IMG/VR virus record: IMGVR_UViG_3300020179_000034
Span: 1-59,966 of that record
Length of the DNA stretch: 59,966 nt
Strand: one strand, 5' to 3'
DNA from: a virus
The position numbers and the translations under genes are program-made. The notes under the pieces were generated by a model that was given only the letters and a program-made list of their open reading frames with translations, was not told the DNA's origin and ran no database searches. Positions 1-59,966 of this stretch are shown in pieces. Numbering within the stretch: the stretch's first letter is position 1; each line of letters opens with the position of its first letter.

Positions 1-67
1 AAACCATGTCACTTGCACCTACGAGGATGGCTCTTACTGCGTCCCATGCGTGTTGATGGCGTGTTAA
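1..67 (+). CDS. Tail fibre C-terminal end (partial, left copy)
   Basis: The last 21 codons of the tail fibre run from base 2 to the TAA at 65-67 and are identical to the end of the complete fibre gene finishing at 59218. The start is outside the window on this side. The fragment ends in a cysteine-containing tail (CVPCVLMAC). If the window is a circular genome this is not a separate gene but the same fibre end seen again. Confidence 0.9.
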   Translation, partial: NHVTCTYEDGSYCVPCVLMAC

Positions 68-79
68 TTAGGAGCAACC

Positions 80-241
80 ATGTCTGACGTTGAACTGAAA
101 CTATCGCTTGAAGAAGCCGTCGCCATCACGAACTTGATCGGGTCACTCCCGACGAGCCAAGGCGCGTGGCCGCTGTTTGAAAAACTGAAGGCACAGGTGG
201 AACCGCACCTGCCCAAATCTGAAGAGGTATCTAAACAATGA
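80..241 (+). CDS. Small unknown phage protein, 53 aa (left copy)
   Basis: The gene begins at ATG 80, five bases after an AGGAG ribosome binding site, and its TGA overlaps the next ATG (ATGA at 238-241). The product is a predicted helical hairpin with a conserved-looking LSLEEAV...LGSLP pattern. I recall similar patterns in small phage proteins of unknown role. It lies directly downstream of the tail fibre and ahead of the lysis genes. The right-hand copy at 59231 differs by one residue in the middle (T to V). No function can be assigned. Confidence 0.8.
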   Translation: MSDVELKLSLEEAVAITNLIGSLPTSQGAWPLFEKLKAQVEPHLPKSEEVSKQ

Positions 242-558
242 GTACCGTGATCACTTGGTCTGTCACCGCGATGGACTGCTACCCCGAATCCGACAACCAT
301 CAAGACGTTGTGTTCAACGTGCATTGGACTTGCGCTGGCGTGGACGACACTTACACGGGCAGCGTCTATAGCACTTGCTCTGTCCCCGCTCCAAGCGGTT
401 CGTTTACGCCGTATTCGTCCCTCACGCAAAACCAAGTCCTTGGTTGGATTTGGGCGAATGGCGTGGACAAGCAAAGCGCAGAGGCAGCGGTTGAGCAGCA
501 GATCGCCAATGCCAAGAATCCTCCGGTCGTCACGCCGCCGTTGCCTTGGGTTGCGTAA
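238..558 (+). CDS. Conserved phage protein, 106 aa (DUF7936-like, left copy)
   Basis: A 106-residue protein starting MSTVITWSV, with a compact beta-rich N-terminal half and a helical C-terminal part (SAEAAVEQQIANAK) ending PPLPWVA. It resembles a small family of unknown function common in tailed phages (DUF7936 by memory), usually encoded near tail fibres. It overlaps the upstream gene by ATGA and the downstream gene by TAATG, so the four genes from 80 to 1381 are translationally coupled. The second copy at 59389 carries clustered amino acid changes around residues 28-41 (VHWTCAGVDDTYTG versus CHWTCAGVDGDYSG). That could reflect selection on a surface, but this is inference. Confidence 0.85.
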   Translation: MSTVITWSVTAMDCYPESDNHQDVVFNVHWTCAGVDDTYTGSVYSTCSVPAPSGSFTPYSSLTQNQVLGWIWANGVDKQSAEAAVEQQIANAKNPPVVTPPLPWVA

Positions 559-836
559 TGACCGCCAACACCGTCTTCTTGCTGATCTTCGCAGTGCTTC
601 AGGTGTTAGACATCTGGACAACGCTGACGGCACTCAAGATGGGCCATCGGGAAATGAACCCGGTGCTGGCAAAAGCGTTTGAATATGCCGAGCCGCTGGT
701 AGTCATGGTCGTCATCAAACTCGCCGGGGTCTGGGCTTTGTGGTGGGCAGATATGTACTGGCTTACGGGGTTGATGTGCGCGGCGTATCTGTGGGTGATC
801 AATAACAACTTGGATGTGATTCAGAGGAAGAAGTGA
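558..836 (+). CDS. Small membrane protein, DUF5658-like, 92 aa
   Basis: The start is ATG 558, overlapping the previous TAA (TAATG); an upstream in-frame ATG at 546 lies inside the previous gene and is not preferred. The protein has hydrophobic stretches at about residues 4-20, 45-62 and 65-82, consistent with three membrane segments, and a basic end (VIQRKK). The pattern LQVLDIWTTLTALKMG...EMNPV matches what I know of DUF5658. Its place before the holin suggests a role in lysis or membrane, for example a second holin or antiholin, but nothing in the sequence proves this. Confidence 0.82.
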   Translation: MTANTVFLLIFAVLQVLDIWTTLTALKMGHREMNPVLAKAFEYAEPLVVMVVIKLAGVWALWWADMYWLTGLMCAAYLWVINNNLDVIQRKK

Positions 837-1381
837 TGCCCATCCCCGCTGCACTTGGCGCGATCCTGACCCCCCTACTTGGTAACGGTTTAAATCTCGT
901 TGCCAACGCCGTCATGGCAAAGGGTAAGGATTACGTTGAGAAAAAACTGGGCGTTGAACTAAAACCGGACATGTCTCCGGACGAGATCATTCGCCTCAAA
1001 ACGGCAGAGATGGAACATGAAGAAGAACTGCTTCGCCTCAAGATTGAAGAGAACAAGTTGGATCTTCAAGAACTGGATATGCGTTTAAAGGACGTAGACT
1101 CTGCACGGGATCGTGAAGTTCAGATCGCCACATCTGATAAAGCCCCGCTGATCAATAAGATCGTCACCCCTATCCTCGCCCTCTCCATTCTACTTCTCAC
1201 CTTCGTCCTTTTTGGCGTTGTCATGTTTGACAACACTCCGGTAGAGTCCAGCCGCAAGGACATCCTGATCTACATCCTTGGTGTTCTCTCAGCCATCTCC
1301 ACGCAGATCGTCTCGTACTACTTCGGTTCCTCACAGGGCAGTAAAGAGAAGTCTGATCAACTGCGGGAGGCGATGAAGTGA
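836..1381 (+). CDS. Putative holin (GTA-type 3TM-like), 181 aa
   Basis: The start is ATG 836, one base overlapping the upstream TGA; a GTG three bases earlier is possible. The protein has an amphipathic N-terminus, a charged coiled coil at about residues 45-95 ending in a DSARDREVQ motif, and two clear membrane segments at about 106-131 and 140-165. The charged-coil-then-membrane-hairpin layout, and the position immediately before an endolysin with which it overlaps by GTGA, fit the holin family seen in gene transfer agents and many phages. Predicted role: it makes the inner-membrane lesion that releases the M15 peptidase. Family assignment is from memory. Confidence 0.72.
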   Translation: MPIPAALGAILTPLLGNGLNLVANAVMAKGKDYVEKKLGVELKPDMSPDEIIRLKTAEMEHEEELLRLKIEENKLDLQELDMRLKDVDSARDREVQIATSDKAPLINKIVTPILALSILLLTFVLFGVVMFDNTPVESSRKDILIYILGVLSAISTQIVSYYFGSSQGSKEKSDQLREAMK

Positions 1382-1761
1382 GTAACGTGCAGAACCAAGC
1401 AGACTTCCTGCTAGATGTCACCCGCCTCATTAACAAGGCGACCGAACTTGGCTTTCAGGTCACAGCCGGGGAGTTGTATCGCACCCCTGAGCAGCAAGAG
1501 ATTTACGTCAAGACGGGGCGTAGCCGCACGATGAATAGTCTGCACCTGCAACGCAGGGCGGTAGATTTAAACTTCTTTCTGAACGGCAAACTGACTTACG
1601 ACAAACAAGTCCTTGCGCCACTTGGTGCCTATTGGGAATCACTGCATCCGCTAAATTCATGGGGAGGGAACGGGGTTAAACTTGTCGATACGCCGCATTT
1701 CAGTCGTGGCGTAGATAAACCTGAATGGCGGAGAGTAACCGGTGCCCCTCCAAAAAGTTGA
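1378..1761 (+). CDS. Endolysin, M15-family peptidase, 127 aa
   Basis: A single-domain peptidase starting at GTG 1378, which overlaps the holin stop. The zinc-site motifs of the M15 (D-Ala-D-Ala carboxypeptidase / L-Ala-D-Glu endopeptidase) family are visible: S54-x-H56...D63 (SLHLQRRAVD) and D104-x-P-H107. They predict cleavage of peptide cross-links in peptidoglycan. There is no signal peptide, so export depends on the holin. Length is typical for a minimal phage M15 endolysin. Its 3' end overlaps the next gene by 20 bases in another frame. Confidence 0.88.
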   Translation: MSNVQNQADFLLDVTRLINKATELGFQVTAGELYRTPEQQEIYVKTGRSRTMNSLHLQRRAVDLNFFLNGKLTYDKQVLAPLGAYWESLHPLNSWGGNGVKLVDTPHFSRGVDKPEWRRVTGAPPKS

Positions 1762-4033
1762 ACTTCGACCCGGCGTAAACCGCGAATCTACTTCGTATGC
1801 TAACGAAGGTGGTTTTTTTGCAGGGGATAAAATTCGTTTTCGTTCTGGCTACGCCGAAAAAATAGGAGGCTGGCAGAATATTAGTACAGCGGGAAGTACG
1901 TTCTACGGTATATGCCGTATATTGTGGAATTGGATTAGTAAACTAAATCAAAACCTTGTTGGTTTAGGTACAAGTCAAAAAGTTTATGTAGAACTTGGCG
2001 GTATTTATTATGACGTTACCCCTCTTGGTAACTCACTTAATCTTTCGCAGAACCCCTTTACTACGACTTCTGGCAGTCGCTTGGTGACTGTAACAGCTAC
2101 GGGACATCTAACGACTATTGGCACGTACGTCAATTTTTCTGGAGCTACGACAGTAGCCAGTCTTGTTCTCAATGGTGAATACGAAGTTCAGTCTGTACCC
2201 AACGCTAATACATTTACAATTTTTGCTTCAGCTACAGCGAGTTCTACTACTACAGGGGGTGGCTCTTTAGTTATTGCCGAATTTGACATTGACGCTGGAA
2301 ATGCCGTTTTTAGTTCTGGCGTAGGCTGGGGCGGTTCTCCATGGGGTGCAGGCGGTTGGGGTTCTTCTACAGGCGCGGGTGTGGATATGCGCCTCTGGTC
2401 AATGTTTAATTACGGTGACGATTTGATATTTGCCGAACGTGGTGGAGAAATTTATTTTTGGACAATAGATACGTCTTCGTGGTCTCGTGCTGTTACGTTG
2501 GAAGAAAAAGCTAACACTACTAATAAAGGCTCTACACTTGGTACGTTTGCATCAGGTGTTACGACTATTCTTTTGGATGACACAACCGGGCTTGATACAG
2601 GCGCGGTGCTGTCAGGCAGTGGCATCGTCACTGGCACGTACGTGACGGAATCGTGGGATTTTGGTAACTCAGTCACGATCTCGCAGGCGACAAACGGTTC
2701 GTTTACGCTTACTGATATTTCGTTCAGTTACGCTGGTCGGCATGTGCCAAATGAAGTCAATATGATTATTGATTCGCCCGTTAATGATTTCGTAATTACG
2801 TGTGGTTCTACGCCATTTGATCCTACAAATTTTAATACTACGTTTGATCCTCTTTTAGTCCGTTGGTCAGATCAAGGTAATGTTTACGAGTTTGTTCCTG
2901 CAACGACTAACCAGTCAGGTGAACAACACTTATCACAAGGTTCTTTTATTGTTACAGCCAACAATACTCGTCAAGAAATATTGATTTGGACAGATACCGC
3001 CCTCTTCTCCATGCAGTATGTCGGGCCTCCGTTTGTATGGTCGTTTAATTTATTAGATCAAGACACTACAATTGCTTCGCAGAATGCTGTGCTGACAGTA
3101 AACAATGTGGTCTATTGGATGGGCCGCGACAAGTTCTTCATGTATTCGGGACGCGTTGAGACGCTGCCTTGCACACTTCGCCAGTATGTTTATAACGACA
3201 TTAACTACGATCAGTTAAGTCAAATTACGGCAGGAGCAAATGAAGGGTATAACGAAATTTGGTGGTTTTACCCTTCTTCTAATAGCACAATTAATAATCG
3301 GTACGTAATCTATAACTACCTTGAACGTGTTTGGTACTACGGTAATTTAAATCGTACGTTTTGGTCGCAACATACGCAGAGAACTTATCCGTTTGCGGCA
3401 TTCAACGTGCAGCAGGCGTACCTTTCTACGGCAATTAACAGTTCGATAACCACAATTACTTTAACCGATGCTTCTACTTTTCCAGAAACTGGAATTATTG
3501 TAGTTAATTCAGAAAAAATTTCTTATGCCGCCAAGACTGGTAACACCTTGACAGGTTGCGTCAGGGGAGTAGCGGGTACGACAGCAACTTCGCATGATCA
3601 ATACGCATACGTTGTTTTTAATGTGGCTAACCAAATAGCGTTACACGAAATTGGTAACGACGATGAGTCAGTAACTCCAGCGTTGCCGATTGAAGCATTT
3701 ATAGAATCGTCTGATTTTGATATTCAAGATGGTCAAACTTTTGGTTACGTTTGGCGTATTGTGCCTGACCTTAATTTCACAGGGTCTACAGGGTCAAGTC
3801 CAAGCGTAACGCTCACTGTGCGTCCTCGGCAGAACTCAGGTAGTAATTATTCTTCTGCAGATAGTCCCACGGTGACGCGCACTTCGACGGTGCCAGTTCA
3901 GCAGTACACAGGTCAGGTCTACACCCGAGTGCGAGGTCGCCAGATGGCGTTCCGTGTGGACTCAACTGAGTTAGGTGTGGCGTGGCAGATGGGCGTGATG
4001 CGTATCGACGTTCGACCGGATGGGCGTAGGTAA
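1742..4033 (+). CDS. Large tail structural protein, 763 aa
   Basis: The start is GTG 1742, inside the end of the endolysin gene, giving MPLQKVELRPGVN. The protein is beta-rich throughout, with aromatic and asparagine/threonine-rich strands and no membrane segment. The opening pattern (PGVNRE...NEGGF, GDKIRFR, GGW) is one I associate with tail tube or tail-stabilising proteins of marine podoviruses, in the position of T7 tubular protein B or P22 gp10. A repeat of short beta-domains lies at about residues 105-175 and 565-615. Codon use is clearly more AT-rich than in neighbouring genes from about 1790 to 3780. Assignment as a virion tail protein is firm; the exact role is not. Confidence 0.8.
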   Translation: MPLQKVELRPGVNRESTSYANEGGFFAGDKIRFRSGYAEKIGGWQNISTAGSTFYGICRILWNWISKLNQNLVGLGTSQKVYVELGGIYYDVTPLGNSLNLSQNPFTTTSGSRLVTVTATGHLTTIGTYVNFSGATTVASLVLNGEYEVQSVPNANTFTIFASATASSTTTGGGSLVIAEFDIDAGNAVFSSGVGWGGSPWGAGGWGSSTGAGVDMRLWSMFNYGDDLIFAERGGEIYFWTIDTSSWSRAVTLEEKANTTNKGSTLGTFASGVTTILLDDTTGLDTGAVLSGSGIVTGTYVTESWDFGNSVTISQATNGSFTLTDISFSYAGRHVPNEVNMIIDSPVNDFVITCGSTPFDPTNFNTTFDPLLVRWSDQGNVYEFVPATTNQSGEQHLSQGSFIVTANNTRQEILIWTDTALFSMQYVGPPFVWSFNLLDQDTTIASQNAVLTVNNVVYWMGRDKFFMYSGRVETLPCTLRQYVYNDINYDQLSQITAGANEGYNEIWWFYPSSNSTINNRYVIYNYLERVWYYGNLNRTFWSQHTQRTYPFAAFNVQQAYLSTAINSSITTITLTDASTFPETGIIVVNSEKISYAAKTGNTLTGCVRGVAGTTATSHDQYAYVVFNVANQIALHEIGNDDESVTPALPIEAFIESSDFDIQDGQTFGYVWRIVPDLNFTGSTGSSPSVTLTVRPRQNSGSNYSSADSPTVTRTSTVPVQQYTGQVYTRVRGRQMAFRVDSTELGVAWQMGVMRIDVRPDGRR

Positions 4034-4626
4034 TGGCTGATAATGTCCCAACACCGAATCTACCTGTCGCGCCGATTCAGTACGAACAACGGTTTCAGGA
4101 TCAGTTTGCTAATGTTCTGCGTTTGTTTTTTACAAATTTGGTAAACAAAATTAATTCGCCTATTTTTTATGCGTCATATTTTGATACAACTACGCAAACA
4201 AACCCCGTAGCTGATGCTGTTAATTTATTTACTTTTAATTCAGTAAAGTGTGAATACCAAATAAGTCGAGGTACTCCTAAATCAAAAATTTATATAAATA
4301 ACACAGGAATTTATAATTTTCAATTTTCTGTGCAGTTAGACAAAACCGCTGGTGGCTCGGCTGCAGTATTTATATGGCCCCGCATTAATGGAGTTAATGT
4401 CTCTAATTTGAATTCTAAAGTTGTTATTGATAGTGCAAATTCTGAATTTATTGTAACGAAAAATTTTGTATTAATAGTGAAAAATAATGATTATTTTGAA
4501 TTGGCATGGCAATCTTCTGATACTGATGTTGTGGCTGCTGCCTCTGCAGCCGCCAGTAATTATTCTGCCATTTCGTCTGTTATTTTGACCGTCACGTGGG
4601 TATCAAACTACGAGGCGAACCAGTGA
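4033..4626 (+). CDS. C1q/TNF-like virion protein, 197 aa
   Basis: The gene overlaps the previous TAA by one base (TAATG). The N-terminal 50 residues are a helical, proline-containing linker. Residues about 65-195 form a run of short strands (IYNFQFSVQLD, VFIWPRING, DYFELAWQSSD, ISSVILTVTWV) with the look of a C1q/TNF-type jelly roll, a fold often used in phage for receptor binding or trimer capping. Base composition is strikingly AT-rich compared with both flanks, which suggests a separately acquired module. Function inferred from fold pattern only. Confidence 0.72.
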   Translation: MADNVPTPNLPVAPIQYEQRFQDQFANVLRLFFTNLVNKINSPIFYASYFDTTTQTNPVADAVNLFTFNSVKCEYQISRGTPKSKIYINNTGIYNFQFSVQLDKTAGGSAAVFIWPRINGVNVSNLNSKVVIDSANSEFIVTKNFVLIVKNNDYFELAWQSSDTDVVAAASAAASNYSAISSVILTVTWVSNYEANQ

Positions 4627-4659
4627 TACTATTCAACAAATTTACCCCGTGGGGGCGCT

Positions 4660-7545
4660 ATGAACCGTAATCCATCCATGGCAGGGCTTGCCTCTCTCGT
4701 GCAGTCACGGGGTCGAGACGGCGATTCTGTCCTTGTCCATATGACCCCCGGCGAGGTTAAGGGGCTACAGGCTCTTGCCTTTGCTCACGGTGGACAACTG
4801 AGCATCAATCCCGACACGGGGCTGTATGAGGCCAACTTCCTCAAGAAACTGTTGCCGACCATTGTCGGCGCAGTACTGACTCCGCTGACGGGTGGCTTGA
4901 TTAACCCGCTGACGGCGGGGTTCCTTGTGGGTGGCGTTGAGGCGGCACGTACGGGCGACCTTGGCAAAGGCTTGATGGCGGGTCTTGGCGCGTACGGCGG
5001 TGCTGGACTGACTAGCGCATTGGCGGGTACTGGAGCCGCTGCCGCTGCCGGAGCAGGCGAAATTGCTAAAACGGCTGGTACAGAAGCCGCCGCTGCCGCT
5101 GCTAAAGAAGGTGCCACTCAGGCTGCTCAAGAGGCTGCTAGACAGGCGGCTATGAAAGAAGCGGCGCAAGCGCAGATTCAAAAACAGATTGCCACTAAAG
5201 GCATGTTTAGCCGTTTGCCCGAAGGCGTGGCTAGTTTCAAAAACATCGGCGCAGGCATTGGAGAAATCGCTGGCGGCGGTGCCAATCTTGGCGGTATTGG
5301 CGGCTTAGGCGCAGCCGGGTCTGCGTTCGGTACGCTTGGCTTGCCCGCTAAGGCTGGCTTGACCATGACTGCTGCTAACGCGCTTTCGCCTGAAATGGAA
5401 ATGCCGGAAGGCGGCGCGTACAACATTGATGATTCTTATTACCAATCTTATGGGTATAGTCCCGAGCAGGGTAGATTCCTTGGTGGTCGATTTATAAAAG
5501 GCTACCCCGGCTTCCCTCCGCCGGGTATGGCAGGTGGCGGCGTAATTCCTGCTCCAAACGGCAACTACCCCCTCGCCAAACCTTCTAATTCGATAGGCGG
5601 GTATGGGCCAGATATTGATCCATATACGGGCGAAGAGAAGTTTGCTGACGGTGGTAGCGTCGGTAACCAAGGCCTTCAGCAGTATTACCAAAGCCTGCTC
5701 TCAGCACCGGCTCCACAGGCTGCTCCCAACCAAGCCTTTGCTAACTACATGCAGGGACTTAATCAGTTTGTAACGTCACCTGTCGCACCTCCTGCGCCGC
5801 CCAAGCAGCAGCCTCCTGCTGCAGGTATTGCTCCACCGGGAGCAGGTGGTAGGCCAGTTGCGGGTGGGGGCGGTACCAGACCGCCAGTCTCGCGGCCTCC
5901 AAATGCTCAGTTCCCTTTTAGAGGGGGGTATGGATTTAACGAGGGCGATACATTTCTCAGTACTGGTGAAGCTTATGGCGGTAATGAAGGTGCGATGCGC
6001 TGGGATGCGAATCAGGGGCGGTTCGTTTCTGATGCCCCGCAAACTCCGTTTAGCGCCGGTAATTTGCCAAGTGGCAACCCGTTTAGCGGTTTTAGCGGCA
6101 TAGACTTCTCTGCGCTCCAAAACATGTACGGCGGGGCTGGAAATATGCCCATAACCAACGAGTACGATCAATTTGTTTCTGACTCGGAACAAGGTATGGA
6201 TCAGGGCACTGCAAATACGCCTCCGCAAAATCAGTATCAAACACCTGACTTTAGCGGCATGGACTTCTCTGGCTTGCAGAACTTGAACTTGAACATGTCT
6301 GGTATTGGTGGCGCGGGGAGTTACGGCCCTGATATGTCCATGTACGGACAACAGCCTGATATGGGACAGCAGCCTGATATGGGACAGCAGCCTGATATGG
6401 GTCAGCAGTTTGATATGGGTCAGTATCAGCAGCCTGATATGGGTCAGTATCAGCAGCCTGATATGGGACAGCAGCCTGATATGGGTCAGTATCAGCAGCC
6501 TGATATGGGTCAGTATCAGCAGCCTGATATGGGTCAGTATCAGCAGCCTGATATGTCCATGTACGGACAACAGCCTGATATGGGTCAGTATCAGCAGCCT
6601 GACTTCTCTGCATACAACCCAACACAAAACTTCTTTCAAGAGTACGCAGGTGGGTCGCCTAACTACGATATGGGTAACACGCCGATCCAAGAGTTCGTCG
6701 GTACGCCATACATGCCAGAAATGCCGGAAATGCGTTCAATTGAGAGAACACCAAGGTCGCAGCAGCCGCAGCCTCAACCACCTCCGCCTGATATGGGAAG
6801 CCTTGGTGGTGGCTTCGGTACGCCGTACATGCCAGAAATGCCGGAAATGCCTTCAATTGAGAGAACACCAAGGTCGCAGCAGCCGCAGCCTCAACCACCT
6901 CCGCCTGATACGGGAAGCCTTGGTGGTGGCTTCGGTGGCGGTATGGATTTTGGTAGGTTCGACGATTTTAGCAACGTGCCTCAACAACCTGCGCCGCAAC
7001 CTGCTCCTGACATGGGTGGTCTTGCCGGTCTTGGAGCGTTGGGCGGTATGCCACAACAGTCTGCACCGCAACCACTGCCTCAACCGTTACCGCAGCCACC
7101 CCCGCCTGATATGGGAGGATTTGGAGGGTTTGGAGGATTTGGTGGCTTTAGCGGATTCAATCCAGCGCCACAACCCGCCCCTCAACCTGTTCCGCAGCCG
7201 ATGCCGCAATTTCAACAACCTGCTTTTGATATGAGCAGTTTTGATGGCGGTATGGACTTTGCCGCAGGTGGCCCGATTGGATACGCCGCTGCAGGTAAGT
7301 TCCTGCGTGGCCCCGGCGATGGCATGTCGGATGACATCAAAGCCAACATCAATGGTCAGCAAGAAGCACGGCTGGCTGACGGGGAGTTTGTCATTCCTGC
7401 CGATGTAGTGTCGCATCTTGGTAACGGTTCAAGCGAAGCCGGGTCTCGTAAACTTTATAAGATGATGGCTGATATTCGTAAGGCTCGTACGGGTAAAACC
7501 CGGCAGGCTCCGAAGATCAATCCTAAGAAGCACTTACCGGCATGA
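4660..7545 (+). CDS. Ejection/internal virion-like protein with PDMGQ repeats, 961 aa
   Basis: The start is ATG 4660 after GGGGG. Region 1-60 contains a LVHMTPGEVKGLQALA motif. Residues 65-200 are Ala/Gly-rich and hydrophobic, resembling membrane-active segments of ejected proteins. Residues about 555-650 are at least a dozen PDMGQ-type repeats. Residues 681-758 are a 39-residue unit present twice in tandem, and the rest is proline/glutamine-rich. The C-terminus (about 865-961) is a conserved module with GGPIGYAAAGK and LADGEFVIPADVVSHLG motifs that I associate with virion proteins of uncultured aquatic phages. Likely a structural protein packaged or ejected with DNA; the exact role is unknown. 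Confidence 0.78.
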   Translation: MNRNPSMAGLASLVQSRGRDGDSVLVHMTPGEVKGLQALAFAHGGQLSINPDTGLYEANFLKKLLPTIVGAVLTPLTGGLINPLTAGFLVGGVEAARTGDLGKGLMAGLGAYGGAGLTSALAGTGAAAAAGAGEIAKTAGTEAAAAAAKEGATQAAQEAARQAAMKEAAQAQIQKQIATKGMFSRLPEGVASFKNIGAGIGEIAGGGANLGGIGGLGAAGSAFGTLGLPAKAGLTMTAANALSPEMEMPEGGAYNIDDSYYQSYGYSPEQGRFLGGRFIKGYPGFPPPGMAGGGVIPAPNGNYPLAKPSNSIGGYGPDIDPYTGEEKFADGGSVGNQGLQQYYQSLLSAPAPQAAPNQAFANYMQGLNQFVTSPVAPPAPPKQQPPAAGIAPPGAGGRPVAGGGGTRPPVSRPPNAQFPFRGGYGFNEGDTFLSTGEAYGGNEGAMRWDANQGRFVSDAPQTPFSAGNLPSGNPFSGFSGIDFSALQNMYGGAGNMPITNEYDQFVSDSEQGMDQGTANTPPQNQYQTPDFSGMDFSGLQNLNLNMSGIGGAGSYGPDMSMYGQQPDMGQQPDMGQQPDMGQQFDMGQYQQPDMGQYQQPDMGQQPDMGQYQQPDMGQYQQPDMGQYQQPDMSMYGQQPDMGQYQQPDFSAYNPTQNFFQEYAGGSPNYDMGNTPIQEFVGTPYMPEMPEMRSIERTPRSQQPQPQPPPPDMGSLGGGFGTPYMPEMPEMPSIERTPRSQQPQPQPPPPDTGSLGGGFGGGMDFGRFDDFSNVPQQPAPQPAPDMGGLAGLGALGGMPQQSAPQPLPQPLPQPPPPDMGGFGGFGGFGGFSGFNPAPQPAPQPVPQPMPQFQQPAFDMSSFDGGMDFAAGGPIGYAAAGKFLRGPGDGMSDDIKANINGQQEARLADGEFVIPADVVSHLGNGSSEAGSRKLYKMMADIRKARTGKTRQAPKINPKKHLPA
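6343..6600 (+). repeat. In-frame PDMG(Q)(YQQ) tandem repeats
   Basis: About 13 copies of a CAGCCTGATATGGG-like unit occur in two alternating lengths, 15 bp (QQPDMG step) and 24 bp (adding QYQ). All keep the reading frame. The array is interrupted by two SMYGQ insertions near 6337 and 6553, so a larger block appears to have duplicated. The array is likely to vary in copy number between strains. Confidence 0.9.
6700..6933 (+). repeat. 117-bp tandem duplication (two copies)
   Basis: Bases 6700-6816 and 6817-6933 are adjacent copies of a 117-bp, 39-codon unit beginning with the codons for GTPYMPEMPEM. I see only about three differences between them. This is a recent in-frame duplication inside the 961-residue protein gene. 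Confidence 0.88.
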
Positions 7546-7985
7546 AGTTAGACATCTCACTCGTTCCGTACGGTCAGATCAGTTACCTCGTACCGTCACT
7601 GATCAAATACTTTCAGGAGTCTGAAGGTTGGACGAAGGGTCGTGCGAGTGTTGATGACATTGTACGTTTTGCTCTGACTGGGCAGATGCAGTTATGGGTA
7701 GTGTTTGATCCTGAAGACAATGACACGATACATGGTTATGTCATGACAGAGATTAAGCAGTATCCCAAGTCGAAGATGTTCGTCATTCAGTACTGCGCGA
7801 TGAATCCAAATCACATGCAGTACGTTGAAGAGATCATGCACGACACGGCTGATAGGTTTGCAAGAGACGCTGGTTGTGCAGGCATTGAATTCTACGGTCG
7901 CCCCGGTTGGGAACCGCACGTTAAGAAACGTGGATACACCGTTAAGACGGTGGTGTTTGAAAAGCATTTTGAGGTGAAATTATGA
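7542..7985 (+). CDS. GNAT-fold-like protein, T7 gp13-type position, 147 aa
   Basis: The gene overlaps the previous stop by four bases (ATGA) and the next start in the same way. The predicted alternating alpha/beta order, with a central strand (LWVVFDPE...IHGYVMTEI), a helix (YVEEIMHDTADRFARDAG) and a late strand pair (IEFYGRPGWEPHVKKRGYTVKTVVFEK), looks like a GNAT acetyltransferase fold. In T7-like phages a GNAT-like protein (gp13) sits just before the internal core genes, exactly as here. An enzymatic role is not shown: the usual acetyl-CoA pyrophosphate loop is not obvious. Could be a core assembly factor. Confidence 0.8.
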   Translation: MKLDISLVPYGQISYLVPSLIKYFQESEGWTKGRASVDDIVRFALTGQMQLWVVFDPEDNDTIHGYVMTEIKQYPKSKMFVIQYCAMNPNHMQYVEEIMHDTADRFARDAGCAGIEFYGRPGWEPHVKKRGYTVKTVVFEKHFEVKL

Positions 7986-9424
7986 GTAGTGGCGGCGGCG
8001 GTAGTTCACAGCCTACCCAACAAACAGTTACTCAGGTCACGATACCGCCTGAGTTAATGCCGTATGCCAAGCGAACGCTTGGTACTGCAGAGCAACTTAC
8101 ATACAATCAGCCATATCAAACTTATGGCGGTCAGCGCGTTGCGGGATTAAACCCGCTTCAGCAGCAGGCTATGCAACAAGTGCAGCAGCAACAAACTGCA
8201 CCTCAGTTGGGTCAGGCTACAGGGTTTGCAGGACTTGCTGGGCTACAGGCGCAGCAATTAGGTAACTATGCCCCGTCTCAGTATCAAGGACTAGACGTTA
8301 ATTATCTTGGCGCTCAGGCTCCTAACTTGCAGCAGTTCCAGATGGAAGGGCCGGAGAGAGTTACGGCGCAAACTGACTTTGGTGCGGTATCCGCACCGGG
8401 GCTTCGTGACATTCAGATGGGTGGGCCGCAGCAGGTTCAGGCCGAAAGGTTTGGACTATCTTCGCTTCAGCCGTACATGTCTCCGTACATGCAGGACGTT
8501 GTGGAGACCCAAAAGCGCGAGGCGATGCGCGATGCGGCTCGTCAAATACCCGGTGTGGGCGCTGCCGCTGCACGTGCAGGGGGGCGAGGCGGTAGTCGTG
8601 AAGCCCTACTTCGTTCAGAAGGACAACGGAACCTTCAGCAACAGTTGCAAGGTATCCAAGCCACGGGTACGCAGCAAGCGTTCCAACAGGCTCAACAGCA
8701 GTATGGCGTTGACCGCGCACAGGCTCTACAGGCTGCTCTGGCTAACCAAGCAGCGGGACTCACGACGGGTCAGGCTAACCTTCAGGCCGCGCTACAGACT
8801 CAAGGTCTTGGCGCACAACAGGCGATGCAGGCTCAATTGGCTAACCAGCAGGCTAGGATTACTGGAGGTCAGATGGGTCTTCAGGCGGGGCTTGCCAATC
8901 AACAGGCTCGGCAGAGAGCGGCTGAACAGAACCTTGCTGCTCGTCTTGGCGTTCAGCAGTTGGGGGCGCAGCAAGGTCTACAGGCTCAATTGGCTAACCA
9001 GCAGGCTCAACTTCAGGCTCAACAACAGGCTCTTGGACAAAGACAGTTTGGTGCTGAGTTCGGGGAACGATCTCGTCAGTTCGGGGCTAACCTTGGACTA
9101 CAAGGCATTCAGCAGCAGTTGGCTGCGGCAGGCATGTTGGGCAGCCTTGGTCAGCAACAGTTTGGTCAGCAGCAGGCTATTAACCAAGCCCAGATGGCAG
9201 CAGGGCAACAGTTGCAAGGTTTGGAGCAGCAAAGGCTTCAGGCTTCGTACGAAGATTTTCTCAATCGTCAGCGTTATCCGTATCAGCAACTTGGCTTCAT
9301 GTCAGACTTGATCCGTGGTACACCAACCGCTGGCGGCGTTCAAAGCATTTATGGCGCACAGGCTAGTCCGATTGGAGCTTTAGCGGGATTAGGGGGTCTC
9401 TATATGGCTGGTAGGGGCGGCTAA
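7982..9424 (+). CDS. Glutamine-rich internal virion protein, 480 aa
   Basis: The start is ATG 7982 with ATGA overlap. The protein is extremely Gln/Ala-rich; residues about 230-380 carry imperfect repeats of an LGAQQ..QAQLANQQA unit predicted as long helices. The C-terminus is Gly/Ala-rich (GALAGLGGLYMAGRGG). The conserved opening (IPPELMPYAKRTL...GLNPLQQQA) is a pattern I associate with virion proteins of uncultured podoviruses. By order it corresponds to the ejection protein gp14 of T7. It probably forms part of the ejectosome or internal core. Confident as structural, uncertain in exact role. Confidence 0.8.
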   Translation: MSSGGGGSSQPTQQTVTQVTIPPELMPYAKRTLGTAEQLTYNQPYQTYGGQRVAGLNPLQQQAMQQVQQQQTAPQLGQATGFAGLAGLQAQQLGNYAPSQYQGLDVNYLGAQAPNLQQFQMEGPERVTAQTDFGAVSAPGLRDIQMGGPQQVQAERFGLSSLQPYMSPYMQDVVETQKREAMRDAARQIPGVGAAAARAGGRGGSREALLRSEGQRNLQQQLQGIQATGTQQAFQQAQQQYGVDRAQALQAALANQAAGLTTGQANLQAALQTQGLGAQQAMQAQLANQQARITGGQMGLQAGLANQQARQRAAEQNLAARLGVQQLGAQQGLQAQLANQQAQLQAQQQALGQRQFGAEFGERSRQFGANLGLQGIQQQLAAAGMLGSLGQQQFGQQQAINQAQMAAGQQLQGLEQQRLQASYEDFLNRQRYPYQQLGFMSDLIRGTPTAGGVQSIYGAQASPIGALAGLGGLYMAGRGG

Positions 9425-9444
9425 ACCGCAAGCAGGAGATAGAC

Positions 9445-11004
9445 ATGGTAAATTCACTTCAAGGCATCTCCGCGCTTGATCCGCGAGTTGCAGCGACTGA
9501 AAAATTTATTAAAGAGAAGCAGATCCCTCCCGATCAGGTTGAAGACTTTCTGCTCTCTATGGGTGCTGACCCGCGTCTGGCTTCTCTGGTATTCAAATAC
9601 CGCAAAGTGAAAGAGGCGGCAGAAAATCAGCAAAAAAGCCCCCCTTCAACTTCTAACGTCGCTGAAGAAGTTTCTAACCAATACGCTCAACTAAAGCAAC
9701 AGGAGCGTATGCGTCAAGGCGTGGCAGGTATTCCTGCGCCGAATCTCGCTCGTGCGCCTATGCGTGGTGGTATTACAGGTCAGGCTGCGCCGCAAGCGCA
9801 GATGGCTGGTGGCGGCATCGTTGCATTTGCAAATGGTGGTAGACCGCCTAGAACTTACACTGTTGATCCAGAAGGCAACGTCGATATTGGAAGCGTCGGG
9901 GATCTTATTCCTTATGAAGCGCCGGTTGAACCTAAGACGGCTAGTAAATCAACAAGTGTACTTAGACGAATTGCAGGTAATCCGCTACTGCGCCGTGCTG
10001 GTTACGCTGGTCTTGGCTTGACTGCACTGAGCGCTTTCCTTGGCGATGACGAGGAAGAAAAGAAAAAAGAAGAGCCTAAAGTTGAACTTATCGGTTTGAC
10101 CGATGAGCAACGACGTATGTTGGCTGAGCGGGACGCTACCGCTGGCCCAGTGCAAAGTGACGCTGCGATGCCGGGCGCTCCCAAGTTCAGGGGCGCTGAC
10201 TTTTCTCAATACAGAGAGGCTATTAAAGAAGCCGAGAAAAATGTACCGACCGACAGAAAAGCGGCTTTCAATGAAGAAATTCAGCGCCTAAAAGATATTG
10301 GTGCATTTGAAGGTATTGAAGAACGACAAAAAACTCTCAAAGAACAGAAAGAAAAAGCCACTATGTCGCCAGAAAAACGTTTCTGGCTATCGTTCGCCCA
10401 AGCCGGGTTTGCCGCATCTGCAAAAGGTGCGCGTAATCTTTGGGAGACTTTGTCTATGGGCGGTGCCGAAGGCATGAAAGTCTATCAATCCATGAAGGAC
10501 AAAGAGGCAGAAACTCTTGAACGTATTGCAGATAAAGAACTGCAGTTGAAAGACCTTATGGTTGCTAGAAAAACAGGTGCTATGGAGCGTGGCGACAGAC
10601 GATTTGATGAAGCCAGAAAGGATTTGCGCGACCTTCGTTTGCAATATCAAGAGCAGAGAAACATCAACTCCAGAGCAGAAAGCCAGTTCAATGCTAACAT
10701 TTACGGCACTCAAGTTCAGGCTGCTATTGCTAAGATGAGTCGAGACCAAAAGGCCGCGTTTGAAGGACTGCAGCGACAGTATCAGCGTGATATTACGGCG
10801 TCTATGTCTACACAAGACCCGAAGATGCGTGCAGCACTTGAGACTCGCGCTAAAGAAACACTTCAGGCTTTGGGCAATCTTGCCAAAACTGATCCGTCTG
10901 TCATTGGTCGTCTGTTAGAACAAGAAATAGAGAATCAAATAGTAAATAAAAATAGACAAGGCGGCGGTAGTGCTGGTGGTGAAACGTATCTCGGCAGTAT
11001 CTAA
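9445..11004 (+). CDS. Internal virion/ejection-like protein, 519 aa
   Basis: The start is ATG 9445 with an AGGAG site. The N-terminal 60 residues are a small helical domain (DPRVAATEKFIKEKQIPPDQVEDFLLSMG). Residues 105-150 hold a glycine-rich stretch with MAGGGIVAFANGG, a motif repeated in other virion proteins of this group. A short hydrophobic stretch (about 180-195) is followed by a long charged helical and coiled-coil region to the C-terminus. The order after the GNAT-like and Gln-rich proteins corresponds to the T7 gp15 position. Likely ejected with DNA; no enzyme motif seen. Confidence 0.78.
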   Translation: MVNSLQGISALDPRVAATEKFIKEKQIPPDQVEDFLLSMGADPRLASLVFKYRKVKEAAENQQKSPPSTSNVAEEVSNQYAQLKQQERMRQGVAGIPAPNLARAPMRGGITGQAAPQAQMAGGGIVAFANGGRPPRTYTVDPEGNVDIGSVGDLIPYEAPVEPKTASKSTSVLRRIAGNPLLRRAGYAGLGLTALSAFLGDDEEEKKKEEPKVELIGLTDEQRRMLAERDATAGPVQSDAAMPGAPKFRGADFSQYREAIKEAEKNVPTDRKAAFNEEIQRLKDIGAFEGIEERQKTLKEQKEKATMSPEKRFWLSFAQAGFAASAKGARNLWETLSMGGAEGMKVYQSMKDKEAETLERIADKELQLKDLMVARKTGAMERGDRRFDEARKDLRDLRLQYQEQRNINSRAESQFNANIYGTQVQAAIAKMSRDQKAAFEGLQRQYQRDITASMSTQDPKMRAALETRAKETLQALGNLAKTDPSVIGRLLEQEIENQIVNKNRQGGGSAGGETYLGSI

Positions 11005-11006
11005 AA

Positions 11007-14000
11007 ATGCCTCGCTATAGAGTGACAATGCCTGATGGCAGAACATACTCAATTGATGGGCCAGAAGGTCTTAGCAATCAAGAAGTAGTCGCCGCTGTTC
11101 AGCGCAAACTTGGAGCAGGCAAAGAGCCGGGCAAGACCACATTAGGCGGTGAACTGAAAGAAGCCGTCAAAGGCATCATACCCGGTGCTGCTGGGCTACT
11201 TGAAACAGCGGCTACAGGTGCTGCTGCACTCCTGCCTGAAGAAGCAGAAATGGCTGTTCGTAGTAAGGCTGCTCAACTGGCTGGCGCTACCCGTGAAGCA
11301 TTCAAGGCTGCTCCCGGTTACGAAGAATCTACGGGCCGTAAATTCGGTGAGGCTCTTGGTTCTACTGCACCGTTCTTTGCTCTTGGCCCGCTCGGTGCCG
11401 CTGGACGGGCTGGCGCACTCGGTCTTGGTGTAGGTGCTGGTGCAGGTGAAGCGCGACAACGTGCAGAAACTGAAGGCGGGGAAGAATCAAAAGGCTTAGC
11501 CACTGCGGCAGGTGCCGTTGTCGGCGTAAGCGAAGTATTCCCCGTATTTAATTTTGTTAAGCGTTTGCCTCGCGATACTAAACTAGCGATGGTGGATCGT
11601 ATCAAGCGTGGATTCCAAGCGGCTGGTGAAGAAGGCGCACAGGAAGCGGCTGCTCAAATCGGGCAAAACTTAATTGCCAGAGGTATCTATAAGCCAAGCC
11701 AGTCTTTAATTGAGGGCGCTGGCGAAGAAGGTGCTTACGGCGCAGGTGTTGGTGCCTTTATTCAAGTTCTTACTGATATGGCGCTCGGTCGCCGTGCCGT
11801 GACACCGCCTCCGGCTCCTACCGCTGAAGAGAAACTAACTCAGCCTGAAACGCCGCCCACTGCACCGCCCGGAACACAGGCCGCTGCACGTGAAGCAGTG
11901 CAGAAACAGGTCGAAACAAAAGAAACAGTTAAGCAAGCAATCAGCGATGAGGAAGACGCGCAGGAAGAAGCCCGTCGTGAACGCGCGGCTATTCAGGCAT
12001 ATGAGCGTAGTGTCTTAGATCAAGACGAAGAACTGCGTCGTTACTATGACGGAGAGACACTTCGTGAGGCGGCAGAAGCAGAGCGTCTGGCTCCTGTTGA
12101 GGAAGACATTCCTTACATGCCGCCCGCTGCGCCTGCGGTTGAGCCTGAACTTGTAGAAAGACCTGAAAGCTATGAAGGCTTAATGGATGCGAGGTCTTTT
12201 AGGGAACGAGAAGAAGCCGCTGCAATAACTGCAGATCTAATAGAGCAAGAAAAAGCAGATATACAAGAGGCTAAAGATTTATTAACTGATATTGATAAGG
12301 GTGAAGTGGCTATTAACCCTGCTCAAGTTAGCAATGTAGCCAGAAATCTAGGCGTAAAACTTTCGCCAGAATCTACTTTACCTGACACTGTTGAAAAAAT
12401 TAGGCAGGCCGTAGAAGTAGCGGAAGCTGCTCCCATAACTATGCCCGGTATATTGACTGCTATAGTACCGAAGAGAAAAGAGGGCACGCGCTCACCGGTT
12501 CCTACTTTTGAAGAATTTCTTCAGCAACAAGAAGAACCCGAATACACGATGCGCGATGCCGCGCTTGAGGTATTTAAGGAGACAGGCAAGACCAACGTAG
12601 ACACGTTGCGTACCCGACTGGCTATCCCATTGCAGGAAGCCAAAGAACTTAGGCAGTCTTTAATTGACGAAGGGCTACTTGTAAGGCGCGGCAACACCTA
12701 TATATTGCAGGAAGTAGAAGCGGCTTCGACTGTCAAAGCAGAGGAGGTTAAAGATGCAGGCATACGCGCCAGAGATATTGAAGAAGTTGACACTGGAGCA
12801 GTTGGAAGAGGCGATATTCTGCCTCCATCACGACCTGTATCCGCAGGACAAGTTACTGCAGAGCCTGCAGTTACCGCAGTGGAACGAGTTAGCGAACCTG
12901 CTGCAATTACTCCTGCGAGAACGGAGAGCGTCGAACCTGCACTAACTGCGGGTAAACCTGCATTACCTGAGAATAAAGTAAAGAAAGCAGCGGAAGCAAT
13001 TACTGCTCGCCGCATACAGCCGGGCTTGCCTCTTGAAGATACCCGTGAAGCAGAACCAAAAAAGGCTGCTCCATTTAAATTTATTGGTAGACGGGCTATC
13101 TTAGATGAAGCAAAAGCGTTGTATGAAGTTGGACAAATAAGCCCGCGCACTTACCGTGCCATAGCAAAAGAAATTTCTTCTGCACCATTTGGTGAATTAA
13201 AACAGCGCGACTTAGTAAAGATACGCAATAAATTACGTGCGTCTCAGCAGCGTATCCAAGCAACTCAAGAGGCTCCTGTAGAGCAGGAGAAAATAGAAAC
13301 TCCGGTTTCTACCGACGAAGAACTTGCTGCGTTTTACAAACGCAGGCAGGAAGAAGATACTCAGCAACGTGTACGCCGTGTACGCCGTGATCGCCGTGAT
13401 ATTGGTCTGCGCTTTGAGCGCGGTAAAGGCGCAGGCATGGATGCGGATCGCGTCTATGAAGTCGCTAACAAAATTGCCTCAACTTGGAAAAATCCGCCTC
13501 GTATCTTTGTGGTGCAGTCCGTTAGTGAACTACCTGACACGTTGCGAGATCGCATTCCTAGTGATGCCAAGGGTTTTCATATCCGTGGCGATGTGTTTTT
13601 GATTGGAGACAATCTCTCCTCAGACACTGGAGTCAAAGCCACGCTGTTCCATGAGTCGTTAGGCCACTACGGTCTTAACACTGTATTTGGACGGCGTCTG
13701 CGCGAGGTCTTGCTTGACATCTACCGGACTAATCCGGCGATGCGTAAGGCTGCTGACAAGTGGATCAAGAACAACCCCGACACCTACGCCAACTTGGGTG
13801 CTGAGAACGAACGGTCTATGGCGGTAGAGGAAGTGCTTGCCGGGTCTTCCTCGCAAGGTGCTATCAAAGACGCAGGTATTCGTGCTGCTTTTAACCGTGT
13901 CGCTGCCTTGGTGCGTAAGTTCCTGCGGGGCATGGGCTTCCAGATCAACTACAGCAACAACGACATTCGGCAGATCATCATCGAGGCTCACGATTCGGTC

Positions 14001-16796
14001 ACGACTAAGCGGCGCGAACAAGTCTACGGCGACGGTACAATAGCATTTGAACGTAAAAAATCTGAAGCCCGACTTAGTAATGTCTTCGATGTAAACCTTA
14101 CTGCGCCAAGGTATAACAGTCAGATTGGTGACGGCGTACGTGGTGCGCTTGAAAGAGTTGGAGAAAACCTACGCGATGCGGCGATAGGTCTATTGGCGGT
14201 GCCGCACATAGCAGAAGTTTGGCAGTCTAAACTTCCCGCCGTAGAAAAACTTGACCGTATCATTAACGAACGTGGCGCGACTGAAATGAGTCGGCGCGAG
14301 GAAGTTGCTGCTAACGTAACTAAGTGGTTTGACTTGTCTAACAAGTACAGAGACCAGCCTCAAATTTTAGATAAGTTTTTTCAAATCGCAAATATGACTA
14401 CGGTCTATCAAGTAGACCCGCTCAGTTCAGAAAAAGGCACCGCTGGTTTTGTAACACGCGAAGTTCTTAAAAAACCCAAAAACGAAATGAATGGGCAAGA
14501 ACGCGCTGGCTACGACATCATTAGAGAGTATGACAAATTACCTGCTGACCTTCGTCAAGCCTACAAAGAACTGCGAGAAACCTACGACAGAAAAGGTAAA
14601 GAGTTGTTTGCTTTGATGGAACAGCGGCTTGGTAAAGATGTTGTAGACAAACTCAAAGCCAAGTATGACTCGAAGCGTTTGCAGGTGTACCTGCCGCTGT
14701 GGCGTAGCGGTAACTACTGGCTCACGTATAAAGACAAAAACAACGAAACAATTACCTCGGCATATGCAAGTAATGTTGATAGACAACGTGCCATCGAAGT
14801 CGCTACCAAACAAGGTGGTAAAGACTTTACTGCTTTCTCACGACTTAGTGAGGCGCGTAGAAGTGGCCCCCCGCCGACCGGGTTTTTGGGCGATGTAGTT
14901 CGTGAAATGGAAGCCAAAGGTGCGCCGCAGGACATGATTGATGCGGTGTACGAAACCTTCTTGAACTATCTCCCGGCAGAGTCCATCCGGCAACAATTGC
15001 AATCGCGTGAAGAGTCATACGATTTCAAGACCGGAACAAACAGGTACGGCGTGTTCGGCTTTGAGCCTGATGTATTTCAGGCTTATGCCAACGTGGCTAC
15101 CCGCATGGCGAACCAACTGACAAATCTTGAGTACGCCATCCCGTTTGAAGAGACGATGAAAGAAATTAAAAAGCAGGCAGGCGGCGAAAGAATAACTGAG
15201 CCGACCCTTCGGTCTGTCTACACAAATCTTGAAAAGAAAGTTAACTTCATTCGCAATCCAGAAGTCAACTGGTTTGTTGATAAATCAAGTTACTTCAGTT
15301 ACCTATGGTATATCGCGGGTAACATGTCTTCGGCGTTTATTAATACAACTCAGTTGCCTATGGTGGTTGTGCCACTACTAGGCGGTAAGTATGGTTACGA
15401 TAAAAGTTTAGCCGCCATGGAACGTGCTATGGGCATGTATTTCAACGGTGGTTGGGACAGCAACAACGGCGGTAAAAGTGCTTTCCCGTCTGACTTTACA
15501 TTTGGTGCCGCCAAAAACATAAAGCCGGAACACAAACGGCTTTATAACGCTGCTGTATCCCGTTCGGCTATTCGTCGCTCCACTGGCTATGAAATTACCG
15601 AAGCGCAAAAAAGTGGAGTTAAAGACTATACGGGTATAGGCGCACGAGTTACGCACGGCCTAGGTTGGGTGTTCCAAAATTCTGAACGCTTCAACCGCGA
15701 AGTCACTTTGCTTGCGGCGTTTGACCTTGCATACAAAAAAACTGGCAACGTAGACAAAGCCATTGAAGAAGCCATCAAAGTAGTGAACGACGCTCACGGG
15801 CCAGCGTTGGCAGAAGCAGGGCCGCGCTTGTTCCAGTCTGGTATAGGTAAAATGATGTTTACCTTCAAACGGTTCGCGCAGGCACAGATATATTTGCTTG
15901 CCAAACTATTTAATCAAGCATTTAAGGGTGCTGATCCTACCACCCGCGAGGTAGCACGTAGCCAGTTGATCGGTATCTTTGGGTCATCGTTCTTGATTGC
16001 TGGCTTGCAAGGCATGCCGCTCTATGGTGCGGTGGAATTCTTGGCTAACCTACTTATGGGCGACGATGATGAGCCTTATAACTTTGATGCCTACGTGAAT
16101 TCCAAGTTTGGTGAGACAGGTCGCAAAGGACTGCTCAACCAGATGATCGGCGTGGACGTTGCATCCCGTACCGGCTTTAACGGTTTGATCTGGCGCGAAG
16201 ACCCCAGAAGAATGAGTGAAGTAGGTGTGCTTACGTACGGTTTGGAGCAGGCACTCGGGCCGTCTTACGCTGCATTCGTAAATATGGGTCGTGGTATTAA
16301 ACTCTTTAAGGAAGGCGAATATCAGCGTTCTGTCGAGGCGTTCTCTCCGTCCTTTATACGTAATGGGTTAAAGGCCATGCGTATAGCAGAAGAAGGAGTA
16401 AGGTCAAAAGACGGCACTCCAATTGTAGAGGACGTTAGTAAGTATAACGTGATGATGCAGGCTGTTGGGTTTAATTCTGCCGAAGCCGCAGAAGCGCGAG
16501 AACGTGCAGGGTTCGATTACAAAATTCAAAAAGGATTGCTCAATCGACGTACTGCGCTGCTTGATCAATACTATGCCGCTTGGCAAGAAAACGATGAGCA
16601 AGGTATGCAAGAAGCGTTGGATAGCATAGCCAAGTTCAACGAAAAGAACCCTCAACGTGGTTTACGTATTAAAGGCAGTACGCTCATCAAGTCGATCAAA
16701 GGCCGTACAACCAGACAAGAAATGTCAGTTGATGGCTTGTACATGCCGATGCCAATACGGAATCGTGTACAAGAAATACTTGAGGGCGGCAGTTAG
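11007..16796 (+). CDS. Giant polyvalent ejection protein with HESLGH zincin-like motif, 1929 aa
   Basis: The largest gene, starting two bases after the previous stop. In order: an N-terminal cap (PDGRTYSIDGPEGLS), a hydrophobic Gly/Ala-rich segment (about 50-150), a long disordered acidic/proline-rich region (250-840), a metallopeptidase-like core at about 845-960 with H882-E-S-L-G-H887, then a large helical region to the end. The C-terminal third (about 1430-1929) has a FTFKRFAQAQ motif like that of PLxRFG/LPD38 polyvalent proteins. Known proteins of this kind are packaged and injected and may process host or phage proteins. The HExxxGH-type motif is typical of polyvalent zincins, but activity here is inference. 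Its stop overlaps that of the convergent minus-strand gene. Confidence 0.85.
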   Translation: MPRYRVTMPDGRTYSIDGPEGLSNQEVVAAVQRKLGAGKEPGKTTLGGELKEAVKGIIPGAAGLLETAATGAAALLPEEAEMAVRSKAAQLAGATREAFKAAPGYEESTGRKFGEALGSTAPFFALGPLGAAGRAGALGLGVGAGAGEARQRAETEGGEESKGLATAAGAVVGVSEVFPVFNFVKRLPRDTKLAMVDRIKRGFQAAGEEGAQEAAAQIGQNLIARGIYKPSQSLIEGAGEEGAYGAGVGAFIQVLTDMALGRRAVTPPPAPTAEEKLTQPETPPTAPPGTQAAAREAVQKQVETKETVKQAISDEEDAQEEARRERAAIQAYERSVLDQDEELRRYYDGETLREAAEAERLAPVEEDIPYMPPAAPAVEPELVERPESYEGLMDARSFREREEAAAITADLIEQEKADIQEAKDLLTDIDKGEVAINPAQVSNVARNLGVKLSPESTLPDTVEKIRQAVEVAEAAPITMPGILTAIVPKRKEGTRSPVPTFEEFLQQQEEPEYTMRDAALEVFKETGKTNVDTLRTRLAIPLQEAKELRQSLIDEGLLVRRGNTYILQEVEAASTVKAEEVKDAGIRARDIEEVDTGAVGRGDILPPSRPVSAGQVTAEPAVTAVERVSEPAAITPARTESVEPALTAGKPALPENKVKKAAEAITARRIQPGLPLEDTREAEPKKAAPFKFIGRRAILDEAKALYEVGQISPRTYRAIAKEISSAPFGELKQRDLVKIRNKLRASQQRIQATQEAPVEQEKIETPVSTDEELAAFYKRRQEEDTQQRVRRVRRDRRDIGLRFERGKGAGMDADRVYEVANKIASTWKNPPRIFVVQSVSELPDTLRDRIPSDAKGFHIRGDVFLIGDNLSSDTGVKATLFHESLGHYGLNTVFGRRLREVLLDIYRTNPAMRKAADKWIKNNPDTYANLGAENERSMAVEEVLAGSSSQGAIKDAGIRAAFNRVAALVRKFLRGMGFQINYSNNDIRQIIIEAHDSVTTKRREQVYGDGTIAFERKKSEARLSNVFDVNLTAPRYNSQIGDGVRGALERVGENLRDAAIGLLAVPHIAEVWQSKLPAVEKLDRIINERGATEMSRREEVAANVTKWFDLSNKYRDQPQILDKFFQIANMTTVYQVDPLSSEKGTAGFVTREVLKKPKNEMNGQERAGYDIIREYDKLPADLRQAYKELRETYDRKGKELFALMEQRLGKDVVDKLKAKYDSKRLQVYLPLWRSGNYWLTYKDKNNETITSAYASNVDRQRAIEVATKQGGKDFTAFSRLSEARRSGPPPTGFLGDVVREMEAKGAPQDMIDAVYETFLNYLPAESIRQQLQSREESYDFKTGTNRYGVFGFEPDVFQAYANVATRMANQLTNLEYAIPFEETMKEIKKQAGGERITEPTLRSVYTNLEKKVNFIRNPEVNWFVDKSSYFSYLWYIAGNMSSAFINTTQLPMVVVPLLGGKYGYDKSLAAMERAMGMYFNGGWDSNNGGKSAFPSDFTFGAAKNIKPEHKRLYNAAVSRSAIRRSTGYEITEAQKSGVKDYTGIGARVTHGLGWVFQNSERFNREVTLLAAFDLAYKKTGNVDKAIEEAIKVVNDAHGPALAEAGPRLFQSGIGKMMFTFKRFAQAQIYLLAKLFNQAFKGADPTTREVARSQLIGIFGSSFLIAGLQGMPLYGAVEFLANLLMGDDDEPYNFDAYVNSKFGETGRKGLLNQMIGVDVASRTGFNGLIWREDPRRMSEVGVLTYGLEQALGPSYAAFVNMGRGIKLFKEGEYQRSVEAFSPSFIRNGLKAMRIAEEGVRSKDGTPIVEDVSKYNVMMQAVGFNSAEAAEARERAGFDYKIQKGLLNRRTALLDQYYAAWQENDEQGMQEALDSIAKFNEKNPQRGLRIKGSTLIKSIKGRTTRQEMSVDGLYMPMPIRNRVQEILEGGS

Positions 16797-16999
16797 CCGA
16801 TACGCCAGACCCTGACACCAAGATGTCCATCCTTGGACGAGGCGTAAGCCTTCACCCTAACCTTGGCAATCTTGGCGCAGGTATCTAACTTATACAGCAT
16901 CTCTGCCGGTTTGACGGTAGGCACGAAGAAAGAATCCCCGACTTCCATACCGTCAAACGGAAAGACCCACTCAGGTTCCTGAAGCCTTGTTTCCGTCAT
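16793..16999 (-). CDS. Small unknown protein, 68 aa
   Basis: The last gene of the minus-strand unit. It starts at ATG 16999 inside the end of the primase gene (29-base overlap) and its stop overlaps the convergent ejection-protein stop. It has a central DGMEVGDSFFVP motif, which I have seen in small proteins of aquatic phages, followed by a basic C-terminal half (CAKIAKVRVKAYASSKDG). The pattern could suit a small nucleic-acid-binding protein, but no function is known to me. Confidence 0.7.
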   Translation of the reverse strand: MTETRLQEPEWVFPFDGMEVGDSFFVPTVKPAEMLYKLDTCAKIAKVRVKAYASSKDGHLGVRVWRIG

Positions 17000-19799
17000 C
17001 CTTAAACTTTTCCAAGAATTCTTTAGTTACAGCAGGGTCAGCGCGGAAAGCGTAAGTCCAGATTGGTGAGGTCACGCCACCTTTCCACCCCGTTGAGAGA
17101 CGCATCTTCTTGGCATCTACGAGGGTTCCCTTCGCCTTCAACACCGTCTCCATCTCTTCTGTGCTGACGTTGCACTCCGTGACTAAATACTTTCTTAATT
17201 CAGTTTTGGAGATGTACTGCATGTTGGTATCAATTTCAATTCGTGCCACGATTGCGCCGTACGCATTTGCAATTTGCCTGCCTTCGTTAAACACGAGAAT
17301 ACCGTTCTGATACTTAAGCAAAAACTCTGTGATGAGAGCCTCGTAATCCACTTCGCCGTCTTTCATTGTTTTGTCCCTAACCATGATTGATTGCAGCAGT
17401 ACATAGTTGAATAGCCTATCCAAGTCATAGTTCACAATATCGGCCTCAATGGCTAACTCCAGCCCAGCGAACGTGGAACTGATAGCGTTCTCATAGAACC
17501 GATATGAAACGTCCGTGCCGAACCGCGACTGCCTGATCCGCTCGTGCCACTTCTCCAGCGTCTTGATAGTGGCTTCATCTCCAATACGCATCAGGTGCTT
17601 GATGTACTCAAACCCAGCCCACCCATAGTTGGTGTTAAATGGATCAAAAATTTCTTCACCCAGTTTGGAATTGTCTGCCATAGCCGCAGGCCGATTGATG
17701 CGGAACTCCATGTAACGAGCCATCTCACCAGTCGGGTTACGCTTGGCTGCAAAAATCTTATCCCGCATAGACTCGTTGGATGTCATCAAGCACAGTTGTG
17801 ACGCAGTCAACTCCTGCTCACGCTCAGCATTGACGCTTGACTGCAACCGAATCTTGCCCTTGCCTTGTGAAACAGAGTGAATTAAGTTTGAAAGTTCCTT
17901 CGGGTCTTTGTCCTTGACCTCGTCTAAGCATAGGATAATGTTCTTCAAGTTAAGGGCGCGTTGTACTAGTCCGTTGTCAGTTGCCTTGTAGACGCTGACG
18001 TTCTTGGGATTAGCGAACACGCTACTAGCCGCAAGCAGCGCACCAGTCTTACCGCCACCCGTGTTGCCCGTGTAGCAGAAGGTCATACCGCTTGTGGTGC
18101 AGAACCGCATCAACGGAGAACCGAACGCCATACCAAGGGCAAAGGCATGCATCTCAAATCCCGGCGCGTTTAGTTTGTTAGCACACTCCTGCCACTTCTC
18201 GTAGGAACCCTGCGGCTCAAGCATCTTGGCGATGCTCTTTACCATTGGGGACACCGGGGCATGCCGCTCTTTGCCTTCCCGAGTGATCTCTACGTTACCG
18301 ATAACGAACGCATCGTTTTCTAGCGTCCATCCCATCTGACCACGTATCTGTTCAGCAGCATCCTGCGACTGTAAGTAGTGCGCCCATTTAGTCATGTATT
18401 CCACCAGTTTAGGCCATTGTGCTTGCATAGGCGGGGAGACACCCGCCTTACCGAGCGTTCGTTTGAACTCGTCCAAAGACTGCATAGACTCGTGAGTCAG
18501 TTCAAACTCGCGAACTTCGTGAGGCAGTAATGCACGAATCGTAAATATCTCTCCATCAGAACGACTGTACATACGCTTGATAGGAAAGAAATCATTAGTT
18601 GATATCAGAGTTGGTTCTGGTTGATATCGTGATCCGTCTTCATCAACTTCGGCGGGGGGTAGGAAATAAATTCCTCCGGTTCGTCCACGTACATAGGGAC
18701 GGATCGCAGGTGGAAATACCGAAACTTCTTTGGAATCCTCCTCGACCCGAACTGCGTCCTCCTTGGGACTTTCCGTGGCTTCGACAAAGCGTCGTCCAAC
18801 GGCAAGAGGGTTTGTGATGCGACCTCGGAAGGCGCAGCCGTCGCACCCGCCGGGGTTGAGTTCGTTAAACTTGTCGCACGAAAAAGGTTTACCAAAAGAC
18901 TGATTAGCCTTGCGAATTGTTGCTTCATAGTTGTACTCAGGGTGGTCTTCAGACATCAAGTGGATGGATGCTTCCCAGTCGGTGCAGTGCCGTGCGATTG
19001 ACAGTCCTGCATACCAAAGCGGTTCTTCTAATTTGGAAGCGTTAGTTAGAATGTGTTTGATCTGAGCGCAGCCCTGATCGTTCAGACTTTTCTCTGCGAT
19101 GTCTTGGAACGTGGTCTCGTAGTTGTCGAGCCGCGCTATCTTCTTTGTATCTTCATCAAGCCCTTTCGGCAGTAAGTCAAGAATTGATCCACTAGTGCTA
19201 ACTTCGCCTAAGTAATTCTTAAACATGTCGAAGTCGTACTCTACGAACTCCGTGTCCAAGAACTTGGTCGGTACAGGTAGATCAGTCTTGTAGTTAAGTG
19301 TCTCGGGGCAGCGCAGGATACGCGCCGCATCTGCCGTTACGGCAGGATCAATCTTGAGATAGTCTAAGCACATCTGCTTGAACTTAGTGGCGTAAACCTT
19401 CCATTCGTCGGTCGGTACGTCACGATCAAAAATCCAATAAGCATGCACCCCGCCACCAGAATCCACACGGACAGGAGGAGGAAGTTCGTACTGCTTGACG
19501 AAATCATCCAACGCAGCAAGTGCTTCGTTTTTGCTGCGGTACTTCTTATCGTTGTCGCCAACGTCAAGATCAATAAAGAATGTCTTGCAGAACTGAGCGT
19601 AATCAGTCTTGCGGCTATGACCCTTGAAACTATTTAGTGCGACAAATACATTCTGGCCTCCATTAGCAAACTCGTTAATTACTACAACCAAGTCGTCGAG
19701 TGTTTCCACGAAGCGGTGAGTTGTTTTGTCATTCTTAATACCGGCAACACAGTAAACACCCTGCGACGGTAATGCTTTCTGGTAAAATTCTTTTTGCAT
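16971..19799 (-). CDS. Primase-helicase (AEP-like primase + DUF927-like ATPase), 942 aa
   Basis: N-terminal archaeo-eukaryotic-type primase features are visible: an FID77LD79 metal-binding motif, an SGGGVH119 nucleotide motif and a RILRCPETLNYK motif near 185-196. A cysteine cluster (CDKFNELNPGGCDGC) follows at about 305-320. The C-terminal half is a DUF927-type helicase/ATPase with Walker A GNTGGGKT at about 578-585 and a likely Walker B LCLDEV near 620. Known proteins of this layout prime and unwind DNA at the phage fork. A strong terminator at 19814-19842 lies just upstream, so expression depends on readthrough or an unseen promoter. The assignment is solid; the exact boundary of the primase fold is estimated. 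Confidence 0.9.
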   Translation of the reverse strand: MQKEFYQKALPSQGVYCVAGIKNDKTTHRFVETLDDLVVVINEFANGGQNVFVALNSFKGHSRKTDYAQFCKTFFIDLDVGDNDKKYRSKNEALAALDDFVKQYELPPPVRVDSGGGVHAYWIFDRDVPTDEWKVYATKFKQMCLDYLKIDPAVTADAARILRCPETLNYKTDLPVPTKFLDTEFVEYDFDMFKNYLGEVSTSGSILDLLPKGLDEDTKKIARLDNYETTFQDIAEKSLNDQGCAQIKHILTNASKLEEPLWYAGLSIARHCTDWEASIHLMSEDHPEYNYEATIRKANQSFGKPFSCDKFNELNPGGCDGCAFRGRITNPLAVGRRFVEATESPKEDAVRVEEDSKEVSVFPPAIRPYVRGRTGGIYFLPPAEVDEDGSRYQPEPTLISTNDFFPIKRMYSRSDGEIFTIRALLPHEVREFELTHESMQSLDEFKRTLGKAGVSPPMQAQWPKLVEYMTKWAHYLQSQDAAEQIRGQMGWTLENDAFVIGNVEITREGKERHAPVSPMVKSIAKMLEPQGSYEKWQECANKLNAPGFEMHAFALGMAFGSPLMRFCTTSGMTFCYTGNTGGGKTGALLAASSVFANPKNVSVYKATDNGLVQRALNLKNIILCLDEVKDKDPKELSNLIHSVSQGKGKIRLQSSVNAEREQELTASQLCLMTSNESMRDKIFAAKRNPTGEMARYMEFRINRPAAMADNSKLGEEIFDPFNTNYGWAGFEYIKHLMRIGDEATIKTLEKWHERIRQSRFGTDVSYRFYENAISSTFAGLELAIEADIVNYDLDRLFNYVLLQSIMVRDKTMKDGEVDYEALITEFLLKYQNGILVFNEGRQIANAYGAIVARIEIDTNMQYISKTELRKYLVTECNVSTEEMETVLKAKGTLVDAKKMRLSTGWKGGVTSPIWTYAFRADPAVTKEFLEKFKDDGNKASGT

Positions 19800-19813
19800 A
19801 CACTGCCACAGAT

Positions 19814-19842
19814 AAAAAAGGCGGGGTCAGAAGTCCCCCGCC
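19814..19842 (-). terminator. Rho-independent terminator upstream of primase
   Basis: On the minus strand a 7-bp stem (GGCGGGG / CCCCGCC, 19820-19826 with 19836-19842) with a 9-base loop is followed at once by TTTTTT. It lies after the HTH regulator gene and before the primase start, so it should lower primase expression relative to the upstream operon. Confidence 0.9.
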
Positions 19843-19866
19843 AAAGAGGTGTAAAACGAAACTAAA

Positions 19867-20178
19867 TCAAAGATTTCCTCCCAACATTTGAGAGACGTAT
19901 ATCTTCGCGTCGAGAGAGTTACGAGCGGGAAGTACACCCTGCTTCATATCTTCCTCAATGAGGTAGATGAAGGCTTCAATGCGGGTGCGCTTCTCCTCTC
20001 TTATACCCTGTCCCCTGAACCACGCATAGACCGTAGTTCGTGAGGTCTCTAACGCTTTAGCCACGTAAGCCGCAGGGAGGTTAGCCTCGACACATACTCT
20101 GCCAAGTTTCACCCCCAAGCGGTTGGGGTCTCCGTCTTTTAGCGCGACCAAGAACTTGTCGCCATATGAGCGAGGCAT
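19867..20178 (-). CDS. Helix-turn-helix regulator, 103 aa
   Basis: The start is ATG 20178 with an AAGGAG site. Residues about 33-58 form a helix-turn-helix (AAYVAKALETSRTTVYAWFRG) of the kind found in phage transcription regulators; the rest is helical. It is the only stand-alone DNA-binding regulator visible. It sits immediately before a terminator at the end of the ssDNA-binding/helicase segment. It is a candidate, but only a candidate, for the protein that reads the 15-bp palindromes at 32-41 kb. Confidence 0.82.
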   Translation of the reverse strand: MPRSYGDKFLVALKDGDPNRLGVKLGRVCVEANLPAAYVAKALETSRTTVYAWFRGQGIREEKRTRIEAFIYLIEEDMKQGVLPARNSLDAKIYVSQMLGGNL

Positions 20179-20187
20179 GGTAACTCC

Positions 20188-21042
20188 TTACTTCTTCGCC
20201 CACTTCTTGACAACGTCGGCAACGTCTCCGTTCGGAGCAGCCTCGGCTTTCTTAGTCGGCTCACGCAACTTCGGTTCCTGCAGTGCAGCAGGGCCAGTGA
20301 CGATGGGGCCAGAAGTCTCACCTTCATCTGCCTGATACACAGTCAACTTAACGGCGGCTTCTGCTGCTGCCGAGTTACGCTGACGGGTAATAACTTCAAT
20401 ATCTGATTCGTTCACTGCTGCAGCGGGCGAGAACAGTACCTTCGGTACAGGCGACTTAGTGTCAAACTGCATCTTAGTTACAACACGCCCCGCACTAATG
20501 TCGTTGCTAGCCAACATCTGAATGTACGGACGGAACGGATACTTGCCGCCTTCTTCCTTACCAAAGCATGACGTTGCGGGAAGCACCAACTGCATCACAT
20601 CACCGCCGGGGTTATTCGGCAGCACTACCGCAGTTCGCCAAGACAGGCGGCATGCCGCGCCGCTACCGCCCTGACCTGATCCTTTGACCGACCACTGGCA
20701 CTGATCGCAAGAGTTGGCTTGAGGATTCTTTACCTCAACGTCGGGCGTCTTGGAATCGGTTGACCAACAGACGGGCGCAATCTTCTCGCCTTCCTTGTAT
20801 GCACCAGAGTAGTAGGTGCGGCTAGCGGTATGTGCCATCTTCACAAAGATGACGTTCATGTGCCGATCTTCAATGGACGCGACTTCCTTGCCACCCGCCA
20901 TCTTGCGGAACACGCCGCCCTTGATGCTGATGCGCTTGACCCCGCCAGTGCCGCCACCGGCTACGGCACGAGTGTCATCGTCGAGTCCAGTCTGCACCGT
21001 GGCAATCTGGTTCTTCAAACTGACTATGATGTCGTTACTCAT
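20188..21042 (-). CDS. Putative ssDNA-binding-like replication protein, 284 aa
   Basis: The start is ATG 21042 after GAGG. Residues 30-190 are beta-rich, with a possible metal-binding cluster at about 112-132 (CDQC...ACRLSW) and one further Cys near 158 (ATSCFGK). The C-terminal 80 residues are Ala/Glu/Lys-rich and flexible, ending VVKKWAKK. Its place in the replication operon, next to helicase and nuclease genes, and the one-fold-plus-flexible-tail layout suggest a single-strand DNA-binding protein. The tail lacks the acidic tip usual for SSB. I do not recognise the family with certainty. Confidence 0.65.
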   Translation of the reverse strand: MSNDIIVSLKNQIATVQTGLDDDTRAVAGGGTGGVKRISIKGGVFRKMAGGKEVASIEDRHMNVIFVKMAHTASRTYYSGAYKEGEKIAPVCWSTDSKTPDVEVKNPQANSCDQCQWSVKGSGQGGSGAACRLSWRTAVVLPNNPGGDVMQLVLPATSCFGKEEGGKYPFRPYIQMLASNDISAGRVVTKMQFDTKSPVPKVLFSPAAAVNESDIEVITRQRNSAAAEAAVKLTVYQADEGETSGPIVTGPAALQEPKLREPTKKAEAAPNGDVADVVKKWAKK

Positions 21043-21048
21043 AAATCC

Positions 21049-21450
21049 TCACTTACTGTTTTTGCGTACTGTTACACCGAACTCTCGCATCACGTTGATG
21101 CCGGGAGGTAGCCCGTTATCTTCATGATCGTTGAGAAACTCTCTAAAGTTGCTCTGATGTATACGCCGCTCAAGCAAGTGCGGAGCATCGTTATCAAGAA
21201 CAAACTTGTAAAAGTTATCCCAGTCTTGGCAGAAGAAACGCTCATTTAGCTTCCGCATAACCGTGCCGTGACCAGTCTTAATACTGTCAGCGTTCACCGA
21301 GTTGCAGATGTCAAGTAGCGCGGCTTCGATCTGTGTCGATTCGTCTTTGAGTGCTTTATCAGCAGCCTCAAACTCACGTAGTAATCTTTCGCGTTGATCG
21401 CGTATAGCAATAAACGCTTCAACTAACTGTTCTGTATTCACTGTATTCAC
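21049..21450 (-). CDS. Conserved phage protein with N-terminal coiled coil, 133 aa
   Basis: The start is GTG 21450, overlapping the helicase stop (GTGA), with AGGAGG four bases upstream; GTGAATACA is repeated twice at the start. Residues 5-50 form a charged coiled coil, followed by a compact domain with conserved-looking RFFCQDWDNFYKFVLDNDAP and LLERRIHQSNFREFL motifs. This layout recalls Gam-like or Gp157-like nuclease inhibitors, but that is a shape comparison. It is widespread in tailed phages by memory. Translational coupling to the helicase suggests a role in DNA metabolism. Confidence 0.75.
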   Translation of the reverse strand: MNTVNTEQLVEAFIAIRDQRERLLREFEAADKALKDESTQIEAALLDICNSVNADSIKTGHGTVMRKLNERFFCQDWDNFYKFVLDNDAPHLLERRIHQSNFREFLNDHEDNGLPPGINVMREFGVTVRKNSK

Positions 21451-23039
21451 TGTGCCTCCTCACTAATTACGTTACTATATAAGTCAACTATTTTTTGATG
21501 ACTGTCTACTTTGCCTTGCAGCATGGCATACATCTTCCTCTCAACATCCGAGCCTTGCAGGTGAACAACAGTCATCTTGTTCTTCTGCCCGACTCGTTCA
21601 ATACGTCCGATGCACTGCAGATAAGTCTCTACGCTCATCACTGGCGACCAAAACACAACGGTGTCAGCAGCAGTTAGCGTGATGCCATGCGCTGCAGATT
21701 GCGGCTGAATCACAAGCACTCGCGGATCAGTCAAAGATTGAAATTGTTTGATTATCTCTGCGCGTTCTTGTGCTGCAACCGAACCTTGTATGATTTCGCT
21801 TGTAATGCCTTCGCTAGTTAAAAACTTCGTGACTACATCAATAGTATGAATGTACGGAACAAATACTACAACTTTGTTTGACGTTTCATCAAGCACATCT
21901 TTCAGTTCGCGAAGTCGCGGAGATATGTCAAACTCAATGACTTGCTGCTTGTCGGTATATACCGCACCGCCACTAATCTGTAGAAGTTTATTTAGCGATG
22001 CTGCTGCATTGACGGCAGAGATTTGTTCTCCTGCTGCTTCAATCAGCATCTGCTGCTTTAACGTTTTGTAATACTTCGCTACTTGAGAAGTTAGCGGTAC
22101 ATCACGTGTCTGATAAGTAAGTTCTGGTAGATCAAGACATTCTTTCTTGGAATAGCGCACCGCAGGCTGTAATGCTCGGTGTACCTCTTCTTTGTGCGTC
22201 GGTTTAGGCAACCACTTAAAGCGGCTTATTTGTTGCATAACTTTATCTCGCCACGCAGTAGTGAACTTTGGCACGCGTTGAGGCGAAACCAATCTTGCAA
22301 GGCCAAATGCATCAACAGGCGATTGTGACGCAGGTGTGCCAGTCATCATCCACAGCCACGTGTCAGGTGTAAGTAACTTGGCTAGTGTCTTCCATCGCTT
22401 AGTCGATGCCGTTTTGTATGCGTTAGCCTCGTCAACAATGATCAGATCAAACTTGGCGGCGACTAGGGCATCAAACACCACGTGTGTGCCATCGTAGTTG
22501 ATTATCGTGAAGTCGTACTCGCTCTCGATAATCTTCTTTCTTTTCTCGCTCGTGCCGTAAGCCACGGCGCATGTGCGGTACATAGCGGTCTTGAAAATAT
22601 CTGCTTGCCACGCTGAATACATGATGGAGAGCGGGCAGACCACCAAAACTTTCTTGATGACCCCTAAGTTCATTAAATAGTCAGCGGCCCAAATGGCAGC
22701 GGAGGTCTTGCCCGTGCCTGCCTCATTGAAACAGAACGCACGTTGTCTTACGGACAAGAACGAAGCCGTGTCCCGCTGATGTTCAAACGGTTTGTACACA
22801 CCGGGCCAGTTGTAATCTCGCAGTATGGGTGAAGGAAGTTTTGGAAGAGTAATGTTTGGCTGCGCCTGATCAATGATGGCGCTTGCTACAGATACTTCCT
22901 TGTGATTCCAAAACAAAACTATTTCTTTACTGTTGCCTTGTGACTTTGTGATTTCACACTTCTCTACGTGACTGTAGATATCGTCAGCAAGGTTGTAAGG
23001 AATACTGAACTGTAACGCTTGGTTTTCAACTATGTTCAT
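21447..23039 (-). CDS. SNF2-type DEAD-like helicase, 530 aa
   Basis: A superfamily 2 helicase/translocase. The Q-like region FEHQRDTASFL precedes Walker A NEAGTGKT (105-112) and Walker B DEAN (203-206). Motif III is MTGTPAS (about 232-238). The C-terminal RecA-like domain ends in a motif VI-type segment, QCIGRIERVGQKNK. The N-terminal 80 residues are a small leader domain. Proteins like this remodel DNA during phage replication or recombination. Start ATG 23039 lies 15 bases after a stem-loop with a T-run. The order nuclease, HNH-like, helicase, SSB-like forms a replication/recombination block. Confidence 0.9.
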   Translation of the reverse strand: MNIVENQALQFSIPYNLADDIYSHVEKCEITKSQGNSKEIVLFWNHKEVSVASAIIDQAQPNITLPKLPSPILRDYNWPGVYKPFEHQRDTASFLSVRQRAFCFNEAGTGKTSAAIWAADYLMNLGVIKKVLVVCPLSIMYSAWQADIFKTAMYRTCAVAYGTSEKRKKIIESEYDFTIINYDGTHVVFDALVAAKFDLIIVDEANAYKTASTKRWKTLAKLLTPDTWLWMMTGTPASQSPVDAFGLARLVSPQRVPKFTTAWRDKVMQQISRFKWLPKPTHKEEVHRALQPAVRYSKKECLDLPELTYQTRDVPLTSQVAKYYKTLKQQMLIEAAGEQISAVNAAASLNKLLQISGGAVYTDKQQVIEFDISPRLRELKDVLDETSNKVVVFVPYIHTIDVVTKFLTSEGITSEIIQGSVAAQERAEIIKQFQSLTDPRVLVIQPQSAAHGITLTAADTVVFWSPVMSVETYLQCIGRIERVGQKNKMTVVHLQGSDVERKMYAMLQGKVDSHQKIVDLYSNVISEEAQ

Positions 23040-23054
23040 ACTGCACCTATTTGT

Positions 23055-23080
23055 AAAAGCCCGTCTCGTGGGCCAGACGG
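23055..23080 (-). terminator. Probable terminator/attenuator before the helicase gene
   Basis: On the minus strand, CCGTCT (23075-23080) and AGACGG (23061-23066) form a stem with an 8-base loop, followed by GCTTTTAC. The T-run is short, so it may act as a partial terminator between the HNH-like gene and the helicase. Confidence 0.6.
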
Positions 23081-23203
23081 TTAACGCTCAAGGTGGAGGC
23101 TGTGTTTATGGATAAAACACGCTTTGTACTTGCCGTTAACTGACGCGGTTCGCGGTGTCATAGCCGCAGGGGGAGGGTGAATGTAAAACCCCATCCAACG
23201 CAC
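23081..23203 (-). CDS. Possible 40-aa ORF in the helicase leader
   Basis: In the 180-base gap between the HNH-like gene and the helicase, an open frame runs from GTG 23203 (AAGG five bases upstream) to TAA 23081, directly abutting the stem-loop at 23055-23080. The product is basic with many His/Pro and no recognised motif. An inverted repeat GTGTTT...AAACAC lies inside it, so the region may instead be a structured leader. Low confidence as a gene. Confidence 0.25.
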   Translation of the reverse strand: MRWMGFYIHPPPAAMTPRTASVNGKYKACFIHKHSLHLER

Positions 23204-23220
23204 TCGCGCCTTACGCTGAA

Positions 23221-23475
23221 TTACTTCATAGCCCCGCTCGACTTGCGACGGAACGAACGATTTTTAGATGGTGCTTCCAGACGAGTGCCGTCACGGTTGT
23301 TGCCACCTTTTGATAACGCCTTTATGTGTGCCACATCTTTACCTTTGCGGTCAACACCTTTTTTATCATACGACCGTCGCGCACGTTGTCGCTCCATACG
23401 GTCATCATGTTCGTCACGCGCCATTTGTTTTTTGTACTCGTGCTTGTAAGGTCGCGTCTTGTTCACATACGGCAT
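23221..23475 (-). CDS. Small basic HNH-like protein, 84 aa
   Basis: A very basic protein. Residues 1-40 are Arg/Lys-rich (probable DNA-binding arm). Residues about 44-76 carry an HNH-like pattern: KDVAHIKALSKGG, N, then RLEAPSKNRSF, comparable to the DxxHxxPxxxGG...N...N of HNH nucleases, though the first catalytic residues are shortened. It sits between the PD-(D/E)XK nuclease and the helicase in the replication block. It may be a degenerate HNH endonuclease or just a DNA-binding protein. The gene is real; the activity is uncertain. Confidence 0.7.
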   Translation of the reverse strand: MPYVNKTRPYKHEYKKQMARDEHDDRMERQRARRSYDKKGVDRKGKDVAHIKALSKGGNNRDGTRLEAPSKNRSFRRKSSGAMK

Positions 23476-23477
23476 AA

Positions 23478-24131
23478 CTACCTCACCTTGTAAAACTTAC
23501 ATTTCTCTACCGGACACCAACCGCACAAGCCAGTTGGTTTTTCGGGCCACATATTGTTTTCGTACGATAACTCTAATCTATTCAGGTCAAACTCAAACTC
23601 CTTCCAGAGTTTGTTTATATCAGACCGCAAATATTTCTCCGGCACAAACGAGTTCCTAGTTATAAACAGTAGCGCTGCCTTTATGTTAATCACTTCGGGA
23701 AAGTGACAGTAGGTCATCAACGCCATCAACTTCAATTGTTTCGGGTCTGGATACTTGTCACTACCAGTCTTGTAGTCGATGATGTATGCGTCTTCACCAT
23801 CTATTATCAGCAAGTCAACAATCCCACGAACCCAACGGCTATCATCGTTAAATTCACACGGCGTCTTGTCCAGTCGCAGTCCCATCTGATACTCGGGATA
23901 TTTATTTCCCGATATTTTCAAGAGTTCATCAAGCACGGGCTTGTAGTGTACGTAGTGCTTGGCAAGCGGCTTACCTTCACGTACGTAATCTTCAATAGCC
24001 TTGTGAACCTCTGTCCCATATAGCATCTGCTCCGTGACCTTCTTGACCACGGACTTGGCAACTTTGACCTCATAATACTGCCGAGGGCAGTTCACAAAAT
24101 CTTTTAGGCTGCTGTACGACCATTGAATCAT
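23478..24131 (-). CDS. PD-(D/E)XK nuclease, Cas4/RecB-like, 217 aa
   Basis: The nuclease core is clear: H43 in YGTEVHKAIEDY, D106 in GIVDLLII, and D119-x-K121 in IIDYKTG, followed by a conserved Q in PKQLKLMAL. A cysteine at residue 15 (NCPRQYY) and three near the C-terminus (LCGWCPVEKC) match the four-cysteine iron-sulfur arrangement of Cas4 and AddB-type nucleases. Predicted single-strand exonuclease in phage recombination or host DNA breakdown. It overlaps the upstream 69-residue gene by four bases. No cas genes or CRISPR array are present, so a role in replication is more likely. Confidence 0.9.
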   Translation of the reverse strand: MIQWSYSSLKDFVNCPRQYYEVKVAKSVVKKVTEQMLYGTEVHKAIEDYVREGKPLAKHYVHYKPVLDELLKISGNKYPEYQMGLRLDKTPCEFNDDSRWVRGIVDLLIIDGEDAYIIDYKTGSDKYPDPKQLKLMALMTYCHFPEVINIKAALLFITRNSFVPEKYLRSDINKLWKEFEFDLNRLELSYENNMWPEKPTGLCGWCPVEKCKFYKVR

Positions 24132-24337
24132 TCGTTGTCACCCTTAACGTGGACGCCCATATCAGCAAGTTGTTTGCGCTGCTTAACTATGGTCTTCCAG
24201 TAACTATTGTTCAGTTCTTTCAAAGTCTTCATGTAGATTTCTTCCGACCGTATGTACTCCTTCAGCAGAGTAACTTCTGCCTCAAGTTGTTTTATACGAT
24301 CAGCACTCTCCATAAGACTGTCCGTGTTTAGTTTCAC
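24128..24337 (-). CDS. Small coiled-coil protein, 69 aa
   Basis: The gene starts at GTG 24337 inside the 3' end of the polymerase gene (38-base overlap, different frame) and overlaps the nuclease start by four bases. Residues 12-60 are a leucine/glutamate-rich coiled coil (ADRIKQLEAEVTLLKEYI). The ribosome site is weak, and an internal ATG at residue 9 is an alternative start. Unknown role; the overlaps on both sides support translation as part of the operon. Confidence 0.6.
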   Translation of the reverse strand: MKLNTDSLMESADRIKQLEAEVTLLKEYIRSEEIYMKTLKELNNSYWKTIVKQRKQLADMGVHVKGDNE

Positions 24338-26159
24338 AGGCCACAGGCAAACCTTTTGCCCAGTCCGGTGGAGTAGACATTACTTGTGTTATGAACGCAA
24401 GGGCGTCTTCAAGTTCATTTGTGCGTACCATGATAACGACAGCGTCATGGACGGTAAGTATAGGTCTGTACCGCTCACGTAGTTTAAGCATCTGCTCAGC
24501 GACGATGATACGAGCCAGTGCCTGCACTACGTTCTCAACTACCGAGCCTCCCCAAATAGATACAGAGCCTTTGCGGGAGTTGTAGGTTACGCATTCGTCT
24601 TCGATACGCAGATTCGGGTATTGGATATACAAACCATTAGGCAATCGTAGACCTGCGCTGTTTACCCGCACCGCACCGTGCTTTCCTAAAGAATACTCAT
24701 TCATCTCGCTAGTCCAACCCGCGATATGCCCGAGGGCCATCTCCGAGTCTCGCCAAAGGGTAACAATCTCATAGTTGACGCTGCGGTACAGATTCACAAT
24801 CTGCTTGCACCCTTCCTCCGATAAGTCAGCCCCCGGCGGCTGCGTTTTTAATGTGTGCCGTAACTTCGCCGCACCCGTGCCGTAACCAAGTCCAAGGATG
24901 CAGGTCTTGCCTACGAATCGCTCGACGGGATCAGCCTTGGTAATCTTGCGTTCGTAAATCTTACTAGCAAAAATCGAGTACACATCTTCGCCTCGTCTAA
25001 ACTGTTCTACGACATCTGTCTGACCTGCGAGCCACGCCAGAACCCGCGCTTCAATCTGTGAACTGTCACAGTTAATTATGGTGTAGCCTTCGGGCGCAAT
25101 CACCGAGTTCTTCAGTGTCTTCTTTTTCTTATCACGGCTTGGAAGATTCTGGAAATTAACCGAATCAGCCCCCGCCCAACGCCCCGTATGTGCGCCGTAA
25201 TACTTAAGCGGGATAGGTAGATGACCACGGTTTCTAGCACCAATACCGATAAAGCGTTCAATGCGTGACTCCTCTATGGTGGACTTAGTACCCAAACGAA
25301 CCGCGCACAGTTGTTGCACAAGTGCGTTATCAGATTCTAGTAACGCGATAAACCCCTCGTCGTTCTTGGCAAGAGCAAAGGTTTCCTTACCTGTCGTAGG
25401 ACTAATCTTTTTGGGTGGCTCAACGCCACGCTCCTTCAAAACGGCAGCAAACTGCAAGTTGCTAGCCAACTTCTTGCGTACATCTTCTTCGGTAGCTGCA
25501 CCGAGTTTATCCATCAGTCCCTGCAACAGTTCTGACTTTTCTTTTTTAATTTCTTCAAGACGCTGCAGCAGCAAAGCGTCGTCAACATGCAGAACGGGTT
25601 GCGTATACATACGCAAAGTCATGTCGATAAGGTCTAGTTCAGATTGCGGAAAGTCTTTGGCAAGCAGGGCATTAAACAACTTGAACGTAAGTTGTGTATC
25701 TTTTATGCAATACGCCGCATAACGCTCAAGGTCTTCTTTGCTAAAGTCAGTGCGGCGTTTGCCAATAGCGTTAACAACTTCCGTACCTTTCTTACCCAAT
25801 GAATACCGTTCCACAAGTGCGGCCAGCGAACCACCTGCATCAACACCATGTATTGCACGTGCCATACACAGCGTATCAAAATAGTACGCCGGGACTATGT
25901 TGAAGATGAACGACAGGATTGCCCCGTCAAACTGAGTGTTGTGACAAAGCAGTGCCGATTCTGACCAGTCAATTTGATCAAGTCGTTTCTTAATATCTTT
26001 ATGATTGCCGCTAAACCACTCTGGCTCGCCATCATCAATTTTGATAGCAACACCAATTACTTCAAACAACGGATTACGAATGTATTCTTCCGTCGTCAGT
26101 TTAGTTAGACTGAACTGTTGAGAATAGTAGGTTTCAAAGTCGAGCGTAACAAAACTCAT
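24300..26159 (-). CDS. polA: DNA polymerase I family (3'-5' exo + pol), 619 aa
   Basis: Replicative A-family polymerase without a 5'-3' exonuclease domain. Proofreading motifs: D7-x-E9 (LDFETY), N74..FD78 (CHNTQFDG), and Y150...D154 (YCIKDTQ). Polymerase motif A is D365SSQIEAR. Motif B (O-helix) is R414...K418...L422...Y426G, so the position equal to E. coli Phe762 is leucine. Motif C is VH571D572A573, where most family members have HDE. Thumb and fingers are of normal length. It is the centre of the replication block and overlaps both neighbours. Leu762 has been linked in virioplankton studies to slower replication or temperate lifestyle, yet no lysogeny gene is seen here. Confidence 0.95.
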   Translation of the reverse strand: MSFVTLDFETYYSQQFSLTKLTTEEYIRNPLFEVIGVAIKIDDGEPEWFSGNHKDIKKRLDQIDWSESALLCHNTQFDGAILSFIFNIVPAYYFDTLCMARAIHGVDAGGSLAALVERYSLGKKGTEVVNAIGKRRTDFSKEDLERYAAYCIKDTQLTFKLFNALLAKDFPQSELDLIDMTLRMYTQPVLHVDDALLLQRLEEIKKEKSELLQGLMDKLGAATEEDVRKKLASNLQFAAVLKERGVEPPKKISPTTGKETFALAKNDEGFIALLESDNALVQQLCAVRLGTKSTIEESRIERFIGIGARNRGHLPIPLKYYGAHTGRWAGADSVNFQNLPSRDKKKKTLKNSVIAPEGYTIINCDSSQIEARVLAWLAGQTDVVEQFRRGEDVYSIFASKIYERKITKADPVERFVGKTCILGLGYGTGAAKLRHTLKTQPPGADLSEEGCKQIVNLYRSVNYEIVTLWRDSEMALGHIAGWTSEMNEYSLGKHGAVRVNSAGLRLPNGLYIQYPNLRIEDECVTYNSRKGSVSIWGGSVVENVVQALARIIVAEQMLKLRERYRPILTVHDAVVIMVRTNELEDALAFITQVMSTPPDWAKGLPVACETKHGQSYGEC

Positions 26160-26698
26160 GGATCAACGCTCCATGTCTCGGTTTGGCGCTGCAACTTAGG
26201 CCACTCTAATTTTGTAACGAATGATTTGTCCTGCACAAGAATATGATTGGTAGGTTGTGCCGTGAACCTGCCGTTGTCTAACTTGATAAAGTAAAACTCT
26301 TTGGACTGTTCTGGCTCTAGGCTAAATCCATCAAGCATAGGGATCGCCGTGAAAAGGTACTCACCAAAAAGTTCTTCTTTGTTTCGCAGTCTTGCACAAA
26401 TTGCCATGGCTTCAAGAAACGGGTACTCCACCACGCTGAATTGATGCCCATAACAATCCCAAGTTTGAGCAGAGTCGGTAGGCCATAAATTTTCCACGGG
26501 TTTGTGCGCGAGTCGATGCAAAGAAACATTCCTGTAGATTGCCCCGCATTCAAGCAGCACATGGCATCCCCAAGTCCTGCCGGGATGACTAACCAGACCA
26601 AACCACGCGACACGTTCCCACTTGTCGTTACCAAATGTTTTAGGTTCAACGTAACAATATGTATGACGGGGCAACGGCCCCGCACCTGAGTAAATCAT
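26156..26698 (-). CDS. Conserved unknown protein, 180 aa
   Basis: The gene overlaps the polymerase start by four bases (ATGA). The protein is rich in Trp, Tyr, His and Cys. It has a patterned N-terminal half (KWERVAWFGLVSHPGRTWGCHVLLECGAIYRNVSLHRLAH) and a C-terminal half with alternating strands (EFYFIKLDNGRFTAQPTNHILVQDKSFVTKLEWPKL). It carries no membrane segment or recognised catalytic motif. Being coupled to polA it likely serves DNA metabolism, but no function can be stated. Confidence 0.8.
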   Translation of the reverse strand: MIYSGAGPLPRHTYCYVEPKTFGNDKWERVAWFGLVSHPGRTWGCHVLLECGAIYRNVSLHRLAHKPVENLWPTDSAQTWDCYGHQFSVVEYPFLEAMAICARLRNKEELFGEYLFTAIPMLDGFSLEPEQSKEFYFIKLDNGRFTAQPTNHILVQDKSFVTKLEWPKLQRQTETWSVDP

Positions 26699-26877
26699 TT
26701 CTTCTTGCTACCCTTTTTTAACCGCGCCACTTCTTCACGCAGCCGCTGAATCTCATCGTGACAGGCCCACAACACACCGCCCACGGTCAGGAACTTCATT
26801 TCCGTAGTTGTTGATGTATCGTTGATCTCGTTGGGCAACGCACGGATCAAGTCAAGAATGTCATCTTCGATCTCCAC
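26695..26877 (-). CDS. Small coiled-coil protein, 60 aa
   Basis: The start is GTG 26877 with GGAGG six bases upstream, which decides the start. The protein is acidic at the N-terminus (EIEDDILDLIRALP) with a basic coiled-coil end (EIQRLREEVARLKKGSKKK). It overlaps its downstream neighbour by four bases and its upstream neighbour by 17. Unknown; the coil suggests a protein partner. Confidence 0.7.
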   Translation of the reverse strand: MEIEDDILDLIRALPNEINDTSTTTEMKFLTVGGVLWACHDEIQRLREEVARLKKGSKKK

Positions 26878-27064
26878 GTAGTGCCTCCAACTCAGCCTTT
26901 AATACGCTAATTTCTTGAGCCAACACACTTGCTTCAAGTTTCAGTCCTGCCTTACGCATTGTTGCAAGGGCTTCTTCTACTTTGACTTGTTGCGAATGCC
27001 GCCACGGCATCCGTTCCATCTCAGCCTTCCACGCGCCCGGTGGAGACTCGTTATCGACTGGCAT
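26861..27064 (-). CDS. Small helical protein, 67 aa
   Basis: The start is ATG 27064 with GAGG seven bases upstream. The N-terminal third is Pro/Trp-containing (ESPPGAWKAEMERMPW). The rest is a continuous amphipathic helix (EALATMRKAGLKLEASVLAQEISVLKAELEAL), probably a coiled coil. It overlaps both neighbours, consistent with coupled translation. Unknown function. Confidence 0.7.
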   Translation of the reverse strand: MPVDNESPPGAWKAEMERMPWRHSQQVKVEEALATMRKAGLKLEASVLAQEISVLKAELEALRGDRR

Positions 27065-27326
27065 ATTGCTGCCTCACTTGATCGCGCACTAATGTAAGTA
27101 ACTTACAAATCACGTGTGTCTGTGATTTAGTTTTACCGTTGCGATTAAGAGAGTCGAATTCTGCGGCGTACATTCCGATAATGTCCCATCGCAGAACTTC
27201 TAAATTACCGTTATCGTCAATTTTTGCCCAAACAGTTTCTGGATTGACCGTAGTTTTTATATGTTCCTGCGGCACGATAAGATACGCTTCATCGTCCTCT
27301 AGAACTTCTTTATTGATCTCACTCAT
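27051..27326 (-). CDS. Unknown acidic protein, 91 aa
   Basis: I place the start at ATG 27326, six bases after GGAGA; an extension to a TTG two codons earlier is unlikely. The first 60 residues are acidic with strands (AYLIVPQEHIKTTV, VWAKIDDNGNLEVLRWDIIGMYAAEFD) and the C-terminus is a basic helix (HVICKLLTLVRDQVRQQYASR). It lies between the glycosyltransferase and the small coiled-coil genes, overlapping both. No family recognised. Confidence 0.72.
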   Translation of the reverse strand: MSEINKEVLEDDEAYLIVPQEHIKTTVNPETVWAKIDDNGNLEVLRWDIIGMYAAEFDSLNRNGKTKSQTHVICKLLTLVRDQVRQQYASR

Positions 27327-27996
27327 GGACAATCTCCTTGGCTACATCCATCCACTCTTTACCGTATTCAACATCTACCCAATCTTTGAACCACGGCCCA
27401 CCTCTGGTGAAGTGAACGGCTTGCGGGTTCGGGCAGTCCTCGCGGGTGTGCCACCCTTCCAGATAGTTATAAGCAATAGGCAACTCACCGATGGTCGCGT
27501 CCCACAGGAACCGTAACTGATGCAGGTACATCCCAGACTCGCGGTTCACAACTTCGGGAGTAAGTGTCTTGAGCAACGGATGCCCACAGTTCCAAAGGAT
27601 CATGCTGCTCCAGTTCTTGCGTGGATACTGGTGCTGAACCCTGCCGTCCATCTTCGTTGACTCTTTCGGCTTGTAGTCATGCTTGACCACACGCACCCCG
27701 TAATATGGATCCATGTAGTTCTCAAGCGCAGCGATGTCGCCTCGCCAGAGAAAGTCACAGTCCATGAAGACAGCCCACCCCTCGTAGTTGCACAGGTGCG
27801 GCACAAGGAAGCGCGTGAAAGAAAATTCTGTAGATGACAACGGGTCATGCTCACGCCAGTAAAGATTCCGTTCACGCATCTCGGTCTGCTTGATCGGCTT
27901 GATCTGAAGTGGCACAGACGTATGCTTCTCAAGCGACTTCTTACAAACTTGATACGCGATATCCTCGCGGCTATCCCAGCCGATAAATATTTTCAT
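27319..27996 (-). CDS. Glycosyltransferase, GT8-like GT-A fold, 225 aa
   Basis: I prefer ATG 27996, which overlaps the upstream TGA, with GAGGG four bases before it; a GTG one codon earlier is possible. The protein shows a GT-A nucleotide-sugar transferase layout: an N-terminal strand (KIFIGWDSRED), a helix-rich segment, then the metal-binding DxD motif FMD79CD81FLW, and late motifs FLWDATIGELPIAYNYL and AVHFTRGGPW with a histidine that may complete the metal site. No membrane segment, so a cytoplasmic enzyme. It forms a cluster with the TPR-glycosyltransferase and a methyltransferase. The target (DNA base, virion protein or host glycan) cannot be told from sequence. Confidence 0.85.
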   Translation of the reverse strand: MKIFIGWDSREDIAYQVCKKSLEKHTSVPLQIKPIKQTEMRERNLYWREHDPLSSTEFSFTRFLVPHLCNYEGWAVFMDCDFLWRGDIAALENYMDPYYGVRVVKHDYKPKESTKMDGRVQHQYPRKNWSSMILWNCGHPLLKTLTPEVVNRESGMYLHQLRFLWDATIGELPIAYNYLEGWHTREDCPNPQAVHFTRGGPWFKDWVDVEYGKEWMDVAKEIVHE

Positions 27997-29858
27997 CACA
28001 CCCTCTCAAATTCCCTCTTACGATTTGTGCCTTTGAAGTGAAGAATCTTCGCTTTATCTGTGTTGTGTTCGGGTAAACAACCGTAGACTGATTCGGTAAA
28101 TTCACCACACCCATACTTCTCTGCGTAGATTCGTAATGCTTCTTGGTCGCCGTACCACTGCTTGAACTTTGGATCAAGCGAATCGTATATCTTCAATACG
28201 TTTGACCAGAATCTCGTATCGTTGGTGGCTACTGCACAGCCCACGTATGGATAGAGTTCACCAATCGTCTTCCCTGCGTACTCATCAAACTTGATACCGC
28301 GCTGCTCAATATTGAACCCTGCGTCATTGTTGAACGCTCTACGACATAACGAAACTTGTGTTCCAGCTAGCATGTCTTCGACATTGATCTTGTCCTGCAC
28401 TAGCATATCGGTATCCAAGAACAACGTTGGCACTTCGATCTCTAACTGAGAGTACATTTTAACTCGCGCATACATTAAATTTTTCTTATCAACAGTTGTT
28501 TCAAACCTGTCGGTTATACCCATCACATCTGGCGTAGAACTGTCTGTACACATGATAACGTTTGCATCAGGGTTGTACCGCAAAATCGATTTCACCATTT
28601 TATGTGGATAAGAGATGTCATCGCCCACGTGGAAAAATACAAAGGTCTGCCGGTTGCGATCTCGTTGTCCGAGTAACGCATCTAATTCTTCTTTGACCTG
28701 CATCAACTGCAAATCCCATGGCGCGTTCATGTTCTCGCGCTGATAAATCTTTATGCTCGGATACCACAGGCTTTCGTTACCGATACGGTTGTTCCAATAC
28801 CAGAGTTTGTTGGCATCCAAAAGCAAAACATCTTTACCTAGCGCCCCTGCCAGATGCACATTCGCGCACGATGGCGAGATGATGACGCTGCATATTTCCA
28901 TGAGCGCAGCCACGTTCTCAATATCAAGGAACGTATCAATGTGCGTGGTAATGAGACTTGGATGAAACCCTTCGCCTTCTTTCTGTGCATCGCCATACTG
29001 AAGATTAATGAACTTTAGAAACGGTGTGTCCAGAATCTGACGAAACGCTTCAAGCGGCACAGACTTGTGTTGACCAATGATGGGCGCGGTACTTGTCCAA
29101 GTTAGACCAGCAACGTAGTCATCTTCATGCAACCCATACTCTTTGCGGAGTCTAGCCACACGCTCAGGATCAGCCTTAAAATAAGCGGTCGAAACGTTAG
29201 GAGCGATGTCACGCACAGAATCAACAAAGTATTTAGCGAGAGAGGCAATCGGTATATGTGAGTCGTGATTGCTCATTTTCACACGTGCGTTATGAGACAG
29301 GAAGGTGACGTTCTTCGCCTTGCACCCGCGCTGAAAAAGATTCGCTAAACGCAAATCAATCAGCACCGTGATATGTTCAACCTCTCGCGCTAACGCTTCG
29401 ATGAGAGAGCCATACAGAATCTGATCACCAATGCCTTGCTCACACCAGACAAGCGGTCGTTTTAGTCCTTTGCCGCGCTCCCATTGTGAGTGCTTGGTAT
29501 GTAGGCGGGGGGACTTAAAAGTTTTGCTGCCCCAACGCCGCTCGTAGCCTTGCCAACCCTTTTTGAAATCACCCATTTGCAAGGCAAGAAGTCCAATAGT
29601 CCAACCTGCATCGTCGTTGTTGGGTTCCAGTTGTCCTGCGATCTCAAAGTGTTGACGGGCTAACTCCCACCTATGCATTTCCCAATGGCATCGCCCAATC
29701 TGCAATTCGGTCGCAGTCAGGACAGGCAACGCCACGTGAATGTTTTGGAGGATGCTGATGGCCTCGTCGTAGTTGCCCTCTTCAGCTTTGGCAAAACCTG
29801 TCTTGTAAATGTGTTCAGCAAACTCAGGTAGGGTCTGTTGTTTATTCCCTTCAATCAC
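27996..29858 (-). CDS. Fusion glycosyltransferase: TPR + GT-B (GT9-like) + GT-A-like domain, 620 aa
   Basis: I place the start at GTG 29858 (GGGAG five bases upstream, GTGA overlap with the 39-residue gene). A longer frame to 29951 would overlap that gene and lacks a good ribosome site. Residues about 10-105 are two to three TPR-like helical pairs (AEEGNYDEAISILQNIH, ELARQHFEIAGQLEPNNDDA). Residues 130-400 are a GT-B domain with the CEQGIGDQILY motif and a donor-site SPSCANVHLAGALG. Residues 402-620 are a second, GT-A-like transferase with FLD482TD484MLV and a late GDQEALRIY. The two catalytic domains in one chain are unusual for a phage. Likely sequential sugar transfer to one acceptor bound by the TPRs; acceptor unknown. 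Confidence 0.85.
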   Translation of the reverse strand: MIEGNKQQTLPEFAEHIYKTGFAKAEEGNYDEAISILQNIHVALPVLTATELQIGRCHWEMHRWELARQHFEIAGQLEPNNDDAGWTIGLLALQMGDFKKGWQGYERRWGSKTFKSPRLHTKHSQWERGKGLKRPLVWCEQGIGDQILYGSLIEALAREVEHITVLIDLRLANLFQRGCKAKNVTFLSHNARVKMSNHDSHIPIASLAKYFVDSVRDIAPNVSTAYFKADPERVARLRKEYGLHEDDYVAGLTWTSTAPIIGQHKSVPLEAFRQILDTPFLKFINLQYGDAQKEGEGFHPSLITTHIDTFLDIENVAALMEICSVIISPSCANVHLAGALGKDVLLLDANKLWYWNNRIGNESLWYPSIKIYQRENMNAPWDLQLMQVKEELDALLGQRDRNRQTFVFFHVGDDISYPHKMVKSILRYNPDANVIMCTDSSTPDVMGITDRFETTVDKKNLMYARVKMYSQLEIEVPTLFLDTDMLVQDKINVEDMLAGTQVSLCRRAFNNDAGFNIEQRGIKFDEYAGKTIGELYPYVGCAVATNDTRFWSNVLKIYDSLDPKFKQWYGDQEALRIYAEKYGCGEFTESVYGCLPEHNTDKAKILHFKGTNRKREFERV

Positions 29859-29974
29859 CAATACTCCCTCCCTGACCCTCGTTTCGCTGCCCACTCCGGT
29901 GGTGGCACGTGCGCCCATGCTTGATACCGTTCCCATTTCCACCGTCGCCACACGTTACGCATCCAACGGATCAT
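29855..29974 (-). CDS. Tryptophan-rich basic micro-protein, 39 aa
   Basis: A short gene with start ATG 29974 (GGAG five bases upstream) that overlaps the methyltransferase stop as ATGA and ends in a TGA overlapping the glycosyltransferase GTG. It holds seven Trp and many Arg/Lys in 39 residues (RWMRNVWRRWKW at the start, PPPEWAAKRGSG later). The perfect start/stop overlaps on both sides are the main evidence that it is translated. It could be an accessory or antimicrobial-like peptide, or mainly a coupling device. Function unknown. Confidence 0.65.
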   Translation of the reverse strand: MIRWMRNVWRRWKWERYQAWAHVPPPEWAAKRGSGREYW

Positions 29975-30609
29975 GTTGACTCCTGCGATAGCACTTGGAT
30001 CAAGGTAAACGGGATAGATATTGCGGTCTTCCTGCCCTCACGTGGGTAAACCAACACACGCCCCGGCGACTCCAACATCATCGCGTTGGCAACACCTTTT
30101 TCGGTTCCCTCAAAATCGTCCATAACAAATACTGTCTTGTCGTGAATGATCTTGTTCAGCGGCTCAACATCCTGCTGACTCAGCCGACCGTCAAGATAGA
30201 TGAGGTCTACCTTCACGCCCTTCTCAGCCATGTCGGCAAACATCTCGTGTGACGGTTTCTTGGGATACTGAAAGATATTAGGTACGTCCAAGTCAATGTT
30301 GTTCGACACATCGCAGGTGTAAATATCCACTAGACGCTGACAGGCAAGATTCATAGTAATGGTAGATACGCCTATGAACGTGCCGACTTCAGCGATAGCG
30401 TCAGGCTTAAAGAAAGCGATGATGCGGAATAATTCTTCCGCATCGTCCAACGATAAAGAACCTGTATCGTAATCAGCTTGAACCCGTAACATTCGCTGAT
30501 TTTTAATGACTCTTTTAATTCGCTCGGATGAAAAATCTCCAATTTTTTTATCAATGATATCCCATATAACCTCGCTCAGTCGCTTGCGACCAATCTGCAC
30601 TGTGTTCAC
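29971..30609 (-). CDS. Class I SAM-dependent methyltransferase, 212 aa
   Basis: The start is GTG 30609, overlapping the ParB-like gene stop (GTGA). The SAM-binding motif I is AEVGTFIGVST (73-83). An acidic strand-end, IYTCDVSNN, follows at about 96-104, and a motif IV-like VDLIYLDGRL is near 133-142, then VFVMDDFEG. This is the pattern of Methyltransf_24/O-methyltransferase-like enzymes. No DNA-methylase catalytic motif (DPPY/NPPY, PC) is present, so DNA base methylation is not indicated. It is coupled to the glycosyltransferases, which suggests methylation of a sugar or small molecule in one pathway. Confidence 0.85.
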   Translation of the reverse strand: MNTVQIGRKRLSEVIWDIIDKKIGDFSSERIKRVIKNQRMLRVQADYDTGSLSLDDAEELFRIIAFFKPDAIAEVGTFIGVSTITMNLACQRLVDIYTCDVSNNIDLDVPNIFQYPKKPSHEMFADMAEKGVKVDLIYLDGRLSQQDVEPLNKIIHDKTVFVMDDFEGTEKGVANAMMLESPGRVLVYPREGRKTAISIPFTLIQVLSQEST

Positions 30610-31424
30610 TGAATAGCTTCCTTCAAGTCCTTGAGAACCTTGTTTTGAATGTCGCGAATGTCGTTGCTCAAGTCACGGATAACTAGTTTGATATTTCCAA
30701 ACTTATTCGGGTTGAACGCATGCCACGACAACGCGATATAGTCCATGTTGGTCAGACGGTTGTCTTCTAAGCAACGTCTGTACAAGTTTGACACGGAGCG
30801 CGGCGCTTTATCAAAGTTCCCGTGTATCATGTCATTGTACGCATAGATTATCGTAGACTTACGATCAGGGTGAGCCATCAACGACAATACAACACCCGCA
30901 CGAAGTGACGCCGTGCTAACACGCGCCTTGTTAGTGCTAGTGGCATTATCGTCAAAGTAGCAGAGATATTCATGAGCAAAGCTCTCAGTGAGTTCACTCT
31001 GTTCAACCGTGTGACGACTATTACCGTACGGATACAACGCCGTTCTGATGAGCGCACCGATCATAGCCTGTCGGTTGTCTGCCACGCCACGACGGAACGC
31101 AAGTGATCTCGCCTTGCCAGCATCGTAGTGTGCAAACGCATGCGGATCGACATTACGTGCAACTAGAAAAGGTAGCGCAACATTCGCCGCTTCAATAGCG
31201 TGAAGTCTATGCCACCCATCGATTAACGCGCCTGTGACATCGAACGAAATAGTTTGGGCTACATCGGTATCCCACTTGCCATCTCTCATCGCCTCGGCAT
31301 ACGTCTGAATCACGCCCTTGAAATCACGCCCCTTCTGACGAACGTGAACATTGGACAGATACTGACGCGCTTTCTTCGCGTCGATGATCTCTACTTGATA
31401 AGTATACTTAACTTTCTTAGTCAT
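30606..31424 (-). CDS. ParB-like domain protein, 272 aa
   Basis: Residues about 10-100 resemble a ParB/Srx-type domain: a strand region, then LIDGWHRLHAIEAA (67-80), equivalent to the DGxHRxxA phosphate-binding motif of ParB/sulfiredoxin-like proteins. The C-terminal 170 residues are helical, with no recognised DNA-binding motif. Phage ParB-like proteins act as nucleases, methylation-linked or anti-restriction factors, or CTP-dependent clamps; none of these can be chosen here. It sits between the HTH-DUF3310 fusion and the methyltransferase and overlaps the latter by four bases. Confidence 0.82.
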   Translation of the reverse strand: MTKKVKYTYQVEIIDAKKARQYLSNVHVRQKGRDFKGVIQTYAEAMRDGKWDTDVAQTISFDVTGALIDGWHRLHAIEAANVALPFLVARNVDPHAFAHYDAGKARSLAFRRGVADNRQAMIGALIRTALYPYGNSRHTVEQSELTESFAHEYLCYFDDNATSTNKARVSTASLRAGVVLSLMAHPDRKSTIIYAYNDMIHGNFDKAPRSVSNLYRRCLEDNRLTNMDYIALSWHAFNPNKFGNIKLVIRDLSNDIRDIQNKVLKDLKEAIQ

Positions 31425-31426
31425 AA

Positions 31427-31819
31427 TTAAGCCCTCTCACGGATGTTGATTTCACGGTCAAGATAAAACCGTGCTTTCTTTAAGTCTTCGACAGGATCGG
31501 TGTGCTTCTTTCCCGCACGTACCACGTATTTAACAACGTTGCCAAGTCGGTAGTTCAAGTCCTTAGCTTCGATGAAGTCGAGTGTCTCGACACCACCAGT
31601 AGTGTAGTGAATTGGCTTGTTCACTACATCCGTCGCTTGCTCTATTTCTTTGACAACAGCGGTAATCTTTGAAGGCGCAGCCTTACCCTTTTGATTACGG
31701 ATCACGAGCCGCACGAACGAATCTTTGTAGCCCGTTTTTTCTTTGATTTCTTTGATAGATAAACCCGCAGTAAAATACTCGCGTATTACCTCTGATTTAT
31801 TAACTTTTTTATCACTCAC
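31427..31819 (-). CDS. HTH + DUF3310 fusion protein, 130 aa
   Basis: Start GTG 31819 overlaps the nuclease stop. Residues 1-45 form a helix-turn-helix (SEVIREYFTAGLSIKEIKEKTGYKDSFVRLVI). Residues 65-130 are a clear DUF3310 domain (NKPIHYTTGGVETLDFIEAKDLNYRLGN, KYVVRAGKK, then EDLKKARFYLDREI). DUF3310 is common in phages near nucleotide or DNA metabolism genes and its activity is unknown to me. The fused HTH suggests DNA-bound or regulatory action. The C-terminal half is very well conserved; the fusion point is at about residue 55. Confidence 0.88.
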   Translation of the reverse strand: MSDKKVNKSEVIREYFTAGLSIKEIKEKTGYKDSFVRLVIRNQKGKAAPSKITAVVKEIEQATDVVNKPIHYTTGGVETLDFIEAKDLNYRLGNVVKYVVRAGKKHTDPVEDLKKARFYLDREINIRERA

Positions 31820-32094
31820 TGCATTAACTCCTTTAACTGATTTACGTTTGACTCATCTATAACTAAGGCAACCCCACCCGCTTTACGCACATCATCAAGA
31901 TGTTTTAGTTGTAGCGCAGTCGGTTTGTTGCCATTTGCTTTACACTCTATAGCATAAAATAAGCCTTGTTTACAAACTAAAAAATCTGGGACACCAGAAG
32001 AAAAGAAACCAGTTCCCATCGGCATCGCGTAATACGCTTGCATCTCTATAAGAATTTTCTTTACCTTCGTTTTGACTTTTGCTTCGGGAGTCAC
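31816..32094 (-). CDS. VRR-NUC domain nuclease, 92 aa
   Basis: The start is GTG 32094 after GGAGA. A compact stand-alone VRR-NUC: GVPD37FLVC, then E50CK52 in YAIECKANG, and Q62 in PTALQLKHLDDVRKAGG. These match the PD-(D/E)XK catalytic set D-ExK-Q. Phage VRR-NUC proteins are thought to cut branched or Holliday-type structures before packaging. It lies 31 bases downstream of a palindrome copy at 32125-32139. A confident assignment. Confidence 0.92.
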   Translation of the reverse strand: MTPEAKVKTKVKKILIEMQAYYAMPMGTGFFSSGVPDFLVCKQGLFYAIECKANGNKPTALQLKHLDDVRKAGGVALVIDESNVNQLKELMQ

Positions 32095-32120
32095 AGTGTC
32101 TCCTTCAATAAAAATAGTTA

Positions 32121-32489
32121 CTACTCTGACATTGTCAGCCCTCCACGCAATTCTTGAAAGAGGCTAGGTGATATGACCAGACAGTAACGGTTGAGATATC
32201 GCCAGCCGATGTCGAGCAGCACGGACGGATAGTGATCGTGGAACTGCCAGATGATTGACTCATCCTCTAATAATTCCAACGAACCACGCCTAGCAGCATG
32301 TATCTTGTCCCAGTCGTAGGCATTGATCAGACCGACTATGACCTTGATCTCGTTGGGCAAAGTATCGTCAGTAAACTCACGTTTCACACCTTCGTCTAAG
32401 TAAATCTTATATAGACCGTCATTGATGCGGCTGTACACCCGATACCCAGTGTCTACTTTGAGTGGCGTATAAGTTTTATACACGGACAT
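32121..32489 (-). CDS. Unknown protein, 122 aa
   Basis: The gene starts at ATG 32489, two bases past the upstream stop. Predicted alpha/beta (YRVYSRINDGLYKIYLDEG, then helices in EIKVIVGLINAYDWDKIHAARRG, and SIIWQFHDHYPSVLLDIGW), with no motif I recognise. Its stop region contains the palindrome copy 32125-32139. It is probably the last gene of the MoxR/VWA transcription unit because spacing is tight upstream. Confidence 0.72.
   Translation of the reverse strand: MSVYKTYTPLKVDTGYRVYSRINDGLYKIYLDEGVKREFTDDTLPNEIKVIVGLINAYDWDKIHAARRGSLELLEDESIIWQFHDHYPSVLLDIGWRYLNRYCLVISPSLFQELRGGLTMSE
32125..32139. promoter_or_regulatory. 15-bp palindrome copy (14/15)
   Basis: TCTGACA-T-TGTCAGC, one mismatch to the repeat. 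It lies over the last codons of the 122-residue gene, 31 bases before the VRR-NUC gene start. Confidence 0.7.
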
Positions 32490-32490
32490 A

Positions 32491-33591
32491 TCACGCCATG
32501 CTCAGGCTGTTCAGTACAAACATTTGCGATGTCGTATGTGAGTGTTGGCGGCATGCTGCACCGATCTCAGGCCAGAACCGTTTGCCCTTCATGTCATCAT
32601 TGTTAGGTACAAGATTGTCGCAGCCAATGTGAGACTTCAGCATAACGAGTTGTATTTCTAACTCTTTCCGCAAGTCGCTCGGCAAATCTTGCAGGCTCCT
32701 GTACCACCGCAACGGTGTAGAGAACCCTACCTCTGGCATGTACGCAAACTCGCCTGCGTAGGGCAGATTAGTGCCATTACCGTAAGTGTTGAGCGCAGTG
32801 GAAATTGGCACTGTGTTGGTCTTGCCTACGATCACGCCGCCACGTATGTGCGGGAAGAAAATGATTTTGTCCCCCTCCATCATGGAGCGCACGATAGCCA
32901 ATGAGTTATCAAACTTCTGGTCGATCTGATTCATCGTGTCATACAACGATCTGATCTTGTCCATGACGCTGCATGGGATGTTGCTCCTGTCTAAGTCACC
33001 CATAAACGCTTTGATCAGTGTGTGGGAAAACTCACGGGGGACAGGTACAGTCGGGCGACCGCTAAGACTGTTTCCGTACGTTGAATCTATAGCGTTGTCA
33101 ATAATGTCACGGATGTGTTCACTCATGGTGCGCTCGACAGATAAGACTGCGCTGCATATCTCGCTGTGAACATCATGACTACCTTTTGACATCTTTTGTA
33201 CCGCGTAGCGTTGCGTGTTGGTGCATAACTTTGATCCACCAAACCCGTATATATTATTGCGGAAGGTATGATTGGCGGCTTGCACAGTGAACGCCGTTTC
33301 GTCTTCTGAACGTAACTCTTTTTCTCGTGGGTCGTAGTTCAAATTTGCCACATCGAAACCATGCACTGTTGACAGCATCATGTTGTGACCTATATCAAGC
33401 GCAGCACCCCAACTGTTCGGAGCCTTGAACTCTGCCACTCGTATACGCCCTTCGGTCGCGCCGTAGATAGCGACAGCAATAGGCCACAGTGGAGAACGCA
33501 CCGCATCTTTTCGCAGTGCTTCGTTATCCATCATCGTATTCGGCAGGAACATCTCGTCGATGTTCACCTTAATCGTATTTCGCTTAGCCAT
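32491..33591 (-). CDS. Unknown MoxR/VWA-operon protein, 366 aa
   Basis: The start is set at ATG 33591 because GGAGGT lies six bases upstream; a longer frame to 33603 is not needed. It begins MAKRNTIKVN with a DEMFLPNTMM segment. The middle (about 115-210) is helical and the end carries GCDNLVPNNDDMKGKRFWPEIGAACRQHSH. The His/Cys/Asp-rich end could bind metal but there is no known motif. It is the last of four consecutive genes with DUF3150-like, MoxR ATPase and VWA-metallopeptidase proteins, separated by 12 bases from the VWA gene. It is the best candidate for a substrate, effector or structural partner of that machine; this is inference. Confidence 0.8.
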   Translation of the reverse strand: MAKRNTIKVNIDEMFLPNTMMDNEALRKDAVRSPLWPIAVAIYGATEGRIRVAEFKAPNSWGAALDIGHNMMLSTVHGFDVANLNYDPREKELRSEDETAFTVQAANHTFRNNIYGFGGSKLCTNTQRYAVQKMSKGSHDVHSEICSAVLSVERTMSEHIRDIIDNAIDSTYGNSLSGRPTVPVPREFSHTLIKAFMGDLDRSNIPCSVMDKIRSLYDTMNQIDQKFDNSLAIVRSMMEGDKIIFFPHIRGGVIVGKTNTVPISTALNTYGNGTNLPYAGEFAYMPEVGFSTPLRWYRSLQDLPSDLRKELEIQLVMLKSHIGCDNLVPNNDDMKGKRFWPEIGAACRQHSHTTSQMFVLNSLSMA

Positions 33592-33603
33592 GACAACCTC
33601 CAA

Positions 33604-34866
33604 TTAGTTTTCAATAACAATCTTTCTACCAACAGGCGGCTCAAAGCCCCTGTTATGATTCGGCGGCAGCAGCCACAACACTGGGCAGTTCAACTCCCAA
33701 GTGATGTCATGCTCCACGTGGCCATCCGTGAACACAATCAGGAACTGTGGCTCGACGTTGTTCTTCGTGATGTAGTCACTGACGCACGACACCTTAGTAC
33801 CGCCGCCACCCAACGGCTTGAGCAACGTAGCGATGCCCTCGTAGTTACCTTCAAACACCTGCTCACCATGCACCATCGTGTCCCACCACAACACACGCAT
33901 ACGCTCTGGTCTGCATGTCTCACAGATGGACGCGATTTCGCCGCCGACCATGTTCAGCAGCGCGTCACCGATGCTGCCCGATGTATCGTTAGCGATAACA
34001 CCCTCGCAAATAGTCTCGGACTCCACGTGTGGCAGGAACAAATCATCAGCGAGACGGCGTCGGTTAAGTTTCGCCCAAGTCAACTCGTCCCGTCCTGCCA
34101 TCGCTGCGCTCACGAACTCACGCAGTTCCTCACGCCAGTCCACCTTGGGAGCAAGTATCTCCGTGATGGCACGGGGAGCCTTCACGCCAAACCGACCTGC
34201 GATAAGAGAGCCTTGACTGATAGCCTCGTCAATATCTTTCGATAACTGCTCAGCGGCTTCGCCGTCCATCGTCTCAGTCGATTCAGTGTCATGCTCGTCG
34301 AGCGGCTCCATGTCGCTGACACTGTCAGAGCCAGAAGTATTTTGGCCCATGCCGCCACTCTGACCTTGCTCGCCGGAAGGTTTCTGTTTCTCCTTCTCCA
34401 TGCGCTTGACCAAGTCATCCCACACTTGGCGCACCGACCACCCGTGATACTTGACATCGTAGAGCGCACCCGTTGGCAACTTCACCAAGTCGGGTGCCTT
34501 TTGACTGATCTCCATGATGATGGCGTTGATCACAAAATCCATCGCCACGTTGGCAAGTCGCGGATTCTGCTTGATCAAATCTTTGTGTCGTGGGATGTGC
34601 TTCAGCATCACATGCCCGTTCTCGTGCAGCACCAAGCCACCCAACTCAGCAAGGCTCAACTTTTCGATGAAGTTTTTCCCATATCGTTTGTTTAGACCAT
34701 CCGTACACGCTGTCGGAATCCCGACATCGACACTTGATTCACCCATCATGAGGATGCCCGAAAACAAGCAAGTCTCAGGGTGCTTCATTAGTCTGATATG
34801 CACCTTCTTCAACTTCATTGTTGCTTCGTGCGTACTTACGGGGATTGTTTCTGCTACTGCGTTCAT
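33604..34866 (-). CDS. VWA protein with HENGH metallopeptidase-like motif (DUF2201-like), 420 aa
   Basis: The start is ATG 34866 with GGAGG. Domains in order: a zincin-like helical domain with H81-E-N-G-H85 (LHENGHVMLKH) and a following D110/N114 helix; an acidic low-complexity linker (about 160-205); and a von Willebrand A-like domain from about 285 with a MIDAS DTSGS (294-298) and FTDGH near 376. This is the layout of DUF2201/VWA-like proteins, which in bacteria pair with MoxR AAA+ ATPases, as the upstream gene does here. Likely acts as the substrate-facing or chelatase-like partner. Whether the HExxH site cleaves protein is unknown. Confidence 0.9.
   Translation of the reverse strand: MNAVAETIPVSTHEATMKLKKVHIRLMKHPETCLFSGILMMGESSVDVGIPTACTDGLNKRYGKNFIEKLSLAELGGLVLHENGHVMLKHIPRHKDLIKQNPRLANVAMDFVINAIIMEISQKAPDLVKLPTGALYDVKYHGWSVRQVWDDLVKRMEKEKQKPSGEQGQSGGMGQNTSGSDSVSDMEPLDEHDTESTETMDGEAAEQLSKDIDEAISQGSLIAGRFGVKAPRAITEILAPKVDWREELREFVSAAMAGRDELTWAKLNRRRLADDLFLPHVESETICEGVIANDTSGSIGDALLNMVGGEIASICETCRPERMRVLWWDTMVHGEQVFEGNYEGIATLLKPLGGGGTKVSCVSDYITKNNVEPQFLIVFTDGHVEHDITWELNCPVLWLLPPNHNRGFEPPVGRKIVIEN
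34315..34329. promoter_or_regulatory. 15-bp palindrome copy inside VWA linker (14/15)
   Basis: GCTGACA-C-TGTCAGA. Unlike the others it is fully inside a gene, in codons for the Ser/Asp linker of the VWA protein, so it may be coincidental. Confidence 0.4.
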
Positions 34867-34892
34867 ACAGCCTCCATTGTCAATTGTTTACA

Positions 34893-35981
34893 TCAGGTCA
34901 GCAGTTGGTAATTACCATCCTGCAACCACTTGGAAATTTCAGCGTTCTTCGACGCGATAGGCGAGAGCCGACTGCTGCCCATCGCCATCGTGAAGAAGAC
35001 TGACTGCAACTCCTCAGACTTCGTCCGTCGCATAAACTTCATAAACTTGCTCAAGTCATCCTGCGTCTTGATAACGTCGATGGCATTGAACATCATCATG
35101 AACAGAGCCGCCTGTTTCTCTGGCACTCTGACACCGTCAGGGTCTTTGATAACATCCTCTGCCAACACCACCTCGTCCTTGAGGGACAACACTGCCGCCA
35201 ACTGTTTCGCACTCGGTACGCCAATCGAACCTGCAAGAGCCGCCATCGTCAGCGAATGACCTAACTTGTCACGGTTCACGATGTCGGGGTCACAGTTAGC
35301 GAGTGAGCGTGGGGAGCAGAATTGTTTTGTACGATGCACGGGAATGAACACATGCTCGTTGTCCTGTGGAGTAATTCCATCCAAGTAACTCGCCATGACT
35401 GACGGCGTCATCTTGACGAACGCTCTCAACTCCATAGACAACCCTGCGTTAGTCGCCCACACCAACCACTCGTCCACCGTAGGCTTACGAATGTTCAGCG
35501 TTGTAACGCGGTTCGATGCGTGCGCTAGCAGTGCGTTGCCAACACCATCTGTTGCAAGATTACCTGTCGCGAACACGATGGAATCTGGATGCAAGACATA
35601 GTCCATCCACACCTTGTCGAGCGTGAGCCGCGCACCCAACTTCTGCAACATCTTGTCACCCTTGTCGTACTCGTCGATCATGATCAACTTGGGTTTATTG
35701 GACTTCGGCTTGAGCAGTGACGATATGTATACTTCCAACTCGCCAGTGTCACGGTTCGGCGCACGTAGACCCAACTCACCATAGTCGATGCACGACCAGT
35801 CGAGATACACGGGGTCATACGCATCGCCCAATGCCTCGACCAACATTCGGTAAAGAGTTGATTTACCGATGCCAGGCTCCCCTTGAAAGTAATAAGTCTT
35901 GTTCTTGCCGTTCACCAACAGCAACTTGAACGCCTCGGGGATACTGATGGCGTTGTTAAAGTTAAGAGTTTCTCGTTTCAT
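34893..35981 (-). CDS. MoxR-type AAA+ ATPase, 362 aa
   Basis: Walker A GEPGIGKS (34-41), Walker B LIMIDE (99-104), sensor 1 FATGN (about 135) and an arginine region with NRVTTLNIRKPTVDEW fit the MoxR/CobS/NorQ class of AAA+ ATPases. These typically form rings that remodel a VWA-containing partner; the adjacent downstream gene encodes exactly such a partner. Relatives in cyanophages are often called CobS, but no cobalamin or porphyrin gene is present. The start is ATG 35981, 34 bases after the palindrome copy at 36015-36029, which also spans the previous stop codon. Confident as an ATPase, substrate unknown. Confidence 0.92.
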   Translation of the reverse strand: MKRETLNFNNAISIPEAFKLLLVNGKNKTYYFQGEPGIGKSTLYRMLVEALGDAYDPVYLDWSCIDYGELGLRAPNRDTGELEVYISSLLKPKSNKPKLIMIDEYDKGDKMLQKLGARLTLDKVWMDYVLHPDSIVFATGNLATDGVGNALLAHASNRVTTLNIRKPTVDEWLVWATNAGLSMELRAFVKMTPSVMASYLDGITPQDNEHVFIPVHRTKQFCSPRSLANCDPDIVNRDKLGHSLTMAALAGSIGVPSAKQLAAVLSLKDEVVLAEDVIKDPDGVRVPEKQAALFMMMFNAIDVIKTQDDLSKFMKFMRRTKSEELQSVFFTMAMGSSRLSPIASKNAEISKWLQDGNYQLLT

Positions 35982-36014
35982 GACTGATATAGCCTCCGTT
36001 TAATTACGTACAAA

Positions 36015-36029
36015 TCTGACAATGTCAGA
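36015..36029. promoter_or_regulatory. 15-bp palindrome copy (perfect)
   Basis: TCTGACA-A-TGTCAGA. It overlaps the stop codon of the DUF3150-like gene (TGA at 36025-36027) and precedes the MoxR gene start by 34 bases. Confidence 0.85.
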
Positions 36030-36936
36030 AACCAAACTTCTTCAAGATGTCATCGACCGACTCTTTGACCACGACGCGCTTGGTGTCACTGTTGCGTAGA
36101 GTTTCAATGCTCAAGCCAGCCACCACCTGTTCGAGTTCGGCACGTGCCTCCTCCAAGCGACTGTCCTGTGTCACGTTGAACTCTTTGAAGGTCTCGCACA
36201 TCTCCTGCGCCCGTTGCAACGTGGTGTCGTACAACTTGCGCTTCTTGACCTTCATCTGACCATCTTCGATCACAGTCTCAGTGTCGCAGCAGTGCGAGAG
36301 TGACTTCATTACATCAACCATCTGCTCAACCTGCTTCTGGTAGATGTCCTGCACTAGTTCTTTGGCTTGCCGCTCGTAGTGCTGCGCCAAGTCGTTCGCC
36401 AGTGAGTTGCTTATCTCACAACGAAAGTCCCCGACTGGTACTTCCGCCGTAAAAACCTTCACCTTGAAGCACGACATCACCTCGTCCACAGGCGGGTAGT
36501 CAGTCGCCTTGAACATATCGCCTTGGACAAACGCCTCGTTAGCCACGGCGGTGGTGTATACCTGACGGAACTTGTCCTTGAGTTCTTCAGTCTTGGCTTG
36601 ACGCTCCTCGACCTGCTTCATGAACCCCACGATGCGCGGCGTGGGTAAGAATCGCCATCGACCAGACCACGGGTAAGTCTCGCGCTCGACAAAGTTGTAC
36701 CAAGTCTGCCTGTCGTTCAGCACAGCCCGATGCTCGTGGACACCTGCCAGAAGTTTCTTAACGAAACGTCCTGCGTCCCTGTCGGCTCTCTTGGCGGTGG
36801 TGACTTCGTCACTGATCTCGCGATCTTGCTTCGTGCCAGTCCACACACTGACTTCGATGTTGACCAAGATGCCAGACGTAGCAAGTGAGACGACATGATC
36901 TGGCTTTTTTAGTAATGAGTTCGTTTGAGATTCCAT
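36025..36936 (-). CDS. DUF3150-like coiled-coil protein, first gene of the MoxR/VWA operon, 303 aa
   Basis: The start is ATG 36936, seven bases after AGGAGG. The N-terminal part holds a strand pair (VVSLATSGILVNIEVSVWTGTK) and a DREISDEVTTAKRADRDAGRFVKKLL helix. Residues about 90-280 are long charged helices with paired coiled coils (FMKQVEERQAKTEELKDKF; AQHYERQAKELVQDIYQKQVEQMVDVM). This resembles DUF3150 proteins which, from memory, occur beside MoxR and VWA genes; the family call is tentative. Expression is likely from the sigma-70 promoter at 37039-37067, with a palindrome 15 bases upstream of the start. Confidence 0.82.
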   Translation of the reverse strand: MESQTNSLLKKPDHVVSLATSGILVNIEVSVWTGTKQDREISDEVTTAKRADRDAGRFVKKLLAGVHEHRAVLNDRQTWYNFVERETYPWSGRWRFLPTPRIVGFMKQVEERQAKTEELKDKFRQVYTTAVANEAFVQGDMFKATDYPPVDEVMSCFKVKVFTAEVPVGDFRCEISNSLANDLAQHYERQAKELVQDIYQKQVEQMVDVMKSLSHCCDTETVIEDGQMKVKKRKLYDTTLQRAQEMCETFKEFNVTQDSRLEEARAELEQVVAGLSIETLRNSDTKRVVVKESVDDILKKFGF

Positions 36937-36950
36937 TTGCTCAGCCTCCT

Positions 36951-36965
36951 GACTCTGTCAGAGTC
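36951..36965. promoter_or_regulatory. Related perfect palindrome at the operon leader
   Basis: GACTCTG-T-CAGAGTC is a perfect 15-bp dyad related to but not the same as the TCTGACANTGTCAGA family (it shares the TGTCAGA half). It lies 14 bases upstream of the DUF3150-like start and downstream of the promoter at 37039-37067, where a repressor could block transcription. Confidence 0.65.
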
Positions 36966-36990
36966 GTAAGTATTTACAGTTAGGTAGAGT

Positions 36991-37013
36991 CGGGCAGTTG
37001 GCAGTCCTGCCCG
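36991..37013. other. Hairpin in the leader of the MoxR/VWA operon
   Basis: CGGGCAG (36991-36997) and CTGCCCG (37007-37013) form a perfect 7-bp stem with a 9-base loop within the predicted transcript leader. No T-run follows, so it is more likely an RNA stability or control element than a terminator. Confidence 0.55.
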
Positions 37014-37038
37014 TTTGTCACTACCACATGACAAGAAT

Positions 37039-37067
37039 AGTATAACACAACTTAACAATCTAATCAA
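37039..37067 (-). promoter_or_regulatory. Sigma-70-type promoter for the MoxR/VWA operon
   Basis: On the minus strand TTGATT (37062-37067), a 17-base spacer, and TATACT (37039-37044). It directs transcription towards the DUF3150-like gene 100 bases away. Its -35 and spacer length are the same as those of the promoter at 39113-39141. It lies over the stop of the upstream 159-residue gene. Confidence 0.78.
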
Positions 37068-37543
37068 GCCGAAAACCTATCGGCGTTGGGCATTGGTGCT
37101 ACGGCGCTCTGTTGCTCGTTCATGTCTCGAATGTAATTCAAATAATCGATCACCAACTCTGGAGCGCGGTAATCATGCCCACCGATGTTCCACTCAGTGT
37201 TCAGCATGGGCGCGGTGTCATACTTCTTCCAGTCGTACACCGTCGCCACGATCTCGTCCCCGTCTGGCAGCGTGAACACAAGTACCCATTCGGCTTGAGT
37301 CTTGTCACCATCACCGTCTAATGGTTCACCAAACGCCATGACCAAGTCATTGAAGTCGGCACGGACGTAGCCCTTGAGGCACGTGCCGTGGATCCTGTTG
37401 TAGTCCTGTTGCGGTTCAACACGCATACGCTCAACCTCCTGCCGTATCTTGGCTAGTTCAAGTTCTAACTGTTGACGCTCTTCTTCCTGACGCTTGTGGT
37501 CGTGCCACCAGTCGTTCATGTCGTTTTGGATGTTCATGTTCAC
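37064..37543 (-). CDS. Conserved unknown protein with WNIGG motif, 159 aa
   Basis: The start is GTG 37543, seven bases after GAGG and overlapping the upstream stop (GTGA); ATG 37537 is an alternative. Residues 15-45 are a Gln/Glu coiled coil. Residues about 55-125 form a domain with DFNDLVMAFGEP, KTQAEWVLVFTLPDGDEIVATVYDWK and TEWNIGGHD, a pattern I have seen in many phage and bacterial small proteins of unknown function. The C-terminus is flexible. No enzymatic residues can be named. Confidence 0.8.
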   Translation of the reverse strand: MNMNIQNDMNDWWHDHKRQEEERQQLELELAKIRQEVERMRVEPQQDYNRIHGTCLKGYVRADFNDLVMAFGEPLDGDGDKTQAEWVLVFTLPDGDEIVATVYDWKKYDTAPMLNTEWNIGGHDYRAPELVIDYLNYIRDMNEQQSAVAPMPNADRFSA

Positions 37544-37737
37544 GATTGCACCTCGCCCGTAACGGGGTAGTACCCAAATGATTTACCCTCAAAAACTTCT
37601 CGCTGCGCTTGCGCTTGTGCGTCGGCATCAGACATACCGTCCTGCTTCATCTCGCGCACTCGCCGCTGCACGTACTCATCTATACGTTGCGCGGAACGCT
37701 CCGCCCAAAGTTCCCCTGCCTGTTTATCTACTAACAT
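37540..37737 (-). CDS. Small helical protein, 65 aa
   Basis: The start is ATG 37737, in the cassette GGAGGCGTGAGATG which also contains the previous stop. The protein is a charged helix (GELWAERSAQRIDEYVQRRVREMKQDG, then ADAQAQAQREVFEG) ending KSFGYYPVTGEV. No known family. Translation is clearly coupled to the upstream gene. Confidence 0.72.
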   Translation of the reverse strand: MLVDKQAGELWAERSAQRIDEYVQRRVREMKQDGMSDADAQAQAQREVFEGKSFGYYPVTGEVQS

Positions 37738-37738
37738 C

Positions 37739-37936
37739 TCACGCCTCCTTTGCCAAAATCCATCTATCAGTGTTCATAAAAACTTCTTCGACCCACACGC
37801 AGTCTGCACCGTACTCGTCGGTGAGCCGTTCGCAGTCCTCTGTAATAACTTGAACAACCTTGTTGGCTTTGTCACTTTCAAGATCATCCACCCCATCAAA
37901 CTCAAACACCACAAGCACTTGCATCTTCTTAGCCAT
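37739..37936 (-). CDS. Small unknown protein, 65 aa
   Basis: I set the start at ATG 37936, where GGAGGTGTGAGATG gives a strong ribosome site; a 15-residue longer frame would overlap the upstream gene. The protein is acidic with a beta-alpha-beta-like pattern (MQVLVVFEFDGVDDLESDKANKVVQVITEDCERL, ADCVWVEEVFMNTDRW). Unknown function. Confidence 0.72.
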   Translation of the reverse strand: MAKKMQVLVVFEFDGVDDLESDKANKVVQVITEDCERLTDEYGADCVWVEEVFMNTDRWILAKEA

Positions 37937-37937
37937 C

Positions 37938-38168
37938 TCACACCTCCTCGTGTTCAATGTGAAAACTTTTAACCACACCATACATATCGTTCAACCGTAC
38001 CCTTCGCACTACCAACGCTTCCTTTGTGCTAAACGACCCGACCCCGTAGTCATTACAGTAGGAATGTACCGCCTTACGTGCCTTGTTTAGGGTTGTATGC
38101 ATGGAGAGCGGCTCTCCGTTATTAGTCGCCGTATTCCTTCGCACTAGTACTACATAAACATTATCCAT
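37938..38168 (-). CDS. Small unknown protein, 76 aa
   Basis: The start is ATG 38168, with AAGGAGG nearby in the shared GGAGGCGTGAGATG cassette and a palindrome directly upstream (38181-38195). The protein is alpha/beta with alternating strands (NVYVVLVRRNTAT, LVVRRVRLNDMYGVVKSF) and a helix (LNKARKAVHSYCND). The pattern could suit a small binding protein. Its last codons encode the ribosome site of the next gene. Confidence 0.72.
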   Translation of the reverse strand: MDNVYVVLVRRNTATNNGEPLSMHTTLNKARKAVHSYCNDYGVGSFSTKEALVVRRVRLNDMYGVVKSFHIEHEEV

Positions 38169-38180
38169 CTCACGCCTCCT

Positions 38181-38195
38181 TCTGACAGTGTCAGA
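38181..38195. promoter_or_regulatory. 15-bp palindrome copy (perfect)
   Basis: TCTGACA-G-TGTCAGA, immediately before the AAGGAGG site of the 76-residue gene. The TGA stop of the 43-residue gene (38191-38193) lies inside it. Confidence 0.85.
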
Positions 38196-38322
38196 TAAAA
38201 AAGTAATAAATCACGGAGCCAGTGAGGGCCGCCGTGAAACCGTGGTGGAATCCTTTGAAATACACTTGCTTTAGGGCGTTGTGTATCTCGACCTTCAACT
38301 CGACAATTTCCTGCTCACTCAT
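38191..38322 (-). CDS. Small membrane protein, 43 aa
   Basis: The start is ATG 38322, overlapping the previous gene by eight bases in another frame. The product is an amphipathic helix followed by a hydrophobic C-terminal stretch (GFTAALTGSVIYYFFI) that should span the membrane once. Its stop lies inside the palindrome. Too short for domain recognition; coding is supported by the overlap and a membrane-like composition. Confidence 0.55.
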   Translation of the reverse strand: MSEQEIVELKVEIHNALKQVYFKGFHHGFTAALTGSVIYYFFI

Positions 38323-38485
38323 TGATCTCGTCCTCCTCGTCCCACAGAAGTTCATTACGCCTCGCCATGTCAGCGACCTCGTCCTCGCTCATGTACTTGA
38401 GCGCACACAGCAGCACGTGACGGGCATAACCAAAGTCCAACCCATCCACCTGCTCCAACAACTGATTAGTTACTTTTCTGACCAT
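38315..38485 (-). CDS. Small acidic protein, 56 aa
   Basis: The start is ATG 38485 with AAGGAGG upstream. A helical protein (VTNQLLEQVDGLDFGYARHVLLCALKYM) with a very acidic end (NELLWDEEDEINE). The start region GAGGTCGCTGACATGG is repeated inside the gene near 38366-38381, giving an internal in-frame ATG with its own ribosome site. A palindrome-like sequence with two mismatches spans the start. Confidence 0.6.
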   Translation of the reverse strand: MVRKVTNQLLEQVDGLDFGYARHVLLCALKYMSEDEVADMARRNELLWDEEDEINE

Positions 38486-38491
38486 GTCAGC
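38477..38491. promoter_or_regulatory. 15-bp palindrome-like copy (13/15)
   Basis: TCTGACC-A-TGTCAGC has two mismatches to the repeat. It spans the ATG of the 56-residue gene. A weaker member of the family. Confidence 0.45.
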
Positions 38492-38672
38492 GACCTCCTT
38501 TTGTCGTGATGAATCTGGCTACCGCTTGCTTCGCTCTACGCCGCTCGGTGTCACGCTTTAACTCCTCGCAGCACAGGCAAGACTTGCACCCGCAAATCTT
38601 GCCCACGGCTACGCGCTCCATACGCAACCATTCCTCGCGACTCCAGTTCAACTCTTCTAAAAGCGAATTCAT
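38487..38672 (-). CDS. Small cysteine-rich protein, 61 aa
   Basis: The start is ATG 38672, with GGGAGGG about eight bases upstream and overlapping the previous stop. A helical N-terminus (LLEELNWSREEWLRME) is followed by CGCKSCLCC, a tight four-cysteine cluster able to bind a metal, then a basic tail (KRDTERRRAKQAVARF). Likely a small zinc-binding, possibly nucleic-acid-binding, protein; no family known. Confidence 0.65.
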   Translation of the reverse strand: MNSLLEELNWSREEWLRMERVAVGKICGCKSCLCCEELKRDTERRRAKQAVARFITTKGGR

Positions 38673-38890
38673 CTGTAAAACCCTCCCTTGTTGTTGATGC
38701 CCTTCAGGTCTTCAGGGTTACTAGTCACGATGTAGTTTGATTTGTGCATCGGCACGATGGTGTGCCGCTTAGCCCTCGCCACGCGCTCCCCGCAGGGTAG
38801 GCAGGTAGTGAATCCCGCCATGCTACGGGCATACGGTACGCGCTTCGCCCAACACTTCGTGCATAACTTTTCCATACCATTCTGCGACAT
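38669..38890 (-). CDS. Small zinc-ribbon-like protein, 73 aa
   Basis: The start is ATG 38890. CTKCW at residues 10-14 and CLPCG at 30-34 form a C-x2-C...C-x2-C zinc-ribbon pattern, followed by a basic region (RVARAKRHTIVPMHKSN). It is the first clear gene downstream of the promoter at 39113-39141, with a leader of about 215 bases. Possibly a transcription or DNA-binding factor of the early region. Confidence 0.68.
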   Translation of the reverse strand: MSQNGMEKLCTKCWAKRVPYARSMAGFTTCLPCGERVARAKRHTIVPMHKSNYIVTSNPEDLKGINNKGGFYR

Positions 38891-38955
38891 GATTTACAGT
38901 ACTCCCGTTTTTCGAGTGGTAGTTACAGCGTGGGTGGCTTTTAACCTCGTTCTTA

Positions 38956-38982
38956 CACCCGCCCCCACGCGGACGGGTGATG
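38956..38982. other. GC-rich hairpin in the early leader
   Basis: Between the promoter at 39113-39141 and the gene at 38890 the leader contains CACCCG...CGGGTG arms (about 38956-38982) around a GC-rich loop. No T-run follows, so it may be a control element in the leader RNA. Confidence 0.5.
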
Positions 38983-39052
38983 CAGGACGTTCAACCTCAT
39001 GGGTGATTACGCGATACCCACAACGTCCAAGTTTCTCTCGCGTAATCTTGTT

Positions 39053-39067
39053 TCTGACAGTGTCAGA
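39053..39067. promoter_or_regulatory. 15-bp palindrome copy (perfect)
   Basis: TCTGACA-G-TGTCAGA, about 40 bases downstream of the predicted start of transcription of the 39113-39141 promoter. Confidence 0.8.
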
Positions 39068-39112
39068 GCCGCGAGTATTTATGACCTCGTTTGCTTCCTC
39101 GACTGTATAGAT

Positions 39113-39141
39113 ATTATAACAAAACTTGACTAATAAATCAA
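39113..39141 (-). promoter_or_regulatory. Strong early sigma-70 promoter
   Basis: On the minus strand TTGATT (39136-39141), a 17-base spacer and consensus TATAAT (39113-39118). It should drive the small-gene cluster from 38890 downward. Same -35 as the 37039 promoter. Confidence 0.85.
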
Positions 39142-39258
39142 GTCGATACAGCAACGGCGATAGGCTAATCAATGGTGATGCGTAACGTGAAAGGCGTGAA
39201 AGTGTTTTGTATATTCTGGTCTGGCTGGTCTTCAGTGTCAGCGTGGGATATGTGTTGC

Positions 39259-39273
39259 TCTGACAATGTCAGA
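39259..39273. promoter_or_regulatory. 15-bp palindrome copy (perfect)
   Basis: TCTGACA-A-TGTCAGA, directly before the first three TGTTCC hexamers in the control region. Confidence 0.85.
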
Positions 39274-39638
39274 TGTTCCGGTGTTCCAGCGTGTTCCAGA
39301 AAAAAAAGTTGCACTATTCTTCACGGGTGCTACGTTCCGTAGTGTAAGCGGATGAAGTAAGTTATTGATTTTTAAGAAAGAAGAAGAAGAAGAAGTTATA
39401 TTATGGAACAGAAAATAGTGTAAGTGTTCCATGTTCCATGAAATTGGGAATAGGGGCTACGGATTGCCGAAAAAATTTTATTTACGAACTTGCGCCGTGC
39501 CATGAACGGCGTCTAACTTTGTCCGCTTAGCCCCTCTCGGAAAACGTGGAACATTGGAACAAACCGTGTTTTTGTTTTATTTATCAAAGGCTTGCGTGTT
39601 CCAGAGGCTTGGAACACGTGCGGAACAGAATCGGAACA
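39274..39638. repeat. Cluster of 12 TGTTCC/GGAACA hexamers
   Basis: Copies (either strand) start at about 39274, 39282, 39292, 39405, 39425, 39432, 39548, 39556, 39597, 39611, 39622 and 39633. A random hexamer would be expected less than once in this length. Several are extended to GTGTTCCA. A protein-binding array is likely. Confidence 0.8.
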
Positions 39639-39707
39639 AAAAATGCTTGACCCGCGAAATCTTTTCTGGTAGCCTTGGATACCCAAGGCGGTCGATAAAG
39701 TTTTCGG

Positions 39708-39722
39708 TCTGACACTGTCAGA
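39708..39722. promoter_or_regulatory. 15-bp palindrome copy (perfect)
   Basis: TCTGACA-C-TGTCAGA, in the control region between the hexamer cluster and the 15-bp tandem repeats. Confidence 0.85.
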
Positions 39723-39805
39723 ACTTTGCGCTTTTCCATTTTCCTCGCGCAACGGCCTTCGCCATACGCTTTTGCCTTGTCCTTGGGCTTTACCCTTTTC
39801 CCTAG

Positions 39806-39865
39806 GAACTGGTATCTATAGAACTGGTATCTATAGAACTGGCTTCACAAGAACTGGCCTCACGG
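39806..39865. repeat. Four tandem 15-bp repeats
   Basis: Four head-to-tail units beginning GAACTGG: two identical (GAACTGGTATCTATA), then GAACTGGCTTCACAA and GAACTGGCCTCACGG. They have iteron-like spacing of 15 bp and sit directly beside the terminator. Confidence 0.88.
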
Positions 39866-39889
39866 CGTGAACCAAAGTCGTTCGGGCGT

Positions 39890-39922
39890 AAAAAAGCCCC
39901 GCCAAGCGTGAGCCTGACGGGG
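39890..39922 (-). terminator. Rho-independent terminator of the rightmost early operon
   Basis: On the minus strand an 11-bp stem (39912-39922 with 39897-39907, two G-T pairs) with a four-base loop, then C and TTTTTT. It ends transcription from the 41.1 to 39.9 kb genes and isolates the control region. Confidence 0.92.
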
Positions 39923-39929
39923 TTGTGGT

Positions 39930-40115
39930 TTAGAAATAGAACTCGTGTTGTTTGGGCGCGTCTACGAAATCGAATTCCCATCGAGTCGGTAATTCCAACT
40001 TGGTGAGTTCTTTCGCCCAGTAAAACGCTTGGTTAAACGAATCGAACTCCGAACAGAATTCGATCATGCTGCCATGTTCATCCATGCGAGTGTGGAACAC
40101 TTTGTAGATGATCAT
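39930..40115 (-). CDS. Small unknown protein, 61 aa
   Basis: The start is ATG 40115, overlapping the upstream stop as ATGA; an upstream extension of 13 residues is less likely. The protein begins with a strand (MIIYKVFHTRMDEHG), then an acidic and aromatic segment (SEFDSFNQAFYWAKEL), ending FVDAPKQHEFYF. Looks like a small alpha/beta protein of unknown role. The terminator follows 8 bases after the stop. Confidence 0.7.
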   Translation of the reverse strand: MIIYKVFHTRMDEHGSMIEFCSEFDSFNQAFYWAKELTKLELPTRWEFDFVDAPKQHEFYF

Positions 40116-40369
40116 ACTACCACCACCCGTTCGGACGTAACCGAAACTTTGCACTCCACGCCGCCGGGAACACGCCGCCCGAACATATCGATATGTTCAT
40201 TTCCCCATCGCGCCATGTATCGACTGGCCGACTTGATCGCGGCTTGCATAGCCGCCTCACGATCTCGAAAGAAAACCGGGATAGTGTAAGTGTCTTGGAT
40301 TTCTGGACGATAATCGTCGCCCCATGTAGGGTCCGACACGGTAACATGCGCTCTGAACATTTTACGCAT
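40112..40369 (-). CDS. Small unknown protein, 85 aa
   Basis: The start is ATG 40369 with AGGGGAG upstream. Strand-rich N-terminus (KMFRAHVTVSDPTW, DTYTIPVFFRD), a helix (REAAMQAAIKSASRYMARWG), and a C-terminal strand pair (ECKVSVTSERVVVV). The beta-alpha-beta order and coupling to the following gene suggest a small complex. No family recognised. Confidence 0.72.
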   Translation of the reverse strand: MRKMFRAHVTVSDPTWGDDYRPEIQDTYTIPVFFRDREAAMQAAIKSASRYMARWGNEHIDMFGRRVPGGVECKVSVTSERVVVV

Positions 40370-40397
40370 AACAATCTCCCCTGATAGTGTAAGAGCA

Positions 40398-40417
40398 GGG
40401 GCGGCTTGCGCCGCCCC
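40398..40417. other. GC-rich intergenic hairpin
   Basis: GGGGCGGC and GCCGCCCC form a perfect 8-bp stem with a TTGC loop, between the 232-residue gene and the 85-residue gene. No T-run on the minus strand, so it may limit or stabilise transcript rather than end it. Confidence 0.6.
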
Positions 40418-40429
40418 GCCCCGTTGGGT

Positions 40430-41128
40430 TTAACCGAGAAGTGACTTGCGGAACGCTGCCAGAGCCTTCTTCGCGCCGTCGTTTGTGGCGACCTTGCGAC
40501 CGTCCGTTCGTGCCTTGCCCAACTTGGCAATCATCGGCTTCGCGAGACTATCGACCCACTCATCAACCGACTGAGTAGCACCGCGACCGCCAGATCGTTC
40601 GACGAACTCCGCTTCAAAGAACCGACCCCACGCCTTCGTCGCCGTGTTGGTTATGGTTTTGCGCGTAGACTCTACGAACCGACGCAGCCCCATCGGGTTA
40701 TCGGTCATGCTCGGCAACTTCGCGAGACTCGCCCGATCCATCGCAACCGCGTTACGACCCGTGAGCACGAAGTTCGCCGGACGCTCGTTTTTACCATTTG
40801 TAAACACGCTCGGTACGTGGAACTCATCGTCTCCCGACTTGTGCAGCGGACGGTCATACTCGGAACCCTCGGTCAGCGACATAATCGCCGCAGCCATGAA
40901 CAGGTTCCGCGCTTCCTCGCACGCTTCGGACTCGCGATCCAACGCACCCGACTCGGTGCGCGGGAAATCCGCAGTTAGCCTTGCGAACTCGCCCCGATAC
41001 TTTGACCACTTCGTGCGATCCGCACGAGTATGGCCGCCGACCTCGCGACCGAGTCCAGAAATCCCGTCAGCGATGGACGGGGCCAGTACGGATTTAACGG
41101 TATCCGCGACCGTGTTGGCTTGTGCCAT
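40430..41128 (-). CDS. Early unknown protein, 232 aa
   Basis: The first minus-strand gene after the divergent control region. Start ATG 41128. The protein is helical, basic overall (R/K-rich, pI likely above 9), with no hydrophobic segment: ADRTKWSKYRGEFARL, then a helical SEACEEARNLFMAAAIMSL, and a basic C-terminus (KARTDGRKVATNDGAKKALAAFRKSLLG). This suits a DNA- or RNA-binding early protein. No recognised family. Codon use looks more GC-rich than in neighbouring genes. Confidence 0.78.
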   Translation of the reverse strand: MAQANTVADTVKSVLAPSIADGISGLGREVGGHTRADRTKWSKYRGEFARLTADFPRTESGALDRESEACEEARNLFMAAAIMSLTEGSEYDRPLHKSGDDEFHVPSVFTNGKNERPANFVLTGRNAVAMDRASLAKLPSMTDNPMGLRRFVESTRKTITNTATKAWGRFFEAEFVERSGGRGATQSVDEWVDSLAKPMIAKLGKARTDGRKVATNDGAKKALAAFRKSLLG

Positions 41129-41199
41129 GGTAGTGACAACTCCACCGGAAAGAATCGCGCCGGTTTCGCGACACCGAACAACACGTCCGATGTAATTCC

Positions 41200-41208
41200 A
41201 TTATACCA
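41200..41208 (-). promoter_or_regulatory. Extended -10 promoter for the first early gene
   Basis: On the minus strand TGGTATAAT (TG-N-TATAAT). No good -35 at 17 bases; CTGACA from the palindrome lies 20 bases upstream, so the palindrome overlaps where RNA polymerase would bind. Confidence 0.65.
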
Positions 41209-41217
41209 CACTACGAT

Positions 41218-41232
41218 CCTGACAGTGTCAGA
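41218..41232. promoter_or_regulatory. 15-bp palindrome copy (14/15)
   Basis: CCTGACA-G-TGTCAGA; the inner 13 bp are perfect. It overlaps the -35 area of the minus-strand promoter at 41200-41208, a classic operator location. Confidence 0.75.
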
Positions 41233-41434
41233 CCAGACGGCAGGCAAAAAATGGCGCGAACTCAAGCCCACACAATAGTGCTAGTCCTCAACCTAGCCGA
41301 CCCCACCCGTACCCACCCATGTCGCTAGGTTTAGGAGTCCCGCACAAAACTCTATACATACTATTCCACACAAATCTCCCCCACATTTCTCCAATGTTCG
41401 TACCCCACCCCCCTTCATATAGAAAACCCCCCCT

Positions 41435-41463
41435 TGATGGAACCTTAAGATTCCTTTATAAAT
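41435..41463 (+). promoter_or_regulatory. Late sigma-70 promoter
   Basis: TTGATG (41435-41440), 17-base spacer, TATAAT (41458-41463). Transcription would start near 41470, leaving a leader of about 18 bases before the terminase small subunit ATG. Confidence 0.82.
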
Positions 41464-41487
41464 TCCGCACTACTTGGGTTGAGGCCC

Positions 41488-42081
41488 ATGCAAATACTTG
41501 TGCCGTACATCGAAGACAACATTCCGCTCCCCGCTAGCGCGGCTGAAGCGTTGCCGGAGTTAACTCCGGCTGAAGAACTAAGCATGCGGGTACGTACTAT
41601 AAAACTCGTATCTGATCTAACAGGCCAGCCCATCATCCCGACTAGCGAAGAGAAGGACGCTGCCGAGGAAATGGCTAGAAAAATGATGGAAGATCCTGAT
41701 GCACGGCCTGAATATGCCCTGCACTCGGACGAGTTCACTGCGTATTTATCGGGTCTGGTCTACCGTTCTAACGGTGCTATTGTCAAAGAATTAGCCGATC
41801 TTAAAAACTATGTCATAAATAAACTCGTATACGAGATTGAGCATACTAAAGATAATAAGTTAAAGATGCAGGCGGTAGCCAAACTGGGCGAGATTGACGG
41901 CGTGGACGCATTTAAGCGTCGAACTGAGACCACGCACGTTATTAAGCCCATCGAGGAAGTTGAAAAAGAACTTCTGCAGGTACTGGAAGGTATTGAGTAC
42001 AGCGTAGTTGGTGAAAGTAATAACAATATAAACCCCGAAGATTACTTACTGCCTGATGAAACTTCCCCAACTAACTCCTGA
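41488..42081 (+). CDS. Putative terminase small subunit, 197 aa
   Basis: The start is ATG 41488, with GAGG just upstream; an upstream TTG is less likely. The protein is acidic and helical (DNIPLPASAAEALPELTPAEELSMRVRTIKLVSDLTGQ), with a central coiled coil (IVKELADLKNYVINKLVYEIEHTKDNKLKMQAVAKLGEIDG). I see no clear HTH. The assignment rests on position (first late gene, overlapping the large terminase by 26 bases) and helical composition. If correct, it forms the ring that recognises phage DNA for packaging. Confidence 0.72.
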   Translation: MQILVPYIEDNIPLPASAAEALPELTPAEELSMRVRTIKLVSDLTGQPIIPTSEEKDAAEEMARKMMEDPDARPEYALHSDEFTAYLSGLVYRSNGAIVKELADLKNYVINKLVYEIEHTKDNKLKMQAVAKLGEIDGVDAFKRRTETTHVIKPIEEVEKELLQVLEGIEYSVVGESNNNINPEDYLLPDETSPTNS

Positions 42082-43579
42082 AAAACTCAAAGCGCTGCGT
42101 ATGGCGTTGCCAACGATGCCCGATGAGCAGAAACGGCGCACGTTGGAGTTGTTAAAGACGTATCAAACTGAGCGTACCCGTGCCGTTGGCAAGGATTTTT
42201 TCTTAGATTTTATCGCTCACGTGTATCCGGGCTACAAAGTAGGGCCGCACCATAGAAAATTAGCTGGAATTTTTGAAGATATTGCTGCAGGAGCGCGAAA
42301 AAGGGTCATCGTCAACATCGCGCCTCGTCATGGCAAGTCGGAAATGATCAGTTACCTCGCTCCGGCATGGTTTTTAGGCAAATTTCCGCATAAAAAGGTC
42401 ATTATGGCCTCACATACCGCCGATTTGGCGGTCAACTTTGGCAGAAGGGTGCGTAATCTTGTTGGCTCAGACCTTTATCATGACATTTTCCCGACTGTTG
42501 AGCTTCAAGCTGATAGTAAGAGTGCTTCTCGTTGGGGTACTAACTTTAATGGTGAGTATTTTGCTATTGGTGTTGGCGGTGCTTTGGCCGGTCGCGGCGC
42601 TGATCTTTTCATTATTGACGACCCTCATTCTGAGCAGGAAGCGAAGCAAGGCAGAGCCGACGTATTTGAGCCAGCATGGGAGTGGTTCCAGTCAGGCCCA
42701 GTCCAAAGATTGATGCCGGGTGGTGCCATTATCGTCGTAATGACTCGATGGTCAAAGATGGATTTGACCGGCAAGATCGTAGACCACATGACTAAGAACG
42801 AGGACGCGGATCAATGGGAATTGGTCGAGTTTCCCGCTGTTCTCAACGACAAACCGCTTTGGCCTGACTTCTGGACACTGGAAGAACTGCTTGCCAAAAA
42901 GGCGAGTATGGATGTGCGCTATTGGCAGGCACAGTACATGCAGCAGCCGACCTCAGAAGAAGGTGCCTTGCTCAAACGAGAATGGTGGCAGGTGTGGGAG
43001 AAGGAGGATCCGCCCCCTTGCGAACACATTATTATGAGCCTCGACGCCGCTCAAGAAAAGACTAACCGCTCTGACTTTAACGCCCTGACTACATGGGGGG
43101 TCTTCTTTAACGAGGAGACTAAGAACTATAACCTAATCTTGCTGAACGCCATCAAAGAGCGGCTTGAGTTCCCTGAACTGAAGGCGATGGTGCTGGAGGA
43201 GTACAAAGACTGGAATCCTGATTCATTTATTGTGGAAAAGAAGTCCAACGGTGCGGCGCTTTATCAGGAGATGCGCCGCATGGGTGTGCCGCTTAGCGAG
43301 TTTACCCCGTCCAAGGGGCAGGACAAGATCAGTAGAGTAAATGCTGTGTCAGACTTGTTTGCTGCGGGTATAGTCTGGGTACCCGATAGGCGCTGGGCGC
43401 GAGAGGTCGTCGAGGAGTGTAACGACTTCCCATCCGGCGCGAACGATGACTTAGTGGACTCAACCACGCTGGCGCTTTTGCGGTTCCGTCAAGGCGGGTT
43501 TATCCGTCTTCCGACTGACGAGCCGGAGCCGAAGAAGTGGTTTAAGAGTCGTAAGTCACTAGCAGCCGGATATTACTAG
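42056..43579 (+). CDS. terL: Terminase large subunit, 507 aa
   Basis: The DNA packaging motor. The ATPase domain has the Walker A variant APRHGKS (89-95) and Walker B LFIIDD (184-189); a GAxxV-type MTRWS follows. The C-terminal nuclease domain has a catalytic Asp in SLDAAQ (about 328-333), EKKSNG and DDLVDST. These are the terminase_6-type motifs. Length is normal. It overlaps the preceding gene in frame +1 by 26 bases and the portal follows after ten bases. A very secure call. Confidence 0.95.
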   Translation: MKLPQLTPEKLKALRMALPTMPDEQKRRTLELLKTYQTERTRAVGKDFFLDFIAHVYPGYKVGPHHRKLAGIFEDIAAGARKRVIVNIAPRHGKSEMISYLAPAWFLGKFPHKKVIMASHTADLAVNFGRRVRNLVGSDLYHDIFPTVELQADSKSASRWGTNFNGEYFAIGVGGALAGRGADLFIIDDPHSEQEAKQGRADVFEPAWEWFQSGPVQRLMPGGAIIVVMTRWSKMDLTGKIVDHMTKNEDADQWELVEFPAVLNDKPLWPDFWTLEELLAKKASMDVRYWQAQYMQQPTSEEGALLKREWWQVWEKEDPPPCEHIIMSLDAAQEKTNRSDFNALTTWGVFFNEETKNYNLILLNAIKERLEFPELKAMVLEEYKDWNPDSFIVEKKSNGAALYQEMRRMGVPLSEFTPSKGQDKISRVNAVSDLFAAGIVWVPDRRWAREVVEECNDFPSGANDDLVDSTTLALLRFRQGGFIRLPTDEPEPKKWFKSRKSLAAGYY

Positions 43580-43589
43580 GAGAATCTAA

Positions 43590-46145
43590 ATGGCCGTTGA
43601 TAAAAGTTTAATGCAGGCTCCGCAGGGTCTTGAAGCACTTGCTCCCCCCGAGCCGATTGAGATTCAGATTGAAGACCCTGAAAGCGTATCTATTGGTATC
43701 GACGGGGTTGTGATTAACCTTGTGAAGTCTGAGCCACGTGCCGAAGACTTTGACGCCAACCTTGCTGATTTCATGGGTGAGAACGAGTTGCAGAGCCTAG
43801 CCTCTGAACTTTTGGGGCAGTACGAACAAGACCTTTCAAGTCGCAAGGACTGGCTAGATACCTACGTCAAAGGTTTGAAAATTTTGGGTATTCGATACGA
43901 AGAACGTACTGAGCCGTGGCCCGGTGCGTGTGGTGTGTTTCACCCACTTCTGATGGAGTCGGCGGTCAAGTTTCAGTCCGAGACCATTATGGAGACCTTT
44001 CCTGCCATGGGGCCGGTCAAAACCAAGATCATCGGCAAGGAGACTAACGAGAAGAAAGATTCCGCTGTTCGTGTCGCGGATGACATGAACTATCAGTTGA
44101 CCGAGGTAATGAAAGAGTACCGCCCAGAGCATGAGCGGATGTTGCTCAGCATGGCTTTGGCGGGTAATGCGTTTAAGAAAATTTACTTTGATCCTTCGCT
44201 TGATCGGCAGACTGCTATCTATATCTCGGCTGAAGACATTATCGTGCCGTACGGCGCAGCCAATTTGGAAGGTGCCGAGCGTGTTACGCACCGGATGCGT
44301 AAGACGAAAAATGAGTTAATTAAACTACAACACGCGGGGTTTTATCGTGATGTAGACTTGGGTGATCCGGTTCGCACGATGGATGAGGTGGAGAAGCAAA
44401 AGGCTGAAGATCAAGGTTTCTCGGCGTCCATGGATGACAGGTTCCAGTTGCTTGAGATGCATGTGAACATCGACTTGCCGGGTTACCCTGATGTCGATAA
44501 AAACAACGACGAAACAGGAATTGCTCTACCGTATGTAGTGACCCTTGAAAAAGGAACCAGCACCGTTTTGGCGATTAGGAGAAATTATCGTGAAGACGAT
44601 AAACTCAAACAGAAACGACAACATTTCGTTCATTATGGATATATACCCGGATTTGGATTTTACTACTTCGGACTTATACACCTTATCGGCGGTCACTCTA
44701 AAGCGGCAACTTCCCTCCTTCGTCAACTTATCGACGCAGGAACTCTTAGCAATCTTCCGGGTGGTCTCAAATCACGCGGTCTGCGTATCAAGGGAGACGA
44801 TACACCCATCGCTCCCGGTGAGTGGCGAGACGTAGACGTACCCTCTGGCGCGGTTCGGGACAACATCCTGCCGCTGCCGTACAAAGAGCCAAGCCAAACC
44901 CTTGCTCTACTTATGGACAAGGTGATCGAGGAGGGCCGCAGATTCGCTGCGGTGTCTGATCTCAAGATTAGTGACATGTCATCACAGGCTCCAGTAGGCA
45001 CTACGCTTGCTGTGCTTGAGCGCGTTCTCAAAGTAATGACGGCGATTCAGGCTCGCATTTACTACACGATGAAGCAGGAGTTTAAACTTCTAGCTGCAAT
45101 TATTCGTGATAACACACCAGATGAGTATTCGTACGAGCCGGAAGTAGGCAATCGCAAGGCCAAGAAAGCTGACTACGATGACGTTGATGTCATCCCAGTC
45201 AGTGATCCAAACGCGGCTACGATGTCGCAAAAGATCGTGCAATACCAAGCCGTGCTGCAGTTGTCTCAGTCTTCACCCGGCATCTACGATATGCCGTACT
45301 TGCACCGGCAGATGATTGAGACTCTTGGCGTTAAGAACGCTGAGAAAATTATTCCTGACCCAGACAAGATGAAGCCGCGTGACCCGATCACCGAAAACAT
45401 GGATATCCTAAACGGCAAACCCGTCAAGGCGTTTATGTATCAAGATCACGAGGCTCACTTGCAAGTGCATAACGCTGCTTTGCAAGACCCGAAGATGCGC
45501 CAGATTATCGGGCAAAACCCGAAGGCGCAAGAGATCATGGGCGCTGCGATGGCTCACATCATGGAACATGTAGCGTTTCAGTACCGCAAAGAAATTGAAA
45601 AGCAACTTGGAGTCGCCCTCCCGCCGATGCCGGAGGAGGACAAGGACGAAACGTATCTGCCGCAAGAAGCTGAGATTCAAGTCTCGCGTCTTTCTGCTAT
45701 CGCAGCCGCCAAACTTTTGCAGAAAGATCAAGCTGAAGCACAAATGCAGCAAGCTCAACAACAGGCTCAAGACCCTGTACTGCAGATGCAGCAGCAAGAA
45801 CTGCAACTCCGTCAGCAGGAACTGCAACTCAAGGCGCAGCAGATTCAGATGGAAGCGCAAAATAGACAAACAGAATTGCAGCTTGAGGCACAACTCAAGC
45901 AAGCAGAACTGCAACGCAAACAGCAAGAGATGCAGATCATGGCAGCTACCAAGGCCGATGAACTCGACCTACGGAAGCAAGAAATAGCTAATAGAACGCA
46001 ACTTGATGCTGCACGACTCGGTGTGGATGTTCAGAAGCACAAGACCAATTTGTCTGCCAAGCAGCAAACTGAAGGTATGCGTATGGGTATCGATATCGCA
46101 AAACAAACAATGTTACGGTCAAAAAATCCAAGAAGGGAGGAGTAA
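43590..46145 (+). CDS. Portal protein, 851 aa
   Basis: A large portal of P22/podovirus type. The N-terminal 70 residues are acidic, followed by a portal core (SRKDWLDTYVKGLKILGIRYEE, then TEPWPGACGVFHPLLMESAVKFQSE). A long Gln-rich coiled coil (about 700-830) of QQQELQLRQQ type repeats forms the barrel-like crown. The position between terminase and scaffold confirms it. The C-terminal Gln-rich helix is unusually long, typical of barrel portals that reach into the head. Confidence 0.93.
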   Translation: MAVDKSLMQAPQGLEALAPPEPIEIQIEDPESVSIGIDGVVINLVKSEPRAEDFDANLADFMGENELQSLASELLGQYEQDLSSRKDWLDTYVKGLKILGIRYEERTEPWPGACGVFHPLLMESAVKFQSETIMETFPAMGPVKTKIIGKETNEKKDSAVRVADDMNYQLTEVMKEYRPEHERMLLSMALAGNAFKKIYFDPSLDRQTAIYISAEDIIVPYGAANLEGAERVTHRMRKTKNELIKLQHAGFYRDVDLGDPVRTMDEVEKQKAEDQGFSASMDDRFQLLEMHVNIDLPGYPDVDKNNDETGIALPYVVTLEKGTSTVLAIRRNYREDDKLKQKRQHFVHYGYIPGFGFYYFGLIHLIGGHSKAATSLLRQLIDAGTLSNLPGGLKSRGLRIKGDDTPIAPGEWRDVDVPSGAVRDNILPLPYKEPSQTLALLMDKVIEEGRRFAAVSDLKISDMSSQAPVGTTLAVLERVLKVMTAIQARIYYTMKQEFKLLAAIIRDNTPDEYSYEPEVGNRKAKKADYDDVDVIPVSDPNAATMSQKIVQYQAVLQLSQSSPGIYDMPYLHRQMIETLGVKNAEKIIPDPDKMKPRDPITENMDILNGKPVKAFMYQDHEAHLQVHNAALQDPKMRQIIGQNPKAQEIMGAAMAHIMEHVAFQYRKEIEKQLGVALPPMPEEDKDETYLPQEAEIQVSRLSAIAAAKLLQKDQAEAQMQQAQQQAQDPVLQMQQQELQLRQQELQLKAQQIQMEAQNRQTELQLEAQLKQAELQRKQQEMQIMAATKADELDLRKQEIANRTQLDAARLGVDVQKHKTNLSAKQQTEGMRMGIDIAKQTMLRSKNPRREE

Positions 46146-46334
46146 ATGGGTTATTCCAACGCTCTAGAATACTTGGATACAAAACTTCAAGAAGAGCGCA
46201 CATTAATTGTTGAAACCTTAATCCAAGGTAAGTTGGACGAAGGCGAATACAAACGTCTTTGCGGGGCGCTACAGGGTCTCGATCTCGCCAAGAACCATAT
46301 CAAAGACCTTGCAAAACGGCTGGAGGAAGAGTGA
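46146..46334 (+). CDS. Small helical protein, 62 aa
   Basis: The gene begins at ATG 46146 with GGGAGGAG. A continuous charged helix (LEYLDTKLQEERTLIVETLIQGKLDEGEYKRLCGALQGLDLAKNHIKDLAKRL split by one short turn). It could be a small assembly factor or portal accessory. It overlaps the GroES-like gene by GTGA. Confidence 0.82.
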   Translation: MGYSNALEYLDTKLQEERTLIVETLIQGKLDEGEYKRLCGALQGLDLAKNHIKDLAKRLEEE

Positions 46335-46708
46335 GTAGCATAGACGTAGCAAAAACACAGGAAGAGGCTAACAAGGCCAAACTCCTACCGGAGCCAAAAG
46401 GCTATCGAATTTTGTGTGCAGTTCCGCATGTAGAGGAGGAGTTTGAGGGGGGGATCGTTAAAGCCGAGGACACCAGAAAAGTCGAGGAGCAGACCACGGT
46501 GGTTCTGTTTGTCGTCAAAATGGGTGACCTTTGTTACGCAGACAAGGAACGTTTTCCCACTGGCCCTTGGTGCAAGGAAGGCGACTTTGTGCTGACCCGC
46601 CCCTATTCAGGCACCCGCGTGGTCATCCACGGTCGGGAGTTCCGCATTATCAACGACGATACGGTGGAAGCGGTGGTCGAAGACCCCCGTGGAATCCGTC
46701 GCGCATAG
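46331..46708 (+). CDS. GroES-like co-chaperonin, 125 aa
   Basis: The start is GTG 46331, overlapping the previous stop; an upstream in-frame start is possible but overlaps more. Residues about 20-115 follow a Cpn10-type beta-barrel order: PEPKGYRILCAVP, then EGGIVKAEDTRKVEEQTTVVLFVVKMGDLCYAD, FPTGPWCKEGDFVLTRPYSGTRVVIHGREFRIINDDTVEAVV. This is the signature of phage GroES-like proteins, which replace host GroES to fold capsid. The mobile-loop region at about 32-45 (EEEFEGGIVKAED) carries the GGI hydrophobic part needed to bind GroEL. Its place in the head operon suits this role. Confidence 0.85.
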   Translation: MSSIDVAKTQEEANKAKLLPEPKGYRILCAVPHVEEEFEGGIVKAEDTRKVEEQTTVVLFVVKMGDLCYADKERFPTGPWCKEGDFVLTRPYSGTRVVIHGREFRIINDDTVEAVVEDPRGIRRA

Positions 46709-46717
46709 GAGTAAATC

Positions 46718-47707
46718 ATGGCTGTTGAACAAACTGAATTTAAGTTTCCTGATGAGATCGAGGCTGAAAAAGTCGAAGCAAAACAAGAAGTTAGCGACAA
46801 TATTGAAGTTAAAGTAGAGGATGATACCCCGCCAGAAGACCGGGGCCGTAAACCTCTGCCCAAAGACATTGTGGATGAACTGGAAAAGGATGATCTTGAG
46901 GAGTATTCCGAAAAGGTAAAGAAACGCCTCTCCCAGATGAAAAAGGTCTGGCACGACGAGCGTCGTGAGAAGGAACGTGCCGCCCGTGAAAAAGATGAGG
47001 CTGTCCGGTTTGCCCAACAGCAATACGAGGAGAACAAGCGGCTGAAGCAGCGACTTGGTGTGGGCGAACGCGCCTTTATCCAAGAAGTTACCAAGGCTGC
47101 TAACAATGAACTTAATGTAGCCAAAGACAGGCTAAAACAGGCTTATGAGGCTGGTGATGCCGAGAAGATTGCGGAGGCTCAGGAGTCCCTGACCGATGCC
47201 AAACTTCGGCTGCAGCAATACTCCAGATTTCAGCCTACTTTACAACCCCAAGAATCGGGTGTACAACAAACACAACAAGTCCAAACGCCACAGGCTTCTG
47301 CTCCAGTAATCGACCCGAAAGCTGAATTATGGAGACAGAAAAACCCTTGGTTCGGCGTAGACGAGGAGATGACCGCCCTCGCACTTGGACTGCACGCTAA
47401 ATTAGAAAGGTCTGGAGTAGATTTGCGTAGCGATGATTACTATCGCCAGATCGACTCGACGATGAAGAAGCGATTCGCTGACTATTTCGATGAGGAAGTA
47501 GAACAGGAAGAAAAGCCGATTCAAACGAGAGAGGTTGAAAAACCTACTCGCACAAAACCAGCCAATGTAGTGGCTCCGGTCACGCGGGGAACCGCGCCTC
47601 GTCAGGTACGCCTGACACCGACTCAAGTTGCTATCGCTAAGAAATTAGGTTTGAGCAACGAGCAGTACGCACGAGAACTTATGAAACTGGAGAACGACAA
47701 TGGTTAA
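46718..47707 (+). CDS. Scaffolding protein, 329 aa
   Basis: Acidic N-terminus (residues 1-60), a long charged coiled coil at about 70-170 (EYSEKVKKRLSQMKKVWHDERREKERAAREKDEAV), a Gln/Pro linker (180-215) and a basic helical C-terminus (QVRLTPTQVAIAKKLGLSNEQYARELMKL). This is the classic scaffold composition and its place between portal and capsid genes supports it. It overlaps the next gene by eight bases. Confidence 0.85.
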   Translation: MAVEQTEFKFPDEIEAEKVEAKQEVSDNIEVKVEDDTPPEDRGRKPLPKDIVDELEKDDLEEYSEKVKKRLSQMKKVWHDERREKERAAREKDEAVRFAQQQYEENKRLKQRLGVGERAFIQEVTKAANNELNVAKDRLKQAYEAGDAEKIAEAQESLTDAKLRLQQYSRFQPTLQPQESGVQQTQQVQTPQASAPVIDPKAELWRQKNPWFGVDEEMTALALGLHAKLERSGVDLRSDDYYRQIDSTMKKRFADYFDEEVEQEEKPIQTREVEKPTRTKPANVVAPVTRGTAPRQVRLTPTQVAIAKKLGLSNEQYARELMKLENDNG

Positions 47708-48149
47708 CAATCGTCTTGATCGTGAAGTTGAAAATAGAGAATCGACGCAGCGCACAAAAAATTGGACTCCTCCCCAGACGCTTCCGGCACCTACGCCGCA
47801 GCCGGGTTGGGTGTTCCGCTACATCCGGACAAGTATTATGGGAACTGCTGACCCATCGAATACCTCCGCAAAATTTCGTGAAGGTTGGGAGCCTGTGAAG
47901 GCTGAAGACCATCCGGAGTTGATGCATATGACCGATCCTAATTCCAAATTTAAAGGGAACGTTGAGATCGGTGGTTTGTTGTTGTGTAAAGCTCCAGAAG
48001 AGTTGATGAATCAGCGCGATAACTATTACGCGCAGCAAGCAAAGGCTCAACTGCAGTCTGTAGACAACAACTTTATGAAGCTAAACGATGAACGTATGCC
48101 GCTCTTTAATGAAAAGAGAACGACGATCTCGTTTGGTAAAGGTAAATAA
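47700..48149 (+). CDS. Head-associated protein, 149 aa
   Basis: The start is ATG 47700, overlapping the scaffold stop. The N-terminus is basic/proline-rich (TPPQTLPAPTPQPGWVFRYIR), the middle has GTADPSNTSAKFREGWEPVKAEDHPELM, and the C-terminus is helical (EELMNQRDNYYAQQAKAQLQSVDNNFM). It is a conserved companion of podovirus capsid genes by memory, of unknown function; a decoration or maturation role is possible. Confidence 0.78.
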   Translation: MVNNRLDREVENRESTQRTKNWTPPQTLPAPTPQPGWVFRYIRTSIMGTADPSNTSAKFREGWEPVKAEDHPELMHMTDPNSKFKGNVEIGGLLLCKAPEELMNQRDNYYAQQAKAQLQSVDNNFMKLNDERMPLFNEKRTTISFGKGK

Positions 48150-48167
48150 TTTATTTTGGAGTAACTA

Positions 48168-48830
48168 ATGGCATATCCTACTATCGACAAGCCTTATGGC
48201 TTGAAGCCGATTAATATAATCGGCGGGCAGGTGTTTGCCGGTTCGACTCGCCAACGTCGTATTGATTCTGGTGCTTCCAGTATTGGATACGGCGACCCGG
48301 TGAAATTCGCATCGGACGGCACTGTTGTTGTGTGTACGGAAACGACGGCTCCCCCGGACGCTGGCTTTGCCGGTGTATTCTTGGGTTGCACGTTCGTATC
48401 CTCTGTAACTGGTCAGCCGACTTTTTCGCAGCAGTGGACTTCGGGTACTTCGGTCAAGGCTGGTACGTTTGTTTACGCATACGTAGCGGATGACCCGGAC
48501 ACCCTGTTCAAGGCTGTCGGCGTGTCGGCTTCGCTTGTGGTTTCGACCTCGGGCGGCTTCGTGTATGGCGACATTAATTCCAACGTTGCGTTGGTGGCTA
48601 ATACGCTAAATACGACTACGGGCGATTCGCAGCAAGGGCTTTTGACTAGCTCTGTTGCAACCACTCGTTCGCTGCCTATTCGCATTGTCGATGTGGTTGA
48701 AGACACTTCCTTTGTGTCAAGCGGCACTACCTACTACCCAGAAGTTATCGTGAAGTTTAATGCTTCATACATTACGAGTAACTCTCTGATTGTGGGTGGT
48801 CACGCTTATAACAACCCACTCGGCATTTAA
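48168..48830 (+). CDS. Head decoration-like protein, 220 aa
   Basis: A Gly/Ser/Thr/Val-rich, beta-rich protein starting MAYPTIDKPYGLKPIN with an IGGQVFAG loop, then repeated beta strands (TFVYAYVADDPDTLFKAV, VVSTSGGFVYGDIN). No helices or membrane segments. The location just before the capsid gene and the composition suggest a decoration protein that stabilises the shell. The family is common in marine podoviruses, from memory. Confidence 0.8.
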   Translation: MAYPTIDKPYGLKPINIIGGQVFAGSTRQRRIDSGASSIGYGDPVKFASDGTVVVCTETTAPPDAGFAGVFLGCTFVSSVTGQPTFSQQWTSGTSVKAGTFVYAYVADDPDTLFKAVGVSASLVVSTSGGFVYGDINSNVALVANTLNTTTGDSQQGLLTSSVATTRSLPIRIVDVVEDTSFVSSGTTYYPEVIVKFNASYITSNSLIVGGHAYNNPLGI

Positions 48831-48847
48831 TAGGGGAGTTCTAAGAA

Positions 48848-49756
48848 ATGGCTATTTCACGCGCACAGTTACTTAAGGAACTCCTTCCGGGTTTGAATGC
48901 CCTGTTTGGCCTTGAGTACAAGACCTATGGTGAGGAGCATAAGGAGATCTATGAAACTGAGACCTCCGAACGTTCCTTTGAAGAGGAGACCAAACTTTCT
49001 GGATTTAGTGCAGCCCCGGTAAAAGCCGAAGGCTCTGCTATTGCGTATGACAACGCACAGGAAGCGTGGACTGCTCGTTACAGTCACGAGACAATTGCTC
49101 TCGGCTTCTCCATCACGGAAGAGGCGGTTGAAGACAACCTGTACGATTCGCTGTCTAAGCGATATACCAAGGCGCTCGCCCGAGCGATGGCGTACACGAA
49201 GCAAGTTAAGGCGGCTGCAGTTCTGAACAACGGCTTTTCAGCGTCCTACCCCGGTGGTGACGGTGTGGCCCTGTTCTCGACTTCACACCCGCTTGTTTCA
49301 GGTGGTACCAACAGCAACCGTTTGACGGCTTCTGACCTCAACGAAACTTCGCTTGAGGCGGCGGTCATTCAGATTGCTGGTTGGGTTGATGAACGTGGAC
49401 TCTTGATCGCGGCGAAGCCCGGTAAGCTCATCGTGCCTCCAGCACTGATGTTCACTGCCAAGCGTCTCCTCGATACGGAGCTTCGCGTGGCAACTGCGGA
49501 CAACGACATCAACGCGCTGAAGGCGATGGGGTCGATTCCGGGTGGTTACACTGTTAACCACTACCTGACGGATACGAATGCGTGGTTCCTAACCACCGAC
49601 GTTCCGAACGGTATGAAGTACTTCGTTCGTACCCCGCTGCAAAACAGCATGGACGGCGATTTCGACACCGGTAACGTCCGTTACAAAGCCCGTGAACGCT
49701 ATAGCTTCGGCTTTAGTGATCCGCTGGGTATGTTTGGTTCGCCGGGTTCGTCTTGA
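48848..49756 (+). CDS. Major capsid protein, 302 aa
   Basis: An HK97-fold-type major capsid protein: N-terminal helices (SRAQLLKELLPGLNALFGLEYKTYGEEHKEIYE), a spine segment (QVKAAAVLNNGFSASYPGGDGVALFSTSHPLVSGG), the P-domain-like PGKLIVPPALMFTAKRLLDTELRV, and a C-terminal strand (FVRTPLQNSMDGDFDTGNVRYKARERYSFGF). By position and pattern it resembles Mu gpT-like / podovirus capsid proteins. A strong terminator follows directly, which would make this the last gene of a highly expressed segment. Confidence 0.93.
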   Translation: MAISRAQLLKELLPGLNALFGLEYKTYGEEHKEIYETETSERSFEEETKLSGFSAAPVKAEGSAIAYDNAQEAWTARYSHETIALGFSITEEAVEDNLYDSLSKRYTKALARAMAYTKQVKAAAVLNNGFSASYPGGDGVALFSTSHPLVSGGTNSNRLTASDLNETSLEAAVIQIAGWVDERGLLIAAKPGKLIVPPALMFTAKRLLDTELRVATADNDINALKAMGSIPGGYTVNHYLTDTNAWFLTTDVPNGMKYFVRTPLQNSMDGDFDTGNVRYKARERYSFGFSDPLGMFGSPGSS

Positions 49757-49763
49757 TGAGTGT

Positions 49764-49800
49764 GGGAGGGGGGTGAAAGCCCCCTTCCCTTTTTTGTTTT
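49764..49800 (+). terminator. Strong terminator after the capsid gene
   Basis: GGGAGGGGGG / GCCCCCTTCCC stem with a short GAAA-containing loop, followed by TTTTTTGTTTT. Likely stops most head-operon transcription. Confidence 0.93.
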
Positions 49801-49836
49801 GTAAGCGTATACGTTGAATTTACCGGGGTAATTTAA

Positions 49837-49890
49837 GTCCATCAGACAGACCCGGCTGACGACATGCAGACTGATGGACGACTCGCATGT
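49837..49890 (+). ncRNA. Structured leader, possible pseudoknot
   Basis: Between the terminator and the next gene, GTCCATCAG (49837-49845) pairs perfectly with CTGATGGAC (49871-49879). Inside that loop ACATGC (49862-49867) can pair with GCATGT (49885-49890) just downstream, making an H-type pseudoknot immediately before the GAGG ribosome site. The sequence GGTAATTTAA occurs twice, before the structure (49827-49836) and at the real ribosome site (49893-49902). This could regulate translation of the next gene or stabilise the RNA end. Pairing is by eye only. Confidence 0.6.
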
Positions 49891-49903
49891 GAGGTAATTT
49901 AAA

Positions 49904-50095
49904 ATGGCTCAGACTACATTCAGTGGCCCGGTTAATCTGGGTGTTTTCACGGTTGCTACGGCCCCTACGAGTAACGTCTCTACAGGCTCCGTTGCTTATT
50001 TCTCAAATGGCGCTGCAGGTAACCCGGTTCTTGCGTTTTACAACGGCACCAACTGGTTGCGTGTGGACACTTTGGCTGCTATTTCTGCTAGCTAA
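49904..50095 (+). CDS. Small virion-type protein, 63 aa
   Basis: The start is ATG 49904, shortly after GAGG. A short Gly/Ser/Thr/Ala-rich beta protein (FSGPVNLGVFTVATAPTSN, VLAFYNGTNWLRVDTL). The FYNGTNWLRVDT end resembles small modules found in phage tail fibres and head fibres. Its position just downstream of the capsid terminator and the structured leader suggests controlled high expression. Role unknown. Confidence 0.78.
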   Translation: MAQTTFSGPVNLGVFTVATAPTSNVSTGSVAYFSNGAAGNPVLAFYNGTNWLRVDTLAAISAS

Positions 50096-50123
50096 TACCC
50101 CCTAACCCTAGGAGGGTATGACA

Positions 50124-50423
50124 ATGCAAACAGATGTCTTAGCCAGTAAAGTCGCTACGACTGCTGGCGATCTATTGGATCAAAATAGCCTTGTAATTGG
50201 GCGTTCTCGCGTAAAAGCGATTTACATTGTTCCTGATACCGGTGCGGGTACAGTGACGTTTCGTGACGGCGGGGCTAATGGCCCAGTCAAGATCGTATTA
50301 AACACCAAGGCAAGTTCAACTTCTGCGGACTACACCCTGATGCCGGGTGAAGGATTGCTCTTCCAAACGAGCATTTACATCGTCCCGTCAGCCGTTATCT
50401 CCACGCTGGTGATTTATGGCTAA
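50124..50423 (+). CDS. Small beta-rich virion protein, 99 aa
   Basis: I prefer ATG 50124 because AGGAGG lies eight bases upstream; ATG 50118 is only two bases from it. The protein begins MQTDVLAS and has a regular strand pattern (RVKAIYIVPDTGAGTVTFRDGG, VKIVLNTKAS, GLLFQTSIYIVPSAVISTLVIY). Likely a structural (decoration or fibre) protein. Overlaps the next gene by eight bases. Confidence 0.8.
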   Translation: MQTDVLASKVATTAGDLLDQNSLVIGRSRVKAIYIVPDTGAGTVTFRDGGANGPVKIVLNTKASSTSADYTLMPGEGLLFQTSIYIVPSAVISTLVIYG

Positions 50424-50670
50424 AACTCCTGCGTGGCAACGCAAGGAAGGTAAGAATCCTGCTGGCGGCTTGAATGCCAAAGGCAGGGCTTCCTACAACC
50501 GTGCTAATCCCGGTAAGCCGGGTCTCAAGCGTCCTCAACCCGAGGGCGGTGCGCGTAAGAAATCATTCTGTGCCCGTATGTCGGGCATGAAAAAGAAACT
50601 GACGAGTGCCAAGACTGCTAACGATCCGAACAGTCGGATCAATAAATCACTTCGCGCATGGAATTGCTAA
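50416..50670 (+). CDS. Small basic protein, DUF6321-like, 84 aa
   Basis: A Lys/Arg/Gly-rich protein with AWQRKEGKNPAGGLNAKGRASYNRANPGKPGLK, then KKSFCARMSGMKKKLTSAKTANDPNSRINKSL, ending RAWNC. The pattern belongs to a family shared by tailed phages and large eukaryotic viruses (DUF6321-like from memory). Two cysteines flank the C-terminal half. It may bind DNA or be a packaged basic protein. No known function. Confidence 0.85.
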   Translation: MAKTPAWQRKEGKNPAGGLNAKGRASYNRANPGKPGLKRPQPEGGARKKSFCARMSGMKKKLTSAKTANDPNSRINKSLRAWNC

Positions 50671-50672
50671 AA

Positions 50673-50861
50673 ATGAAAGACGAAAATGTTGAAACCCTAA
50701 AAAACGTGGGTGACGCGCTATCTGTCTTTACGGTAATAGGAACTCTAATCGAAATGCTTCCGTCTGTTGCGGCAATATTTACTATTTTGTGGACGGGTAT
50801 CCGTATTTACGAAACTAAAACCGTACAAGGTTGGATTAAGAAGTGGAAAAACCGTGCCTAG
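50673..50861 (+). CDS. Small membrane protein, 62 aa
   Basis: Placed at ATG 50673 (an ATG 15 bases earlier lies inside the previous gene). One or two hydrophobic stretches (ALSVFTVIGTLIEMLPSVAAIFTILWTGIRIY) followed by a basic end (WIKKWKNRA). Possible holin-like or virion membrane protein; no family recognised. Overlaps the next GTG start by eight bases. Confidence 0.68.
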   Translation: MKDENVETLKNVGDALSVFTVIGTLIEMLPSVAAIFTILWTGIRIYETKTVQGWIKKWKNRA

Positions 50862-51003
50862 TAAATCTGCTAAACAACATCGTCTAATGGCTGCGGTCGC
50901 TAATAACAAAGCGTTCGCTAAAAAAGTTGATATTCCACAATCCGTGGGGCGGGAGTACGTTAAAGCCGATAAAGGCCGCAAATTTAGGAGTAAATCGAAA
51001 TGA
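50854..51003 (+). CDS. Small basic protein, 49 aa
   Basis: The start is GTG 50854, inside the end of the membrane protein gene. PSKSAKQHRLMAAVANNKAF is followed by AKKVDIPQSVGREYVKADKGRKF, a very basic pattern common in small proteins of phages. Probably nucleic-acid-binding or packaged with DNA. It overlaps the next gene by ATGA. Confidence 0.78.
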   Translation: MPSKSAKQHRLMAAVANNKAFAKKVDIPQSVGREYVKADKGRKFRSKSK

Positions 51004-51272
51004 GAATGAAGCCTAAAATGATGAAAATGATCAAGAAAATGAATATGGGCGGTATGCCTTATTCTGATGGTGGCATGACCAAAAAAATGAATATGGGTGG
51101 TATGGCCTATTCTAATGGTGGCATGACCAAAAAAATGAATATGGGTGGCATGTCTTATTCAAAAGGTGGCATGACCAAAAAAATGAACGGTAAACCTCAG
51201 TCTGGTAGTGGAGCATCTAAACGCGCTGATGGCATTGCCAGCAAGGGTAAAACCAAAGGACGTTTTGTATGA
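51000..51272 (+). CDS. Gly/Met-repeat protein, 90 aa
   Basis: Starts at ATG 51000. Three consecutive imperfect copies of a 17-residue unit (KKMNMGGM.YS.GGMT) precede a basic end (SGSGASKRADGIASKGKTKGRFV). The DNA repeats are nearly identical, so the gene can vary by copy number. The SKRADGIA..GKT(K/R)GR C-terminus is shared with the next gene. Function unknown; the repeated GGM and Lys residues suggest a flexible, structural or nucleic-acid-binding protein. Confidence 0.82.
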   Translation: MRMKPKMMKMIKKMNMGGMPYSDGGMTKKMNMGGMAYSNGGMTKKMNMGGMSYSKGGMTKKMNGKPQSGSGASKRADGIASKGKTKGRFV

Positions 51273-52060
51273 AACGAAAAATGCGTAAGTTTAGACTCGG
51301 TGGCGGCATTGATGGCGGCTACGAAGAAAATCCACCGGGAATGACTAGCTACAGTGACGGCAAGGGACGCGTGCCTATGTCTAATCGCAGAAATAGCGAT
51401 GAAGATAAGCCTATGACTTTTAAACAGGCTTTTGCAGAAGCACGTGCTAAAAAACAGGATACTTTTACTTTTAAGAATCCTAAGACGGGGAAAATGGAGC
51501 GTTTTCATACCCGTACTAAAGAAGAGGAAAGTAAACCTAATAATGTTAGTAATAATAAACTTAAAGAAGTTACAGAAACCAAGACTTCCGAAATTAAAAC
51601 GCCTGTTAGTAGAAGCGTAGCCCCGAAAAGAAAATTGCCTGAAAATTATAGTCCAAGAGTAGGTTCAGGGCGATATAACGATCCTACAACTACATACGGG
51701 GAACGTTTATTATCACCGCTTAAAAAACTTACTGACATTTTTGGTCTTCGTGAGGAAGAGAGTGTCATGCGGAACATGGGCGTAAATAGAGAAGAAGCCC
51801 GTAGACGCCTCGATGCTAAAGAAAAGGCAGAAGAGGGTATGCGCCGTGGCGGTAAGATTAAAAAAATGGCTTCGGGCGGTAGTTTTCCTGACCTAACTGG
51901 CGATGGCAAAGTAACTCGCGCTGATGTTCTTAAAGGCCGTGGCGTATTCAATCAAGGTGGTCGCGTAAAGAGATATGCCAGTGGCGGTTCTGTTTCGTCT
52001 GCTTCTAAACGTGCTGATGGTATCGCTCAGCGCGGTAAAACTAGAGGAAGACTTATATGA
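51269..52060 (+). CDS. Basic protein with EF-hand/dockerin-like loop, 263 aa
   Basis: Overlaps the previous stop (ATGA). A Gly-rich start (KFRLGGGIDGGYEENPPG), a flexible charged middle, a helix (EEARRRLDAKEKAEEGMRRGG), then FPDLTGDGKVTRADVLKGRGVF (about 208-229), whose D-x-T-G-D-G-x-V-x-x-x-D fits a calcium-binding dockerin or EF-hand-like loop. The end repeats the SKRADGIA..GKTRGR tag of the previous gene. AT-rich codon use in the middle third. Likely virion-associated; role unknown. Confidence 0.78.
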   Translation: MKRKMRKFRLGGGIDGGYEENPPGMTSYSDGKGRVPMSNRRNSDEDKPMTFKQAFAEARAKKQDTFTFKNPKTGKMERFHTRTKEEESKPNNVSNNKLKEVTETKTSEIKTPVSRSVAPKRKLPENYSPRVGSGRYNDPTTTYGERLLSPLKKLTDIFGLREEESVMRNMGVNREEARRRLDAKEKAEEGMRRGGKIKKMASGGSFPDLTGDGKVTRADVLKGRGVFNQGGRVKRYASGGSVSSASKRADGIAQRGKTRGRLI

Positions 52061-52353
52061 TGAGTTCTCGCGGTATGGGCGTGATTGCTCCTAGTAAAGT
52101 TCCTCGTGCTAGACGGCGCGGGGACAATAAGCCTGTGATTGGTACCGGCAAACCAATTCGTCACGCTGAAGGCGGTAAGGTCAAGAGCAAGGTCAATCAA
52201 TCTGGTAACTACACTAAGCCCGGTATGCGGAAGAGCTTGTTTGAGTCTATTAAGGCTCGTGCCGTTCAAGGCACTGGGGCAGGCCAGTGGAGTGCAAGAA
52301 AGGCACAGTTACTGGCAAAGACTTATAAGGCACGAGGCGGCGGGTACAAATGA
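52057..52353 (+). CDS. Small basic protein, 98 aa
   Basis: The start is ATG 52057 or 52060. A very basic N-terminus (APSKVPRARRRGDNKP) precedes a conserved block SGNYTKPGMRKSLFESIKARAVQGTGAGQWSARKAQLLAKTYKARGGG, a pattern common in phages and large viruses. Probably a DNA-binding or packaged protein. Overlaps the next gene by ATGA. Confidence 0.8.
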   Translation: MMSSRGMGVIAPSKVPRARRRGDNKPVIGTGKPIRHAEGGKVKSKVNQSGNYTKPGMRKSLFESIKARAVQGTGAGQWSARKAQLLAKTYKARGGGYK

Positions 52354-52595
52354 AAGCTCCGCAGCAGTCTCTTAAAGCGTGGGGTGATCAGAAATGGAGA
52401 ACCAAAAGTGGTAAACCCTCTAGCAAAACGGGTGAAAGGTATCTACCGGAAGCTGCAATCAAAGCTCTCAGCCCTGCGGAATACGCTCGTACGACGGCTG
52501 CAAAGCGCCGTGGCAAAGCTCAAGGCAAGCAGTTTGTTTCGCAGCCTAAAGGCATTAAAGAAAAAGTAAGGTCATATAGAAGGCAGGGCATGTAA
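52350..52595 (+). CDS. Small basic protein (KWRTKSGKPS family), 81 aa
   Basis: The gene begins at ATG 52350. SLKAWGDQKWRTKSGKPSSKTGERYLPEAAIKALSPAEYARTTAAKRRGKAQGKQFVSQP is a recognisable basic block of the type found in phages and giant viruses (I recall it as DUF5872-like but am not certain). It probably binds nucleic acid. Its TAA overlaps the next ATG. Confidence 0.82.
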   Translation: MKAPQQSLKAWGDQKWRTKSGKPSSKTGERYLPEAAIKALSPAEYARTTAAKRRGKAQGKQFVSQPKGIKEKVRSYRRQGM

Positions 52596-53320
52596 TGGTA
52601 GACAAGACTACAGCCACCACAGAATTTAACCTCGACCTCAATACGATTATTGAAGAGGCTTTCGAGCGTTGTGGGGCTGAACTGCGTACGGGTTACGATT
52701 TCCGTACGTCGAAGCGTAGTCTTGCCCTCCTGCTGATGGACTGGGCAAATCGCGGCATTAACCTATGGACGTTGGAGCAAGGCACTCAGACTTTGACTTA
52801 TAATCAAAGTACATATGATTTACCGGTGGATACGGTTGACCTACTTGACCACGTGATCCGTACGGGTACGGGTACGAACCAGCAAGACATCAACATCACG
52901 CGCATTTCATCCAGTACCTACCTTTCAATCCCTAACAAGAACGCGACGGGGCGTCCAATTCAAATTTGGATTAATCGCCGTACGGGTGCGACAGGTGCGG
53001 ATGATGCCGTGGTTTATCCGCAATTTGTAGTTTGGCCCAAGCCTGACAACACGACGACTTGGACGTTGGTATATACCCGGCTTCGCCGTATGTTTGATCC
53101 CGGCACGGGTGTAAACGGTCAAGACATTCCTTTTCGTTTTATGCCTTGCATGGTGGCTGGTTTAGCTTATTACCTATCGATGAAAATTCCCGGCGCGGAT
53201 GTTCGTATGCCGATGCTCAAGGCTCAATATGACGAAGCTTGGGATTTGGCATCTGGAGAAGATCGTGAGAAGGCGGCGGTTCGGTTCGTGCCACGTGAGA
53301 GTTTCTTGGGTGGCTACTAA
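52595..53320 (+). CDS. Head-tail adaptor (T7 gp11 / tubular A-like), 241 aa
   Basis: Helical and beta-rich: N-terminal helices (DLNTIIEEAFERCGAELRTGYDFRTSKRSLALLLMDWANRGINLW), then strands (YDLPVDTVDLLDHVIRTG, FVVWPKPDNTTTWTLVYTRLRRMFDPG), and C-terminal helices (CMVAGLAYYLSMKIPGADVRM). The pattern matches tubular A/adaptor proteins that connect portal to tail in podoviruses. Located with a second adaptor-like gene at 54071. Likely part of the neck. Confidence 0.85.
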   Translation: MVDKTTATTEFNLDLNTIIEEAFERCGAELRTGYDFRTSKRSLALLLMDWANRGINLWTLEQGTQTLTYNQSTYDLPVDTVDLLDHVIRTGTGTNQQDINITRISSSTYLSIPNKNATGRPIQIWINRRTGATGADDAVVYPQFVVWPKPDNTTTWTLVYTRLRRMFDPGTGVNGQDIPFRFMPCMVAGLAYYLSMKIPGADVRMPMLKAQYDEAWDLASGEDREKAAVRFVPRESFLGGY

Positions 53321-53697
53321 TGCCAAACAGATTTGCAAGTGGCAAACACGCGATTGCGGAGTGCGACCGATGTGGATTTCGTTTCAAACTTCGGCAATTA
53401 AAATCTCTGACAATCAAGACCAAAAATGTCAACATCTTGGTTTGTCCAGAGTGTTGGGAGCCAGATCAGCCGCAGTTGTCATTGGGTCTTTACCCTGTTG
53501 ATGATCCGCAAGCTATACGGAATCCACGGCCTGATTTAAGTTTTTATGAAATTGGTAATGATGGTGCAAGTGGCAGTCGAGTAATTCAATGGGGCTGGAA
53601 CCCGGTTGGTGGAGCTAGAGCAAATGATGCAGGACTAACTCCGAATGATCTTGCCCCGGTTGGAGAAATTGGAACGGTTACGGTCGTTACGACCTAG
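53320..53697 (+). CDS. Zinc-ribbon virion-associated protein, 125 aa
   Basis: Overlaps the adaptor stop. CDRCG (residues 15-19) and CPECWE (about 42-47) give a C-x2-C...C-x2-C zinc ribbon. The C-terminus (GWNPVGGARANDAGLTPNDLAPVGEIGTVTVVTT) carries a unit resembling the repeat in the 55428-56330 protein (GxIGTVTVV). This links a zinc ribbon in the neck region to that repeat protein. Function unknown. Confidence 0.8.
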   Translation: MPNRFASGKHAIAECDRCGFRFKLRQLKSLTIKTKNVNILVCPECWEPDQPQLSLGLYPVDDPQAIRNPRPDLSFYEIGNDGASGSRVIQWGWNPVGGARANDAGLTPNDLAPVGEIGTVTVVTT

Positions 53698-53706
53698 GAG
53701 ATTGAG

Positions 53707-53877
53707 ATGAAGAACGGAATGCGTAAAGTTGCGAAAGAAGAAGTACGAGAGCATGAATCTCGTATGCACAAAGGCAAAAAAGGCGTAAAGAAATTTGGTC
53801 ATGGCGGTAAAACTGGCAGCGACATGCTGAAGTACGGTCGCGGTATGGCTAAAGTGATGAATCAAAGGGGACACTAA
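53707..53877 (+). CDS. Small basic helical protein, 56 aa
   Basis: The start is ATG 53707, with AGGAG five bases upstream, and the stop overlaps the next ATG. Basic helix (MRKVAKEEVREHESRMHKGKKG), then GHGGKTGSDMLKYGRGMAKVMNQRGH. The GGK..SDML.YGR pattern is common in small phage proteins from memory. Likely nucleic-acid-binding or structural; unknown. Confidence 0.72.
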   Translation: MKNGMRKVAKEEVREHESRMHKGKKGVKKFGHGGKTGSDMLKYGRGMAKVMNQRGH

Positions 53878-54074
53878 TGAAAAATACTTCTTACAATCAG
53901 CCGAAGCCCAATCCTGAATCAACGGGGCGTAATGGCTATCCTGATACGGACGTAAACAAGGGCGTCACCCACATGAAGATGAAAGGTGCGGGTGCCGCAA
54001 CTAAAGGCACAAAGTTTGTGTCACAGATTAATCTTGAAAATAACGCTAAGTATCGGGCGGGTTGGTCGCCGTGA
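53877..54074 (+). CDS. Small unknown protein, 65 aa
   Basis: The gene begins at ATG 53877. Asn/Pro/Gly-rich N-terminus (SYNQPKPNPESTGRNGYPDTDVNKG) then a basic segment (HMKMKGAGAATKGTKF). No recognised motif. Overlaps the next start (GTGA). Confidence 0.75.
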   Translation: MKNTSYNQPKPNPESTGRNGYPDTDVNKGVTHMKMKGAGAATKGTKFVSQINLENNAKYRAGWSP

Positions 54075-54709
54075 ATTACAGTCAGCTTTCTACACTAATT
54101 CAAGATTATTGCGAGAGTACGGAGTCTAGCTTCGTCTCCAATATACCTACGTTTGTGCAGTTAGCTGAAGAGCGTATCTATAACTCGGTTCAGATTCCTG
54201 CGATTCGCAAGAACGTGACCGGGACGATGACGATTAATTTTCAGTATTTTCAATTACCGTCCGATTGGCTTTCGACGTTTTCATTAGCGGTAATTGACCC
54301 GACAACGGGTGAGTATGAGTACCTTTTAAACAAGGATGTAAACTACATCCGACAGGCGTACCCGCCGCCAAACTCGTACGGCAAGCCTAAGTACTATGCA
54401 ATTTGGGATGATACGAGCATGATTATTGGGCCTACGCCAAATCTTGCATACACGGCTGAACTGCATTACTACTATTATCCGACTTCTATCGTTAGCGCGA
54501 ATACGTCGTGGCTTGGCGATAACTTTGAAACGGTGCTGCTCTATGGGTCGCTTCGTGAGGCGTACATTTACCTCAAGGGTGAGCAGGACATGATGCAGTA
54601 TTACGACCAGAAGTACATGGAAGCCTTAGCTCAATTAAAGCGCCTTGGTGACGGTCTGGATCGTCAGGATGCGTACCGTTCTGGACAAGTTAGGGTGCCT
54701 GTCACATGA
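54071..54709 (+). CDS. Head-tail adaptor (SU10 adaptor-like), 212 aa
   Basis: I place the start at GTG 54071, overlapping the upstream TGA; a TTG three codons earlier is less likely. N-terminal helices (QLSTLIQDYCES, NIPTFVQLAEERIYNSVQIPAIRKN) lead into beta strands (TMTINFQYFQLPSDWLSTFSLAVIDP, YYAIWDDTSMIIGPTPNLAYTAELHYYYYPTSIV), and the end is helical (TVLLYGSLREAYIYLKGEQDMMQYY). This matches the adaptor family seen in phage SU10 and many podoviruses. A second adaptor beside the tubular A-like gene at 52595. Confidence 0.85.
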   Translation: MNYSQLSTLIQDYCESTESSFVSNIPTFVQLAEERIYNSVQIPAIRKNVTGTMTINFQYFQLPSDWLSTFSLAVIDPTTGEYEYLLNKDVNYIRQAYPPPNSYGKPKYYAIWDDTSMIIGPTPNLAYTAELHYYYYPTSIVSANTSWLGDNFETVLLYGSLREAYIYLKGEQDMMQYYDQKYMEALAQLKRLGDGLDRQDAYRSGQVRVPVT

Positions 54710-54951
54710 GTTTTGAAGGCGATGTAGAACTTGGGCAGGTCTTTGTCCAGACGACGAGCAACCGGGGTTATACTCCGGAAGAGATTGCTGAACGGGCTAC
54801 CACCCGCATTCTTCGTGTACAAACGGAGAAAGAATTAAAACGGGTACTTACAAAGTACCTGCAAGAGGCGCAAGACTCCGAACGGATGAATGCGCGTCGT
54901 ATCCTTATTGAAAATGGTTTTAATGATGCTGCAAAGCATCTAGGAGATTAA
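54706..54951 (+). CDS. Small helical neck protein, 81 aa
   Basis: The start is ATG 54706, overlapping the adaptor. A short strand start (FEGDVELGQVFVQ) precedes charged helices (GYTPEEIAERATTRILRVQTEKELKRVLTKYLQEAQDSERMNARRIL). Possible neck or tail-assembly accessory. Unknown. Confidence 0.78.
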   Translation: MSFEGDVELGQVFVQTTSNRGYTPEEIAERATTRILRVQTEKELKRVLTKYLQEAQDSERMNARRILIENGFNDAAKHLGD

Positions 54952-54953
54952 AA

Positions 54954-55409
54954 ATGGCGATTACTCAGGCCATGACGACCTCATTTAAGGTCGAGATTCT
55001 GGATGGTATTCACAACTTTGGTACGGGCGTGATTCGTGCTGCAACCACGGCTGATACGTTCAAACTCGCGCTTTACACTTCATCGGCTACGCTCAGTGCC
55101 ACTACCACGGCATACACGGTGACTGACGAAGTGTCTTCATCTGGCACGAACTACACGGCAGGTGGGCTGACGCTGACGATCTCGCAGGTACCGACTTCCA
55201 GCAGCACGACGGCGTTCATCGACTTTGATGATCTGACCTTCCCGAGTGCAACGATCACAGCCAACGGTGCTTTGATCTATAACTCGACTCAGGGAAATAA
55301 GGCTGTTGCGGTGCTGGCGTTTGGCGGGGATAAGACCTCGACCGCTGGTAACTTCACCATCCAATTCCCGGCTGCTGCGGCTTCTACTGCGATCCTTCGT
55401 ATCGCCTAA
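54954..55409 (+). CDS. Beta-rich neck/tail protein, 151 aa
   Basis: The start is ATG 54954, two bases after the previous stop. Ser/Thr/Ala-rich strands (TFKLALYTSSATLSATTTAYTVTDEVSSSG, LTLTISQVPTSSSTTAFIDFDDLTFPSATI, AVLAFGGDKTSTAG) and no helix or charge cluster. The pattern fits phage tail or neck proteins of unknown detailed role. It lies just before the repeat protein. Confidence 0.8.
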   Translation: MAITQAMTTSFKVEILDGIHNFGTGVIRAATTADTFKLALYTSSATLSATTTAYTVTDEVSSSGTNYTAGGLTLTISQVPTSSSTTAFIDFDDLTFPSATITANGALIYNSTQGNKAVAVLAFGGDKTSTAGNFTIQFPAAAASTAILRIA

Positions 55410-55427
55410 TTTAGTTAGGCAAGGGCC

Positions 55428-56330
55428 GTGGCAGGCGTCATAGTCGCCTTCGACGGTTGGAACGCTTCCGGCGTAGGCTGGGGCGAACAAGGTTGGGGGC
55501 AGGGAGTTGGTAATCTTACCGCGACTGGTGAAGTCGGCACGGTAGGAATTGCTGCGTCTGCAGTTGTTGTAGTTACAGACGTTTCGGCTAGCGGTGCAGT
55601 TGGCACCGTTACAGTTGTCGCTGCGGCAAATATTCCTGTTACCGGCGTTGAGGGTACGGGGCAGGTTGGGGATGTCTTTGTCGTTGGCGCTGCCAATGTT
55701 CTTGTTACCGGCGTTGAGGCGACTGGCGAGGTTGGCAATGTCACGGTTGCAGCCGATACCGTTGTCTTGGTCTCGGGCGTTTCGGCTACAGGCCAAATTG
55801 GTACGGTTACGGTCGTTGCGGAGGCTAATGTCTCCCTGACCGGCGTTGCAGCAACAGGTCAAATCGGTACGGTTGTTGTTGTCCCAGAAACCATAGTTAT
55901 CGTCTCAGGCGTTGCGGGAACGGGTGAGGTTGGGGATGTTGTTGTCGCTGCAGCGGCAGTTGCAGCGGTAACGGGCGTTCAGGCTTCGGGTCAAGTTGGC
56001 GACGTTTCGGTTAAGACCGATCAAGTTCTCTCTGTCACAGGCGTGGCAGGAACGGGGCAGATTGGCACCGTCGGTGTAGCGGTTGGCATTAACGTTTTTG
56101 TCACGGGCGTATCGGCTACGGGTGCGGTTGGCTCGGTTACTACATCTGCCGGGGCAAATGTTGTAGTCTCTGGTGTAACCGGAACAGGTGTTATAGGTGC
56201 AGTAAATATTTGGTCGGTTATTAATCCTGCTCAAAATGCAAATTGGACAGATATAAACGATTCTCAAACGGCAAATTGGAACGAAATTAGTACGTCGCAA
56301 AACCCAAATTGGACACAGATTGCGGCGTGA
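55428..56330 (+). CDS. Val/Gly/Thr repeat protein, about 11 repeats of about 22 aa, 300 aa
   Basis: The start is GTG 55428, after AAGGG. Residues about 25-265 are roughly eleven copies of a 22-residue unit (ATGQIGTVTVVAEANVSLTGV-like), each giving two or three short strands, probably a beta-solenoid or stacked sheet. The C-terminus carries three copies of an NPAQNANWTDI-like element (NW motif). Repeats are easily read as 66-base DNA repeats. Likely a fibre or stalk protein beside the tail fibre. The zinc-ribbon protein at 53320 ends with a unit of the same kind. Confidence 0.85.
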   Translation: MAGVIVAFDGWNASGVGWGEQGWGQGVGNLTATGEVGTVGIAASAVVVVTDVSASGAVGTVTVVAAANIPVTGVEGTGQVGDVFVVGAANVLVTGVEATGEVGNVTVAADTVVLVSGVSATGQIGTVTVVAEANVSLTGVAATGQIGTVVVVPETIVIVSGVAGTGEVGDVVVAAAAVAAVTGVQASGQVGDVSVKTDQVLSVTGVAGTGQIGTVGVAVGINVFVTGVSATGAVGSVTTSAGANVVVSGVTGTGVIGAVNIWSVINPAQNANWTDINDSQTANWNEISTSQNPNWTQIAA

Positions 56331-56341
56331 GGTAATGACAC

Positions 56342-59218
56342 ATGGCTAGTACATACAGCACTAATCTGGCGATTGAACTCATCGGTACTGGCGACCAAGC
56401 CGGTACATGGGGCAATACCACTAATACCAACCTTGGAACCCTGATCGAACAGGCGATTTCAGGTTACGTCACCCAAGCCGTTTCCACGGGAACCGATACC
56501 ACGATCACCATCCCGAACGGTGCCACGGGTGTCGCTCGTAACATGTACATCGAACTGACGGGTACAGGTGGGGCTAGTACGAATCTAATCGTTCCGTCCA
56601 ACAAGAAACTTTACTTCATCTTCAACAACAGCACCGGAGCGGTGACGGTGAAGGTGTCCGGTCAAACGGGCGTATCAGTACCACAAGGTAAGAAGATGGT
56701 GCTGACGAGTAACGGCACGGATGTGGTGAATGGCCTTAACTATATCGCTGATTTTGCCTCTAACTCCGCAACCATTACTCACCTGTCAGCGACTTCTGCG
56801 ACGATTACAAACCTTACGCTGACGAGCCTTGTCATCAGCAATCTCAGCATTGCTTCAGCCAACATTACAAATCTTACCGCCACCTCCCTCACCGTCTCCT
56901 CCGGTTCCACCCTAAATGGCGGCGTAGTCATTAACGAGCCGGGAGCAGATGCCGACACTCGCATCGAAGGCGACACCGACGCGAATCTGTTTTTTGCGGA
57001 TGCGTCAACGGATCGGATTGGGGTGGGGACGAATGCGCCACTTAGCAAATTTCAAGTAGCAGGACAGGTTCGCATTTCTGGCGTTTCTACCGGTTCAACA
57101 GCACTTGTGATTCCGGCTGGCGATATTCTTAGTGACGTTTCTTCTGGTGCGTTTGCTATTGGAAACTACGGCGATGCGTCCTCTGAAATGCGGATCAGCA
57201 CTCGCGGGTTTACTACGTTTAGAACCGGCGCGACGGTTGGTACGGATGGCACAGAACAAATGCGCCTCACCTCCACCGGCCTCGGCATCGGGACGAGCAG
57301 TCCTGTTGGAAAAGTACACGCCGTAGCCAGTACTGCTGGCACAACCTCGCTTTTTGAAAGAAGCACCGCATCCACGGCGGTTCCTGTTTTTGCCTCACGC
57401 TCGCTTGCAACGTCTTCTGGGGACATGGCTGATGGCTTCGGCCCTACTCACGCATTTGCAATTCAAGATGGCGCAGCGGTTATCAACCCCATTAGCGAAA
57501 TTGGCGCAGTGCGCGAAGGCGCGGATAACAGTGGTGCTTTGGTATTTAGAACTTATTCTGCTGGAACCGCAACGACACAGATGCGCCTCGACTCCTCTGG
57601 GAATTTGATTGTCGGTGGAACATCTGCACCGCTATCTGCGGCAAGTAGAGGCAATGTCACAATCAATGGCTCTAGCACAGCCATTATGAACCTGACTATT
57701 GGTGGCACAAACAAGGGTTATATCTTCCATGACGATTCCGCAATGGAAGTCTGGAACGCAGATAACTCTGACATGAAATTTGCCACCAACAACACCGAAC
57801 GCGCACGCATCACGAGTGGGGGGGATTTTGGGATTGGCACGAGTACGCCGGGGACAAAACTCCACGTCACCGGCAGCAACGGGTTTTTTGTTCAGTTCCT
57901 CAACTCGACTAATAACACTGGTGAAGGTATAGCCTTTGGATCTGGCACCAACCTTGGACGCATATCTTCCAACGGCGCAAGTACTGCGCTGACGCTTGAG
58001 ACCAACGGCTCCGAACGCGCACGCATCACGAGTGGGGGGAATTTTGGGATAGGCGATACCGGCCCATCTTCAAAACTCCAAGTCGCTGGTGACATCCGTA
58101 TATCTGGAGCAGGGTCTAGTATTGACGGATACGATGGAGGCTTTCTTGATTACTCCTCAAGTGCATTGAGGATTAGAGGACAAAACTCTACAGGCGGAGT
58201 CATAACATTTATGACCTCTGCAAATGGCGCAGGAAATATTTCCACCGAACGCGCACGCATCACGAGTGATGGGAATTTGGGGGTGGGGACGACGAGTCCG
58301 CAGGCACGACTGATGGTTGGTGGGTCTGCCGATTTTCCGGTTCTCAAGATTTCTCGGTCCGATGCTAGTTACAATAGCGGAATCCTGTCGCTAGGTGATG
58401 GCAATGGCACCACGAATAACGTTGGCATATGGCGCGGTGCGGCAAACAGCGTCTCGTCTGGTGGCAATGTGATGAACGTCGGCGGCTATGATGGCATCGT
58501 GTTTACCGCCGGCAATGCTGCACTTGGCTCACAAACCGAACGCGCACGCATCACGAGTGGGGGGAATTTTCTAGTTCAAAAAACAACGTCAAATAACACC
58601 GACACAGGAATAAACTGGATTCCTAACGATTATCTTGTTGTTACCAATAATGCAACTAGTTCGGGTGATAGAGTTTTGATGGTGAATCGTCAGAACTCAG
58701 ATGGCACTTTGGTAGAGTTTCGCCAAGAAAATGTCAACGAAGGCACCATCTCTGTTAGCGGTAGTACTGTTTCCTACAACGGCGGTCACTTATCACGCTG
58801 GTCGCAATTCTCAGACGGTAGCCACCCCGATTTAGTCAAAGGCACCGTGATGACCAACCTTGACCAGATGGCGGTGTGGATTAATCCAGAGACGGGCGAA
58901 CCCGAAGAAAACGAACAGTTGAACTGCATGAAGGTGTCGGATGTTGAAGGCGATCCGAACGTCGCAGGTGTGTTCGTAAATTGGGACGGCGAAAGCGATC
59001 TAAACATCGCCATGACGGGCGACATGATTATCCGTATCGCTCAAGGCGTGGTGGTTCAGCGCGGTGACTTGCTGATGTCGGCGGGTGACGGTACTGCCAA
59101 GCCGCAGGGTGATGATATTCGCCGCAGCAAAACCGTTGCCAAAGTCACATCAAACCATGTCACTTGCACCTACGAGGATGGCTCTTACTGCGTCCCATGC
59201 GTGTTGATGGCGTGTTAA
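56342..59218 (+). CDS. Tail fibre/tailspike, 958 aa
   Basis: The likely receptor-binding fibre. N-terminal virion-attachment part (LAIELIGTGDQAGTWGNTTNTNLGTLIEQAISG), then Thr/Ser-rich strands, then repeated modules of FGIGT(S)P and ERARITSGG type. A C-terminal region (about 815-958) has the SYNGGHLSRWSQF pattern and an AWINPETGEPEENEQ loop reminiscent of autoproteolytic chaperone domains of fibre proteins (Peptidase_G2-like, tentative). It ends with a Cys-rich tip (CVPCVLMAC). It overlaps nothing and is followed by the small genes at 59231. Sequence repeats within it may allow strain switching. Confidence 0.88.
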   Translation: MASTYSTNLAIELIGTGDQAGTWGNTTNTNLGTLIEQAISGYVTQAVSTGTDTTITIPNGATGVARNMYIELTGTGGASTNLIVPSNKKLYFIFNNSTGAVTVKVSGQTGVSVPQGKKMVLTSNGTDVVNGLNYIADFASNSATITHLSATSATITNLTLTSLVISNLSIASANITNLTATSLTVSSGSTLNGGVVINEPGADADTRIEGDTDANLFFADASTDRIGVGTNAPLSKFQVAGQVRISGVSTGSTALVIPAGDILSDVSSGAFAIGNYGDASSEMRISTRGFTTFRTGATVGTDGTEQMRLTSTGLGIGTSSPVGKVHAVASTAGTTSLFERSTASTAVPVFASRSLATSSGDMADGFGPTHAFAIQDGAAVINPISEIGAVREGADNSGALVFRTYSAGTATTQMRLDSSGNLIVGGTSAPLSAASRGNVTINGSSTAIMNLTIGGTNKGYIFHDDSAMEVWNADNSDMKFATNNTERARITSGGDFGIGTSTPGTKLHVTGSNGFFVQFLNSTNNTGEGIAFGSGTNLGRISSNGASTALTLETNGSERARITSGGNFGIGDTGPSSKLQVAGDIRISGAGSSIDGYDGGFLDYSSSALRIRGQNSTGGVITFMTSANGAGNISTERARITSDGNLGVGTTSPQARLMVGGSADFPVLKISRSDASYNSGILSLGDGNGTTNNVGIWRGAANSVSSGGNVMNVGGYDGIVFTAGNAALGSQTERARITSGGNFLVQKTTSNNTDTGINWIPNDYLVVTNNATSSGDRVLMVNRQNSDGTLVEFRQENVNEGTISVSGSTVSYNGGHLSRWSQFSDGSHPDLVKGTVMTNLDQMAVWINPETGEPEENEQLNCMKVSDVEGDPNVAGVFVNWDGESDLNIAMTGDMIIRIAQGVVVQRGDLLMSAGDGTAKPQGDDIRRSKTVAKVTSNHVTCTYEDGSYCVPCVLMAC
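57797..58560 (+). repeat. Four dispersed copies of a fibre module
   Basis: GAACGCGCACGCATCACGAG occurs at 57797, 58013, 58247 and 58538, spaced 216, 234 and 291 bases apart, all in frame. It encodes the ERARITSG motif and could serve for homologous exchange of fibre segments. Confidence 0.9.
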
Positions 59219-59230
59219 TTAGGAGCAACC

Positions 59231-59392
59231 ATGTCTGACGTTGAACTGAAACTATCGCTTGAAGAAGCCGTCGCCATCGTGAACTTGATCGGGTCACTCC
59301 CGACGAGCCAAGGCGCGTGGCCGCTGTTTGAAAAACTCAAGGCGCAAGTTGAACCGCACTTGCCCAAATCTGAAGAGGTATCTAAACAATGA
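59231..59392 (+). CDS. Small unknown phage protein, 53 aa (right copy)
   Basis: The second copy of the gene at 80-241, with ATG 59231 after AGGAG and ATGA overlap at the end. One residue in AVAI(T/V)NLIG differs and most other changes are silent. It is the complete-genome version if the fibre at 56342-59218 is the real upstream gene. Confidence 0.8.
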   Translation: MSDVELKLSLEEAVAIVNLIGSLPTSQGAWPLFEKLKAQVEPHLPKSEEVSKQ

Positions 59393-59709
59393 GTACGGTA
59401 ATTACTTGGTCTGTCACCGCGATGGACTGCTACCCCGAAGCCGACAACCATCAAGACGTTGTGTTCAATTGTCATTGGACTTGCGCTGGCGTGGACGGCG
59501 ACTATTCGGGCAGCGTCTATAGCACTTGCTCTGTCCCCGCTCCGAGCGGTTCGTTTACGCCGTATGCGTCCCTCACGCAAAACCAAGTCCTCGGCTGGAT
59601 TTGGGCGAATGGCGTGGACAAGGACAGCGCAGAGGCAGCGGTTGAGCAGCAGATCGCCAATGCCAAGAACCCTCCGGTAGTCACGCCGCCGTTGCCTTGG
59701 GTTGCGTAA
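59389..59709 (+). CDS. Conserved phage protein, 106 aa (DUF7936-like, right copy)
   Basis: The second copy of the 238-558 gene. Amino acid changes are concentrated around residues 28-41 and a few other places (E-A-D for E-S-D, DKDS for DKQS, PYAS for PYSS). All keep the frame and length, so both variants are functional-looking alleles. Confidence 0.85.
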   Translation: MSTVITWSVTAMDCYPEADNHQDVVFNCHWTCAGVDGDYSGSVYSTCSVPAPSGSFTPYASLTQNQVLGWIWANGVDKDSAEAAVEQQIANAKNPPVVTPPLPWVA

Positions 59710-59966
59710 TGACCGCCAACACCGTCTTCTTGCTGATCTTCGTAGTGCTTCAGGTGCTAGACATCTGGACGACGTTGACAGCACTCAAGATGGGACACCG
59801 GGAAATGAACCCGGTGCTGGCAAAAGCGTTTGAATATGCCGAGCCGCTGGTAGTCATGGTCATCATCAAGTTAGCCGGGGTCTGGGCTTTGTGGTGGGCA
59901 GATATGTACTGGCTGACGGGGTTGATGTGCGCGGCGTATCTGTGGGTAGTGAATAACAACTTGGAT
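59709..59966 (+). CDS. Small membrane protein, DUF5658-like (right copy, truncated by window end)
   Basis: The second copy of the 558-836 gene, starting at ATG 59709. It runs off the window after 86 codons, near the codons for NNNLD. Its sequence is very similar to the left copy, with a few conservative changes in membrane segments (A to V, V to I). Confidence 0.85.
   Translation, partial: MTANTVFLLIFVVLQVLDIWTTLTALKMGHREMNPVLAKAFEYAEPLVVMVIIKLAGVWALWWADMYWLTGLMCAAYLWVVNNNLD

Follow-up and report, generated by a model that had tools for sequence, protein, structure and literature searches.

The segment at positions 39274-39638 of the window (here the whole stretch of DNA analysed, a 59,966-base record of a lake phage) is probably a replication-origin iteron array, in which short repeats would be read by the C-terminal domain of the phage's own primase-helicase, with the DNA bent by IHF and melting between the repeat sets A and B. 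This reading draws on (i) the array itself, (ii) a layout that is kept among relatives with changing repeat words, (iii) IHF-like sites and an AT-rich tract, and (iv) the homology of the primase-helicase to SaPI and SCCmec helicases.

The leftward early genes of the window (41128 to 16971) encode a family-A DNA polymerase, an SNF2-type helicase, an exonuclease and the DUF927 primase-helicase, and the rightward late genes (41479 to 59218 and 833 to 16796) the terminase, the portal and structural proteins. The terminase is ~50% identical to those of the marine phages 023Pt_psg01 and HTVC027P and the lake phage DSL-LC04. The early operon also holds a gene pair (33604-35981) for an AAA ATPase and a VWA/metallopeptidase-like (DUF2201) protein, which is absent in some relatives (e.g., G059, G003). 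The ends of the record (1-815 and 59152-59966) have an 815-bp stretch in common at ~95% identity, which is not a plain circular overlap since the two copies differ by 44 mismatches. Coding tandem repeats were noted at 6346-6936 (18-, 24-, 66- and 117-bp units) within a 961-aa ORF (4660-7545), and at 51027-51187 (48-bp unit, MTKKMNMGGMxYSxGG) in a small ORF (51000-51272). A CTGATA cluster at 6329-6788 equalled the score of the array when one scan was run with relaxed settings, and was rejected as a coding tandem repeat.

As stated in the preliminary description, exactly 12 copies of TGTTCC/GGAACA were counted at 39274-39638; six lie on each strand. Its estimate of less than one copy by chance agrees with the 0.17 copies expected in 365 bp from the local composition (Poisson P for at least 12, ~1e-18). 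The excess is local, since the whole 60-kb window has 39 copies compared to 31.8 expected. The surrounding noncoding gap (38891-39929, 1,039 bp) is bounded by convincing genes and holds none. From left to right the copies form set A (39274-39297, forward; at 39274, 39282 and 39292), a lone reverse copy (39405-39410) left of set B (39425-39437; two forward copies, period 7 bp), set C (39548-39561; two reverse copies, period 8 bp), the single forward copy E (39597-39602), and set D (39611-39638; three reverse copies, period 11 bp). The dyad at 39596-39617 and the AT-rich GAA tract pointed out earlier are both real. In eight related genomes the two-orientation word-cluster score matched a single place per genome, namely the array, and none of the other 76 segments.

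The AT-rich tract (39351-39430), which is flanked by sets A and B with sets C, E and D beyond, is the 80-bp stretch of lowest stability in the gap, ranks 18 of 11,978 windows genome-wide, and is the candidate melting region. Two matches to the IHF consensus, WATCAANNNNTTR, were identified by consensus and alignment: AATCAATAACTTA on the - strand (39358-39370), which equals WATCAANNNNTTR, and TATCAAAGGCTTG on the + strand (39582-39594). Such sites were present in 24 of 30 arrays, with at least two in 14 of them, where 0.03 are expected per array, and they stand at fixed places in the array, the property by which an IHF-assisted origin was to be recognised. A GC-skew analysis, which had been suggested as a check for an origin, placed the cumulative minimum ~2.2 kb or less from the array in 8/8 genomes; this is consistent with an origin but is confounded by gene orientation, which switches there too.

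For the analysis of conservation, relatives were collected using the terminase and one early protein, and the DNA upstream of the terminase gene was then searched. The array lies 2.4 kb upstream of this gene in the window and ~1.2-4.3 kb upstream in the relatives, which have in common a layout of three forward copies, two forward copies (7-8 bp period), ~115 bp (range ~102-134 bp) of intervening DNA, two reverse copies (8 bp), one forward copy, and three reverse copies, accompanied by IHF-consensus sites and an AT-rich tract. The arrangement of sets B and C occurred in 0/200 control segments. Using a general two-orientation cluster score, a cluster was detected in 33 of 43 distinct terminase-upstream regions; two of the ten negative regions (L029, L034) were invalid due to contig-end artefacts, and four (L191, L181, L125, L131) had mixed or weaker words by eye. 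The hexamer cluster is a single module within a larger, origin-like region that is conserved. A nucleotide search of the region against annotated phages gave no match, Rfam and tRNA scans returned nothing, and the genome-contig scan yielded mostly metagenome-assembled contigs and no host.

What related phages keep is the spacing and orientation of the repeats, and the word itself differs by lineage. With spacing and orientation kept, the outcome that the preliminary description had named as refuting its idea, hexamers not conserved in sequence or spacing among related phages, did not occur. TGTTCC is the word of most lineages; others have TGTACG (G004, G018, G041, G042), TGTGTC (G059, G062, G074, and the loci L033 and L124), TGTGCC (G003), mixed TGTKCC words (G008, G009), TGTGCA (G045), TGTGCG (G075), TGTTCA (G082) or, in the distant Pseudomonas phage Rollin, TTGCATA. 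Words inside one array mostly agree, so the repeats change together. To judge from dozens of relatives, the layout stays while the word changes from lineage to lineage.

The earlier proposal of an initiator-binding array is partly supported: it fits the kept layout, the IHF-like sites and the AT-rich tract well, but does not hold with regard to the two 15-bp palindromes that it had noted beside the array. These are present, yet the 15-mer TCTGACAnTGTCAGA has five copies across the window, of which the array gap holds three (39053, 39259, 39708), and since most array-keeping relatives do not have it, it is an element separate from the array. The palindrome CTGACAnTGTCAG (13-bp core) was found at eight places (32126, 34316, 36015, 38181, 39053, 39259, 39708, 41219), five of which are perfect TCTGACAnTGTCAGA, with several copies directly upstream of leftward genes; it also occurs in close relatives and L050 and is missing in most relatives with the array. 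These copies look like the operator set of a phage regulator. A putative rightward promoter (TTGACC-N17-TAGCCT, 39647-39689, + strand) lies over the palindrome GCCTTGGATACCCAAGGC and is alike in several relatives. Right of the array there is a 15-bp tandem repeat, GAACTGGTATCTATA, in about four copies (39806-39863), and similar repeats, AACTGGYNTCG, also follow the array in L174, L070, L180, L033, L181 and L191.

A protein that reads the array was expected to occur in every phage that has the array and to vary between phages with different words. The gene adjoining the array (40430-41128) has no homolog in most array-bearing relatives, and the Zn-ribbon gene (38669-38890) and the genes at 36025, 34893 and 33604 are missing from some array-bearing genomes; these were rejected as binders. 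A 103-aa HTH protein (19867-20178, - strand), encoded directly upstream of the primase-helicase, offers an alternative in which the array would still be the origin but this protein would be the specific binder, handing the DNA to the primase-helicase in the manner of lambda O. We consider this unlikely: although the gene is found in all checkable related genomes and the AF2 model of the protein (pLDDT 83.5) has an HTH at residues 36-54, the recognition helix SRISVYNW is common to phages with TGTGTC (G059, G062), TGTTCC (G061) and mixed TGTKCC (G009) words, 0 of 77 variable columns separate the word classes, and Foldseek matches to HipB/XRE folds were not significant. As a word-matched binder it fitted at first, and the fit was broken by more genomes. 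The neighbouring genes thus fail in presence and the 103-aa HTH protein in word difference, which leaves the phage's own DUF927 primase-helicase as the best candidate reader.

This candidate initiator (942 aa, 16971-19799, - strand) combines AEP-like N-terminal primase motifs with a DUF927 helicase domain at residues 447-654 (95.2 bits; Pfam cut-off 22.6). The profile of its alignment matched SaPI 8tch ('Pathogenicity island protein', E 2.9e-17) and SCCmec Cch 5dgk ('Active helicase', E 7.4e-16), the latter match reaching the C-terminal domain, and these matches place it among the Rep-type initiator helicases related to SaPI Rep. The preliminary description had recognised no conventional initiator gene, which overlooks that the primase-helicase itself is related to known initiators; its mention of the primase-helicase as a possible reader is strengthened by the same homology, with binding to the repeats still a prediction. 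The C-terminal domain (~residues 830-925, 17025-17312, - strand; with Lys898 at codon 17106-17108) is HTH_56-like. Five of 18 C-terminal domains matched the Pfam model HTH_56 ('Cch helix turn helix domain') with a best value of 4.6e-5, the best match (23.8 bits) lying under the Pfam cut-off of 26.2. The single-sequence structure model of the primase-helicase had a pLDDT of 37, so the term 'winged helix' rests on sequence. The N-terminal primase was assigned because of motifs found by reading (FIDLD, SGGGVHAYW and DAARILRCP, with no profile behind the AEP membership) and because of the domain order in PMC5862659.

Across 2,087 variable columns of nine shared early proteins, residue 898 of the primase-helicase, within 'AKKMRL', was the sole fixed difference between TGTG phages and TGTT/TGTA phages, being Arg with TGTG words (G003, G045, G059, G062) and Lys with TGTT/TGTA words. 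G074 and G075, which were added later, fit this rule. The column was found by search, and the TGTG words in the comparison arose independently about three times. When the word labels were reassigned with relatedness matched, 14 of 304 reassignments likewise gave at least one perfect column (p ~0.05 over all proteins). A distant clade (G082-G086) breaks the rule by having Arg with TGTT words, the residues around 898 gave no clean code, and a two-residue wing code ('KK', 'EK', 'RR', 'DR') weakened as genomes were added. Within the main clade residue 898 appears to track the word, if modestly.

The best named-phage match of the primase-helicase was from Pseudomonas phage Rollin (27% identity, 95% covered), in which the polymerase, SNF2 helicase, exonuclease, VRR nuclease and two early proteins without an assigned function likewise have homologs; terminase and portal homologs of the window were not detected in Rollin. 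Its strongest repeat cluster (eight TTGCATA words at 261-673; score 10 vs. a shuffle maximum of 6) has an IHF-consensus site at 324 and lies in the gap that separates leftward from rightward genes. Since in Rollin an array accompanies the replication genes although terminase and portal homology is undetectable, the array is associated with replication and not with packaging. The marine phage 023Pt_psg01 has the terminase and portal in common with the window, and no primase-helicase homolog was detected in it. Its noncoding gap with seven TGTGCC words (L099 10608-10817; MW574966.1 13576-13785) is without the IHF-flanked layout, and its own annotated primase (514 aa) has a possible winged-helix-like segment at its end. 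Arrays of this kind may therefore also occur outside the DUF927 phages. In Rhizobium phage RHph_TM27A, which has a 24% homolog of the primase-helicase, no cluster beyond chance was found.

It is very unlikely that the array is instead a control region, at which a phage regulator on the repeats would switch transcription of the leftward early and the rightward late genes and no initiation would take place. Its position close to where early and late genes diverge, beside the promoter-like sequence and the 15-bp palindromes, would suit such a role, but in Rollin an array is found together with the replication genes while homology of terminase and portal is not detectable, an AT-rich tract with paired iteron sets on its sides and IHF-like sites is the anatomy of an origin, and the sole column that tracks the word sits in the primase-helicase. 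That the small terminase or a centromere-binding protein binds the array as a packaging (pac) or partition site is hardly probable at all despite the proximity of the terminase gene (2.4 kb), given that Rollin has an array and replication genes without detectable terminase/portal homology, that 023Pt_psg01 shares the terminase and portal without the IHF-flanked layout, so that in these two phages the array does not follow the packaging genes rather than the replication genes, and that several array-bearing relatives have no copy of the 232-aa, Zn-ribbon and AAA/VWA genes near the array.

For the preferred reading, an iteron origin read by the primase-helicase, we infer origin activity, binding by the primase-helicase and by IHF, the place of melting, loading, and the order of events as follows. 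Several primase-helicase molecules would bind the TGTTCC repeats via their C-terminal winged-helix-like domains, IHF or a similar bending protein would introduce a bend at each of the two WATCAANNNNTTR sites, melting would occur in the AT-rich tract that separates set A from set B, the MCM-like DUF927 ring would load and unwind, and the fused primase would supply primers to the family-A polymerase of the phage. As the word of the array must match its reader, the two would differ jointly from one lineage to the next under an unchanged layout. More broadly, and tentatively, a large freshwater phage family might use PICI-like iteron origins in which the initiator C-terminal domain and the word have switched together repeatedly, possibly against satellite parasitism or co-infection incompatibility. 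If true, this repeated switching would provide a series, made by nature, from which a code of origin recognition could be read. A similar plan is now seen in a widespread phage family and a named Pseudomonas phage, Rollin, and the many natural words with candidate cognate proteins make origin recognition by an initiator helicase, and the evolution of its specificity, directly testable.

A literature search, which covered few subscription journals, found no description of such an origin. The alpha protein of phage P4 is a primase-helicase that binds short repeats (type I iterons) at its own origin, as is proposed for the candidate in the window; alpha differs in being of another helicase family and from a satellite phage. 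SCCmec Cch (DUF927, 5dgk) is alike in the profile homology that extends through the helicase into the C-terminal domain and in the sub-threshold HTH_56 match, but is a helicase without a fused primase in a staphylococcal cassette. The PrimQH-type AEP primases have the identical domain order, a DUF927 helicase with a C-terminal WH fusion, the WH being suggested for origin recognition (PMC5862659), whereas for the window phage a cognate array is proposed and membership in the AEP group was assigned by motifs.

Closest in plan are the SaPI/PICI origins (e.g., SaPIbov1). The C-terminal domain of SaPI Rep binds short ori iterons, the DUF927 protein Cch is related to SaPIbov1 Rep (PMC7581432), and the PICI ori consists of an AT-rich region with one set of iterons on either side (PMC6092414). 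The window array is alike in its short iteron sets flanking an AT-rich tract, in element-specific words, and in a DUF927-related helicase with a candidate C-terminal reader (PMC6092414, PMC7581432). It is unlike them in its fused AEP-like primase, its IHF-like sites, its ~12 words in five blocks, and in being carried by a ~60-kb phage with its own terminase, portal and structural/capsid genes. Two defining features of SaPI/PICI origins were not found: their origin is located immediately 3' of the initiator gene, whereas the window array (39.3-39.6 kb) lies ~19 kb from that gene (17.0-19.8 kb), and SaPI/PICI are integrating phage-inducible satellites, which the window phage is not, so the array was not filed as a SaPI/PICI origin. 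By analogy, the window array would work like a SaPI/PICI origin, but it is not one.
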